This document shows positions 1 to 64,000 of a DNA stretch of 64,000 nt, one piece after another; position 1 is the stretch's first letter; each line of letters opens with the position of its first letter. The stretch is from Amphiura filiformis (taxonomy: Eukaryota; Echinodermata; Ophiuroidea; Amphilepidida; Amphiuridae): the NCBI RefSeq assembly GCF_039555335.1, contig NC_092642.1, positions 18,629,208 to 18,693,207 on the forward strand, given 5' to 3'. A model generated the notes under the pieces. It did no database searches. It was not told the origin of the DNA and saw only the letters and a program-made list of their open reading frames with translations. The position numbers and the translations under genes were made by a program.

Positions 1-295
1 ATTGTAAGCAATTTGTTTTGCAAAAAGATACACAGTTTGAAAATTTAGCATCCCCACAAAAACATCACACCTGGCTATGGGCCGGTGGGTGGTCGTCATA
101 ACCCCATTCTGGTTATAAGCACAAGAGTAAGGTGTGATATATTAGTCACAAGTCTGTCTGTCAACTGGGTCATATCATATTTCAAAAAGGGATTTGAACC
201 ACTAACCTAGAATCTAAACAAAAAACATGGGGAATGGAACCCTGACCTAGACGCAAAAAAAAAGGAAAAAGGAAAAAACCTTTTCCATTACTTAC

Positions 296-433
296 CTTTC
301 CTAATCCAAATGTTTTTGTTGGTGTGTTTACGGATATAAAAATGAGATCAGCTTCCCGGATGCCTTTGTCAATATCAGTAGAGAAAAATAGGTTCTTCCC
401 TCGGCATTGCATAACAACATCTTTCAAAGAAGG
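296..433 (-). CDS. UGDH: UGDH coding exon 2
   Basis: 46 codons between an acceptor (T-rich tract plus CAG at 436-434) and a donor GTAAGT at 295-290, phase 0 at both ends. It encodes [19 protein letters not shown] and [14 protein letters not shown], which continue exon 1 exactly as in the family. Confidence 0.96.
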
Positions 434-3400
434 CTGTGAAATAAGATTTTTTTTAAAGTGATTAAATACATCTTGGGTTTTATATTGATGTCCCCATTTT
501 TGCCTAGAGTTTGTCTTTTCCTTCACTCCCATCTAACATTTATTCACTCAAATTGATCAAAACATCACTTCAAGTGCTGAACAATTTCAACTTTTAAAAA
601 CTGAATTCAAAACCATTTGTATTCAAAGATCTACTTCATTCTGTGGCTGTGGGAAAAATAATTCCTGAAAGGGATATCAAGAAGAGGGCTATTCCAGTTG
701 AAATCCACACATCCCTATGGAAGAGATGACCTTAATTTCCCACACATGAAGTGTGAGTTTCAAAATGGGGTTACCTTAACAGGTGACTCCATTTACAATC
801 TTACACCCCTTATGTAGGAAATTAAGGTCATGTCTTCCATAGAGAGTGTATTGATTCTGTAATAGCACATTGTTGTGGGGATTTGGGCTCCTTGCACAAA
901 GTCCACACAAACAGATGTCTCATGTGTTTCTTGTATACAAAAAAGCAGACAAACGAAGTATTTTTTTTCAGTGACACTTTCAGGATATGTCAAGTGTGTG
1001 CTAATGATGAAACCTATTAAATTTGAATGTTAGTCGACATCTACAAAAAGAATAACGAAGTATTCAGAATTGTACTAATTTAGTTGGACGCTCACAAAGT
1101 CACCCAATATTATACCTTATTAATCTGCATTGGCAACTCTGTATTCGTGCGATCCAACCAGAGGTTGGTCCATATAGTCGTGCACATAGTCGTGCATAGC
1201 CGGTTTTGCCTACCGCTGCCATTGGTTACAATTTATACTTCTATCTCAGACTGGCTGAGGGCCAATCAAGTGGAAGTTGCCCAATAGTCATGATAGTATA
1301 TCCCCATTGACTCGGTCGCTTTTAGAGTCGTAACGATGTGGTATAGACTTGCCAGTCTCGTGTACGCCGCTTGTACACAGAGACTGGCTTATGCCACTGT
1401 GTGTGTCATTGGGATCTATACAAACGTAGCAACATTTTTTTTGCAATTGAGTCAATTTATATAAAATTGGTACTCACAGATCTGATTTCTAAATCATAAT
1501 TATCCTGTTTAATGTATCCAAGTACCTTACACTTGGAATTTGTGATACTTCAAAGATAATTTTTGAGCCATCGACCTTACGAGATGAAACAATGCAAGTC
1601 ACAAGATCTCGCGAGAGATGACCCACCTCTTTTACAGCCGGTTTCTGTCTTCAAGTCATGTTCGCGATACAGCCACGTTGCACTCTGGGGTCGAGACTAA
1701 TCAGTTACGTCGTTAACAACGAGTAAACAAAATGGCTGGGAAAACGGAGAAAATTGTGTCCTTAACAGTGTTTCAGCGTGACGATCAGAAACCTCAAAAA
1801 CAATTTTTGTTGGGCCGCTTGATATGCTAATGATATACAGGTACATTGTAGGATATAAATTGGATGGTAAATAAGCCAAATATTGCAAGAAATCTACTCG
1901 CTAGAATCCTAGCGACCCAAAAAAAAAAATGACCGTCCATGCGAATGTAATATTGAAATCGTAAAATCCCTACTAGTAATAGACCTACTTGTCACTAATC
2001 GTATGCGCGTGATCAAGTCGTGATAAAAAGGTCAAAGTGGCTGATCAATGTGTGGGCAAATGTTCAAGTGGCTTTTTGACCAATCGGCTTTCTAGCAGTA
2101 AAATATGGGGACCAATCAGGTTGTATCAATGTGATACCAATAAACTATGATGTATGACTCATCTTGTTAGGCCTACTAAAAATAAAATTCGGTTTCGTAA
2201 CCCGCCTCGCCTCTTTTTTGGTGCCGCAAAAAAAATAATTTATGCCACTTTTGGAAAAAATTAAATTTTTCAAGAGTCGTCCGTGTCGAAATTCTGACAT
2301 GAAATAATTTATACCACTTGGAAAAAATATAATTTTTCAAGAGTCGTCCGTGTCGAAATTCTGATATGAAGTTGTTGGAAATCACATTATTTTATTTTCC
2401 CCCGACTTTCTGCCATTCAATGATTAAAGAAATACAGTTGAATTGATAGATAATATTTATCGCGATATAGGCCTAGGCCTATGCACAACTATTTTATTTA
2501 TGAAAACAGCGTGCAGCAGGACTCGTAATATTAAGTAGGCCTACAACTATTGAAAAACTATTGAACTACCCAGCAAACACAAAAACGTTTTAAAAACGTT
2601 TTAAATAAGTTATATTTTGGCTTTTGGTTTAGCTAAAAACGTTTTAATAACATTAAAATGTCGGGTTATATAAAGGTCATGATAATGTTTTAAAACGTTT
2701 TGTATGAAAACACAATACAACAATATTTTTCAATGTTTTCAAAAAATGTTATTGTAAACTATTTTTACAAACATTTTTGCCAAATATTGTGTCAATACTT
2801 AAATAACATTATGTTAAAATGTTTGAACCCAGCAAACACAGAAATGTTCTTAAAATGTTTTTTCAAAACCTTTTAATAACATTTAAATGTCGGGTTATAT
2901 AAAGGTCATGAAAACGCTTTTAAAATCTAATTGAAAGTAGTTAGGGCAAACATTTTTTCGCAAATATTTTTTCAACCCCAAAATAACATTCTGTTTAGAA
3001 TGTTTTGTATCAAGTTTTCAAGAATGTTTTTGGAATGTTATTAAAACGTTTTTATACCCTTTATATAACCCGACATTTAAACGTTTTCTGTAAAACATTT
3101 TTGTTTGCTGAGCAGTAGATTATCAAAAATGTTTTTAAGGTTATGAAAATGTTTTATACTCTTAATATACCCTTTATATAACCCGACATTTAAACGCTTT
3201 TCTGACAACCTTTTATAACCTTTTGCGAATGATGTCGAAAAAGCGTTTTGTGTTTGCTGGGTATTTTGTCTGTGTCCGCAAAAAATTTGATAAAAGCGGT
3301 AATAGTAGGCCTAACACTATAAGACAAAGGCCTAACGCTCATTAAATCGGTGTTGTTGTCGAACTATAATTCCCATAAAGCTCAGTATTAAAAAGAGCAA

Positions 3401-6400
3401 GTAATAAAAAGTTAAAATGCTAAAAATGATGTAGGCCGAAAAATTGTGTAATCTTGTCCTAGACACTCAACGATAAACCCCTATCAAGTATGAATAAAAG
3501 ACTGTTCATTTCAATTTATAAACGTTGAGGAAGTTGTGCATTTTGTCAGCACCGATATAATAAAAATTAAAATAACTAACCTGGCCGATTTCAGGATAAA
3601 CCAACATTTATTTTCTCATGCCGCTCGCCCAGGCCTGCATATTATCCCGTCAAGAAACTCAACCCTAGGCCTACCTTTTTCAACATGTAAATATAATTCC
3701 ATAGCGATAAATAGTGAACGTTGCATTGAAGATGAGGATACTTGGATGATACAGATATTAAGCACATGTTAAATGGGGGTATGGGGATGTCCCAGTTTGT
3801 TTTACAAGGGCAATTATTATTTGACCCAAACTTTTTGGTGGGTGGGTTCATCATGACCCGAGACAGAACAAGTTTGTATTGGTTAATGGGTCAAGGTCAT
3901 CCAGGGGTCATCTGAGGTCAAATTAGTAAAAACTATCATATGGGCATGAAACTTGATAGGGTAGATTCAATATTTAGAGCCAAATTTGTGGAGGGTAATT
4001 TCGGGGTCACCAAAGGTCAAATTAGTCAAAACTGTCACATCACATTGGCATGATACTTGGTGGGTACAGTCAATATTTAGAGCCAAAATTTTGGAAGGTC
4101 ATTTTGGGGTCACCAGAGGTCATCTGAGGTCAAATTATTAAAAACTGACATATGGGCATGACAATTGGTTAGTACAGTCAACATTTAGAGCCAAATTTTT
4201 GAAGGTCATTTGGGGTCACCAGAGGTCATCTGAGGTCAAATTAGTTAAAACTGTCATATGGGCATGAAACTTGGTTAATACAGTCAACATTTAGAGCCAA
4301 ATTTTTTGAAGGTCATTTCGGGGCGAAAAGAGTCATCTGAGGTCAAATTAGGTTAAACTGTCATATGGGCATGAAACTTGGTTAATACAGTCAACATTTA
4401 GAGCCACATTTTTGAAGGTCATTTCGGGGTCAACATAGGTCATCTGAGGTCAATTAGGTTAAACTGTCATATGGGCATGAAACTTGGTTAATACAGTCAA
4501 CATTTAGAGCCAAATTTGTTGAAGGTAATTTTGAGGTCACCAGAGGTCATCTGAGGTCAAATTAGTTAAAACTGTCATATGGACATGAAACTTGGTTAGT
4601 ACAGTCAACATTTAGAGCCAATTCTTTTAAGGTCATTTCGGTCACCAGAGGTCATTTGAGGTCAAATTAGTTAAAATTGTTATATGGGCATGAAACTTGG
4701 TTAATACAGTGAACATTTAGAGCCAAATTTTTTAAGGTCATTTCGGGGTCACCATATGTCATCCGAGGTCAAATTAGTTAAAACTGTCATATGGATATGA
4801 AACTTGGTAAGTACAGTTTACATTTGAGCCAAATTGTTTGAAGATCATTTGGGGTCACCAGAGGTCATCTGAGGTCAAATTCGTTAAAACTGTCATATGG
4901 GCATGAAACTTGGTTAATACAGTCTACATTTAGAGCCAAATTTTTTGAAGGTCATTTGGGGTCACCAGAGATCATCTGAGGTCAAATTAGTTAAAACTGT
5001 CATATTGGCATGAAACATGGTTAGTACAGTCAACATTTAGAGCCAAATTTTTTGAAGGTCATTTTGGGGTCACCAGAGGTCATATTAGTAAAAACTGTCA
5101 TATGGGCATGAAACTTGGTGGATACAGTCACCATTTAGAGCCATATTTTGGTAAGGTCATTTGGGGTCACCAGGGGTCATCTGAGGTCAAATTAGTAAAA
5201 TGTTGTATTGGCAAGAAACCTCTGTCGAGATTTGATCCCCAAGTCAGGTAAACTTAAAAAATTGGTTTGATTTACACTTATTGATTTCACGTTCAAGTCA
5301 TTAACTGTTTACAAGTTAATATTATATTTGACTATTTTTGGATCCCAAAAGTTTGGTTATGGACCCTATTTTTGGATTTAAGATAAGAGGGTCCATTTGG
5401 AGTTTGGACTCCTTACTTTTTCTACCCCTAATTATGGTCATTTCAAAATATTATTTTATCTGTTTAGTGTTTTGTATTGCATAAATTTCCAAATTGTATG
5501 TAGCAGTTTTCTATAATTGCACAAACAGAAAAAGCTTTTATATATAGACAAGAACAGTGAATGACAGAGAGTAGGTAAATGATATTGGACAGTACGACAC
5601 ACTTGTGTAGTATGAGAAGAGCTTTTACGATTGAGACCCCGAGTCATACTGTTTTTCTATTGGCTAGCCTTCAAGTGTTAAATTGGGTCGAAATTTCAGT
5701 ATGTGTAAATATTTTTTTTCCTTCCTTCCGTCCCAATTTTTTCAGAGCATGTTACCGGAAACATCATTTTATTTTTATTTAGCCTTATTTATATTATGGC
5801 GTAGTAATGTTTTGTGCATTGCCGTCCACGGGATATTATAAAAGAAAATCGATTTTGCCCAAACCTGTATAATAAACACATCAAGGAAATTGGTACTTGA
5901 CTTGATGAATGACTCATCGTGTTGAGCGAATTGATGATGATGATAGCGATTACGTAACGCTATGACACAAGTTTTTGTACATTGAAACGCCTACAATGTT
6001 GTATCGGTAAATAATAATTAATTTAAATGATGTTGCGCACGCCTATGCTATATTCCATGTTTTTGTTTACACCACGCCAAAGAAAGCGTCACATGCGCCC
6101 GTCAGTGAGTGAGGATTGCCAAACCATGATTTGGTAGCCCAATTGGGCGACTTTTGAAGATTTTCCCGACTTTTGACAATTTCCTGTCCCATAGAAACCA
6201 ATGGTTAAGAAAAAATTAGGGCGACTTTTCAACATTGGCTCAGCGACTTCGATCATTTCATGTCCCATAGAAACCAATTGTAAAGAGAAAAATTGGGCGA
6301 CTTTTCGATTATTTGACCCGCAATTCGGGCTGAAATCTTTTGGCAACCCGGGCCGTCACTTCCCTTCAAAGTATCCACTGCTGACAGACGTGTAATTCAT

Positions 6401-7648
6401 TCGGTCTAATCGGTCTGACGGTCTCATTCATCAACAAACATTATACATTCAACTTCTATTCAACAACTATTTCACCAGGCCAAGTGTCCATGCTCCTATG
6501 TTTTCCTTCAACCTTTACAAACCTCTATCGCTCTACCTCATTTTAACTCTCTAACCTCTCACTTTCCCTTCTTACAAACATTTAACTAATTACCCCCACC
6601 CATCGACTTTCGCCAAATCCCCACAAGGTTCTGAACAGAAACAAAACATACATCACCCAACCTAAACCAATCAATCACAAACACCATCAATGATCACCCA
6701 AACACATGTACCATTCAGTACCAAAACAAACCACCAAAGCAGAGAACCGCGAAGCCCGAGAACCGCTCTAGTTTGGTTAGGGTTTCCTGAGCAAGCCAGG
6801 GCTCCCACCCAAAAAACATTGAGGCCTTAGGAAAAAGTTGCTATAAATGCAAACCCATGAAAAACAAATGCAAACATCTGTCACCACTTCCTATCACAGA
6901 AACTAAGGACTATTTTAAAAGGTTTTAAAATTGACATTTAAGTTTTCAGATAGCTTACTTATAATGCAAAATAATTTCAATAAATCACTAATGCAATAAC
7001 AAAACAAATCATGTTTCTGAGCAGTTTCAGCTCCATCACAATTTCTGCAGCTTATCTCTGCGTCCCATCTGACCCTGTCCTCTGACTGGGACAGTCAAAT
7101 GTCCAAAAAAATGTTCTCCCATCAAATATTTAGAACAAAGGTTCTCAACATGTAGCACAAATACCAAATCCAGCCTGCCAACCACTCATATTTAGCACTT
7201 GGCCAACTCTAAAATACAGAAATAATTTACAAGAAACCAGAGTTCTTTAGCATGAGTTTGAAATTTGTTTAGCCCCCATTGTGGCCATCAAACAAATAAA
7301 GTTGAGAAACCTTAATTTTACAGATAAAACCTTGTATGCACAAGGAGGGCGCTACATGCATTTGGTTCCACTCACTCCACACAAACTATCCGCCAATGGC
7401 ATCACCAAGCACAACTTGCTCAATTTACACACTCACCAAACTGGCATTCATTATTTTTTAAAAGACTTACTTCATAAATAGGTAGTTTAAAATCTGGCGA
7501 GTTCCATGCATCGATTCTTGATTGACTCAAGTCCACCACTGTTACTGTCACCTCTGGGCATTTGTGGGCAATCACACTACAGGTTGGCCCTCCTACATAA
7601 CCAGCCCCTATACAACATATTCTCTCAACTCCCATGTCTCACTTTGGT
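296..7648 (-). CDS. UGDH: UDP-glucose 6-dehydrogenase, 5' part of gene (two coding exons; continues left of window)
   Basis: UGDH oxidises UDP-glucose to UDP-glucuronate with two NAD+ in the cytosol, supplying glycosaminoglycan synthesis. Coding exons are 7471-7635 (55 codons) and 296-433 (46 codons), joined in phase 0. The first 101 residues follow the family from the start Met: the Rossmann NAD-binding glycine motif GAGYVGG at residues 10-16, then [19 protein letters not shown], and in exon 2 [26 protein letters not shown] and GLGK. Start: the only Met before the Rossmann motif, 13 nt after a strong acceptor (CAG at 7649-7651, preceded on the minus strand by a T-rich tract). That acceptor implies an upstream noncoding exon, which I could not locate. 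The intron is about 7 kb. The following exons (substrate-binding half, catalytic Cys) are outside the window. No frameshift is seen. Confidence 0.96.
686..860. mobile_element. MITE-like TIR element, copy 1 of 3
   Basis: It begins GGGCTATTCCAGTTGAAAT and ends with a degenerate inverse carrying the CCATAG..GTGTATTG motif. The centre has the same paired 'ACCTTAAT' and 'ATTAAGGTCATG' blocks as the copies at 25415-25590 and 25836-25991. No coding capacity. Confidence 0.7.
2568..3262. mobile_element. MITE with ACCCAGCAAACAC terminal inverted repeats, probably nested
   Basis: The left end ACCCAGCAAACAC and right end GTGTTTGCTGGGT are exact inverses. The interior is rich in AACGTTTT/AAAACGTT blocks and in 'CGGGTTATATAAAGG' and its reverse complement. 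A second internal CCCAGCAAACAC near 2826 and TGTTTGCTGAG near 3103 indicate two nested copies. No ORF. Confidence 0.85.
3885..5200 (+). repeat. Satellite array, unit about 105 bp, about 13 copies, with phased AGGTCA half-sites
   Basis: Units share GAGGTCAAATTAG, CATATGGGCATGAAACTTGG, TACAGTCAACATTTAGAGCC and GGTCATTTGGGGTCACC. Best-preserved units carry four RGGTCA hexamers whose starts are 10 bp apart (4203, 4213, 4223, 4233). In others the first spacing is 11. The same family is present at 31297-32245 and inverted at 45870-46310. Confidence 0.9.
6130..6330 (+). repeat. Tandem duplication, about 100 bp unit
   Basis: Two copies of a block containing TTGGGCGACTTTT, then TTTCNTGTCCCATAGAAACC. 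Partial third matches at the edges. No function visible. Confidence 0.6.
7471..7635 (-). CDS. UGDH: UGDH coding exon 1 (start codon, NAD-binding motif)
   Basis: ATG at 7635-7633; 55 codons ending LPIYE; donor GTAAGT at 7470-7465, phase 0. It encodes [20 protein letters not shown] and the first beta-alpha-beta unit of the dinucleotide fold. Confidence 0.96.
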
Positions 7649-8030
7649 CTGAAAAATGAAAAAACAAAAAAACAACAACCTTTTAAAATAAAAAAATGTC
7701 AGAAGACAACAAAAATGTTGTAGATTACTTGAATGTTTACCACATTTATGTATGATAATTATACATGTATAATAGGGTCAGATACAAAAAATGTATTAAT
7801 GCACCAAAACAAAAACCACTCAAGTGGAATAAAGTCAATAATTCCATAAAAAATCTTTTCATAAAACCTGATTGTCAACAGTGGAACTTGGGTTATCATG
7901 TGCATCATGGTGTGTCTAGGCATATCCTCTCAACCCCACTTTATCCCTCTCAAGTCCACTTGAAAGTTTCTGGCTTTCCTTCAAGCTATTGATTCAGATC
8001 AAGATTTCCATTCCAAGGGAGGGATTTGGC

Positions 8031-8374
8031 TTAAAGGAGTATTTCGTGATCCTAGCATCCTCTTTTTATGACATTTTTCAGTACATATCCACGAAAAATG
8101 CCTATTCCCAAAATTTCAGTTGATTCCGATTTTGCGTTTGCGAGTTATGCATGATTATGTGTATTACACTGCTCCATAGACAATGCGTTGTAATTTCGTT
8201 CTGGTGCACCAGAACGAAATTCAAATTTCACGATATCTTTGCAAAACGAATTAATCTGCAAGAAATATTTTGTACATAAACATTATGTAGCCAGAGGTTT
8301 CAGTGATATAAAAATCTCAACTTTTTTTTGAGAAAAGTGGGGGATGAGGCTGTGGATCACTTAAATGCCCCTTT
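8031..8374. mobile_element. MITE with TTAAAGGAGTATTTCGTGATCC ends
   Basis: The left end TAAAGGAGTATTTCGTGATC is roughly inverted at the right end (GGATCACTTAAATGCCCC). The centre contains a perfect 28-bp palindrome at about 8192-8219 around GGTGCACC. A partial inverted copy with the same GATCACGAAATACTCCTTT end is at 50255-50427. Confidence 0.7.
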
Positions 8375-8635
8375 AAGGGTATACGATGTATTCTTAAACA
8401 CTTGAGAATGTTCCTGCAATCTTATTGGTTCTTACCCATGTGATATGACACGATATTACACGGGTCAGCGAGTGTGCATCGACTCGATACGCGTACTTGC
8501 TTTTTGAACCAATGGGAGGCGCACTGCAACAATGGGACTGCCCTAGGTAATTCCTTGTAAAATGTAGAATTTAATTTGATTAAAATTTGTAATACTTTGT
8601 AGATTTTTATTATTTTGAATTGAAGTATTTAAGAA

Positions 8636-8828
8636 TGAGAATAAAAGTATTGTTTTAGCCGCTGTCGTGCATCTATCGTCTCATATAACACGGGCGACAT
8701 CATTATTTTTAGCGTAAAACAACTCGGCTCCGCCTCATTGTTTTAAAAAATAATGATGTTGCCCGTGTTATATGAGACGATAGTTGCACTATAGCGGCTA
8801 AAAACAATACCGTACCTTTATTCTCTAA
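8636..8828. repeat. Snap-back palindrome, arms about 65-75 bp
   Basis: The left arm (TAGCCGCT.., ATCGTCTCATATAACACGGG) is the near-exact inverse of the right arm (CCCGTGTTATATGAGACGAT.., AGCGGCTA), with a loop of about 35 nt. There are small mismatches. Probably a foldback MITE. Confidence 0.85.
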
Positions 8829-9494
8829 TTGTTGGTCGAAGCAGCAAAAAAAATGTAGTTCACAGCATCTTGTGAATGTTAGTGAGCTTTAGCAAAAATT
8901 GCATTGCTCAATTCAGCGCGTAAACAGTGCGCAGTGCTGCGTATCTGCTGCAGGAATGCGTGACTTCAAAGTCGGCACAATGTGTGCGTCCGCGTCTGTA
9001 CTTTGTACTTCAGAGTAGATTGACTGTATGGTACTGTCAAATCAACAACTACTGCATGCTGTCCAACCCATGAACCCCTGTTACTTTCATATATATTCGA
9101 TGAGGATGACAACTTTGACATCCTTGTCTGTTTACAAACAGAGACGCAGAAAAAAGACCTGTCAAATCAAAACTGTTCCGGATATCCAAACACTCAAGCA
9201 TCAGAGGGATGATCCCCAATAGAATGATTCACGCCACATGAATAGGGGATTTAAAAGCTGTGAAGTGCTTAAGTGTTACCATGTGCTTCTTATCCAGTTT
9301 GCCATCAACATTTAGAAGCAAACCAGTTCAGGCCCAGAACACTATCATCTAGGTATGAGAGGCATATTTGCTAGTCAGCCAAAATGGCCTAAACTGGGGG
9401 CCAAACACAATATATTTACATAGAAATCTAAAAGAACAGCTAGCTCAAGGAAACCTACATTTGTTGTCTATACAATGTACTTCACTTGACCCAA

Positions 9495-10907
9495 ATATGT
9501 GGCTGGACGCGGCGAATGAGCCGTAAACTCGGCAAACTTCATTTCGAGCTACAGGTGAAAATATATGCAAATCTCGTATTTTGGCGACGTTGAGGCTTTT
9601 GTAGATTTGAAATGTTTAAGCTTTCTTCTAAACACATACAAAGTTTTATTTTAAAGAAATAAGTGGAACTAGACTTAGCTGTGGTCTAACCCACAAACAC
9701 AGCCGTGTTGTGACCCCTTAATGACCTTTGACCCCAAAATTTATGAAAACGCCCATAGACAATGGCTAATGTCAATGCATGGGTGCACGTGGCACCACTT
9801 TGCTGTTATTTGTGGCAGAAGGGGCATTTTGGGGCATCGTCTCAGACCGGAAGTGACCCCTTAATGACCTTTGACCCCAAGTAAAAAAATACCACATATG
9901 AATTGGGTAACCCCAATTCATATGTGAACATACCGTTACTGTCCTACGTTTTTCTTAGCTAATAAAATTTTTTGAATGTATTTCGTTTTATACCGGAAGT
10001 GACCACATAATGACCTTTGACCCCAAATCTGTGAGGACCCCATAGACACTGGGTAATAACAATGCATGTGTGCAAGTGGCGTCACTTTCCTACGTAATTT
10101 GCGGGAGAAGAAGCATTTTAAAGGTATTTCGTTTTATACCGGAAGTGGCCCCTTACTGACCGTTGACCCTAAATAAAAAATACCACATATACACAGGGTA
10201 ACCACAATTTATGTGTGAACATACCGTTACTGTCCTATGTTTTTCTTAGCAAATAAAAAATTTTGAAGTTTTTTCGTTTTATACCGTAAGTGACCCCTTA
10301 ATGACATTTGACCCCAAATCTGTGAGGACCCCATAGACACTGGATAATAACAATGCATGTGTGCAAGTGGTGTCACTGTCCTACGTTTCATCTGTGAGAG
10401 AAGAAGCATTTTGAGTTGAAATCACGCTTTTGACCCCCATGACCTCTGCGTGACCTTTGACCCCACAAGTTTCATATGACATGTTGGGGCATGGTCAATG
10501 ATAGTTGTGACCAAGTTAGGTCAAAATCGGTGTAAGCATGTAAGTGCTAGAGCAAATGTAGTGGTCGGCAGAAAGAAGAAAGAAAGAAAGAAAGAAGAAA
10601 GAACCTGTAAGAAAAAAGACACAGCCGTGACTAACGTCACGGCTGTGTAAATATGAAATAATCTACATTTTCTGAGGCCCATCTGATGAATGGTCATTAT
10701 GCTTCCCTAACTTTGAACGCGTTTTTCTTGGTTTCGCGTTTTGATTCATGACAACCTATAACAAGCCATAACTTCGCTTCTGATTGTCATATGAAGTTCA
10801 TTGAGGTGTCATTTTAATCCCTGAAACATGCTCTTTGCAAATATGTAAAAAAGTAAAAATGACCAGAGGGGGACTTTACGGCTTATTCGAGGTGTCCAGG
10901 CACATAT
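9495..10907. mobile_element. 1.4-kb TIR element with internal tandem repeats
   Basis: The left end ATATGTGGCTGGACGCGGCG..AATGAGCCGTA is inverted at the right end TACGGCTTATTCGAGGTG..GCACATAT. The interior has about four units (about 145-150 bp, pairing into about 300 bp) containing GACCTTTGACCCC, a GAAA-rich run near 10575, and a perfect hairpin ACACAGCCGTGA/TCACGGCTGTGT near 10620-10648. No transposase ORF. Confidence 0.8.
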
Positions 10908-11612
10908 ATGATTTTTTTTGGTGATGAGACAATCGCACATGGAATTTTGCAGGCATTTTGACAGCAGTACCACATAGAAAAGCCGTTATCATCATGAGAC
11001 TAAGATCTAGAAACACCGCCAAAATGCTGTTTTGTAATAGCTGAATCTTTTTGATGAAACTTGAAAGTCAATCTTTGACAAGATGTAACTTTGCTACGGA
11101 AAGTGCTATGACAAAAAGGTTTTTAGTTTTAGCTTTCTTTAGTTTCTTTACTCAATCAAGGGCTGTAATTGGAAATATAAAATGATGTGGTTTGATGGCA
11201 AATGTGGATTTACCTTTCATACCTATATCATCATCATGTCAACATGTGATTCAAGTATTTTGTCCTTTATCATAATGGGTGTCTATCTACCAGGGACAGA
11301 CATAGGTTTCAGTTTGGCGGCGGTACCCTGTGCTATTTTTAGACAATTTTAGCTATATTGCAATACTGCAACTTGTTGATGGTTTTCTTTCTCAAATTTT
11401 CGGGCATAATCAGGCAAGCAAAAGTTGACCTAAGCTTGCCCGATCGGGCAATTAAAAAAATTTAAAGAAATTTTTGCGGTCTGTAAAGGGGGCGAATCCC
11501 GTTGCTCAGAATTGCAAATGTCATTTTTATCTGTCAAATCCGCTGTGTATGTGCTCAGAGATTTTATGATATGCTCCATAAATCACAGGTGTGAAACTGA
11601 CTTTATACCACT

Positions 11613-11968
11613 TGTAACAGTGCAGAATGTTGATGCGGGAGTCTTACTTTTTTATAAGATATTCTTGTTTGGGAAAGTCACAAATTGCCGACTCATCCCG
11701 ATCGATTTTTAGTATCAAAGGATATTTGTTTATGAATAGGGAAGACGACTATAAAACCCAGGTGTGGGATAAATATTTCTCTCACTCTCTCACTCAAACT
11801 CATTGGGCCAACACAGATTATTTGTTGCTCCGTATTCAGTTATCATTTATGTATTTTGATGTTATGGAGGATGAAGATAAATAAATCACTACCAAACCAA
11901 ATACCTGTTTATCCAGAACTTTTATTTAAACCAGTGGCCTACCGCAGCATCTATATTTATTTATATCA
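11613..11968 (+). repeat. Upstream (5') LTR
   Basis: It starts TGTAACAG. It contains a TATAAAA box (ACTATAAAACCCAGG) and an AATAAA signal (GATAAATAAATC), in the order expected of U3-R-U5. Confidence 0.75.
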
Positions 11969-13423
11969 TACCAAACAACTACATTAGATACATGTGTGAA
12001 TATTGGTACATGACATTTTTGTGATGTGAATATGATACGCATTTGATATGTTTTATGATATTTTATGTGACATCAAAATACTGTCATGAGTGCAGACATA
12101 AAATATTTTGTATAACAGGTAGAGTTCAATGTGATACATCATTGATGTCGAGACATTTTTACGAATTCTATCAGATTTAATGTGATATATCGTTGGTATA
12201 GCATATTTTTGAAAATGTTATTTTTTGAGATTGAATGTGATACATTGTTGATGTGGCACGTTTAAAAAAAAATGTCATATTTAAGGTGATACATGGTTGA
12301 TGTGACACATTTGTGAGAGATTTGCTGTATTTGTGTTTAATATGATGCATCGTTGATGTGATAGGTTCAATAATTATTGTTTGCATGTGAATTTATGTGA
12401 TTCATCTCTGATGTAACACATTTTGGTATTGTTAAATAATAATTGAGTGCAGTTGCAATGTTTATTGCAAGGTTAGTTTAAAACTGACACGGTTATTGAC
12501 AAGATGAATTTTGTGTTGAATCAGTGTTGATATTGCATTGTATACATGTAGTAATTTGAAGTGTTTTGAAGTCTATGGAAAATTACTCCGATATTTGTGA
12601 TATGCCATGATATTTTTGTGAAATAGATTCATTGTTTTAAGGTTCATTGTTAATGATACACGTACATTGATGTTTATTTAAAATACATGCATTGATAAGA
12701 CGAGTATATTTTGTCATTATATATTTATTGCGAGTAAAGTTGGAAGTTTTGCTCATTTTTGAAGTACATTGAGGTTTTGAAAAATTGCTCTGATATTTGT
12801 GACGTGTTATGATATTTTGTTAAATGGATGCAGTGTTTTAAGGTACACAAGTTTTGTTACATGTACATTGTTATTTATTGGAAATACATACATTGATGAG
12901 AAGAGTATTATTTTGTCATTTATCCGAAAATGTTACTTATTTTGATGAGTGGTTTTGATATAGTAATTTACTCATTTTGGTGAGTGTTTTGTATACATGC
13001 AAGGTTTAGAGATGAAGTTCTATGGCTTTATTTTCGTGGTTCACTGAAAATGTTTTTGCTGATATAGGTTCTATATTATGAATAGACTTTGTATTTGTAT
13101 ACCTTGATACAATAAAATTATGTTTAGGCTTTCAAATAAATCATGTTGTAGAAGTTAAGTTGTATCCATGAGAATCAAATGTTTTAAAAAAAAAAGTTTA
13201 TGTTCAAGAATAACTCAAGTTTATGTTTAAGAATAACTCAAGCTTATAGTCAAGCATAACTCAAGTATATAGAGAAAACAAAACAAAAATATAGATGTTT
13301 TATTGTTCAATATTAATTATTTCATGTCTTTGACATAAAATGTATGTAATAAATAAAAAGAAATTATTTCATGTCTTTAACATCAAATGTTTTGTGTAAT
13401 AAAAATGTTGTGTGCAATAAAAA

Positions 13424-14472
13424 ATATGGTCGCATGTCATAAGGTGGGCATGCAAAAAGGGTGGAGGTGTTACATTTTTCCAAATAGAGTCGCCAATAAA
13501 ATACTGTAGCTTCACAACCCCTTGGCCTATTGAGCTGATTGATACATCATGCATTTTATAGCTGAAAGATGCCTTTATGGCTGTGTGAAGTTTCATTGAA
13601 ATAGGAGTTCAAATAACAGAATAACAGCAGCTTGAATCAGAAAAATCAGGGGTGGAGGCTCAGGTGGTGGCGGCTCAGGTGGTGGCGGGTAATGTATTAG
13701 CATAGGAAAATGTAAGATTTCCATAGTGTTGGTTTGAATAAATTATTGTTTCTTCCTAACTCCTTGTCATATGGAGCTGTTCAATATCTCATTTTAGAGC
13801 CAATTACTCAAAGAAACAAGATTTACTTCAAAATTTATCAATTTCATATTCCACATTGGCTTCTCATTACATTTTGTACCACGGGTTGCCTCTAAATGCA
13901 CAGAAGTCAATGCAATCACGTGCAAAAGCTACAAAGGTCGTTATCTCCTTGAATATTCACTGTATCATGATAAATGTACATTTTCTGAAAGGAAATTGCA
14001 CAAGGAAACTAATTTTTGCATTTTGAAAATGGTAGGAAGTAGTGTTGGGAAAATATGAATGATTAATTGAAATTTAATTGAAAAATATCAACTTTTTTTA
14101 TGCTCCCTGTATATCGTGAACGCGATTACATAATTTTTTTTATTGAAGGGTGAGACTGGTGCATCACTATGTTGTTGTGAACATATCCTGGCACATTGGA
14201 CAAAATCCAACTTTGGATATTTGTTGTGAGGTATTTTATGTAAAAAAGGTCCAATTTGAGAAAAACGCATTTGAAATATCAGATTTACATTGCCGCCTAT
14301 ACATTAATTAATCATTAATTGGGCAATTATGCCAAACCAAAAAGCACTTGTAACTAAAAATGGGTATGAATGATTAGAGGGTAGCATTGCCTACATCATA
14401 TCAAAAAATACTTTTTTTGTCAATTTTGACCATGTAACACAAATTACACCACCTTATGACATGCGACCATAT
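13424..14472. mobile_element. TIR element nested in the LTR element
   Basis: ATATGGTCGCATGTCATAAG at the left is matched inversely by CTTATGACATGCGACCATAT at the right. It spans 1.05 kb and no ORF over 75 codons makes sense. Confidence 0.75.
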
Positions 14473-15421
14473 ATTAATGAATTTTATTATTGCAATTAAT
14501 GAATTTAATTATTGCAATTTTCAAATGCAATTTAATATTAATAATGAACAATAAATTTTAAAACTAGTGATGTATGTATGTATGTGTTATAAAGTGCAAT
14601 ATAATTTATATGTAAATGTAACTGTGATAATGACTAATAAATAAATATATATGTAAAACAAAGATTTTGATATACACTTGAACATTAATATGTTAAAAGG
14701 TTTAAATGAAGTTGCATTAATATTTCGATATGCTAAAATTTCAGTATTTTTTTCTGTATTTATTGAATTGTCAAATTTTCTCAATTATTCAATCAATTTT
14801 CAATATTAAATTTGTCAATTCTGCCTTGAAAAGTTGTATTTTTCTGATATTTCACATTTTTTATTTCAAAACAAAATCACATCCAAATTCTTGTGATTAT
14901 TTTATGGACCGGTATAATTGGTATACATAATCAGTGTGATTTTAAATTAAAGATTTCAAAAAGTCTGACTTTTATGCTCGTATTTTATTGTCAATGCATT
15001 CAATTTATTAACATTGACAACATTGAAATCAAATTTTGTTAATATTGCAATAGTTTGAAATTATTATGTAATTGGAAGAAGTATTGGTATGGTACAACTC
15101 ATTGTACATTAGTACAACTCATTGTAAAGAAATCATTGTAATAAAGAAACAAGTTTGAAAACTGTTTTAGATAAAGATTGTTCAAATTGAAAAATGCTTT
15201 GTATAAGATTTAAACCATATTATAAAAATGAATGTATTATTGTTACTAACTTTATTTTAGTTGTATTTTAAATGTATTAAGTAGAAAAACAAAACTTTTC
15301 ACTTAATGAAATTAAATCATTCAACAAAAATATAATTTTTAAAATATTTTACAGCATAATGCTTGTTACATACAACCCAATGTTATGCGCATGATGAGGA
15401 CATCATCTTGGAGGAAGGGGA

Positions 15422-15785
15422 TGTAACAGTGCAGAATGTTGATGTGGGAGTCTTACTTTTTTATAAGATATTCTTGTTTGGGAAAGTCACAAATTGCCGA
15501 CTCATCCCGATCGATTTTTAGTATCAAAGGATATTTGTTTATGAATAGGGAAGACGACTATAAAACCCAGGTGTGGGATAAATCTTTCTCTCACTCTCTC
15601 ACTCAAACTCATTGGGCCAACACAGATTATTTGTTGCTCCGTATTCAGTTATCATTTATGTATTTTGATGTTATGGAGGATGAAGATAAATAAATCACTA
15701 CCAAACCAAATACCTGTTTAAAATAAATCCAGAACTTTTATTTAAACCAGTGGCCTACCGCAGCATCTTTATTTATTTTATATCA
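15422..15785 (+). repeat. Downstream (3') LTR
   Basis: Direct copy of the upstream repeat. Differences seen: CGGG versus TGGG early on, ATATTTC versus ATCTTTC, and an extra AAATAA-type insertion before CCAGAAC. It is preceded by a purine-rich tract. Confidence 0.75.
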
Positions 15786-15854
15786 CCAACCAAACCTTGT
15801 TATACACTCGCTCGCTTTTAAAGCTAGCAGAAAAGCGAAGCCTCCGCTACCTCG

Positions 15855-16060
15855 TGGCATGACGTCATCATGGACGTGTACAAAATTTCCGATGGGCGCC
15901 TTTTTATTTATTTGTAACCCGTTTTGTGATTGGTTGCAAACACCATTCATCGCAATCGTAAGCCAATTATTAAATGAAGGCGACGGCCTTTTACGGTATG
16001 AATTAATGTGACCCGCAGTAAAGTACGCCTAACCTGATTGGTTTACAAAACTACTTGGAT
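15855..16060. promoter_or_regulatory. Possible regulatory segment with CRE and inverted CCAAT boxes
   Basis: Contains a perfect TGACGTCA (CATGACGTCATCATGG) and two ATTGGTT motifs (inverted CCAAT) in a locally GC-richer, less repetitive stretch. Inference only: it could serve UGDH (minus) or be chance. Confidence 0.25.
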
Positions 16061-17397
16061 AATTGCTAAGCCAGTCAGCGTGCTCGATGCTTAACAACCT
16101 GGTCGTAGAGGTTTTTTTTTAAATAGACGAATTCACATGGTGATCCAGCGATCGAGTATAAATTCAGCATGACTTCTGCTTCAAATAATAGGTGCAATAA
16201 CAATACGTGGACACAATCAGTGACATTTACACAATGCAATAATGAATTATTTATGACATGCATGGACTGGATTTTACGATCGAGGTAAGGTTTTCGGCCT
16301 GTCCCTGCGTGAATATTGTTACTTTTCAGCATCAAAGATACTTGCGATGACCAGTTTTTCGCGGACACTTTGTCTTTGATAACAGGTAACTTTTATAGGT
16401 CATAGGGTAGAAACGATAGTTGTACAATTGTACGAAAATATACATTTTGTTATAGGCCTAAAATGTTTACAAAAATATATTGGTCCGTACGTTGTGCATG
16501 TATTCAGTTGTTCGAATGTTCGACGTATACAATAAATATTATAATCAATCACAAATTATCACAAATTTAGCATATGAAATACATGGATACAACTTGTATT
16601 ACAAGCAAAGACACCAAAAAGCCGAAATGCCAGAATAACCCATAAAGTCTAGCTTCAAATATGTAAACTTATTTCCAATGGGGTCCAACATACAGACAAG
16701 ACGGTAACTTAGGCTTAGCTTAAAAAAAAGTATTGAGTAAGCTTAACATGTTAAAAATTAAAATACTTTCATAATTTTACATAAATATTTTGACTTACCG
16801 AACTGTACGTAGTACTGTTAGTTCCCTGTCTCTCAGATGATAAGCTCTGGAATGTTATAAATCTCTGTAAATGTCAACGATTTATTCACTGGTCCGATAA
16901 AGTTTGTTTTGCCACATCCACACTCGCATGAATGACCCAAATCAATGGACTTGAAAACTTGACCTGTGACATACTATAATTGTATTTTATTTTGCCTGAC
17001 TCCATTGTTTCTATTCCTATTTTTTCAAAATATATTTTTCATTATACCAGTTGTCAAAATACAAATAATTGAATATCAAGTATCTTTTTATAATATTCGA
17101 TATCTAAAAAATAGTTTATGTTCACGCTCTTCCCATAGAATGTAAATGACAGAAAAATATTTAGATTTCTGATATTAAAAGTAAAAACACTGACACTATT
17201 AGTATTAGCACGTGATTTTATGTAGGTCTGGGGGTCACTTCCTGTTTACATTCATTCACCGGCGTGTACACAAATGTGTGATGTTACACTGCAGGAACTA
17301 TCAATTTCCCATTCATGTTTATTGACATACATGTACTTTATGCAAGAGCAATCAAGTGATTGGATGGAAGAGGGCTAGTAAATCGACTAGAGACGAA

Positions 17398-17451
17398 ATG
17401 GCATCCGGAAACACCAAAAATAACAGTACAAAAGAAGTACAGCAACAAGAG
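17398..17451 (+). CDS. SUPT7L: SUPT7L predicted exon 1 (start codon)
   Basis: ATG in good context (GACGAAATGG); 18 codons MASGNTKNNSTKEVQQQE; donor GAG|GTAATT, phase 0. This matches the phase of the exon-2 acceptor at 18911. The alternative start at 18807 lies in a MITE fragment, so I prefer this exon. Upstream, 17220-17397 has CACTTCCTG (ETS-like) and GATTGG, a plausible promoter. Confidence 0.5.
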
Positions 17452-20400
17452 GTAATTCAGTTGAAGTGAAGGCAGCTGCCTGTCACTCAGAATAAAAGTT
17501 AATTTTAAGCTTATTGACATGATTGACTTATCATCATGTTGACTTATCATATTATTGATTATCATATTTAAAGAAATTAATTCGACACATTTATCCTTAC
17601 TTGAGAACACTAGCTTCCAATTTGAACACAATAATGCATTTGATGCTAATACGTTGTCGTTGATTTTTTTTCAGGCGGACAGCGTTAAACAAATTTTTGC
17701 AACAGATCAGGTTTTTTGGAATTTTTTAATGAAAGTTTTTTCCATGGGTCAGCTGTATCTTTTCGCTTTTGAGTAAAATTTGCCTATTTTTAACAGTCTA
17801 AAATTTTGTTGAAGTGCATTTAAGCAACATTTTTGAAGCGATCGCCCATCTTGATCGGCTGTGTTTACTTCTGAACTTCCATTGCTTTACACAGTGTCAT
17901 GCTTCAGCGAATCCGAATAGATTTTGAATGCAATGGTCTCTACTCTAGTCTTAGCTCTAGCCTTGAATCTGAAGCTATCAGTGATTCATTGTACTGGGCC
18001 CTTCGACATGCTGCGGTAGATTGGCGTCTGTTTCGCAAATAAATTTGCCTTCTTCATCAGCCCATAGAATATGATTGATCAACACCTACATCATGTCTAA
18101 TATTTATATAAAAATTTCAAAATAAAAGTGATGTAGTTGTAGAGTCCCCCCCAATCCACTTTAAAAGTTTGGGTGATTTTTTGGCTTTTGGGCGACATTT
18201 CACTGCTATTACCAGCGACTTGGGATAAAAAGTTTTGGCAGCCCTGGTTGGAGTGACGTTAGTCACATCACAAAAATTCACACCATGTAAACAGTGTGAA
18301 ACGAAATGTGGAAAGTCTGAAAAAAAAACATAAAATTATACAATTTGAAGCTAATAATATATATCAAGACATCCATATGCGGATAGTTTGCCGGAGTGCC
18401 TGAAGATCACATATTGGACTACATTAGCGTAAGTAGTGGTTTAGAGAAAGAAGAATTTTAAGTTTTCGGCAACCGGTAATCATGTGGTAATGGCCACAAT
18501 AATAATCAGATAATGGCATAATGTTAATAAAGATTACTGAGTTACAGTTACTGGAACTAACTAACGCCAAGCTAATGCAGAACACACTGAAGCTAGTGCC
18601 ACTGACTGGAGGTAGATACTATATAGCTGTAATTTTGATAAAAGCTAACTCACTGAGTCTGAGATTCAAATTTTGTCGTCTTTTAGTATTCAATGGAATG
18701 TTGTGTGTTGTAGCGCTATAAAGGTATGGGTGCTGTGTCTTAGCTAGCCATCCGTCTGCCCACCATTTGAGACGGGGAGTTTGCTCCTGGGACAGGCAAA
18801 ATTATAATGACTTTGACGTATATGCTACATAATTGTGAAAACTTTATTGATACAGATAAGAACAAGAACCAATTTAATGAGGACAATTTCCATTTGCAAT
18901 TGGTCCAACAGGTTGTTCATTCACACTGGGGCGAGTTTATCACACCAAAGTCTCCAACTTCCTCCAAGGCAATATCAGTTTTAGACATTGAATCACCAGG
19001 ATTGAAGCCAAAAAGTATTGTCATAGAGCCACCTAGACCACATCAGCCTATAGCTCAACAGAAAAACAAGAACCCTCAGCCGTAAGTACACAGTTGATTG
19101 CGAGTTTTCCACTGCCTGCCCACACCACCTCTTTTTATGCCGCATCAGAAAGGCAATTTGCAGATGATTTTTATTTTTTTCTAAATTTGATATTCTCTAA
19201 AAATAAAACAAATACCACCTGCAAACAGTGCACAAAGGTCAATGTATTAGATAATCTGCATAGTATATTGACCTGTCAGGAGCCTTTGAAATTTTGTTGG
19301 TTACCATTAAAAAACATGTGTGTTAATTAATGAATAACTAATATGTGAACGAGTCGGCTCAGCACTCGCCAAAAGAGTGTTCAAGAGATAGAGCCCTGGT
19401 CAGCCACCAAGTACATGTAGACCCATTTAGGCCAAAAAAAAAAAAGGTTTGTCTCAAAGCTCACGAGAAATTTAAAAACAAATGCGAAATGCGATTTTTA
19501 AATTTTTTATTCCCGACTTTTTTTCATGGTATTTTGAGAAAAAAGTCTGATTTTCGCCGATTTTTTCTGGAAAAAACTAAAAATTTTTTTTTTTTTTAAA
19601 TAAAAAACATTTCCGCATTTGTTTTTTGTCAAATCGTGGGATTTTACAAACGCGCGTGCAAGCTTTGAGACGAACCTTTTTTTTTGTTTGGCCTTATGTA
19701 AGACTGTTCAAACCCTCATCTTAGCCAGCCACACCTATCCACCTGGAACAGACAACATTAATGCCTCTTGCAGGTGCTAAATTCTTAAACTAATGCTTGA
19801 ATAAGTTCTGTGAACTCAAAACAATACCAAACTAATAAATCATGATTATAGCAATGGCTATTTGAACTGACTAAACCCTGAGATGTTTTCAGGGTCAAAT
19901 GTTTGACTGGGTGTTTTGGTGAATATGATGGGTCAAATCCTAGCTTAGACCATCCACCTGGGTGCTCATTACAAGAGGAACGCTGCCAAATTTGAATACC
20001 ATACAGCACTTGGAAAGTCCCAAGTTGCTTAACACAATTTATTTTATACTTTACCCGACACAAACTTTGGCCCCTGTTTGCACAACTTTACTATCTTGTG
20101 ATCTTAAAATAGTTAATTGACACTGTTTGGTACTATTTTTTTACGTTTCCAGGTTACCAGCTGAATTATGTCGTCCAGATCAACTCAGTCTGAATACAAT
20201 TCAGCTTTTAAAACAGAACACACGTATCAGATGTGCTATGATGCAGTTCCCAAATGACCCAAGCGTAAGTACAAAGCAACACATTTTAAGAGAATGTCTT
20301 TATATTCCAATCAGAATAATAACACAATTTTTCACACGATTTACCCTGTAAGCAGTCAGGTTAGCTGAATTGGTACGGTTAAACTGCGGTGCATTAGGGT

Positions 20401-23400
20401 TTGGCAATGCGAGTTTCGAGCCCCTGTGCAGTCTTTGTTTGTTTTCGTAAATAATTAAGCTAACTTGAAATTCCCCTGGGCAAGGAACTAATTGCTTGTT
20501 TGTCTCGGTTACCCGTATAAGAACTCTTGGAGCTGATTCTGACTGCAGTGGATTATTGTGGTATGTACATTTGTAGGGAGAGTGCTCCTTAGCTACAAAT
20601 ACCTGATTATTGCTAAATGGTTTATAAGCTGTGTCTTGGGCCACACGGCCCTAATTTGGTAAAACGATCTAACTTGAAATTTGGACATTTTGATATAAAT
20701 CCATATCATGGGTAATGTGTGGGCACCCTTTCCATTGGTGATATCCTCAAATCACCACCATGCTACCAAATAATGAGATTTTTATATTTTCTAAGACATT
20801 AGATCTGTTTAATAATTTATTTTATTCAAAAAGAAAAACGGCAAGTGTTCAAACTTTAAAGCTCTTTTTCTCGAAACAGCGATTTTAATTTCAAGTTAGA
20901 TCATTTTACCAAATCAGGGCCGCACAGTGGTCAGCCAATTCCTGTAAAGTGTACTTAGGCTTAAATAAAAATGTAGATATTTATATAGCGTTTTATGCCG
21001 TAAACAGCCTCAAAGCACTTTACATTTATTCCGCCGTCATTAGAATGTCGGAACCACGTTTGCAGCCTACAAGTGGCGCAGGGTCCATCAGTACAATGAC
21101 TGTGACTACCCCGAATAGCTTCCCATTGCACCTGGGTGGGGTGAGGCAAGCGAGGCAAAGCGCCTTGCCCAAGGGCGCAACACGGTGGTGGGACGGGGAA
21201 TCGAACCCACGCACGTCGAGCAAGCTCTCGGATTATGAGTCCAAGGCCGTAACCACTGAGCCACCGTGCTTGTGGCCTGTGGGCTTATGCCTGTGCATAG
21301 CGCACTATAAATCTGTGCACCTATATTTTGTTAACATTATTGACTGAAATATAAAACTGACATCAGTGGTGTTGCAAGTAAAACTTTGATGAAACATTTT
21401 TTTTAAACCAACAGGTTATAATACTTATTAAAGCCTTATTTCTTCAACTTAACGGTAAAACTGACCTCAATCCATAATGATTGAATTAGCTTTCTAAAAT
21501 GTGACATTTTTGTTGAACTCTTCAGAAATATGATGATAAGAGCAATGTACCCTTGCTGGCCTCACCACCTCCACCAACAAGTGAGATGAAATACTCTGCC
21601 GACATGGATTCCCCAGAAAGGTAAGAAATATGATGATAAGAGTAATGTACCCTTGCTGGCCTCACCACCTCCACCAACAAGTGAGATGAAGTACTCTGTC
21701 GACATGGATTCCCCAGAAAGGTAAGAAATATGATGATAAGAGCAATGTACCCTTGCTGGCCTCACCACCTCCACCAACAAGTGAGATGAAGTACTCTGTC
21801 GACATGGATTCCCCAGAAAGGTAAGAAATATGATGATAAGAGCAATGTACCCTTGCTGGCCTCACCACCTCCACCAACAAGTGAGATGAAGTACTCTGTC
21901 GACATGGATTCCCCAGAAAGGTAAGAAATATGATGATAAGAGCAATGTACCCTTGCTGGCCTCACCACCTCCACCAACAAGTGAGATGAAATACTCTGTC
22001 GACATGGATTCCCCAGAAAGGTAAGAAATATGATGATAAGAGCAATGTACCCTTGCTGGCCTCACCACCTCCACCAACAAGTGAGATGAAATACTCTGCC
22101 GACATGGATTCCCCAGAAAGGTAAGAAATATGATGATAAGAGTAATGTACCCTTGCTGGCCTCACCACCTCCACCAACAAGTGAGATGAAGTACTCTGTC
22201 GACATGGATTCCCCAGAAAGGTAAGAAATATGATGATAAGAGTAATGTACCCTTGCTGGCCTCACCACCTCCACCAACAAGTGAGATGAAGTACTCTGTC
22301 GACATGGATTCCCCAGAAAGGTAAGAAATATGATGATAAGAGCAATGTATCCTTGCTGGCCTCACCACCTCCACCAACAAGTGAGATGAAATACTCTGCC
22401 GACATGGATTCCCCAGAAAGGTAAGAAATATGATGATAAGAGTAATGTACCCTTGCTGGCCTCACCACCTCCACCAACAAGTGAGATGAAGTACTCTGTC
22501 GACATGGATTCCCCAGAAAGGTAAGAAATATGATGATAAGAGCAATGTACCCTTGCTGGCCTCACCACCTCCACCAACAAGTGAGATGAAGTACTCTGCC
22601 GACATGGATTCCCCAGAAAGGTAAGAAATATGATGATAAGAGTAATGTACCCTTGCTGGCCTCACCACCTCCACCAACAAGTGAGATGAAATACTCTGCC
22701 GACATGGATTCCCCAGAAAGGTAAGAAATATGATGATAAGAGCAATGTACCCTTGCTGGCCTCACCACCTCCACCAACAAGTGAGATGAAATACTCTGTC
22801 GACATGGATTCCCCAGAAAGGTAAGAAATATGATGATAAGAGCAATGTACCCTTGCTGGCCTCACCACCTCCACCAACAAGTGAGATGAAGTACTCTGTC
22901 GACATGGATTCCCCAGAAAGGTAAGAAATATGATGATAAGAGCAATGTACCCTTGCTGGCCTCACCACCTCCACCAACAAGTGAGATGAAGTACTCTGTC
23001 GACATGGATTCCCCAGAAAGGTAAGAAATATGATGATAAGAGCAATGTACCCTTGCTGGCCTCACCACCTCCACCAACAAGTGAGATGAAGTACTCTGTC
23101 GACATGGATTCCCCAGAAAGGTAAGAAATATGATGATAAGAGCAATGTACCCTTGCTGGCCTCACCACCTCCACCAACAAGTGAGATGAAGTACTCTGTC
23201 GACATGGATTCCCCAGAAAGGTAAGAAATATGATGATAAGAGCAATGTACCCTTGCTGGCCTCACCACCTCCACCAACAAGTGAGATGAAGTACTCTGTC
23301 GACATGGATTCCCCAGAAAGGTAAGAAATATGATGATAAGAGCAATGTATCCTTGCTGGCCTCACCACCTCCACCAACAAGTGAGATGAAATACTCTGCC

Positions 23401-26400
23401 GACATGGATTCCCCAGAAAGGTAAGAAATATGATGATAAGAGTAATGTACCCTTGCTGGCCTCACCACCTCCACCAACAAGTGAGATGAAGTACTCTGTC
23501 GACATGGATTCCCCAGAAAGGTAAGAAATATGATGATAAGAGCAATGTACCCTTGCTGGCCTCACCACCTCCACCAACAAGTGAGATGAAGTACTCTGCC
23601 GACATGGATTCCCCAGAAAGGTAAGAAATATGATGATAAGAGTAATGTACCCTTGCTGGCATCACCACCTCCACCAACAAGTGAGATGAAATACTCTGCC
23701 GACATGGATTCCCCAGAAAGGTAAGTAATATGATGATAAGAGTAATGTACCCTTGCTGGCCTCACCACCTCCACCAACAAGTGAGATGAAATACTCTGTC
23801 GACATGGATTCCCCAGAAAGGTAAGAAATATGATGATAAGAGCAATGTACCCTTGCTGGCCTCACCACCTCCACCAACAAGTGAGATGAAGTACTCTGTC
23901 GACATGGATTCCCCAGAAAGGTAAGAAATATGATGATAAGAGCAATGTACCCTTGCTGGCCTCACCACCTCCACCAACAAGTGAGATGAAGTACTCTGTC
24001 GACATGGATTCCCCAGAAAGGTAAGAAATATGATGATAAGAGCAATGTACCCTTGCTGGCCTCACCACCTCCACCAACAAGTGAGATGAAGTACTCTGTC
24101 GACATGGATTCCCCAGAAAGGTAAGAAATATGATGATAAGAGCAATGTACCCTTGCTGGCCTCACCACCTCCACCAACAAGTGAGATGAAGTACTCTGTC
24201 GACATGGATTCCCCAGAAAGGTAAGAAATATGATGATAAGAGCAATGTACCCTTGCTGGCCTCACCACCTCCACCAACAAGTGAGATGAAGTACTCTGTC
24301 GACATGGATTCCCCAGAAAGGTAAGAAATATGATGATAAGAGCAATGTACCCTTGCTGGCCTCACCACCTCCACCAACAAGTGAGATGAAGTACTCTGTC
24401 GACATGGATTCCCCAGAAAGGTAAGAAATATGATGATAAGAGCAATGTACCCTTGCTGGCCTCACCACCTCCACCAACAAGTGAGATGAAATACTCTGCC
24501 GACATGGATTCCCCAGAAAGGTAAGAAATATGATGATAAGAGCAATGTACCCTTGCTGGCCTCACCACCTCCACCAACAAGTGAGATGAAATACTCTGCC
24601 GACATGGATTCCCCAGAAAGGTAAGAAATGTGTGTGCATGTGTTTTGAATGTCGTTAAATGAAGGCATACACAAGACTTTTTACATGTGTTGCAGGTGTA
24701 TTTGTGTGAGATGTTTCATCACTATTAATTTTACAATCAAGTATGTGTGCTGTCCCCGGCCCCCAACTCAACACAAAAGTTGATAACCATGAGAGTTACC
24801 AAATTGCGCAGAAAAGGGGCCATTTTTTTACCAGTAGCAAGGACCGCTGAAATTGGCAAAATAGGGGTATTTAATTTGCACTGTCCGTGAAATTTGACAG
24901 TGAAATCAGCAAAATAGGGGTATTTAATTTGCACTGTCCGCTAAATTTGGATAAAAGGGTACTTGAGAAAATCTCAAATTTTATGTCAATATTTAGTGTC
25001 ATTGATAAGGGTATTTGAAATTCTAATCATTGAAAATGGGTGTTTGAAATTCTGGTCATTAAAACTACAAAAAGGGGTTGTTTTTGGCCAAATGTTGTCC
25101 TCGATTTTGCATGGAAAAAGGGGTAATTTGATGAAAAATCATTGCAAAGGGGGCCTTTGAAAGATTTGGTAACTCTCATGGTTGTCAACATTTGTGTTGA
25201 ATTGGGGGCTGGGGTGCTGTCATTTGTCTACTCTCCATAGATGCAGTGTTATAAAAAGTTACAAGTTTATGTTACAAGTGGAACATAAAAAGTCTGTAAG
25301 AAAGTGTCGTAGCATTTTCTCAACAGAAAGCTTCAAGCAACTCATTATTACTTTTAGTACTGTCATTAGTTACAGATGTGTAAAGATTCATCGGGTTTGT
25401 TGATCCTATCAAATAGGCTATTTCAGTTGAAATGCATACACCCCCTATGGAAGATATGACCCTACTCTTCAACACAAGGGGTGTAGATTTCAAATGGAGT
25501 CACCCATTCAGGTAACCCCATTTGAAATTCACACTCCCTGTGTGAGCAATTAAGATCATAGGGTATATTGATTTCAACTGGTATAACCCAATTTTAACCA
25601 AATGTACCATGATGGTTCAACTCTTTTGAGATCAAACTTCATGATACAGTATTATGCTTGACTGATATTAAGCCTTAACACATGTCTGGTTATTACTTTC
25701 TAGCATGGACAAAATTCCACTGACGGATGGCACAGTAGAGATAGATAATTCTGTTGCAAGGCAGCTTGGACGTAGGGCAGTGGGGACTATATGTGCACAC
25801 TCAGGATTTGAATGTAAGTGACAGGTTTCAATAAGGGGCTATTCCAGTTGAAATCCATACACCCCTGGAAGACATGACCTTAATCTCTGGAGTCATCCAT
25901 CAGATAAACCCTAAACTTTCATACTCCCTGTGTGGATGATAAAGTTCATGTCTGCCATAGGGGGTGTATGGATTTCAACTGGCTTAGCCCAATGCTGGAT
26001 GACAAGACCGTACCATCTTGTTATATGTGTTGAAATTTCAGTGAAATAAAGTTCAGATAACTTACCATTTTGGCCCTCAAACACAAATCTTTAAAATGAT
26101 TTATGGCGGTTCAATTAGCTAGTAACTTGCTTTTAAGGGGTACTACACCCTGGCAAATTTTGTGCCTATTTTTGCATTTTCTCAAAAATTATAACACATT
26201 GGTGACAAGTAAGATATGTATATTATAGGGGCAAGCACTGCAACTACTGCACTGAAAATTCAGGCAAGTATTTATTGATCAAATACTGGTTTTCCCTCAT
26301 TTTTGACTGTAACTCCACAACTGTTGTCTGTGCTGAAATTAAATTTCCAGTGCAGTAGTTGTAGTCCTTGCCCCTATAATATATATATCGTACTTGTCAC

Positions 26401-29400
26401 CAATACGCTATAATTTTTGAGATAAATGCAAAAATAGGCCCAAAATTGGCCAGGGGTGTATAGTACCCCCTTAATGCACTTGTAAATGTTGTACCCATGG
26501 ACAAAAGGGTTACAGACAAACTCCAAACAAAATCTCAGTATAAGCCGATGAGGGGCGATCGTTCCATGAAATGCGACAGGCAAAACAGCTACGCAGGTAC
26601 CATGAAGACACACAATGCTCTTTCGCATATACATAAAGGCTCACATATACGCGAAGGCTCACAATGCTGGCGTCATTGATACACACGAACCTTATGAATA
26701 TGCGAGATAATTCACAGCATTCAATGCACAGGGACTTTGACTGTTAGAAAATAGTCTGTATTGGTCTTTGGTTGTACCCTCTTGCAGTTAAAGTGCTCGC
26801 ACAAGTCAAGACAACCTGAATACGTCACTGAAAAATTAAGCTTTCTTAATTGGTATGCAAGCTTTGGCTATGTTGTAGGCTTTTTGCCATGTTGTACAAT
26901 AAGGTATGCCACCCACACTGCCCATTTCCCTCCATGATGAACAATTCTCAAAAGAACCGACCAGATTATGTCAGACAGTAGTGGCTTCCCATATCGGACA
27001 AGCAGACTAGAGCTTTTCAGTGAAGTTACAATATATTTTTGTGTCATTGTTACAGTAATTCAAGAATCAAGCCTGGAGACTTTGACAGATATACTCCATG
27101 AATATGAGACAAAGGTATGCAAACTACTGAGGACTGCAGTGGACAAAGAAGCTATCACGGGATATACAGGTTTTCAAGTAAGGATATTGTCAATATTATG
27201 ATTGCATGTGATCACATCTAATCAACTGTGTCAGTGTTGCCATAGTTAAAGCTCTTTTCCACCCCAATTGGCTGTTTTCTTTCAGAAATCACTAACATCA
27301 CAAAATTTATAGGATCTTGGGTACCTTTTCTTGACAACTTAATTCATTGGACTCTTTGAGATGCATAGGAATGATTTTTACATTTACACCTCAGATTAAA
27401 ATCTTTGCAACATTGCTCATTGTCAGAAAAATATGGTCCAACCATGAAAGACAAGTTGTCTTTCAGATTGTAAATTGTTAACCCTGTGGATGTAGCATAA
27501 CTGTTGTATGGTACATAAACATTCCCAAATTTCAAGAGCTTCAACTTAGTTTGATAATGATAATCATTAGGACTAACAAGCAAACATTAATCTTACAGAA
27601 AGACAGTCAAGAAAAATAGATGTCTGTGTGTCAGAACTCAAACCCATGACCTTTTGTGTTTGAAGATCTCTAAAAATAAAATCCATATGTATGTTACATT
27701 CTTGTTAAACAAAAAGCATGCACATTTTATCATTGTATCAGTCATACTTTCCGCAAAACAATTGGCAATCACCGCATGTTTTTTTCCATCATCCTTCAGA
27801 CACATAATGGGAGTTTTAATAAGAGGGCTAGCTGTGACACAACTTAGGCCAAGAAAAAAAGAATGTATATCTCAGACATCCGCACGCATAGCTATGTGAA
27901 ATCCAATTTGTAAAATGCCTGTTAAAGATAGCATGATTATGGATATTTTGTTTCCTTATTCTTAGGATGTCCTAGCACAAGTGTTTCAAGAAATAGGTGT
28001 TGGAAGCACAGAAAAACTGTACAACTTCTGGAAGACAAGGGTCAAAGATTACAATACAGTGATACAGCATAGAAATGCACAACTCAAGGAACGTATGCAA
28101 TTGAAACGGGTATGTGGTACTGATTGATTAATTGATTTTATTTGGTTCCATATAAAATAGCTTTATAAAAATACAAAATACATACATATATTTAACAAGA
28201 AGTTTAAAATACATTACATAAGACACTTGACAAAATAAGAAATTAAAAGCTATACAATGTGAAGATAAAAATACACTAGGAATCGTGATAACCCATAAAG
28301 CCAGTGTTTCAGGCTTATTTCTACATATTTCGTGGTAGAGACTGGTTAATTCATCCATGTATATATTTTTGTTGTAATGGTGAACCAATTGAGAATGAAT
28401 TTGTTGTTAATTACAGAGCCTGTCTACCAGTAGCATGGGAGAGGACAGCAAGTCACCAAGGTAAGTCAACAGACCAGAGGAGTATTCATTACAAATGACC
28501 ATACAGGGATGTGCCGCAAACAATGGTCTCATTGTCAGTGGTACATCCCTACGCAAACCAAACTTGAGTACTACCCCCAGTCAATAGACTATTGATTCAA
28601 TATGAACAAGAAATGTGCAGTAGCATTAGAAATTAATTATCATTTGTACTTTTACATATAGATGCACAGGGCAGCTACACTACTCAGCAAAATTAAAAGA
28701 TCACACTTAGGCCTAAAAAATTGTTTGATTGGTATAACCTGACTGACCTTAAAAGTAGGCCCAGAATTTCAAGCCAGGAGGGGCAATTTTCCACCCAGTC
28801 AGTACTTTACTGATGATTGATTTATTAATAGTAAAAGGACATGTTGTAAGTTAATTTCATACACTCTTTGATAGCAAGAACCAATCAGAGCAAGCGTTAG
28901 AAAAATCCAAAACATGCATTGATTGTGTCTAATTGCACTCCGCGTACTACGCAAAGTGCTTTCGCACACCGTCACGTAGGATTGATTCAATCTTCGGTGG
29001 GTTGATGCATTTATATTTGGTTCTATTTTCCAACATTTTTCATGTTTTATAGTGACTAGCGGGACACCCGCGCTACGCGCGGGTCCCCGCTAGGTGAGTA
29101 AATGGGAGCGTTCACTAAAACGGAAGGAATTACTGAACAGGTCATTTAAAAGGTAAATTTCATTTATCTGAGTCTGACCCTCGTTAAGCCTAAGTTTCCA
29201 TTTTAGCTTCTTTAGCTTGTGATTTCCCGTTTTCATGTTATTTATTTAGTCCTCAGTTTAATAGCTTTTTTTATTTAAATCATCTAATTTTATTAGATTT
29301 TATTATTCTTTCCTTCTTTAGCCTATTTTATTCCCGTTTTCTTACTGTGAATAACTATAGGCTAACCCACATACTCGTAGGCCTACCTGTTTGTCCTCAT

Positions 29401-32400
29401 TTTGTTTTCTTTTTAAATTACAGTAGGCCTACCTCTTCATGTTGTTTGTACTTTTTAACACACATCTTTTCCCCGTATTTATTACGCCTACGGTCGGTCG
29501 TTCACCCGTATTATCATTCATTGCGCGACTTCGCGCCGCTTACGCCGACATGGCGTAGTGCTGCGTTACATTACGCAGCGCTATCGCTGATAGCTTACGC
29601 GAGCGGCTTGGCATTAGAAACACCCGTACGACGCGCACAGGCTAGCTTGACAACTGACTCCCTTTTTGTTTACCCAGCATAGCAACGTACCACATTTTCA
29701 CTGATTTTGAGGCCAATTCTTGACCGTTTTCAACCAAATAAAGTTTAAACACGTTCCCGTATATTCATCGATCTCCCGTATGAATTTGGCGACATTTGGA
29801 TCGAAACGTGACGGAGCCTTTCCATGATACATAGATACATAGATACATACATAGATAGATACATACAACATTTCCCTATTTATTGTCTCGCCTGAATGTT
29901 CAGGGAGAGACTTAGTAATCACTATGGTGTGTGTGTGTCCGTGTGTGTGTGGGGGTGGGGGTGTGTGCGTGTGTGGGTTCGGAAAAAGCTTGTGAACGCG
30001 TTATCTTGAGAACCGTAAGTGCTATGATGATGAAACTTTATAGGGGGTAGCATGACCAAAGGGTGTCGACCTGATTAGATTTTGAGCGCAAAATATGGTA
30101 ATTAAGTACCTAATTTGCATAATTTATGCGTAATAAGCAAAATACCTTGTGAACAGATTATCTGGAGATCCGTATGGGGTACAGTGACGTAACTTGGGGG
30201 GGAGTAGCGTGGCCAGATGGTCTCGACCTGATTAGATTTTCAGCGCAAAATATGGTAATTAAGTACCTAATTTGCATAATTTATGCGTATTTGATGCGTA
30301 TCAAGCAAAAAACCCTTGTGAACAGCTTATCTGGAGATCCGTATGGGGTACAGTGACGTAACTTGGTGGGGAGTAGCGTGGCCAGATGTTCTCGACCTGA
30401 TTAGATTTTCAGCGCAAAATATGCTAATTAAGTACCTATTTTGCATAATTTATGCGTATTTGATGCGTATCAAGCAAAAAACCCTTGTGAACAGCTTATC
30501 TGGAGATCCGTATGGGGTACAGTGACGTAACTTGGTGGGGAGTAGCGGGGCCAGAGGTTCTCGACCTGATTAGATTTTGAGCGTAAAATATGGTAATTAA
30601 GTACCTAATTTGCATAATATATGCGTAATAAGCAAAATACCTTGTGAACAGATTATCTGGAGATCCGTATGGGGTACAGTGACGTAACTTGGTGGGGAGT
30701 TGCATGGCCAGAGGTACTCGACCTGATTAGAGTTTCATGAGGTCAAAGGTCACATCCAAGGTCAAAGGTCAACTCAGGTCACCAAATCTTTTAATAATTA
30801 ATTTTCAACTGTGCATCACATATCCCAATAACAGCTTGACCGGTCATGTAATTAAGGAAATATGATGACTTTAAGATAGTCGCTTTCTTTGTAAAGTATA
30901 GCAAAGTAGCACTTTCAATGAGTGATAACTCGTAAAGGAAGCATCTTTCTGTTTTGATTTATTTGATGAAATAGTTCTTTGGTATTGCCAAATTTGATTT
31001 TTCAGCGCAACATACTTTATCCAATTTCGTGAGGTCAAAGGTCACATACAAGGTCAAAGGTCAACTGAGGTCACCAAATCTTTTAATAATTAATTTTCAA
31101 CTGTGCATCACATATCCCAATAACAGCTTGATCGGTCATGTAATTAAGGAAATATGACGACTTTAAGATAGTCGCTTTCCATGTTAAGTATAGCAAAGTA
31201 GCACTTTCAATGAGTGATAACTCGTAAAGGAAGCATCTTTCTGTTTTGATTTATTACTTTGATGAAATAGTTCTTTGGTTTTGCCAATTTTTTGGAAGGT
31301 CATCCGAGGTCACTCAGGGGTCATCTGAGGTCAAGTTATTAAAAACTGTCGTATGGGCATGAAACTTGATGGGTACAGTCAACATTTCAAGGCAAATTTT
31401 TGGAAGTTCATTTTGGGGTCACCAGGGGTCATCTGAGGTCAAATTAGTAAAAACTGTCGTATGGGCATGAAACTTGGTGGGTACAGTCATCATTTAAAGC
31501 CAAATATTTGGAAGGTCATTTTGGGGTCACCAGGGGTCATCTGAGGTCAAATTAGTAAAAACTGTCGTATGGACATGAAACTTGGTGGGTACAGTCAACA
31601 TTTCAAACCAAATTTTTGGAAGGTCATTTTGGGGTCATCTGAGGTCAAATTAGTAAAAACTGTTGGATGGACATGAAACTTGGTGGGTACAGTCAACATT
31701 TAAAGCCAAATTTTTGGAAGGTCATTTTGAGGTTACCAGGGGTCATCTGAGGTCAAATTAGTAAAACTGTCGGATGGGCATGAAACTTGGTGGGTACAGT
31801 CAACATTTAAAGCCAAATTTTTGGAAGGTCATGTCGGGGTCACCAGGGGTCATCTGAGGTCAAATTAGTAAGAACTGTCGTATGGTCATGCAACTTGGTG
31901 GGTACAGTCAACATTTAAAACCAAATATTTGGAAGGTAATTTCGGAGTCACCAGGGGTCATCTGAGGACAAATTAGTAAAAACTCGTATGGGCATGAAAC
32001 TTGCTGGGTACAGTCAACATTTAAAGCCAAATTTTTGGAAGGTCATTTCGAGGCCACCAGGGGTCATCTGAGGTCAAATTAGGAAAAACTGTCGTATGGG
32101 CATGAAACTTAGCACGAGGGGTACAGTCAACATTTAGAGCCAAAATTTTAGAAAGTCATTTTAGGGCCACCAGGGGTCATCTGAGGTCATATTAGTAAAA
32201 ACTGTTGCATGGGCATGAAACTTGGTGGGTACAGTTTCCATCGGCCAGATAATCGTGCCCAGCTGATAACCGCCAAATTCATTTACCTCTCTACCAACAG
32301 TTATCGCAAAAGCAGGCGGTCATGAAAGCAGGCGAGACTCGTGGTTCGAGAACCGCCTTGTAGTAAGATAATGTTGTAATAAAAACAGCAAAAATCATGT

Positions 32401-35212
32401 GCTGTTTTTCTTCTCGTGTACGAAATAGGTTAATGAACGCGTATTACTTATTGCACTGATGTTGATGTGTCTAATGCACTCCCCCCTTCGGGGCTCGTGC
32501 ATTAGACGCATCAACATCAGCGCGCATGCATTATTTTGTCTAATATCTATCGCAACAAGTAATATGTGTTCATTAACCTATAAATGTTAGTAATTTGTTC
32601 AACTTGAACTTCTCTACATTAATTCACAGGATGAAAGAAGAACCATTCTCAGACATTCACTTCCCAGAGACCGATCAAGAACATGAACCACCAGTAGAGG
32701 GCGCTAGTGAATCACAATCACAACCATTAGCATTCAGTAACCTGGATCTAGATGAGGCGTCTAGAGCAGCAAGTAATATCCCGGTTGAAGGAGAAGGTCA
32801 ATGGCCTGCATACATCAAAACAGAAGCTCCAGAGGGGGCAGGACAGAATGACGACTCTAGAAATGTCGCTGATTCAGCCGCTAGTGAACATGTAAGCAGG
32901 GTTTCACTATTATAGAGTTTTATTTCCACATTCTTATTTAGAGAAGACCAGACTTTTGTCAGGTATTGGTTCCTCATAGACAATGTTGCACATACTTCCC
33001 CCACCCCCATTCCTTGCACTTTTGGTCTGACTGGCTCATTGTGGCAGCTTGATATTTTTAGTTGACCGCTGGCCCTGGTAAGAACCTGGTTTGGCTCCTA
33101 GATAATAATACTTGTTTAGTTTGGTGGTTATGTCGAAGGTTTGGTTCACAATGTCGGAATATGAAAGGTTCCCTGTGTTGAATCTAATCCTAACCCAAAC
33201 CTTAACAATAACCTTTAACCCTAGCCCTTACCCTAACCTTAAATATGGCCTAACCCTAGCCAACTTTATTTCCTATTCAACATAATGAACCTTATTTCAT
33301 ATTCGTCATAGCAAGCAGTATAGCCATCCTTTGACATAGCCATCCATTGACATAGCGGATGGACACCAGTCTGGTTCCAATGCCAAATAGAGTTAACATG
33401 GGCATGAACTGAGAACATTTTGAACTATTTTTGAGGTACTTTTGCATTAAATTTCATGATACCTATTAGAGTATCCATACAATAATAAAGTGTGATACTT
33501 TCTTATCTGTTAACAGAATGAAGATGAAAGTGCGGGTAGTTTTGTGAGTGAGTCTCCAAGTATTGTTGATATAGATGTGACGTCTCCACCTAAGAACATG
33601 CCATCATCATCACAGGAATTGGCTAGTCCACCACCACCAAAGAAAAAGTAAGGCATTACATTTGTAAATCTATAGTATAATCAGTAGCAAAATAGGCAGG
33701 GCTTATAACAGCATAAATTGATACTGAACAGTGTAGGTGCATTATGAGCACAAGAGATGTGTACTGCATATGATATATAAGTGATGAGTGTCACTTTTAA
33801 TTACGCAAAGCAGTGTGCATATGAAAAGATTACATTTTTATACCAAAATTGACCTAGAAAAGGGGGCCATCATTCTAGATGCTCAGAAACTGTATTATAT
33901 ACATCCCTGTATGACCATAAGGCCAAAAAAAAATATTGTTGTGTTGCCCTCAAGTGGAAAAATGGGAAAGTTGGGTCGGCCGGTCGGATTTCTTTTTCTT
34001 TTTTTTTTTTTTTTTTTTTAACCATCAGATTTTAAAAATCCCCTCAAATATTAAATAATGCTTCTTCAATTAGGGACATTTGTCAATTTTGACTTCTGGA
34101 TACCTGTTAGACATCAATTAAAGACTAGTCTTTCAATATAATATTAATTTTAAGTGAAAAACATTGATTTTTTGAACAAATCTGTAAAAATCATCATTCC
34201 AAAAACAAAAAAACAAAAAATTATGTAATTCCCTGATTTTTCAGGATTTAGGACCGGACGGTTGAGGGCAACACAACAATTTTTTTTTTTGGCCTAATCC
34301 CTGGTAAGAGTTAACAAAGTTTCCAAATGAACACTGAGAGTAGACTCTGTAAAATGTCACAAAAGTTTAACAATCAGTATTTCTTAGGACCTAAGAGGGT
34401 TGTATAATTCAGAGCCAATTGTCTTGAGCCTAGATTGGTGCATACACTCACATAACTGCCTGATAGTGCACCTCTAAACTTGATTATCCGCATATTTCTT
34501 CAATCTTCATGGGTTTAAAATAAAGTTGTGTCAGGATCTACATTTAGAATCAGCACCAGCAATAATGATATAGGAAAGTTGTAAACATAACTGATATTGT
34601 CATATTGTTCAACCTGGTTAAAGCCATATTATAACATTTGCTAAGGAGAACGCCCTCAAAAAAATTTTTAATTCTGGTTTTTACACGATTGTAATGTACT
34701 TTAGTCAATAAAGATACTCTGTAAAAATCAAGACTTTAGGTGCTGTAGTTTTGTCAAAATCCGAGATTTTGAATAAAACGATGGAACCGGCGTTTTATTA
34801 TTACGATGGAAATATTATTCGAATACGTATGCACAGTACGTACACGGCGTGCGAGATACCCATACACACACATCCCGAGGATCGTACCGTATTACAACCG
34901 CGGGAGTAACATGCATGGGCGCTAGTAGTAAATAAAAATTTTCTATGCTTTACCTCACTTGTTCGGCTCACAATTAAAAGGGGACATATTTGACAGTAAA
35001 AGCTAACATTTTATGGAAAATAAATACTAATCTATTTTTACAGAAATGTTATAATATGGCTTTAACTGAGTATACTATCAACACCAATAAATCAGAACAC
35101 CTAACCCAATCCACCTTCTCAGCCTGTTTGTATTGTGTCATTCTGATTAAATATGTACATTATATCTTTTTCTCTTTTCAGGAGGAAAAAATCTGGAGGA
35201 ACCCCATCTTGA
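17398..35212 (+). CDS. SUPT7L: STAGA/SAGA complex 65-kDa subunit gamma (STAF65-gamma), complete gene
   Basis: SUPT7L is a nuclear core subunit of the SAGA/STAGA histone acetyltransferase coactivator; its histone-fold region pairs with another subunit. Coding exons: 17398-17451, 18912-19081, 20153-20264, 21526-21620, 25704-25813, 27056-27177, 27966-28109, 28417-28460, 32630-32891, 33517-33647, 35182-35212. They sum to 1275 nt, 424 codons plus TGA, close to the roughly 414 of the human protein, and every junction phase agrees. Family landmarks in order: HWGEF (about 23), LSLNTIQLLKQN, then the histone-fold block RRAVGTICAHSGFE.. SSLETLTDILHEYE.. LLRTAVDKEA (about 168-220), DVLAQVFQEIGVGS, FWKTRVKDYN, the SUMO-like MKEEPFSD and YIKTE, and a basic tail KKKRKKSGG. 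The first exon is inferred from phase and context. Confidence 0.93.
17660..17985 (+). repeat. Dispersed repeat, copy 1 (second copy at 54815-55112)
   Basis: Shares with 54815-55112 long blocks such as GATCGGCTGTGTTTACTTCT, GAACTTCCATTGCTTTACA and CATGCTTCAGCGAATCCGA. Both copies sit just downstream of a predicted first exon (SUPT7L, METTL25B). Confidence 0.8.
18735..18830 (+). mobile_element. Fragment of the hAT-type MITE seen intact at 37103-37393
   Basis: Matches its left end: CTTAGCTAGCCA, GACGGGGAGTTTG and GGGACAGGCAAAATTA. A further weak copy is at about 19721-19790. Confidence 0.7.
18912..19081 (+). CDS. SUPT7L: SUPT7L exon 2
   Basis: The acceptor is CCAACAG at 18905-18911, with only a weak pyrimidine tract (the exact boundary is the least certain in this gene); donor CC|GTAAGT. 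It encodes VVHSHWGEFI and the proline/lysine-rich segment up to NKNPQP, matching the RYWGEI region of the family. Confidence 0.75.
19429..19693. mobile_element. TIR element with GGCCAAAAAAAA ends
   Basis: The left AGGCCAAAA..GGTTTGTCTCAAAGCTCACG is inverted at the right CGTGCAAGCTTTGAGACGAA..TTTGGCC. A very A/T-rich centre. In SUPT7L intron 2. Confidence 0.8.
20153..20264 (+). CDS. SUPT7L: SUPT7L exon 3
   Basis: Acceptor TTTTTTTACGTTTCCAG; donor AGC|GTAAGT. It encodes LPAELCRPDQLSLNTIQLLK, matching the conserved LTIHTIQL segment. Confidence 0.92.
20351..20647 (+). mobile_element. tRNA-derived SINE
   Basis: A box-like GGTTAGCTGAATTGGTACGG, B box-like GAGTTTCGAGCCC, then the conserved SINE core 'CCCTGGGCAAGGAACTAAT'. 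Its far end is interrupted by the TIR element at 20648-20921. Confidence 0.7.
20648..20921. mobile_element. MITE with GGCCCTAATTTGGTAAAA ends
   Basis: The left GGCCCTAATTTGGTAAAACG..CTAACTTGAAATT is inverted at the right AATTTCAAGTTAG..TTTTACCAAATCAGGGCC, a TIR of about 34 bp with three mismatches. Confidence 0.85.
20972..21270 (-). mobile_element. tRNA-derived SINE (minus strand)
   Basis: On the minus strand: head GCACGGTGGCTCAGTGGTTA (A box), GTGGGTTCGATTCCCC (B box), core CCTTGGGCAAGGCGCTTTG, and tail ending CGCTATATAAATATC, the usual SINE order. Confidence 0.85.
21526..21620 (+). CDS. SUPT7L: SUPT7L exon 4 (first of 31 tandem copies)
   Basis: The only copy with a genuine acceptor (TTGTTGAACTCTTCAG at 21510-21525). 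It is 95 nt, entered in phase 0 and left with AG, encoding KYDDKSNVPLLASPPPPTSE and MKYSADMDSPE. Its donor GTAAG (21621-21625) joins AG to C of exon 5 to give Ser. Reading past this donor meets TAA immediately (AGG TAA), so only copy 1 spliced at its own donor gives the full protein. Confidence 0.88.
21526..24625 (+). repeat. 31-copy, 100-bp minisatellite made of exon 4 plus its 5' splice site
   Basis: Unit = 95-nt exon + GTAAG. Copy n starts at 21526+100(n-1), and there is no indel in 3100 bp. Variable positions: AGC/AGT (silent), GTACCC/GTATCC (P to S; copies 9 and 19), AAA/AAG (silent), GCC/GTC (A to V), one C to A in copy 22, and one A to T at the start of copy 23. Copies 9-18 and 19-28 carry the same ordered variants apart from copies 22 and 23, implying a 10-copy block duplication. 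Copies 2-31 lie in the intron after exon 4, each with a consensus-like donor. Confidence 0.97.
24749..25222. mobile_element. TIR element, 470 bp
   Basis: Ends of about 50 bp are inverted: GGCCCCCAACTCAACACAAA..ACCATGAGAGTTACCAAAT versus ATTTGGTAACTCTCATGG..TTTGTGTTGAATTGGGGGC. The interior has a direct repeat around AAAATAGGGGTATTTAATTT. Confidence 0.85.
25415..25590. mobile_element. MITE-like TIR element, copy 2 of 3
   Basis: GGCTATTTCAGTTGAAATGC at the left versus ATTTCAACTGGTATAACCCA at the right. Confidence 0.8.
25704..25813 (+). CDS. SUPT7L: SUPT7L exon 5
   Basis: Acceptor TTACTTTCTAG; donor AAT|GTAAGTG. It encodes SMDKIPLTDGTVEIDNSVAR and the start of the histone-fold region, GRRAVGTICAHSGFE. 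A MITE begins only 22 bp beyond the exon end. Confidence 0.93.
25836..25991. mobile_element. MITE-like TIR element, copy 3 of 3
   Basis: GGGCTATTCCAGTTGAAATC versus GATTTCAACTGGCTTAGCCC; the best-preserved ends of the three copies. Confidence 0.85.
26135..26473. mobile_element. Foldback element with arms of about 130 bp
   Basis: Left: AGGGGTACTACACCCTGGC.., ATTATAGGGGCAAG.., TGCAACTACTGCACTG; all recur inverted on the right, ending CAGGGGTGTATAGTACCCCC. Loop about 70 nt. In SUPT7L intron 5. Confidence 0.88.
27056..27177 (+). CDS. SUPT7L: SUPT7L exon 6 (histone-fold core)
   Basis: Acceptor GTCATTGTTACAG; donor CAA|GTAAGG. It encodes IQESSLETLTDILHEYE and LLRTAVDKEAITGYTGFQ, the best-conserved part of the family. 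Confidence 0.95.
27966..28109 (+). CDS. SUPT7L: SUPT7L exon 7
   Basis: Acceptor CTTATTCTTAG; donor CGG|GTATGT; exactly 48 codons. It encodes DVLAQVFQEIGVGS and FWKTRVKDYNTVIQHRN. Confidence 0.95.
28417..28460 (+). CDS. SUPT7L: SUPT7L exon 8 (44-nt small exon)
   Basis: Acceptor TTGTTAATTACAG; donor AG|GTAAGT. It encodes SLSTSSMGEDSKSP, and its phases bridge exons 7 and 9. Confidence 0.85.
29050..29090. repeat. GC-rich near-perfect palindrome
   Basis: CTAGCGGGACACCCGCGC, TACG, then CGCGGGTCCCCGCTAG. An isolated GC peak in AT-rich intron. The sequence after it (to about 29690) looks like the body of a repeat that I cannot name. Confidence 0.7.
29985..30735 (+). repeat. Tandem repeat, about 156-169 bp unit, four to five copies
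   Basis: GGAGATCCGTATGGGGTACA recurs near 30165, 30334, 30503 and 30659, with TTAAGTACCTAATTTGCATA in each unit. Preceded by a (GT)n run near 29925-29975. Confidence 0.88.
30736..31296 (+). repeat. Direct duplication, about 290-bp unit, with DR1-like AGGTCA pairs
   Basis: Two copies of a block beginning GAGGTCAAAGGTCACAT and containing TTTTCAACTGTGCATCACAT and AGATAGTCGCTTTC. Perfect AGGTCA-A-AGGTCA pairs are at 30740-30752 and 30759-30771, and again near 31032. Confidence 0.88.
31297..32245 (+). repeat. Half-site satellite, second array, about 9 units
   Basis: Same family as 3885-5200 (CATGAAACTTGGTGGGTACA, GGGTCACCAGGGGTCATCTG, AGGTCAAATTAGTAAAA). Units keep GGGTCA-4-GGGTCA-4-AGGTCA spacing. 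Confidence 0.9.
32426..32582. repeat. Snap-back palindrome, arms about 65 bp
   Basis: TAGGTTAATGAACGCGTATT.. and GATGTTGATGTGTCTAATGC are inverted as GCATTAGACGCATCAACATC.. and TTCATTAACCTA around a CCCCTTCGGGG centre. It ends 47 bp before SUPT7L exon 9, so it lies across the branch-point region of that intron. Confidence 0.85.
32630..32891 (+). CDS. SUPT7L: SUPT7L exon 9
   Basis: Acceptor TTAATTCACAG; donor CAT|GTAAGC. An acidic linker with two SUMO-consensus-like sites (MKEE near its start, IKTE near residue 348); both correspond to IKEE and VKME in the vertebrate protein. Confidence 0.94.
33195..33258 (-). repeat. Short degenerate telomere-like repeat (CCCTAA-type)
   Basis: AACCTTTAACCCTAGCCC, TTACCCTAACCTTA and CTAACCCTAGCC. 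The opposite-strand form TTAGGGTTAGGTTAGGATTA is near 61101. Too short and imperfect to call a true interstitial telomere. Confidence 0.5.
33517..33647 (+). CDS. SUPT7L: SUPT7L exon 10
   Basis: Acceptor TTATCTGTTAACAG; donor AAAAA|GTAAGG. Ser/Pro/acidic: NEDESAGSFVSESPSIVDID then SPPPPKKK. Confidence 0.9.
33921..34294. mobile_element. TIR element with GGCCAAAAAAAAA ends
   Basis: GGCCAAAAAAAAATATTGTT, GTGTTGCCCTCAA versus TTGAGGGCAACACAACAA then TTTTTTTTGGCC. Same end type as 19429-19693 but a different subterminal sequence. In SUPT7L intron 10. Confidence 0.85.
34617..35067. mobile_element. MITE with GTTAAAGCCATATTATAACA ends
   Basis: GTTAAAGCCATATTATAACA versus TGTTATAATATGGCTTTAAC, a near-perfect inversion. 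In SUPT7L intron 10. Confidence 0.9.
35182..35212 (+). CDS. SUPT7L: SUPT7L exon 11 (last codons and stop)
   Basis: Acceptor TTTTTCTCTTTTCAG; codes RKKSGGTPS then TGA, a basic C-terminus like that of the family. A possible AATAAA is at 35667-35672. Confidence 0.88.
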
Positions 35213-35954
35213 AGATTTTCTACTCTTGCTGCTGAGCATGATGTTTACACTATCTCCCATGTGTATATAATGAATATGTATTTATTTCGTCTGTAAATCA
35301 TGCATCATGCGTGTTGCATCAGTATTATGTAAATGTGTACCATCAAGCAGTTCAACTGTCTCACTAGTAATGGCAGAGCCAGAAATTTGCAAAAGTTGAA
35401 ATTTGTGTAATTTTGGGATTTTAAGGCTAAAAGTGGGAGGGTAAATGGGAGGGGGAAGAAAAAATATTTGGGGTCCATTGATATAGAATGGCGTGCACGC
35501 AAATGGCTTTCCTTGCCCCCTCCCCCACTCGCCCCACCTCGTAGTACCGCCCCACTTCATAGTACTGCGACTGCTCACTAGATATGTGATGCAAAACCCG
35601 AAGAAAAGACCAATGAAAATACAAAACAGTTACCATGATATAGACCACTTGACATCATTGTTTATCAATAAAGGCGAGGGACTGGTCTATCGATATGCTT
35701 GAATGAACTGCTACACTGTTCAATGGCTTTCTTGTACTATATGAAATGTGGTGGGTGATTTAAAATGCACGTGCCCTGAGCAAACTACAATGCGTACACA
35801 CACTGCAGGGCAAAAAACAATGTAAATTGCCATAATTTGTACGCAAACTGCTGGGTAATGACGTTACATGTCAAGTGGTCTACAGTTTAAAGGATTCTTG
35901 CAGTATTCTAATTATTCTCAAGAGGAAGATTGTGATTCAAAGTTATAGTGTTTG

Positions 35955-36927
35955 AAACTATTCCTGATTCCTGAAAAATACAGCACTAATTTTGTTGGAT
36001 GAAACAAATATTAATCAGTTTTGCTAAATGAAACATAGCAAAATCGTAATTCTTTAGTTAGTTCTAACTGGCAATAAAATTGTATTGTTTTGTCAAGTTT
36101 TGGAACCAAAAACATGCAGTTTAGGATGTTTTTATTTATGCTTTGACAATCAAGACAAATTTCAGGTTATGGATTGTAATTTTTAGAAACATATTTTTTA
36201 TTCTTAGTCAGTGGGAGTGGTCTATTATGTAGACACCTAATCTGATTGGACAATCGCATCATTTTGGGTGTCGTCTATCAGGTTCTAGACGACCCCATCT
36301 CATCATGAGTGTTGATAACGCGTAATACGCTCATAAAGGTGCGTGTATATATCACGTTGTATGCATAGACGCAATGCGGAATACTCGCATGCACTAGCAG
36401 TACGTGCAACAAAAGATGTGAAGTTGTAAACAAGTTTCATTCATTTTATAAAAAGGGGAATTTTTATGATGTTATAACTTAATTTTTGCTTTAAAAAATA
36501 GTTTACAGTTATTAAAATAATATTATCGTAGTCTGCGCCGGCATCCACTACTCAAAATATTGGACCTGCCTGTCGTCTATCACACGTTAGAGGATAGTCA
36601 AAATAAAACTCCTATCGCTTATTCTCTAAATATTTGTTATAAACAATTCTTAAGATTATCACAAAATATTGAAATTATGAGCAAATTCATAGCCTATACT
36701 CACAATTTTAAATTCATAGACTTGTGTCAAGTCTTTGAATTTGTGACTGCAGTTGTAAGAAAACATGCAAAACATGTATTGGGTCCTTTTGCATCAAATT
36801 GGACTTTAATAGCCAATTAGAACTAAAGATTTAGGATTTAGTTGTTTCATTTGGCAAAATGGGATAATATGTAATCCAAAAATATTAGTGCTGTATTTTT
36901 CTGGAATCAGGAGTTATACTTAGTTCC
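35955..36927. mobile_element. TIR element, 1 kb, arms about 120 bp
   Basis: CTGATTCCTGAAAAATACAG..CACTAATTTTGTTGGAT and TTTAGTTAGTTCTAACTGGC recur inverted as GCCAATTAGAACTAAAG.. and CTGTATTTTTCTGGAATCAG. The interior includes an ORF of 86 codons without recognisable similarity. Confidence 0.8.
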
Positions 36928-37102
36928 TAAGGGTAGCAGCTAGATTCTTAGCATAAGAAAAGGTGATTTTTGACACCAATTATTGCCTGTGTTTTTATGA
37001 TTTCATATTTGAGTTAACATTAAATGCCACCACAAAGGCATTCCCAAGTGAAATCATCCTCCACAATTGAATACATAAATACAAAACCCACCCAAGTCCA
37101 TG

Positions 37103-37393
37103 CAGGGTCTTAGCTAGCCACCTGTCTGGCCGTCATTTTAGACGGGGAGTTTGTTCCTGGGACGGGCAAAATTAATGCACTTGACAGATGCTATATTATA
37201 AATTGTATGTTTTGAGAAGCTAATTGACCTTTTTAGTAGACCCAATTTGTAGAACAAGGCCATATCAACACATATTTGAACTCTTTGAACCCCCAATGGG
37301 CTATAGACGTCTGGTAAATGTTTTAAAGGTCAAATTAGGACAGGCAATTTTATTCAAATGACGGGCAACTCTCAATTTCTAGCTAAGACCCTG
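37103..37393. mobile_element. hAT-type MITE with 8-bp target duplication
   Basis: TIR CAGGGTCTTAGCTAG / CTAGCTAAGACCCTG is perfect over 15 bp. The 8-bp flanks AGTCCATG (37095-37102 and 37394-37401) are identical, the hAT hallmark. Confidence 0.93.
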
Positions 37394-38524
37394 AGTCCAT
37401 GGGAAGTGATTTTGAGAGAAAAACCTTTGTATCCTTTTAAGGTTAGCCGAGAGTTTTTCATGCGCTTGATTTCAGAGGGGCGTAAGTTCATAACAGAAAC
37501 AGCCATGCAGAAAATGAACAAGCGTACAGCTCAACTGATCATACTTTTCCTACATTCGACCTTGCATGATTTTTGAGTTGACACAGTCATGAAAATAACT
37601 ATAGATACTTGACAAGACCATTAGTAGCCCAGTTCTGAACCTTTTCATTGATCATTCATAACAATAGGTATCTGATGGATCAGTGAAGATAAGAAGGATT
37701 ATAATATATCCGTAACCTTGATATTATAGTACATCTCGAGGAAAAAGTGCAATGGACATGTTTTCATTTTATGTTTCAAATATCCCGCATGAAAATTGAG
37801 TATTTAACCCAAAAATGAAAATGGAACAATTTATTGGAAATCTGTTTTAACAGATTTTTTGACATCTTTTTCTGCACTGTATTATACCTAAATTAAGAAA
37901 TTTGATAAATATTAAAAGAAAATATAGGTGATACAAAAAATTGTGATTTTTACACATTTTGGGGCAAAAAAGGAAAAATAAGCAAAAATATCAAAATCTG
38001 TCTAACAGTTTCATTCATCAAGTCATAACAAACGGCCTACATGCTTAATTTCTAATAAAATATTGAAATTGTGAAAATATAGGTATTTATTGATTTTCAT
38101 GTTTTTTCTTGCAAATATGCTAATAATATGCAAATTATGAAATTGCAAAATAAAGTTTCTACATAGCATACATCTTTCAAGTATGATGTTCAAAATGACA
38201 GACATCAAAAAGAGATTCGATGAAATGTAAAGGTGTAGTAACAATTTTGGCATGGACTGTCTGGTTAGGCAAAGTACGGTAAGTTGAGCTGTACCGGGAC
38301 GTAGGCCTACTTACAATAGAATATCGATCCACGATCAAGACATGAAAAGGCTATGAAACTTGGCTTAGCTCGTGCCCGGAGCTCGGATGCCGGGGGGGTG
38401 GCACAAGCCGTTTTCGGAATTTTCTAAAATCAACAAGACAGACTTAGCAGGCCTACACATTTCTGAATTATATAAAGTGAAAAACAATCAATCACGATTC
38501 ACTGCACTCAGCGAATCAATCAAA

Positions 38525-38705
38525 TAAAACTAAAAAGAAAGGAGCAAGAAAGAATAAAGAAATAGTGAAAAGAGAAAGAAAGAGAGAAAGAAAATGAACG
38601 AAAAAGAAAGAAAGAAAGAAATGAAAAAAAAAGAAATGAAAAAGAAAGGGAGAAAGAAAAGAGGAAAGAAAGGAAGTAAAAATGAGAAAAGAGAAGAAAA
38701 AAAGA
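38525..38705 (+). repeat. GAAA-rich purine tract
   Basis: About 180 bp of nearly pure purine (AAAGAAAG, GAGAAAG types), which gives meaningless Ser/Phe-rich frames on the other strand. Confidence 0.9.
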
Positions 38706-38709
38706 AAAT

Positions 38710-38787
38710 TCAGCCACACAGAGACTCGAACCCACAAAAATAGTTCATACTAGAATCCCAGTCCAACGCTCTATCCACTCGGCCATA
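38710..38787 (-). repeat. tRNA-like sequence (SINE head or tRNA pseudogene)
   Basis: Minus strand: TGGCCGAGTGGATAGAGC (perfect A box), anticodon-arm-like GTTGGACTGGGATTCTAGT, and GGGTTCGAGTCT (B box). The acceptor stem is not convincingly paired, so probably not a working tRNA. Confidence 0.6.
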
Positions 38788-40738
38788 GAACAGCTTACGC
38801 AATTGACTGTTCTCAAAGCGGATGATAACTATAATTGGATGCAATAATTTACATGATTACAATCGCGTCCGCATTATGGCTCTTAGAATAAACATGCATG
38901 TCGGCGCTGAAATTTTGAACGAACTGATGGAGGAAAACCTCGTTTTTTGCAAAACTAGCTTCAATTTGGAGTGAAAATCAAATGGAATAGCAATTGGCAG
39001 AATGTTGAGAAATAATGTAGGTATTCAGATGTCTAAATTAACGCCTCGTAATCAAGATATCGATAATTTCACAAACCAGCTTTTTCTCAAGCAAATTGTC
39101 CAAAATTTTCCCCCAAAACGGGCTTTTAAAATTTAATCGGTACTGCATTTGGTTCTTCCCCATGGCAACATTATTTCTTTGATCGATTTGTAATACAATA
39201 CTAAAAAGAAGAAAACAATCGCTTCGGTGTGGATTTATATGGAGCGACATTTGAAAAAACCTCATGGAACGTGTTTTTGAGCTTGTGAACATGGTGGGTA
39301 AAAATGCTTTAAACGAAGGATTTTCAAATTTATTCTAATAATTTGTATATAACACACACAAAAATGTTAAGCTACATCCAATGCACCAACATTTCACTCG
39401 CTGAGATATTTGATTACTGAGAAAACTCTGTTTTAGAGAACAACTTTATACGCCTTTTTATACGCTTTTTATACGCCTCTTTGTGTAACCTTAATTCCTT
39501 CAGTTATATTTACCTGGTCAATATGGTAAGTTTTACGTATGACGATTAGCATTTCAGGGACTTCGTGGGGTTCATTTTAAATTTTGGACTTGGGTGGTTT
39601 TTTTAATCATATACAAAGACAACAATGTTTGGGTGAGATTACCACTAGTAAGATATACAAAATAAAGCACACGGGTATGTATAATGTTGGTAAGCATTCT
39701 GCCATGTAATATAAACCACACACTTTCCCAATTTTTTTCAAAAGTCACTCTCCAGCAATGAATTGGTTACAAGCGGACTTTTATACATACTGGATTTCAA
39801 TCAATGTGCTACAAGACTCAAATCATTGACTTGGGTTATTCTTTCATACATGCTATTTTTCACATGCTCAATAGACACAGTGGATGAATTATTTTTCATA
39901 CATATGACAGGCCTATGCATAGCAACAAATTCCCATGCTTAACTCAATTTGGCCACAGTATGGACTTGGGTGGGTTTTGTATTCATATATTCATTGTCCA
40001 CATTGTTACAAAGGAATATTTTTGAATTTTTTTTTTCTTTTTTCAAAAGGAAGTCCATTTGAGGAGTGTAAGTTTCAGCCGACCTGTTCTGCTGTCTTGT
40101 TGAATTTTTGCTGAATGTTTTTATTGATATAATTACAATAATTTGAGAGTTGAGAGTCAGAAAGCCTCAACTCATAATCACCTGCTCCCACAAAATGAGC
40201 ATAAAGTCGCCAGGGCACTATAGAAGATGCAGTCCATTAATCACAACAAAATTCAATTGAAAACATAAGACATTGTGCAGGAAATATTGATTTTTGAAAA
40301 CCGAAGCAAGGAGCCAAACAACTTTATACTATGAATTAAAGTTTTAACTTCAACACTACACTATTTTTTGCTCACCTGGAACGTTTTCACTAGTCTGACT
40401 AGCGTCTTCAGCAAATGGTGATGCTGTGTTGAACTTTATACTAATTTTGTGAGAGCGGGTCATAGTGAGTTATGGCTTTCTGGTTCAGAATCCTTGAATT
40501 CTTTATCTCAAGATAGCCAAGAAAGGTCATTATTATTCGTCCCATTAACATAAAAACAGTTTTTATTGATTATTTGAAAACATGATCATGTTTTTAGGGT
40601 ATCATGAGAGAAAGGTATTCTAACTCTATTTAGGCAATAGATCCAAATTTACGATTACTTTGGATTAATTAATTGATAGTTCATTAATAACAAGCATCAA
40701 AGCAGCATAATTGGATGGTTGATCCAAAAACCAAACCA

Positions 40739-41012
40739 CAATCCCGGACATAAGTCGTTCGAACACTTGTGTCAAAGTAGGACTGTTTGAGACCGTATTT
40801 CTGATATACTTGACATATTAAAATTTCGCTTTCTTTGACGTGAAGTCTGAACCATTTCCTACTACTACAACCCTCCCCCTGCCCCACCAATCAATGTTGG
40901 ATGTTTCTAGGGGTTCATGACCAAAAAACAACCAACAACATTGATCAGGGGGAATGGGGGGCATATTTGAGGTACCCATGTTAAAGTGTTCGAACAATTA
41001 TGACCGGGATTG
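40739..41012. mobile_element. MITE with CAATCCCGGACATAA ends, copy 1
   Basis: Ends CAATCCCGGACATAA..GTTCGAACAC and GTGTTCGAACAATTATGACC..GGGATTG are inverses. Nearly identical to 43289-43559. Confidence 0.88.
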
Positions 41013-42026
41013 TATTTGCGATGTCAAAAATATAACATCTAAATTTGGTTTTTGGCTCATATCTTTAAAACCAAAGTAGGTATTACAACCAAATTTGGCA
41101 CACATTATCACAATGATATGTGTCATGTTTTCTGAATTGGACAGCATGATATCGATTAAATTAAGGGAACGGTCAATGAAAATGTGTCGCACACCATGTA
41201 AACCTATGTGAAAACTGTCCTATTTTCAAGGGTGTTTTGCCTGCCAATTTAAAATGATTTAGTAGAATTTAATGATTTTTTCAGATATTATTCCTGAAAG
41301 TAAGAACTTTATATACACAATAATATTTTCTATGGGGAATCTTTATATTTTAGGGATCGGTCAATATAAATATTGAATATTATAGGTTTTTTGAATGTAA
41401 ATTAGGTACTTTTTTTATGACAAAAGACCACATTTTGATATTAAGTGTTAAAAGAAATCATTTTCATTGCAAATATATTTAAATTGTGTACAATTTAATA
41501 AATATTCGATATTAAATGCCAAACTTTGTGCTAAATTGATCACTGATTGAGCCACTGGAAGTGAATTACCGCAGAGGCAAGACTTATCTTCAGTAGATAG
41601 CAGGGTTTATCTTCAGTAGATAGCAAACCACTGCACAACCTGTACGCTTTTTGGTTCGTGATCAGTAGAGTACAATCATTTCACCCATATAAACAGAAAG
41701 CCAGAGATTCACAGATGGAGGCGACACCCGAGTAATGTGTTTTTGAATTTATCCTCAATTCAAATATTAAAGTGAAAAACAAAACAATCAACGTGCATTT
41801 TCAAGAAATTTGATGTAAATTTGATGTAAATGTCAAAATCCAAAATGTTAATACATCTTATTCAGACAAAGTTACTAAATGACTCATCATTAAAAATGAA
41901 AAAAAAATTGTAAAAATATATCCATTTACTTTTGATTATTTTATTCAACAGTGTCAAAGCAATTTCATGTGTAAATGAGAGGGGACGATAATGACAATGT
42001 TTAAGTTGTCATACAGACCAAAAATC

Positions 42027-42027
42027 A

Positions 42028-42090
<63 letters not shown>

Positions 42091-42091
42091 T

Positions 42092-42142
<51 letters not shown>
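42027..42142 (+). repeat. (CAT)n microsatellite
   Basis: About 38 trinucleotides with one T for C interruption. Read in frame it gives poly-Ser or poly-Asp artefacts. Confidence 0.98.
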
Positions 42143-42143
<1 letters not shown>

Positions 42144-42646
42144 ATACATACATACATAATTATCATACGTGGTCTGGGCATACGTAATTATTTATTTATC
42201 TATCATTCAAACATACAACAAATCCATTATGCGAGTTAACGATCATAAAGAATTCCTTCATAAGCACTATATGTAGCAAGTCCTTCATTCAGTCTCGCTC
42301 CAAAACTAAGTCTAATCGTGAAATTTAAATATACTGTATGGACTTTGCATTTTAGGATGCGCACATGACGATAAGCCAACGGTATACCACACGCAAATCA
42401 ATGTATACCATCGATAATCCACTACTGTTAAAGATTTGATCATAGTGATTTCTAATATTCTATGAATATGGTGGTATATCGTTAATTTATGGGTTTATGG
42501 TGTACAAATCGACACAATATTTTCACAACAATATGGATTACCGATATGATCATTTCAGAAATTAATTTTTTTAGCGCAATTTGTCAATTTAAATAACATG
42601 ATCAATGTGACACTTCTCAATGAATAAAACCAAACCAAAACCACTA

Positions 42647-42715
42647 GCCTTCAATAGCTCAATCGGTTAGAGCGCTCTTGATATGCAATTAACGAGGCGT
42701 GTTCGAATCAAGCCA
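42647..42715 (+). repeat. tRNA-like sequence
   Basis: TAGCTCAATCGGTTAGAGCG (A box/D arm) and GTGTTCGAATCAAGCC (B box) are 31 bp apart. The stems are imperfect, so it is likely a SINE head or pseudogene. Confidence 0.55.
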
Positions 42716-43288
42716 AGTATTTATTTTTCCTATTTATTAATTGTTATAAATATTTCAGGAAAATTTTCTTTCAAATAACTTTGCAGAGCAACTGTTGTCA
42801 AACTCTTTTTATTTTTTCAACTAAAATGCTAAATGTCACTATTATGCGCAGTTTATTGTGTCTTCTTAGTATATCAGGCAGATTCTCCTATACTCCGTTT
42901 GTTGTGCTATAAGTTAATATGTTGTTTCATGAAGATGATTCATATTTTCCTGTGATTTATCCCTAAATCGTGGACTATACATTGACCATGTTTACTAGTA
43001 TTCATCCTTATGATCACCAGGACCTACAAGGATATGAATTTGAAAACATCTCCTTGCGCATTTAAACATAGATTTTCTTAGAATGTGAATTTGCATGGTT
43101 TTTATGGTCCGGTATACATTTTCATTGACCGTTCCTTTAATTTATAATATTTAATACTGCCCATTTTATAAAACTGAGAACATATTGTTGTGATAAAAGC
43201 GTGCAAATTTGGTTGTAATAGCTGCTTCCGTTTTAAAGATATGAGCTAAAAACCAATTTTAGATGATTTTTTTTGGACATCGCCAATA

Positions 43289-43559
43289 CAATCCCGGACA
43301 TAAGTCGTTCGAACACTTGTGTCAAAGTAGGACTGTTTGAGACCGTATTTCTGATATACTTGACATATTAAAATTTACGCTTTCTTTGACGTGAAGTCTG
43401 AACCATTTCCTACTACTACAACCTCCCCTGCCCCACCAATCAATGTTGGATGTTTCTAGGGTTCATGACCAAAAAACAACCAACAACATTGATCAGGGGG
43501 AATGGGGGCATATTTGAGGTACCCATGTTAAAGTGTTCGAACAATTATGACCGGGATTG
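43289..43559. mobile_element. MITE with CAATCCCGGACATAA ends, copy 2
   Basis: Same orientation and nearly the same sequence as 40739-41012, differing by a few single-base indels. Confidence 0.88.
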
Positions 43560-44930
43560 CAGTTTGGTTGTGGTGCCTTACACATATCAAAGTCTAGTAA
43601 TTTTTGTACATTTTCAAAATATGCTTCACAGTATCAGGCACTGGTTCCTGTGGTTTTAAATGGGGTACTGAACCCCATTTTTATGTATTGGTCAAGCTAA
43701 AATGTGTGAAATTGAATAAAAGTGAAATTAAAAGATTTGTTGGCGGGATGCTCATCCTACCCATGCATCCCACCAAAAACTGCTTTTGTTGAAAACCCCC
43801 TTATATCAGTGATTTTTTTTATGTGTTCTCAAAATTGCTCAAGTGGATGTAAGGGGTTTTGAAACTAAGCTCTTCATTTGTAGTTGAACCAGTTATGTAA
43901 CTACTTGTCACAAAGGGGCCATGTGGCAGAACCATTACATAGAATGGTCTGTTGAACCTCTAAATGAACATTGGAAAACAATGCATTTTTCAACCTATTT
44001 ATTTTTTAACTAAGTTTTACAAGTTTTATTGCTTTTCATTTTCCTTGAAGAACCAAAATGGACAGCAATATATCATTGTGAAACATAATTTTGAGGAGAA
44101 TTTGCCAATATCTCAAAAAGTGAAAATGTTTTTGTGGTGAATGGTCATGTACTTTATGCTACATAGCTAGAATGTCTGTTTTTGGAGAACAGCAATAAAT
44201 TGCTCACAGTATGTTTTAATACATATATTTGTTTGTCTGAATCTTATTGTATTTGTGTTTGGTTTTTGTCGGTTTGGGTTGGAGTGTTATAATGCATCAA
44301 GCATAATGCATTGAATATTAAATTGTTCCCAATACACACAATTCTACCTATGCAATATTCTACCTACCTCACTAGATTTGAGAACCTTAAATGCATTTAA
44401 ATATTAAAGCAAGTGTGAGGTAGATATATATAGGTTGAGCCAACACTAGCCCTGTTTTGTTATGTCCCATTTGTTTGATTAAAATCTGTGTATATGAACC
44501 TACAAGAAAGAGTTAATAGGTCAAATAATGGATAAAATGTTGCCCTTTCCCTTGCTAAGACATGACACTGAGCATGACTTTTAAGAATAACAAACATGCT
44601 GCAATCCCAGCATTCTGTATGTTGGTTATTACATAAATGTCTATATCAGCAGTATAGTTATAATCACTTCATCAATACCAATATCAGCACTTTGTCAATA
44701 CCAATATCAGCATTTGATAGTCACTTCATAAATACCGCTATCAGCAGTACATTATAGTTACTTCATCAATACCGATATCAGTGGTAGATTATAGTTACTT
44801 CATCAATACTGATATCAGCAGTAGATAGTTACTTCATCAATGCCGATATCAGCAGTAGATTATAGTTATTTCACCGATACCGATATCAGCAGTAGATTAT
44901 AGTTACTTCATCAATACCAGTATCAGTTAG

Positions 44931-45479
44931 AGGTTAATAACTGCGCATCGAATTATTTGGAGGGTGAAAAATCTAAACATTTTGCCTTTGGAACCGAGGA
45001 ATATCGTAGCCCGAGGGATATTCCGAGGTCCAAAGCAAAATGTTTAGATTTTTCACAATGCCCGACTATATTACCGATGCAAAGTTATTAACCTCATTCA
45101 TAACTGTCACTTTAATCTCTTCACCTTACAAAATAACACAAAATTTTGCTCAAACGTTTATAAAAATAGATGATTTTTATATCTTCCCTTTCCAAAAATC
45201 GATCAGGCTAAAACATGACGACCAATAACAAAAGTGCGTATCACAATCTGTTCAAATATGGTAGCGCGCAAATCCAAATCGGCAGCCAACGCTGCCAAGC
45301 AGTTTGTTCGACGCACAACAACAACGCAAACGCCGGTCAATTGTAATGCGACATTGGAACAATTACGCATTTTGCGGTCAATTGTGAGATATTAATGACC
45401 TCGATTTGCGTTAGCGTTTTCACAAATAACTAAATGTAATTGGATCGCACACATCGCGTTTATTAATGAGGTTATGAAT
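44931..45479. mobile_element. Foldback element, copy 1
   Basis: AGGTTAATAACTGCGCATCG and AAATCTAAACATTTTGCCTT are inverted within 150 bp as AAAGCAAAATGTTTAGATTT and CGATGCAAAGTTATTAACCT. The rest runs to ATTAATGAGGTTATGAA. A second copy is at 48541-49069. Confidence 0.85.
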
Positions 45480-45504
45480 AGTAGATAGTTACTTCATCAA
45501 TACT

Positions 45505-45710
45505 AGAGCGGTTCTCGGGTTGCGCGGTTTTCGGCATACGCGGTTGGTGTGTAAGGTTGTTGGGTGATGGTATGGTAGTGGTTGTGTTTAGATGTGAGTT
45601 TCTTTTCAGAACCCTGTATGGGCGAAGCCTGGATGGTGGATGGGGAGTGTGGGGTGATTAAAGAAGGAAATAATATGGAAATGTAATAGGCCGCACAGCT
45701 GTGTAATGTT
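45505..45710. repeat. Dispersed repeat with AGAGCGGTTCTCGGG end
   Basis: AGAGCGGTTCTCGGGTTGCG is matched in reverse complement at about 6740-6770 (CCCGAGAACCGCTCTAG). Low information. Confidence 0.5.
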
Positions 45711-45869
45711 TATGTTTTACAAGATGCCCAGAGCACGGGTTGGGATATGGGATATCCCCTCATGGTGTCGAGTTCACAACAGGTGTTGGTATTGCTTTAC
45801 CAAAACAACCCGAGCCGTGTGTTGGAAGTTTTTGTATGTATAGACAGTTTCCCAGCAATGTTGACTATA

Positions 45870-46310
45870 CCCACCAAGTTTCATGCCCATACGACAGATT
45901 TTAGTCATTTGACCTCAGATGACCCCTAACTGACCTTGGATTACCCCCAAAATGACCTTCCAAACATTTGACTCTTAATGCTGACTGTACTCACCAAATT
46001 TCATGCTGTTATGTCAGTTTTTAGTAATTTGACATCAGATGACCCCTGGGTGACCTCAGATGACACCGAAATGACCTTCCAATAATTTGACTCTAAATGT
46101 TGACTATACCCACCAAGTTTCGTGCCCATATAACAGTTTTAGTAATTTGACCTCAGATGCCCCTAGGTGACCTCGGATGACCCCGAAATGACCTTCCAAA
46201 ATTTTACTCTTAAGTGTTGACTATACCCACCAAGTTTCGTGCCCATATGACAGTTTTTAGTCATTTGACCTCAGATGAACCCTGGGTGACCTTGGATGAC
46301 CCCGAAATCT
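45870..46310 (-). repeat. Half-site satellite, third array, inverted, about 4 units
   Basis: Reverse complement of the 3885-5200 family: CCACCAAGTTTCATGCCCAT, TTTGACCTCAGATGACCCC. TGACCT-4-TGACCC spacing is kept. Confidence 0.88.
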
Positions 46311-46399
46311 ATTCAGCTCTGTAAGAACATCAACTACAAATACAACTGACCAAGTTTAGGCGATACACCATGTTGTTAAAACCCCTGTAGACCCTATAA

Positions 46400-46632
46400 G
46401 GAACAAACCAAAAGATCGATGACGTCCTATAAACGTAACTAGTTTCATTTCTCAGCCGACCCCTCCCTCCCTGCCAGAAACGTAATAATGAAATGTTGAA
46501 AATTTTGACATAATAATAATAATGACACATTCTTCAGACCGATGGTTTTGTACAAACGTAATCGAGTATTTTTACCCCTCACCCCTAAACGAAACTCGTT
46601 TATAGGACGTCATTGATCTTTTGGTTTGTTCC
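46400..46632. mobile_element. MITE with GGAACAAACCAAAAGATCGA ends
   Basis: GGAACAAACCAAAAGATCGA..TGACGTCCTATAAACG versus CGTTTATAGGACGTCATTGA..TCTTTTGGTTTGTTCC; TIR about 36 bp with one mismatch. Confidence 0.93.
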
Positions 46633-47457
46633 CTAATACTCGGCATCATCGCACATGTTGACTTCCAAACTTCATCACAACATAAACTTCGACAATGATC
46701 CATTCATACTGTCCCATTTATTGATACCTTCTGTTTGTATCAATTGCCAGTGAGCAAAATACACGTGCTCTGTTCACTATACACAGCATGGTAGGCCTAT
46801 ATGTAGCTATGTGCACGATATTACAACCTCTACCTTGCTGCATTTGATTTGCAGTTCTGACATCTGGCCTTGCGCCGGTTTAACAATCAGGTCAAACCTT
46901 TGGAGCGGGGCTATAGACAGGGATGACAGAATGCTGTGTCGTCATTAATTAAATAAAATGTATTACTTTTGGTAAACAATTTAGTATTTAGTTTTGTTTA
47001 GTTGTGGCGTTAAAATACCCAAACAATTAAGTTTCTGACGATACAGTTCTTTCAGGGACACCCTGTATATAGCATGTTTGTACTACAGTATCGATTTTAT
47101 TGAAGGTCACTGGTAAACAAACACTTGATAGTCTGTGCCTCGGGCCAGACTGTATGTGGCTATAACCATGTTTGTTTGGATCGCTCGACACAAATTGGCT
47201 GTGTAGAAGACTAGGTATGTGCAAACAAATTAGCAAATTAACGAAGCAGCACAAAAGCAAACAAAAAATACACCCATTGCCCGCTATTTACCGCACGAAA
47301 TGAACGACTCTAATCATGTACCGCACGAAATGAACGACTCTAATCAGCTGCGGCAATTCCCCAATGGTGGATAGGCCTATACTATACACGTATTCTTATT
47401 CGTGCATTTGACGGACTTGGGTGGGTTTTTTTGGTTAAATATCTCCTCTCCTGAACA

Positions 47458-47710
47458 CATATGTGACCCCTCGGCACAACTGAGCCCTGAAGTCGCCAAT
47501 CATCATTTTTGAGATATTCAACCAAAATATTCTGCTTTAAAATGATGTATATCATGTCTATAGTAGGCCTACTTGACATTTAAGTAGTGAAAATCAATAA
47601 AACAGTCAATAAATCCTTTGTTTCCTATTGTTTATTGTTAAGTTCGATGGAGCATATCTCAATAGTGGCACTGGCGACATCCGGGCTCAGTTGTGCCGAG
47701 GGGTCACATA
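47458..47710. mobile_element. MITE with ATATGTGACCCCTCGGCACA ends
   Basis: The left ATGTGACCCCTCGGCACAAC, TGAGCCCTGAAGTCGCCA is inverted at the right TGGCGACATCCGGGCTCA, GTTGTGCCGAGGGGTCACAT. Confidence 0.92.
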
Positions 47711-48015
47711 TTATTATAGAAAATCTATCTACTTCTTCATTCGATTACATACTATATACCCTGCAACTTTCAATCTACACAGTGGCTAGATAAACCCTTA
47801 AACGTGCGAACAAATATTGCAAAACAAAATTAAAGTATGGCTCTCCGCCTATGGCTCCGCCCATACAACTAATATCATCAGTAGAGTATAGTTACTTCAT
47901 CAGTACCAATATCAGTAGTAGATTATAGTTACTTCATCAATACCTATATCAGCAGTAGATCGTTACTTCATCAATACCGATTTTAGCAGTAGATTATAGT
48001 CACTTCATCAATACC

Positions 48016-48372
48016 ATTATTATGTCTTCAGAATCTGGGCTCCTATACTTTGTACATAACCTGGCTGTCTGATAAATTTGTGTATCGCTCCCCTGGAGCT
48101 ACAGGGTTTTTGTGTATCTGTAGCCTCTTCATAGAGTGCATAGTTCATATACTTTATATGTAAAAGTCTCTGTTGGTGTGATTTTTTTGTTGTTTATGTG
48201 ACAAGCCATGACCAAAAATCAAATTTTTGACCAAAAATCACACATTTTTGACCAAAAAACACATTTTTGACCAAAAATCACTTTTTTGACCAAAAATCAC
48301 ATTTTTGACCAAAAATCACTTTTATGACCAAAAATCACATTTTGACCAAAAATCATATTTTTGACCAAATGT
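48016..48372 (+). mobile_element. Truncated copy of the element at 51507-52012
   Basis: Starts ATTATTATGTCTTCAGAATC, shares the unique stretch GTACATAACCTGGCTGTCTG, then a GACCAAAAATCACATTTTT minisatellite. It lacks the right terminal inverse. Confidence 0.8.
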
Positions 48373-48540
48373 GCTTGATTATAATTACTTCATCAATACC
48401 GATATCACCAGTAGATTATAGGCTTAGATAGTTACTTCATCAATACCGATTTTAGCAGTAGATTATAGTTACTTCATCAATACCGATATCAGCAGTAGAT
48501 TATAGTTACTTCATCTATACCAGTATCAGCAGTTGATTAG

Positions 48541-49069
48541 AGGTTAATAACTGCGCATCGGTTATTTGGAGGCATTGTGAAAAATCTAAACATTTTGCCT
48601 TTGGAACCGAGGAATATATATTCCGAGGTCCAAAGCAAAATGTTTAGATTTTTCACAATGCCCGCCATATAACCGATGCAAAGGTATTAACCTCATTCAT
48701 AACCGTCACTTTGATCTTTTAACTTTACCAAATAACATAAACTTTTCCTCAAAAGTTTGTAAAAATAAACAATTTTTACATCTTCCCTTTCCCAAAATCG
48801 ATCAGGCTAAAACAAAACGACCAATAACAAAAGTGCGCATCAGAATCTGTGCAAATATGGTAGCGCGATCCAGATATCGGCAGCCAGCGCCAAGAGTTCG
48901 TTGGACGCTTAATACGCGCACGAGAAGTCAATTGTGTGCGACATTGGAACAATTACGCATTTTGCGGTCAATTGTGAGATATTAATGACCTCGATTTGCA
49001 TTCGCGTTTTCACAAATAATAAAATATGATTGGATCGCACGCATCACGTTTATTAATGAGGTTATGAAT
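48541..49069. mobile_element. Foldback element, copy 2
   Basis: Same ends and body as 44931-45479. Flanked by TTA on both sides (GATTA before, TTATA after), a possible 3-bp target duplication. Confidence 0.82.
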
Positions 49070-49073
49070 TATA

Positions 49074-50092
49074 CAAGGTGTCCCAGAATGATTTGTACCG
49101 TGTTTCAACAAAATATCAAAAATATATAGTCAACAGTGTATCTAATTTTAATAAGTGCAATACAATACTACACATGTCTCCTACTTATTCTGTGACTTTC
49201 ATGGAAATAGCTTGATTCGTTTTGGCGTGACATTGCTATTACTGAAAATGGACGAAAACTGCATGTGTGTAATTTACAGTGCAAAGGCATCATAACACAT
49301 GGATCCTTTATCACCATCGTCCAGCCGCACTGTGCAATATATTGCAGAAATCCTACATTCTTTGATAGCAAATACACCAAATTTGGCACAGATGTGGAGC
49401 TTACAATTCTTGATATGGGATTAAGTGAAACATTTCAATATGACATAAGATATTTAGGCTGAAAAACATACTTTTAATGTGATTTTTACCACAATTTCTA
49501 CCCACAAATGTCATTATTAGAGAGGATATAACTTCCTCAAGGATCCTGGGTTTGCCCATATACTGTGGACATAAATGCATGCTGTGACACTAAGGACGAA
49601 CCTTCTCTACACTTTTATGAAAAATCCACCTCTGCCGGCATTTCAAATGATGAAACTCACACACCTCAATAGGCCTAATTGTCTTCAAAACTGCCGCCAA
49701 AAGAAAGAATAGTTTAAGGTCACTCAAGCATAGCAAATCCTTTATTCCATACAATGATTGCTTCGTAACATCATAAATAAACGATAGATATCGACTATTT
49801 AGTAGAAGTAAGAACAGGACACAGCAATATACTGCATAACATAACTTTGTGCTGAACGGTTAGTAATTTTGCAGATTTTTAAAATAGGTTGCTTTGTCAA
49901 AACTTGGAATTCACCATTTTTACGCAATCCTCTCTAACTTCTACTAAAAACGTCCAATTTCTAAAATCTAAAAAATCTGAGAAAGCTAAATATATGCAAA
50001 ACTTAAAATGCAAAACAATATGACCAATATAAATGCCGTTCATACCTAAATAATTCCATCTTTCTCGGTATAAATCATTCTGGGACACCCTG
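49074..50092. mobile_element. Tc1/mariner-type non-autonomous element
   Basis: TIR CAAGGTGTCCCAGAATGATT / AATCATTCTGGGACACCCTG, flanked by TA on each side. 1.0 kb with no transposase frame. Inserted in the minisatellite next to the second foldback copy. Confidence 0.85.
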
Positions 50093-50254
50093 TAGTTACT
50101 TCATCAATACCGATATCAGCAGTAGATTATAGTTACTTCATCAATACCAATATCAGCAGTAGATTATAGTTACTTCATCAATACCGATATCAGTGGTAGA
50201 TTATATTTACTTCATCAATACTGATATCAGCAGTAGATAGTTACTTCATCAATG

Positions 50255-50427
50255 CAGGTACGAAATTACAACACATTGTCTATGGAGCAGTGTAATACAC
50301 ATAACGTATGCATAACTCGCAAACGCAAAATCGGAATCAACTGAAATTTTGGGAATAAACTTTTTTCGTTGATATCTACTGAAAAGTGTCATAAACAGAG
50401 GATGCTAGGATCACGAAATACTCCTTT
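50255..50427 (-). mobile_element. Partial inverted copy of the MITE at 8031-8374
   Basis: Shares GCAAAATCGGAATCAACTGA, GCATAACTCGCAAACGC and GATCACGAAATACTCCTTT. Confidence 0.8.
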
Positions 50428-50496
50428 CATTTCATCAATACCAGTATCAGCAGTAGATTATAGTTACTTCATCAATACCGATATCAACAGTATACA

Positions 50497-51004
50497 AATA
50501 TTGACTGCTATGAGGGGCATGGTTAAAATTATAGGCCCAAGGTGATCTCAAAACCATGCTATGACCCGAGGCGCAGCCTCGGGTCATAGCATGGTTTTGA
50601 GATCACCTTGGGCCTATAATTTTAACCATGACCCGAATAATGCAGTCAATATTTCTTTTATATACCGCATTGATATAGATTTTTGTCATCTGATTGGTTA
50701 AAAGGCCTATTTTATTGTTCATATTAGGCCATGGTAAAATTTACAAAGAAAGATTTTCGTTATGAACCGATCGCGTCACCGCAACTGGCAGGCAGCGCGT
50801 TGGCGCCGCGTGCGCAATGCGAACACGCTATCGCGCGCGTAGAGTTTGATCGGAACGCACACCGCGTGCGATGTGAAAATGATTATGCCCGGGAATAGTC
50901 TTTTAAAGACTATTGCCCGGGAATAGTTAAAAGGAGGGCATAGCTAATTCAATGACTGCACTTTTAACCAATCAGATGACAGGAATCTATATATGAGGTA
51001 TATA
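50497..51004. mobile_element. Foldback element containing a 113-bp perfect palindrome
   Basis: 50518-50572 is the exact inverse of 50576-50630 with a 3-nt loop. A second inverted pair, ATCTGATTGGTTAAAAG near 50680 and TTTTAACCAATCAGATGA near 50961, encloses GC-rich DNA with GCGCGC tracts. No ORF. Confidence 0.88.
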
Positions 51005-51012
51005 ATAGATTA

Positions 51013-51235
51013 TATACTCTGATCAGCTCTTAATAGGCGGGACTAATAACATCGTGGATTGATACAGAATGGCGTACACACAGCTAAGTGCAGCACCTAC
51101 ACGAACTGCGCCTTGCGTTTTGCATGAATGACGCGTGCTTTTGTGAATTTACGCGTGCGTAAGTTGGAACTTTATTGACTCGCGCAGTCACAAAAGCCGA
51201 ATAATTCCCGCCTATTAAGAACTGATCAAAGTATA
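51013..51235. mobile_element. MITE, 220 bp
   Basis: TACTCTGATCAGCTCTTAAT..AGGCGGGA versus TCCCGCCTATTAAGAACTGA..TCAAAGTA. Confidence 0.82.
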
Positions 51236-51506
51236 GTTACTTCATCAATACCAATATCAACAGTAGATAGTTACTTCATCAATACCAATATCAGCAGTAG
51301 ATGGCTACTATATCAATACCAATATCAACAGTAGATTATAGTTACTTCATCAATACCAATATCAGCAGTAGATTATAGTTACTTCATCAATACCGATATC
51401 AGCAGTAGATTATAGTTATTTCATCAATACCAGTATCAGTAGTAGATCGTTACTTCATCAATACCTATATCAAGTTGATGGTTCATTGGTCATCCCTATC
51501 AATACC

Positions 51507-52012
51507 ATTATTATGTCTTCAGAATCTTGGCTCCTATACTTTGTACATAACCTGGCTGTCTGATAAATTTGTGTATCGGTCACTTGGAGCTACAGGGTTT
51601 TTTTCATATCTGTAGCCTCTTCATAGAGTGCATAGTTCATATACTTTATATGTAAAAGTCTCTGTTGATGTGATTTTGTTGTTGTTTATGTGACAAGCCA
51701 TGACCAAAAATCACATTTTTGACCAAAAAACACACCAAAAACACATTTTTGACCAAAAATCATATTTTTGACCAAAAATCACATTTTTTACCAAAAATCA
51801 CATTTTTGACCAAAAATCACATCACATTTTTGACCAAAATCACATTTTTGACTAAAAATCACATTTTGACCAAAAATCACATTTTGACCAAAAATACATT
51901 TTTAACCAAAAAAACGCATTTTTGACCAAAAATCACAATTTTGAACAAAAATAACATTTTTGACCAAAAAATCATGTTTTTGACCAAAAAAGATTCTGAA
52001 GACATAATAATG
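51507..52012. mobile_element. TIR element carrying a private minisatellite
   Basis: ATTATTATGTCTTCAGAATC and GATTCTGAAGACATAATAAT are perfect 20-bp inverses. The interior holds about 15 units of TTTTTGACCAAAAATCACA (about 17-19 bp). Confidence 0.9.
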
Positions 52013-52013
52013 A

Positions 52014-52163
52014 TAAAATTGACGGATAATTTAGCATGATACCTGAATTTATCAGTCTCGCTAGAGTTTTCAAATATCACGCTCGACTTCGTCTCGTATG
52101 ATATTTGAAAACTCTAGCTCGACCGATAAATTCAGGTATCACACTCAATCCGTCCAATTTTAT
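52014..52163. repeat. Snap-back palindrome, arms about 65 bp
   Basis: AAAATTGACGGATAATTTAG.., GATACCTGAATTTATC.. and TAGAGTTTTCAAATATCA recur inverted; loop about 19 nt. It starts at the right end of the element at 51507-52012. Confidence 0.88.
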
Positions 52164-53863
52164 ATCAATATCAGCAGTAGATAGCTACTTCATCAATGCC
52201 AGTATCAGCAGTAGATAGCTACTTCATCAATACCAATATCAACAGTAGATAGTTACTTCATCAATACCAATACAACAGTAGATTATAGTTACTCCATCAA
52301 TAAAAATTTGTTAGTCTCTGTTTCCTACCTTTCTTCATTTTTTTTTTTATTTATATATTTTTACATTTTTATTTGGACAAGGGTTGATTGAAATTCGAAA
52401 TTCAGGATGGCACTTTTCAGGGGCTCGGATCTCAAAAGTTAGTCTCAACTTGTTTAAAAAAAACAACTTTTAATTAAATTTTCATCTTTATTTTAGACAT
52501 TGGTGCCACCAAAATATGAGAAATGGTTTTACCTGGGGTAGAAAAACAAACTTACTTTCATGTATACGTGTACATGTATTTCAATGGGACTTTTTTAGTG
52601 GTGTGCGCCCGCTGCTGCTAAATCGAGCTTGTCACCATTGCAAACAGCTGAGTTTTTCGATCCTGAAAATTATTTTGAGTAGGGCCTACACAAAATTAGT
52701 CTTGCGGTAAATGTACCTGTGAAATAAAGGTAAATCTTTTGTTATCATGATATAGGAATGAAGTGCGGTAAGGCACAGAAGCTAGTGTTAATTTGATTTT
52801 TATGTTTGGACGTGATTATTGAGATGATTGATAAGCTTAAATTCTACTAAACTGAAATTGGTGCAAAATTCCACAGCTTTGTCATGTTTGACCAGGGATA
52901 TAAAGGGATAGGCATCGTAGCTATTACGTAACACACCGAATGATGTAGTTTAACTCTAGACAATAGGCGCCATATTGCAGGAGGGTTAGAGTTCATAGAG
53001 GAAACGTTAAAGGTTAGTAGATTAGGTCACACAGGCACATCACTAATGTGTTTCACGAGTTGTAATACCGACAGGTAAAAACATTGATTTTGTAAAATTC
53101 TCCCGATTTTTTAAAATTACTAAATAAGGTTAGTACTTCAAACCATTCTTTGATGAATCTATGCAATATGACGGTAATTTTTGAAACATCTAAGAATCAA
53201 TCTTAAACATCTTCATGATATTCATTTTTTTTGCGCATGGTCAAAGCATGCTCTTGCGCTATCCACAGACTATCCGGTGGAAACTTCAAAGCAACGATCA
53301 TGCGTTAATATTTACAAAATGGCGAATGATGTAGTTTAAGTCGAACAATAGCGTGACCGGCGTGACGTAGTTTTTTGGCATTGTTCCTGTATGCACTTTC
53401 ACCCTCCTGGTTTGACTGAAGGTGTTTGTATGTACAGTAATGCTGAATTGGTTAAGGTGACAGATTTTGTCTTTATTCACAGCATTCTCATTGGTGTATA
53501 TAATTTGAGACTGAAATAAAAAGACTAGTTTTTGTATGACGTCCTGTCAACCGGCAACTTAATACTCGAGAACTCTAGCTTCGAATTTGCACACGATAGT
53601 TACACATTCAAAGGCAAAGCTAGAGTGCTTTGCTATGGTTTTTCGGTCGTATACCTGATCTCATGTACCAATACCTTGTGTATTGGTACATGATTCGGCG
53701 AGTATACTTCAGCAATAGCGAATAAGTGGTCGTTTTTTACTCTGTTCAAAACGTCACATGTACACCAAAATACAGCCCCGAAATGGTCTACTTTTAGCGT
53801 GCCTTAACTCCGAAACAGTTTAGTCCAAGTTAAAAATGCGATAACCAACCCTAAGTTGCTTAC

Positions 53864-54007
53864 CTTGGGCGAATTTGTAGTAATTTCCGCTAGCTCCGTG
53901 TTGAAAAATGTCCGGTACTTGCCCGGTACAAACATAGAAATGGCCACATTTGCTTCAGTCCTGGTATGAATATTTCTTCCGTAATCCAATGGTTCCAACG
54001 TGGGCAT
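53864..54007 (-). CDS. Candidate first coding exon of an unidentified gene
   Basis: ATG at 54007-54005, then 48 codons in phase 0 up to AAG|GTAAGC (donor at 53863-53858). The sequence begins MPTLEPLDYGRNIHTRTEAN and ends ELAEITTNSPK; it has mixed composition, not low complexity. It is head to head with METTL25B, about 280 bp from a YY1-type promoter motif, as expected of a bidirectional promoter. I do not recognise the family and found no second exon to the left, so the gene may have a long intron or be misjudged. Confidence 0.5.
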
Positions 54008-54300
54008 CACGATGATAGTCTCCTACACAACCAGATTGTGTCGGCCTGACGCTCGTTGATCCTAATCGCTAAAGTGAGGACAGCGTGAGCTCTTACCTGC
54101 GTAAAAGTCTGTTCGACAAAGGCGATTGTGAATAAGGATGATTGACAGCGCCGTTCATTAGGCGGAGCCATTATATTCTGGCATCACAGCAGACAGGTTG
54201 CGCTGTCCTCTGACCTTGACTGTTCGTCACGTAGACATACCGTGACCTGGGTACACGTACAAAGCTGGGGGGATGCGACTGTGGCCGCCATTTTGACACG
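54008..54300. promoter_or_regulatory. Probable bidirectional promoter with a YY1-type motif
   Basis: GCCGCCATTTTG at 54284-54295 matches the YY1 consensus typical of 5' ends of housekeeping genes. The interval is locally GC-richer and repeat-poor, between the minus-strand exon at 54007 and the presumed METTL25B leader. Confidence 0.5.
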
Positions 54301-54466
54301 CGGTATCTACTCTTCAGAAAAATTACTTTTGTTGACGTTTTATATCAAACAATTTTCGATAACAGATTTCTACTAGGATTTCAATTTTTTATTAATGAAG
54401 GTGCATGTAGTTTTGAGGAATAACACGGGATGTTTCGAGTTTTATTTTAACTGGTGGTGTAGGAAG
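54296..54466 (+). other. METTL25B: Putative METTL25B noncoding first exon
   Basis: An acceptor directly before the coding exon (56260) demands an upstream exon. The best donor after the YY1 motif is GGAAG|GTGAGTG at 54466/54467. The transcription start is unknown. Confidence 0.4.
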
Positions 54467-54814
54467 GTGAGTGAATTCGTGAATGAGGCCGGGGATTGAG
54501 GTTTTGTTGTTTCAACGATCCGAAAGTAGGATACTGAAACGTGGGCTAAAATGTCTAATGACGCCATGTTTACATGAAAACATTAGCTGCTGCGAGGTCA
54601 GTGTCGTTGAATTCGTTACCTAAATTCCTTTCAGGATATTCTGATTTCACTTATTTATGATGTGTACGAAAGTTCACCATATAATCTCAAAAGTATGAAT
54701 GCAAGCTGTTATTGCTGACAATAGAAACATTGTTGCAAAGTCATTAAAAACAGGTATGTATTACAGACGTTCTTTGGCCGAAACGAGATACAGGCTAGTA
54801 AGGCAGTCTATTTC

Positions 54815-55112
54815 GGTCGGACAGCGGTGCAGTTTTTTTGCACTGGAGGTTATTTATTCTGGTAATGTTGAAATTTGGATGAAAATTATTTTCATGAGTC
54901 AACTGTATCTTTCTAGCAAGATTTGCCTATTTTGGGCAGTCTAAAATTTTGCTGAAGTGTAATTTTAGCAACATTTTTGATGCAATCGCTTGTTGTGATC
55001 GGCTGTGTTTACTTCTGAACTTCCATTGCTTTACAGGGTCTCATGCTTCAGCGAATCCGACTACATTTTGAATGCTACGGTCTCTAGCCTAGAATGTGAA
55101 GCTATCGGTGAG
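54815..55112 (+). repeat. Dispersed repeat, copy 2 (first copy at 17660-17985)
   Basis: See the first copy; GATCGGCTGTGTTTACTTCT and CATGCTTCAGCGAATCCGA are shared. Confidence 0.8.
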
Positions 55113-55365
55113 CAAATTCTTGGCTAGACTTCTCGAGCAACCGGCAACCAGACCGAAAATGCCATTCTGCCAGTACAGGGACATACGATGTCGATGATTT
55201 TTATTTTTGGGTGGATCATCGTATAGGCACATGACGTAGAATTATACATGCATGTCACCCAATGCACCATGCAATTGAATTGGTAGACACTGGCACTGCA
55301 CAGTACCGGCTTTGGAGCCAACAAAACGTAACATGGTGCATGTATTACTTTGGCATGGAAATAAA

Positions 55366-55408
<43 letters not shown>

Positions 55409-55410
55409 AT
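55366..55410 (+). repeat. (ATCT)n microsatellite
   Basis: About 11 tetranucleotides. Confidence 0.97.
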
Positions 55411-56260
55411 GACATCGGGAAATGACGCACAATTTCCGGTAAAATGAGTAATACCAAGAAAGGATAAAATTCAAATTGAGAAAATATTCTAGGTATGACT
55501 TGTAGTTGTACTAAATTTTGTAGCTGCACAAGTCAGCAACCAACCACCTGCCACTGCGTTATTACGCCCTGAATGTCATACGCAAACTAGTCTTTTTTAA
55601 TTTTGTCTTCGATTATTAAAATGCAAATTTGACATTATCTAATTCCCTAATATTAAAGCAAATAAAGTATAAATTTTCTGAACTATAAACCAGTTATTTG
55701 AAACACAAATCCTGAAAAATACTTAAAACTCACAAGGTCAGAAAGTTGAAACACAAATCTTGAAAAATACTTAAAACTCACAAGGTCAGAAAGTTTCCAT
55801 GTTTTAATTTTTTCTCACAGAACACTTCATATGTCTGATTTATTAAGCAAAAATATCCTTTTCCTCACAATTGCTTGCTTTAGGAATACCTAAATTCATG
55901 TTACAGATACAGTGGTTTGATCTTAAAAATTACCCTTTTTATGTTAATTTTTGTTAAACGGATGACAAGTGTCCCCCACCAGACCCCCGGCATCCTCTGG
56001 ATCAGTGTTTACTCTCTCTGGAAATTGGGTGCGCCAAATGAAACATTTTCTTCTCAAATTGGCCCAATTTTGGCCCAGTAATTCCCCAAATTCACTAATT
56101 GTAATACAGCATTACAAATTTTTGTGAGACAAAAATAATTTTCACTGGGCCAAATTTGAGACATATGGCCTCTGAGCAAACACTGCTCTGGATCAGTGCT
56201 TTCCATCATTTCCCTTGCAACCTGATTTACGTAACAGTTTCTTTTCTTTTCCTAAAACAG

Positions 56261-56406
56261 GTGGCAATGTACATTGTATTTCTAGTTTAACCATGAGTCG
56301 ATACATGGACACAACTCGGATTCCAAAACAACAGCTACAAGAATATGCCAGGCAACTGCTGGTGTTTATCAACGAATATGAATGGTTGACCCATGCATAT
56401 GTAGTA
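56261..56406 (+). CDS. METTL25B: METTL25B coding exon 1 (with 32 nt of leader)
   Basis: Acceptor TTTTCCTAAAACAG at 56260; ATG at 56293 (ACCATGA); 38 codons; donor GTA|GTAAGT, phase 0. The leader contains an 8-codon upstream ORF (56267-56290) that stops 2 nt before the start codon. Confidence 0.9.
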
Positions 56407-59400
56407 GTAAGTTAAAATCTGAAAGGGCTATTACTATACCTCATAAATATTTATTAGATAATATTTATTAGGAGAGCGTGGCCTAGCGGTTAAGGCATAG
56501 GACTGTGAACCCAAGGGTCAAGGGTTCGAATCCCAGGTCAGGCTCTTTGTGTCCTTGAGCAAGACACTTCACTCTACTTGCTTAGTGCTTCGGAGGGCAC
56601 TTTAAGCTGTCGGTCCCGATGTACATGCATATTTTCTCACATTAATGTAGTGTGCACGTTAAAGAACGCCACAGGCTATTCGAAAAGAGCAGGGGATCAT
56701 CCGGTCATGTTGACTGTACTTCAAAATACACTCATCTACTCTAGGTTCCAGAGTAAAAAATAAGTACAGCTTGTCTGTACGCAGTGCGATAATACTCATA
56801 CATATGAGGGAGGCACTTATAAGGAAGGAAGGAAGACATCTTATTGGTTAATAACGCCAGCGTCCGAGTACGGTATTTTGACTACTGCCCCGCGCCTGTG
56901 CAATTACGCGCATGCAGGGAGGTAGTAAAAACTTCCGCACCCTACTACCTCACGGTGTCTCGACCCCGTGTGTCGCCGTTCCTTCAGACGTAGCATTATG
57001 CTACACAACGGCAATTCTGCAGACGCGTTTATTGTGAAAATGGCATCTGCTGCAGTTATTTTGCTGAGATGGATAATAACACACGAATTGACATTTTATG
57101 AAACAAAATGTTATTTATGGAATGTTAAAAAGAAAATTAGAATAATATAGGTCAAAATGTAAATTGATTGAACAGAAATCCTCCAATAAAATCAGGTAAG
57201 CAAAATATTAAGCTTATTTACCATGCCGGCCGGCCGGCACGGTGACTGGTGTTTGTTTTGACTTTTGTTTACGATTTTACCGTGATAATGAAAATATTTA
57301 TGAGGTATAGTAACATGTTTTATTTCGGGAAAGTAGTCAAAACTACTGGTCCCGAGGTGTTGGATGATTTGACTACTTCCCTCAACGAGTCAGGAAGTAG
57401 TCAAATCATCCAACACCTCGGGACCAGTAGTTTTGACTACTTCCCCTCAAAACATGTTGTATTTATATACTAACACATCTGGATGTTTTCATGAAGTTTT
57501 GGATGAAGCTTACAGATTTATTGCCATTGGCAAAACATAATCATTATTGGGTAGTATCCAGACTAGGGTAAAAATGAAATTGCTTCTAATAGATACTGTA
57601 ATGTAACTACAGAAAATAGATGTTGTGAACTGTTTATAATATATTTATTTCATTAAAAAACAGGGGTAGTGAAAGTTGGCAATCTTTTCATATGAGTTCA
57701 TGTGAAAACTGATAATTACTTTAAAACTTCACTTCTTTCCTTCAGGAGTTTTTCAAGAAGAATCATTGGAGTAATCTACCTGTCAAATGGCAGCAGTGTC
57801 TACTGGGTCTAACACCACCAGAAATAGCCGAGTCTGTTATGGATGATGTCACAACAAAAACAAGGTACACATATTGCCAACAACTCCCTCTCCAAAATGA
57901 CAGACATAGCTAAGATACTGCCTGCAGTATATTTATGATAACTGATGTCTCTTCCAGTTTGGTAGTGACATCAAATGGCAGCAGTGTCTGCTGGGTCCAA
58001 CAATGCTAGAAATAGCAGATCTGTTATGAATGACGTCACAACAAGAATAAGGGTCACATATCACTATGAAATTTTTACACTTAAAATCACACTGATATCT
58101 GTAATGGACACTGAAAATTTAACACAATGAACAGCACCACTGAAAATAACACTGAAATAGTTCTTTTGTTATTCTGTATGCAAATAACCATTGTCCAACC
58201 ACACTGAAAAATGGATTGAAACTCCTCTGAAAATCATTGGCCAGTCATTAATCCCACTGAAATGGATTTAATCCCACGGAAATGGATTTAATCCCACTGA
58301 AATGGATTTAATCACACTGAAATGAGCTGGCCTGTTCTATTGATTAGTGCCCTAGATCATTGCTCATTATATAGCAGACAATAACCACTTGATATACCAC
58401 TGAAAAATACACTGAAATACCACTGAAAACAATTTCAGTCTAACAATTTCTTTTGTTCTTATGATTTTCAGTGTTACCCTGTCATTTTCAGTGTGATTTT
58501 CAGTGTAAAAAATTCATAGTGTATTGCCAACAACTCCTGTCCAAAATGACAGGAATACATATAGTTGTCTAGCTAAGATGCTGCCTACAGATTATTTGTT
58601 TAACGTGTGTCTCTTCCAGTTTTTTAACAAAAATGCTCAGCTTTGGAGAAGATAACAAAACACAATTTTTTGACCCAAGGGTTTTTGGAAAACATAAATT
58701 TTGGGGTTTTTTTTTCCTAAACTGAAAATATTTGCCAAATCACAGATGGTTATGTTCAGTGTTTGCCATTCTAAATGTGTATATTTATATATTAAGTTTA
58801 GACAATTTTGCAGCCGGGGTATCTTTCACACAAAGTGCTACCCACCTGTGTCCGACCACCTCTGAAATGCACCCTTAATTGTGAACAAATTAGTGCAAAC
58901 TTACTTAAACAATAATATTACTAACCCTAAATGTCTAAGGATTTGGCTGAAAAAAGGACCCCTAAATGGCGATGCCTTCAGAAAAAGTACCTCTTTTTCA
59001 AAAAGACATCAACGACGCTGTGTGGTGAACATACCCTTTTAGATGTTTTTTTTTTTCGTTTGTGTGTAGCAAGTCAAGTAGTTACCCCCACCTGGGTTTT
59101 GCAGTTATGAGGCCCAAACACTTCCCCAATTCCAGAGCTAAGACAATCTTAATGAATCTTGTTTTGTCAGATGTGTTTGGCCGCTGAGTCTTCTAGCTTA
59201 CAAAGCCACTGCCAAGGCCCTATCAATACCTCGATACCCACTGCCAGAGGAGGAACAAGAACAGTTTGGAGACAGTGACATGGGAGATCTAACGTACTGT
59301 TATAGGCTGCATGTTAAACCTAAGAAGAGACATGAGATTGATAACCTAGCCAGGGTATGTATGACATTGCAGGGAAAGGCAGTGAACCCAGTTAGTGTAA

Positions 59401-62400
59401 ACACAGAGTCATGGGAGGGCAAAGCAATCCTATTTCATGCTTGAATACCAAGGACCCGCTGTCGCAAACAAGCAAATACATGCAAAAATAGTTTAAAAGT
59501 ATAATACATATGTGCACATTATTTGCAAACAGGGTTCAATTATAGCAATTTTAGCGAAAACATTATTTAGGTGATGTTCTTATAATATTAGCATATGTTT
59601 ACATTGTAAAAAATTGCTATACAAGCTGAAATTTGTGTAGCAGGTTGTCCAAAATGGGGAGCATTTTGCTCCGCGACACAAGTTAAATCGAACCCGGTTT
59701 GCAAATATATAGCCCCTTCAAATAATACAATTAATCAATGTAAAGTTCTAAAAAATGCAAGAGATACAATTCTGATCAAATGACTTCGCAACTCTCGAGT
59801 CCAAGAATGTTATTTAAAGGTGCTCTCATCAGTGACCCATAAAAAGCAGAGTATTTGAAATATAATGTGAATAGCAGGTATATAAGGAGCGCATGTATTT
59901 TTTTTTCCATATTAAAATGATAGAGACAAAGAACTCCAATATTGATGAATATGTCTGATTTTAAAATGCAAAAATCAGATTTTTGATCGGTTTGTTCAGA
60001 TTTTTTGATCACTGACAGTGTTGTAGTTGAGTCCTCATCAGAGTCAAGTTTTGAGTCCTCCAATACTAATCACTGATAATGTGTTACAGTTTTCATTAAT
60101 TTTCTTTTCTTTAATTTCAGGTAATAAATTCCACCTGCAGTGAAACTGGCACCAGACGTGTAGTTGATGTAGGATCTGGTCAAGGTCATCTGTCAAGGCT
60201 CCTGTCTTTTGGCTATGGGTTATCAGTCACTAGTATAGAGGCTGTAGGATGCCATATCACAGGGGCAGCTAAATTTGACAGGTAGGGTAAAAATTCCCTT
60301 GGCTTTCATCCTACACCCAGAGCCTCAGAGGATGATTTAAAGACACCACTTGAACAAAAAACTGATGTGGAAATGAGAGTCATACCATGGTCTAACTGAC
60401 TATATAGGGTGTATTGGGTTGCATAGGGGAAAATCAGACCCTAATTGTAAGACTATCCTAGTGCACAAGGTGAAATTTAAACCTCAGTACTTATGTTACT
60501 CTCTGACCATTTCCTTGGAATTCCAAGAATTCCGATGTGTGGCTTTAACCACTTTTCATCATCCACTGATGTTGTGAGCAAACAACCTGAGCATTGTATA
60601 GCGTTGTGTGATCACATGTTGAATTTCACAGATATTGGAGCTGCAATGTTACTCTATGATCATCAATCATAAAAAAATTAACTTGATCCTTAAATAGTGC
60701 CCTCTATCAGCAGAGCTCTTCTCTTGTCCTATTGCCTGACATTTTAAGTTCACCTGTCATAGCTCCTATAATTTTGGTCCTCAAGAGCACTACAGTAGAC
60801 AAATTGAAACAAATTCTTCAAGTGAGTGAAACCAAGGGCATCAGGTTTGGGACACCTTTGCCTAAGTCACATGGCCTCAGGAGCTTCACAATTAGACTGG
60901 GAATTAGATGTAAGCAGTCACTCAACACTCCTGTTTATATAAACAATACTTTATATGGGTAAGATGGTTCCCAGAGATGGTTAGCCTTTAATGTTTTGTA
61001 ATTCCTTTTCATTGAATTGAAACATCATGCCCATTTTGTGGACAGGACAGCAATTTGAACATTGGGTACAATTCTAGTTTACCCTGCACATTCTGTGTCT
61101 TAGGGTTAGGTTAGGATTAGGTGTTAGTGTTATACTTGTGCACAGGGTAAACCAGAGTTATTCTGAACATTGCTGTTGTCTTAAACAGTAATTATTCACC
61201 CCCTTATTTTGTGGCATTGCTGAACTGTAGAGCTCTGTAGAAAAGATAAGGAGTACAAGTCAAGTAATTTAGATTTGTCTTGTTTTTTCTTTCAGGAAAG
61301 TTCAAGAGTTTATAGAGAAAAAGGTAACACATTTTTCTTTGCAAAATAAAAAAGTTTTAGTTGATTGATAGTTGATTATAAAGTAAATTTCCTAATTTGA
61401 TGGAGTTCTGTGCCTTGCGTAGAGCATGAATGCAGAAGTGATGATCAGCAATCATGCTCAGTGGCGGTGCTACGCCCCCCCAGTTTTCCCCCTCCCCCCA
61501 ACTTTTGAGGGGAAAAAACCAAAATTACTTTTTGCGGCAATTTTGCGAAAATTTTGTCGATTTTGCCCCCCTGTAATTCACTTTGCCCCAATGCCCCTCC
61601 CCCAAAAAAAAATCCTGGTGCCACCACTGATCATGCTGTTTGGCTTACCAACAATCATGATGATAGGATTGACCCATTTGGTCAATAAGCATGTAAAAGA
61701 GGTGGAGACTTTGCCTCTTTTACACACCCAATGATGACCTGGAACAATATACCAAAACAGCTAGTGATGTAGTACCAACATTATACTAAAACACCTAATG
61801 GTTAGATGAAAATTGGCAACTTTGATTTATATGAATCATATTAGTTATTACAGGGTAAATTTGACCGATACTGACATTATTTGTTTTCCATGTCTCTTTT
61901 TACGCAGAAAAGGAGGATAGGAGAACCGTCAGACACACTTGGTAGCCACACTGTACCTCCGGAACATGTTGTATGTACAGTTAACCCCCAAATCACAGTG
62001 GAAGAGTTCTTATCTGTCATAAACACTAGTTGTAAACAAAATGAAATGGACAATACCACTAGCAATCCAGGGGGTGAATGTAAAGATGTTAAAATGGATG
62101 CAGCATCAAGTAATAAGTTAACTGATGAAGAACAAAGTAGTTGTAGTAAAAGTACAGTGTCCAATCTCCAAAGAGACAAAATGTCATGTGATGGTGCTTC
62201 TTCAAAGCTTAAATTAGAGGATTCTTCATTTCTGTTAGCTGGCCTACACACATGTGCTGATTTAGGTCCTACAATGCTGAGAGTCTTTGCACAGTGCCAA
62301 AGTGCACATGCTTTAGCGTCTGTACCATGCTGCTATATGAAAATGACATGTGCTGTGGAGAATTCTAAAGCTAAATGTAAGGCAAATTTAGAACCAGGTG

Positions 62401-63490
62401 ACTCCTTGCAAACTGGTGGGTTATTTGCTGATGATGTGAATATTGGAAAGTTTGAAAGCTACCCGCCAAGAAAATTGTTTGCGACAAATGAACCATCAGC
62501 AGGTGATGCTAACACTGACCGAGAATTTGATGCAGAAAAAGTAGATTCACCTAGTGACTCTGATGGTGTATGCAGTAAACCTGGCTTCCCAATGAGTCAA
62601 TGGGTCAATGGTCAGAAGGGATGTGATGTGGATTTTGAACCACTAGAACTTGGTTGTCATTCATTTGATGTGTATCATAACAGGTTAAAAGGTTAGTAGT
62701 ATGATAGGTAACATGAAACACTTGAATTTGGAGTAATTTGTATTTTGTGTTTGGGGCTCGAGCAAACTGACATATGAAAAATTTGAGAGAGAACAAAATC
62801 AGGACTCGGAGGATTGAACCCCAGTCGCTGGATTACTGGACTGATCTAGAGTCTACCCACTGCACTACCCGAGTTCACAGTAGCTACTCGGCCTATATAA
62901 TATAATTTGTATCTACACATATAATTAGCAAATATTATTCGGTTTTTGTTACTGCGCATATCAACCTGCATAATTAAAGTAACAAATTATGCAAATCGCA
63001 GGTGCTGCACCCAACTAGTGCAATGATTCTATATCAATCCGCTGTTTTGAGTCTGTCAATTACAAGCGATTAAAGTATATGCTTAGGGATGAAATCAAAA
63101 CTAGACCAGCGCTTAATTAATCGCCGGTTCCGTCCGGTTGCCATAAATTAGAACAATAGAAACCAGACAGAACCGGTTCAACCTCCGGTCAAGTTTTGAT
63201 TTCATCCCTCATTGGAATAAACTTAAAAGAAACCATTTTTCAATATTCCCAATGAACAGCTGTACATGTAGACTGGATTAATTGTTCGAACCAATCCACT
63301 ACTCTCTATATTTTATATTGTTGTTTTCTGTAGAAAATGACCCCAACCTCATCATACAAGGCTACCGAGCACTATTGGAGATCTTGATACAGAAGCAGTG
63401 TCCATCCCTTATACAGAAACATGCTGGGTTACGACTAATTAAGAGAGCATTGGGGAAAATCAAGAAAGGGCATGAGATACCATTTGAAGA
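56261..63490 (+). CDS. METTL25B: Methyltransferase-like protein 25B (RRNAD1), all but the 3' end
   Basis: Putative SAM-dependent methyltransferase of the METTL25 family; its substrate is not something the sequence shows. Coding exons in window: 56293-56406, 57746-57864, 59171-59354, 60121-60281, 61296-61323, 61908-62691, 63334-63490. All phases fit, giving about 515 residues so far. Landmarks in order: YARQLLVFIN, EFFKKNHWSNLPVKW (about 39-53), VWPLSLLAYKATAKAL, VKPKKRHEI, the SAM-binding motif I VVDVGSGQGHLSR (about 153-165), EHVVCTVNP, LLAGLHTCADLGPTMLRVF (about 311-329), ALASVPCCYMKM, GFPMSQWVNG (about 428), and YRALLEILIQK. Relative to vertebrates as I recall them, the protein has a roughly 80-residue acidic/Ser insertion between CCYMKM and GFPMSQW, an Ala in place of Gly in HTCAD, and a Pro in place of Gly in SVPCCY. 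The gene continues right of the window. Confidence 0.95.
56471..56765 (+). mobile_element. tRNA-derived SINE in METTL25B intron
   Basis: Head GCGTGGCCTAGCGGTTAAGG (A box), GGGTTCGAATCCCAGG (B box), then the widespread SINE core TGTCCTTGAGCAAGACACTT, and a body to about 56765. Confidence 0.9.
57332..57441. repeat. Perfect palindrome, 49-bp arms, 12-nt loop
   Basis: 57332-57380 is the exact inverse of 57393-57441 (AGTAGTCAAAACTACTGG..GACTACTTCC). A weaker match extends it to about 57313-57457 (AACATGTTTT). Confidence 0.97.
57746..57864 (+). CDS. METTL25B: METTL25B coding exon 2
   Basis: Acceptor CTTTCCTTCAG; donor AAG|GTACAC, leaving phase 2. It encodes EFFKKNHWSNLPVKWQQCLL and GLTPPEIAESVMDD. 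Confidence 0.93.
57974..58061 (+). pseudogene. Decayed partial duplicate of METTL25B exon 2, interrupted by a MITE
   Basis: TCAAATGGCAGCAGTGTCT and following match the 3' two-thirds of exon 2 at about 85%. There is a 1-base deletion (GCCGAGTC to GCAGATC), and the donor AAG|GTACAC has become AAGGGTCAC. The duplicated intron continues beyond the MITE at 58522-58620 (TATTGCCAACAACTCC, CTAAGATGCTGCCTAC, TGTCTCTTCCAGTTT). Confidence 0.88.
58062..58521. mobile_element. MITE with CACTATGAAATTTTTACACT ends and 3-bp TAT duplication
   Basis: CACTATGAAATTTTTACACT versus AGTGTAAAAAATTCATAGTG. TAT is present on both sides (58059-58061, 58522-58524). The unbroken target is preserved in the parent copy near 57866-57880. 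The interior includes four units of AATCCCACTGAAATGGATTT. Confidence 0.93.
59171..59354 (+). CDS. METTL25B: METTL25B coding exon 3
   Basis: Acceptor CTTGTTTTGTCAG; donor AGG|GTATGT. It encodes CVWPLSLLAYKATAKALSIP, and LHVKPKKRHEIDNLAR. Confidence 0.95.
60121..60281 (+). CDS. METTL25B: METTL25B coding exon 4 (SAM motif I)
   Basis: Acceptor TTTCTTTAATTTCAG; donor ACAG|GTAGGG. It encodes VVDVGSGQGHLSRLLSFGYG and the following acidic strand end SIEAVG. Confidence 0.96.
61296..61323 (+). CDS. METTL25B: METTL25B 28-nt micro-exon 5
   Basis: Acceptor TTTTTTCTTTCAG; donor AAG|GTAACA. It encodes (R)KVQEFIEKK, and its phases join exons 4 and 6 exactly. Confidence 0.9.
61459..61629. mobile_element. 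hAT-type MITE with perfect 8-bp target duplication
   Basis: It starts CAGTGGCGGTGCTACG and ends GGTGCCACCACTG. ATCATGCT flanks both sides (61451-61458, 61630-61637). 171 bp, in METTL25B intron 5. Confidence 0.93.
61908..62691 (+). CDS. METTL25B: METTL25B large exon 6
   Basis: Acceptor CTCTTTTTACGCAG; donor AAAAG|GTTAGT. 784 nt: EHVVCTVNP, a Ser/acidic linker, LLAGLHTCADL, CCYMKM, the species-specific insertion, and GFPMSQWVNGQKGCDVDFEP. Confidence 0.94.
62803..62875 (-). repeat. tRNA-like sequence
   Basis: Minus strand: ACTCGGGTAGTGCAGTGGGT (A box) and GGGGTTCAATCCTCC (B box), with a possible acceptor stem ACTCGG/CCGAGT. The anticodon arm is irregular; probably a pseudogene or SINE head. 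Confidence 0.6.
63085..63211. mobile_element. Small MITE, about 127 bp
   Basis: AGGGATGAAATCAAAACT versus AGTTTTGATTTCATCCCT. The centre holds a further inverted pair, CCGGTT..AACCGG. Confidence 0.85.
63334..63490 (+). CDS. METTL25B: METTL25B exon 7 (last in window)
   Basis: Acceptor TTGTTTTCTGTAG; donor AAGA|GTAAGT. It encodes ENDPNLIIQGYRALLEILIQ to KKGHEIPFEE. The next exon is not in the window; 63491-64000 shows only intron. Confidence 0.93.
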
Positions 63491-64000
63491 GTAAGTCACT
63501 TCAATCACATAACTCTGGCAGCTAAACATTATTATTATTTTATGAAAAAATTCAGACAATTTTCAAAATATATTTACACAAACATATTTTTTTTTGTCAG
63601 ATATTTCCAAGCTTTTGGTGATTTTTAAGGTCTTCAGAGCATCTTCCAGATTAAAAAAAAATAAAAATCATGACCGACCGACAACCCTATTTGGCAATAA
63701 AAAAGGAATTTTGTCTCCAAAGGACTGAGTACTCTTGTGGTTCATTTACCAATTCTAAATGTACCATGGGAGACTGGGAGTCTCAATTTAATCTACATAT
63801 GTTACCAAATAACAAGTTTTAAGTATCCACTTGACATGAAAGAGCAATGGGAGGCCTCATCAAATTTATGTTTTGGGTTCTAATCGGGAGGACTTTCATG
63901 AATTGATGAGGGCAGGAGGTGTACATTTTTCATGCAAAATTGCATGGGTGGAAGCATTCTTGGAAAACAATGTGGTACTTTTCATTTAAGGTTATGAAGG

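Follow-up and report, generated by a model that had tools for sequence, protein, structure and literature searches.

Exon 4 of a SUPT7L gene, together with its 5' splice site, occurs as 31 head-to-tail copies in the 64-kb window (the whole stretch of DNA analysed here), and we regard it as probable (roughly 0.78) that this array belongs to the 'mirage' kind of minisatellite, in which exon copies have become intronic, founded by duplication at a short AGAAAT match, enlarged by unequal exchange, spliced at its first donor and without specific function. A 95-nt exon would thereby be defined by one good acceptor together with the donor closest to it, while copies 2-31 would be spliced out with intron 4, of which they form the 5'-most 3 kb. 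Since 95 nt is not a multiple of 3, doubling of the exon is possible only where the added copies stay out of the spliced product, and such an array would therefore be tolerated by selection. Among the three interpretations offered by the initial annotation, namely U1 decoy binding, a splicing-regulated truncated product and neutral expansion in which the first donor wins, the last is the best supported, because similar lancelet arrays are reported, in the passages cited, not to disturb regular splicing (PMC3087553, PMC3902484).

Gene identity, array structure and origin

The gene is, on homology, an orthologue of SUPT7L / STAF65 gamma. A 260-residue part of the translation has as its best PDB match 9rdk_D, 'STAGA complex 65 subunit gamma' (E 7e-32, query residues 13-255), and the translation also matches the Pfam histone-fold region Bromo_TP (E 4e-11), which bears out the earlier SUPT7L assignment. 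Codon and residue counts run from the modelled ATG at 18807; another candidate ATG lies upstream at 17398, and the N-terminus may differ accordingly. Exons and further features are collected in Table 1.

Table 1. Window coordinates of the SUPT7L gene model and of features within and around the array
Feature	Position	Strand	Remarks
Coding exon (model exon 2)	18807..19081	+	from ATG
Exon 3	20153..20264	+
AGAAAT, acceptor/exon junction	21524..21529	+	left half of 6-bp direct match
Exon 4 (exon part of copy 1)	21526..21620	+	phase 0 in, phase 2 out; acceptor ...aactcttcag, donor AAG/GTAAGA; splicing predicted from frame and homology
Candidate 61-nt intron	21621-21681	+	upstream of copy 2 mini-exon
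TAA in exon 4 frame	21622..21624	+	made by copy 1 donor (AGG TAA); read with a later donor
Candidate 39-nt mini-exon, copy 2	21682..21720	+	would add SEMKYSVDMDSPE; in frame, open
Copies 9-18	22326..23325	+	first 1-kb block
Copies 19-28	23326..24325	+	second 1-kb block; 3 differences from first
Copy 22 donor	23721..23726	+	AAG/GTAAGT; single +6 T among 31
AGAAAT, last donor/intron junction	24624..24629	+	right half of 6-bp match
Exon 5	25704..25813	+
Exon 6	27056..27177	+	histone-fold region
Exon 7	27966..28109	+
Exon 8	28417..28460	+
Exon 9	32630..32891	+
Last exon as modelled	33517..33650	+	134 nt, reaching into terminal TAA

The array occupies positions 21524-24629 of the forward strand, with copies proper starting at 21526 (31 x 100 bp plus the 6 bp of the flanking match), and its period is exactly 100 bp, with no indels. 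As the initial annotation held, the repeat unit equals exon 4 (95 nt) plus GTAAG, and the donor AAG/GTAAG is present in 31/31 copies. Tandem Repeats Finder (TRF) gave the array a score of 5981 with 98% matches; a search of the 64 kb at up to 20 mismatches per 100 returned 31 unit matches on the plus strand, all of them array copies, and the best match on the minus strand had 55 mismatches. Score, identity and match counts together argue that the array is not a product of chance. The period and copy number given in the initial annotation stand, but the array is not the perfect minisatellite that was described: six of the 100 unit positions vary (1, 18, 25, 36, 66 and 74), giving nine distinct copy types. 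Copies 19-28 repeat copies 9-18 with 3 differences in 1000, and the block-repeat score, designed once the lag-10 pattern had been noticed, was matched or beaten by 3 of 2000 shuffles. This 1-kb block repeat is indirect evidence, from one haplotype, of a turnover of copies within the array.

The AGAAAT match spanning the two outer junctions exists because the same four bases come after AG in the acceptor and in the donor GTAAG; it was noted post hoc, and 41 of the 60300 remaining window positions also have a 6-base match at distance 100. The first tandem duplication probably arose through AGAAAT at both junctions, by slippage or end-joining, and unequal exchange probably drove growth afterwards, a process to which the repetition of copies 9-18 as copies 19-28 would correspond. 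As acceptor and donor both contain AG, the arrangement suggests that duplications starting and ending at splice sites can use this shared AG as microhomology.

Several further searches and readings were set aside. The unit of copy 14, folded as DNA, was no more stable than shuffles (z 0.66 and 0.51 on the two strands), and hairpin-driven expansion was rejected; so was the array as one long coding repeat, with no closed stop-to-stop frame of at least 120 aa inside it. An exact 30-mer of the unit had no match in viral or prokaryote contigs, which is what animal DNA should give. Rfam likewise returned nothing at gathering thresholds, and ARAGORN reported no tRNA.

Splice signals and reading frames

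A T-rich acceptor precedes only copy 1, as had been claimed earlier; for the later copies, copy 2 was the one scored, and no variable site falls within the 25 bases upstream of any of them. Counted in copy 2, the 18 bases upstream of each of the unit's eight AGs include 2-5 T, against 8-13 for the eight genuine acceptors. With no T-rich acceptor before copies 2-31, the spliceosome would be expected to pair the one good acceptor with the donor closest to it. The donors are nearly equal in strength, 30 of 31 being identical and that of copy 22 one base better, and the choice of the first is not forced by sequence alone.

Joining the copy 1 donor to exon 5 leaves an open frame of 432 codons, whereas splicing from donors 2, 3 or 31, the ones put through the frame test, leads to a stop after 161 codons, and this stop precedes donor 2 and is hence common to the other later donors. 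It is the in-frame AGG TAA noticed earlier, which is indeed present at the junction of copies 1 and 2. Skipping exon 4 gives a stop at 143, and 95-nt exon copies stitched together (n = 2, 3, 4, 7, 31), rejected as a coding arrangement, give a stop at 181. Among the full-exon splice paths tested, the frame is therefore open only where the copy 1 exon is spliced directly to exon 5, and we infer use of the first donor from frame and homology. The truncated product of about 144 residues in the initial annotation is not what the model yields, the later-donor product having 161 residues from ATG 18807 and 143 corresponding to exon 4 skipping. Moreover, the stop read with a later donor lies at least 96 nt upstream of the exon 4/5 junction. 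Under the 50-55-nt rule, a stop farther upstream of a junction than this leads to mRNA decay, which is accordingly predicted here in place of a stable short protein.

The locus constitutes a natural test of donor choice, in which one good acceptor faces 31 near-identical donors spaced 100 nt apart while the full-exon reading frame tolerates only the first. If alleles vary in copy number, splicing accuracy would be directly measurable against donor number.

Alternative readings of the array

A role as U1 decoy or splicing regulator appears unlikely; on this reading U1 would bind to the 30 additional strong donors and thereby tune or slow removal of intron 4, or keep polyadenylation from occurring prematurely, or SUPT7L levels would be reduced through a poison isoform. 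Donors with at least 7/9 consensus positions do number 31 in 3.1 kb, whereas the other intron DNA of SUPT7L has 11 in 10441 nt, and any later donor would create a premature stop; in other genes, according to the passages cited, exon definition can be strengthened by a further U1 site lying downstream of a donor (PMC5933811) and intron retention can come from a competing donor (PMC8706089). With six variable sites per 100, however, the copies are too alike to reveal selection on donors, so that intact donors are no evidence of use, and published mirages are said to make no aberrant mRNA (PMC3087553, PMC3902484, in part). For the earlier U1-decoy and regulated-truncation proposals alike, what speaks in their favour is limited to the presence of the donors, and the second also runs against the predicted mRNA decay.

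An assembly artefact, with one or few copies at the real locus, is very unlikely. Parts of the mirage literature give it some precedent, the draft-genome assembly of the lancelet mirage BflGb6 having been considered aberrant (PMC3087553) and the copy number of PGBD5 repeats having varied between assembly versions (PMC3087553, PMC3902484), but nine copy types in structured order and three differences between the 1-kb blocks are unlike simple stutter of one unit, although this counter-evidence leaves room for the exact number of 31 to be wrong.

Barely plausible is a nascent multi-exon repeat in which a donor is joined to the AG at unit position 56 of the next copy, removing a 61-nt intron and including a 39-nt mini-exon, so that the linker would grow in 13-residue steps: 39 nt is a multiple of 3, the frame stays open with 1, 2 or 30 cassettes (445, 458 and 822 codons), AG and donor are intact in 30/30 extra copies, 12 of the 18 bases before the acceptor are pyrimidines (genuine acceptors 10-16), the SUPT7L linker is only loosely conserved, its translation aligning to human SUPT7L with gaps, and it has been proposed in print, as a hypothetical model, that mirage copies could act as cryptic splice sites and that a copy may become a real exon (PMC3087553, in part); yet the acceptor has 2 T in 18 (genuine 8-13) and A at -3, where 8/8 genuine acceptors have C or T, the intron is short beside the other introns of the model (at least 307 nt), and one of five AGs leaving an intron of 61-105 nt being in frame and open (copy 6) is near chance. 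We likewise give very little credence to the wider claim that introns and exons are being born in the array, as a live intermediate, with a ladder of potential new introns across the 30 extra copies, a SAGA subunit carrying a variable 13-residue repeat, and isoform length tied to allele length.

Comparison with known structures

The SUPT7L array, read as a harmless intronic expansion, is a new, large case of an already known kind, a precedent that the initial annotation leaves out. Mirages, which the passages cited describe from lancelets (amphioxus), are minisatellite-like tandem repeats across exon-intron boundaries, recorded there for Adh3, the globins BflGb6/BflGb9, TnC and PGBD5, with regular splicing or no aberrant mRNA reported for the Adh, globin and TnC cases and an exon once annotated by a gene model inside the PGBD5 repeats (PMC3087553, PMC3902484). 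The SUPT7L array is also minisatellite-like (100 bp x 31, 98% matches) and its unit also spans an exon-intron boundary with a splice signal, in 31/31 copies; additionally, the first PGBD5 repeat adjoins a 5' splice site, as here, and inner BflGb6 copies are more homogenized than edge copies, which we count as a further likeness. Mirage units are given there as 10-72, 60, 108 and 150-160 bp, against 100 bp in SUPT7L, and copy numbers, where given, as 3 and 6 for BflGb6 and, by assembly, 2-7 and 3-6 for PGBD5. The SUPT7L unit differs in being a whole exon, from acceptor AG to GTAAG, in 31 copies, and SUPT7L is not among the mirage genes named in those passages.

No precedent for the array itself was found in the open-licence literature, searched mainly by kind of structure; papers listed for SUPT7L together with tandem repeats were, to judge by their titles, on other matters, and the part of the donor-choice review consulted contains nothing on 'proximal' or 'competing' sites (PMC9311317). 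In the earthworm metallothionein clone Lr6F14, duplicated fourth exons are absent from the final transcript, but gene and animal are different and a 100-bp exon-plus-donor array is not described in the relevant passages (PMC12783039). Minisatellite expansion in human internal tandem repeats likewise makes exons and introns longer and can bring cryptic splice sites into use; those repeats, however, concern segmental duplications with units of about 30 bp and about four repeats on average, and a repeated whole exon is not mentioned in the part cited (PMC2812944).

A further related system is the Rogers model, in which an intron is gained when a segment containing AGGT is duplicated in tandem, with cases in Drosophila (PMC2891723) and potato RdRp (PMC4974935), with ATP2A1 and fission yeast cited in those sources, as far as the passages go, as further cases. 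A Rogers-type intron, from the GT of one copy to the AG of the next, has a frame-compatible 61-nt candidate in the SUPT7L array, with a weak acceptor. On the best reading, SUPT7L would share with these cases that tandemly duplicated exon sequence with splice signals turns intronic and leaves the peptide unchanged, but in SUPT7L no new intron position would arise, an existing intron being lengthened at its 5' end by copies of the exon.

The array and its copies

The translated exons identify the host gene as SUPT7L, since a 260-residue part of them matches both human SUPT7L (STAGA complex 65 subunit gamma; best PDB match 9rdk_D, E 7e-32) and the Pfam family Bromo_TP (E 4e-11). The gene model comprises nine coding exons whose frame stays open for 432 codons, with TAA next in the genome; there may be one further exon upstream, carrying an ATG at 17398. 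Within it, TRF reports a 100-bp tandem array of 31.1 copies with 98% matches and 0% indels, and a direct scan places 31 unit copies (exon 4 plus GTAAG) at 21526 + 100n, with 0 to 3 base differences from copy 1. The initial annotation had called this minisatellite perfect, which holds for its spacing and fails for its sequence: six of the 100 unit positions vary (1, 18, 25, 36, 66 and 74), giving nine distinct copies, with copies 1, 6, 30 and 31 identical. Across the whole window, the scan found no plus-strand match to the unit with up to 20 mismatches beyond the 31 array copies, and on the minus strand even the best match carries 55.

Features of the window, in window coordinates
Feature	Position	Description
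SUPT7L coding exons	18807 to 33650	nine exons
SUPT7L exon 4	21526-21620	95 nt
Tandem array	21524-24629	100-bp unit
Inverted repeat	24754-24804 / 25164-25214	51-nt arms, 92% complementary, 359 nt between; intron 4, shortly 3' of the array
Paired stretches	~11618-11960 and ~15427-15780	closely similar, ~3.8 kb apart
Minisatellites	3895-5219, 31283-32235, 45857-46308	units of ~107-119 bp (TRF)
Short-unit arrays	44695-52283	~7.6 kb; several separate arrays of a ~37-bp unit (ATAGTTACTTCATCAATACCGATATCAGCAGTAGATT) and two of a 19-bp unit (TRF)
Stop-to-stop frame	61875-62696	plus strand, 273 aa

The inverted repeat looks like a small inverted-repeat element, and the paired stretches, which yield near-identical peptides in a six-frame listing, are probably copies of one repeat element. 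The stop-to-stop frame, 268 residues from its first Met, matches Pfam Methyltransf_32 (E 4.2e-12) and is probably an exon of another gene.

Origin and turnover

The 100-bp period runs 2 bases 5' of 21526 and 4 bases 3' of 24625, so that AGAAAT stands at both outer edges of the array: once where the acceptor meets exon 4 and once where the last donor meets the intron. The simplest start for the array would be a tandem duplication mediated by these matching 6 bp, which would account for a unit of exon plus GTAAG without invoking function. Of 60300 other window positions, 41 show a 6-base match to the sequence 100 bases away; the six other exons tested, with small offsets tried, reach at most 5 bases in the same edge test, where copy 2 inflates the value of 19 obtained for exon 4. 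One unit tested as single-stranded DNA showed no unusual fold.

Subsequent turnover is suggested by the order of the copies. Neighbours are identical in 12 of 30 cases, where shuffling the order gives an expectation of 6.3 (p 0.0033). Between copies 9-18 and copies 19-28, eight of ten copies agree and 3 of 1000 bases differ, the lowest value among 78 block pairs (median 17); their block score, designed after a lag-10 signal was already visible, was reached by 3 of 2000 shuffles. Such a pattern is expected from unequal exchange of 1-kb blocks and argues against simple assembly stutter without proving the copy number. Other arrays with units of about 100 bp occur in the window (e.g., 107 bp x 11.4 and 108 bp x 8.9, 86-88% matches by TRF), and the region is therefore rich in minisatellites. 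The three tabulated with units of about 107-119 bp apparently share a consensus core (GGTCATTTGGGGTCACC...), which at 45857-46308 lies in reverse orientation relative to the other two.

Splice signals and reading frame

The donor reads AAG/GTAAGA in 30 copies and AAG/GTAAGT in copy 22. Scored against the 9-base donor consensus, sites with at least seven matching bases number 31 in the 3.1-kb array versus 11 in 10441 nt of other SUPT7L intron DNA, bases 24626-24725 and a few intron-edge bases being excluded. On the acceptor side, each of the eight genuine sites of the gene has C or T at -3, and the 18 bases before its AG include 10-16 pyrimidines, of which 8-13 are T. In copy 2, on which the unit was scored, the eight AGs have 2-5 T, and the AG immediately 5' of each copy (GGTAAG/AAATATG) follows 7 pyrimidines in 18. 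Among the AGs of the unit, C at -3 is confined to the one at unit position 91 (11 pyrimidines, 5 T); as an acceptor that AG would leave a 4-nt exon and a broken frame.

Use of the donor in copy 1 keeps the frame open. With donor 2, 3 or 31 the AGG TAA formed by copy 1's own donor terminates the protein at residue 161, and because this stop precedes donor 2 it is common to the donors between 3 and 31. By the usual 50-55-nt rule, a premature stop lying farther than this before an exon junction is expected to trigger mRNA decay; here the stop lies 96, 196 or 2996 nt upstream of the exon 4/5 junction for donors 2, 3 and 31, and decay of later-donor transcripts is thus predicted. Skipping exon 4 brings a stop at 143, and exon copies joined without GTAAG (n = 2, 3, 4, 7 and 31) a stop at 181. 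As later donors, skipping and stitched copies all stop early, only the single 95-nt exon makes the protein among the paths that use full exon copies. That the first donor is the one used is suggested by the frame, by the lack of acceptors in the later copies and by published analogues.

It is possible that the extra donors bind U1 as decoys, as had been proposed at the outset. Binding of U1 downstream of a donor can aid the definition of an exon in a human gene (PMC5933811), and in another gene a competing donor can lead to intron retention (PMC8706089), so any effect could have either sign. Little weight is given to a candidate 39-nt exon with a 61-nt intron, running from the AG at unit position 56 to the following donor: the frame survives 1, 2 and 30 inclusions, but its acceptor is weak (T at only 2 of 18 bases, A at -3) and, in copy 6, one of the five AGs leaving introns of 61-105 nt is in frame and open, an AG leaving a 22-nt intron being open too.

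Relation to mirages and other repeats

The SUPT7L array has the sequence features of a mirage, the lancelet name for minisatellite-like tandem repeats over exon-intron boundaries, known from globin genes and, as cited, from Adh3 and other loci (PMC3087553). Mirages are reported there to carry AG/GT signals in many of their copies and to differ between haplotypes (6 and 3 units); concerted evolution spares the cluster edges, and RT-PCR suggests regular splicing. Their copies could serve as cryptic splice sites, conversion of one into a real exon being put forward there as a hypothesis (PMC3087553). A second report describes PGBD5, in which the first 60-bp and first 108-bp repeats each adjoin a 5' splice site; one gene model held an extra exon inside the repeats, which the authors omitted, having no RNA evidence for or against it, and TnC and Adh are cited as free of aberrant mRNA (PMC3902484). 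In an earthworm metallothionein clone, duplicated fourth exons are absent from the final transcript (PMC12783039).

The SUPT7L edge copies are alike (1, 30 and 31) and single-type runs lie inside, which fits the turnover described for mirages. The SUPT7L array has more copies than those of the cited cases for which a number is given, and it differs from them in having a whole exon as its unit. Intron gain by tandem duplication, as outlined in PMC4974935, PMC2891723 and PMC2812944, is a neighbouring idea; in SUPT7L, by contrast, no new intron would arise and an existing one would be lengthened at its 5' end.
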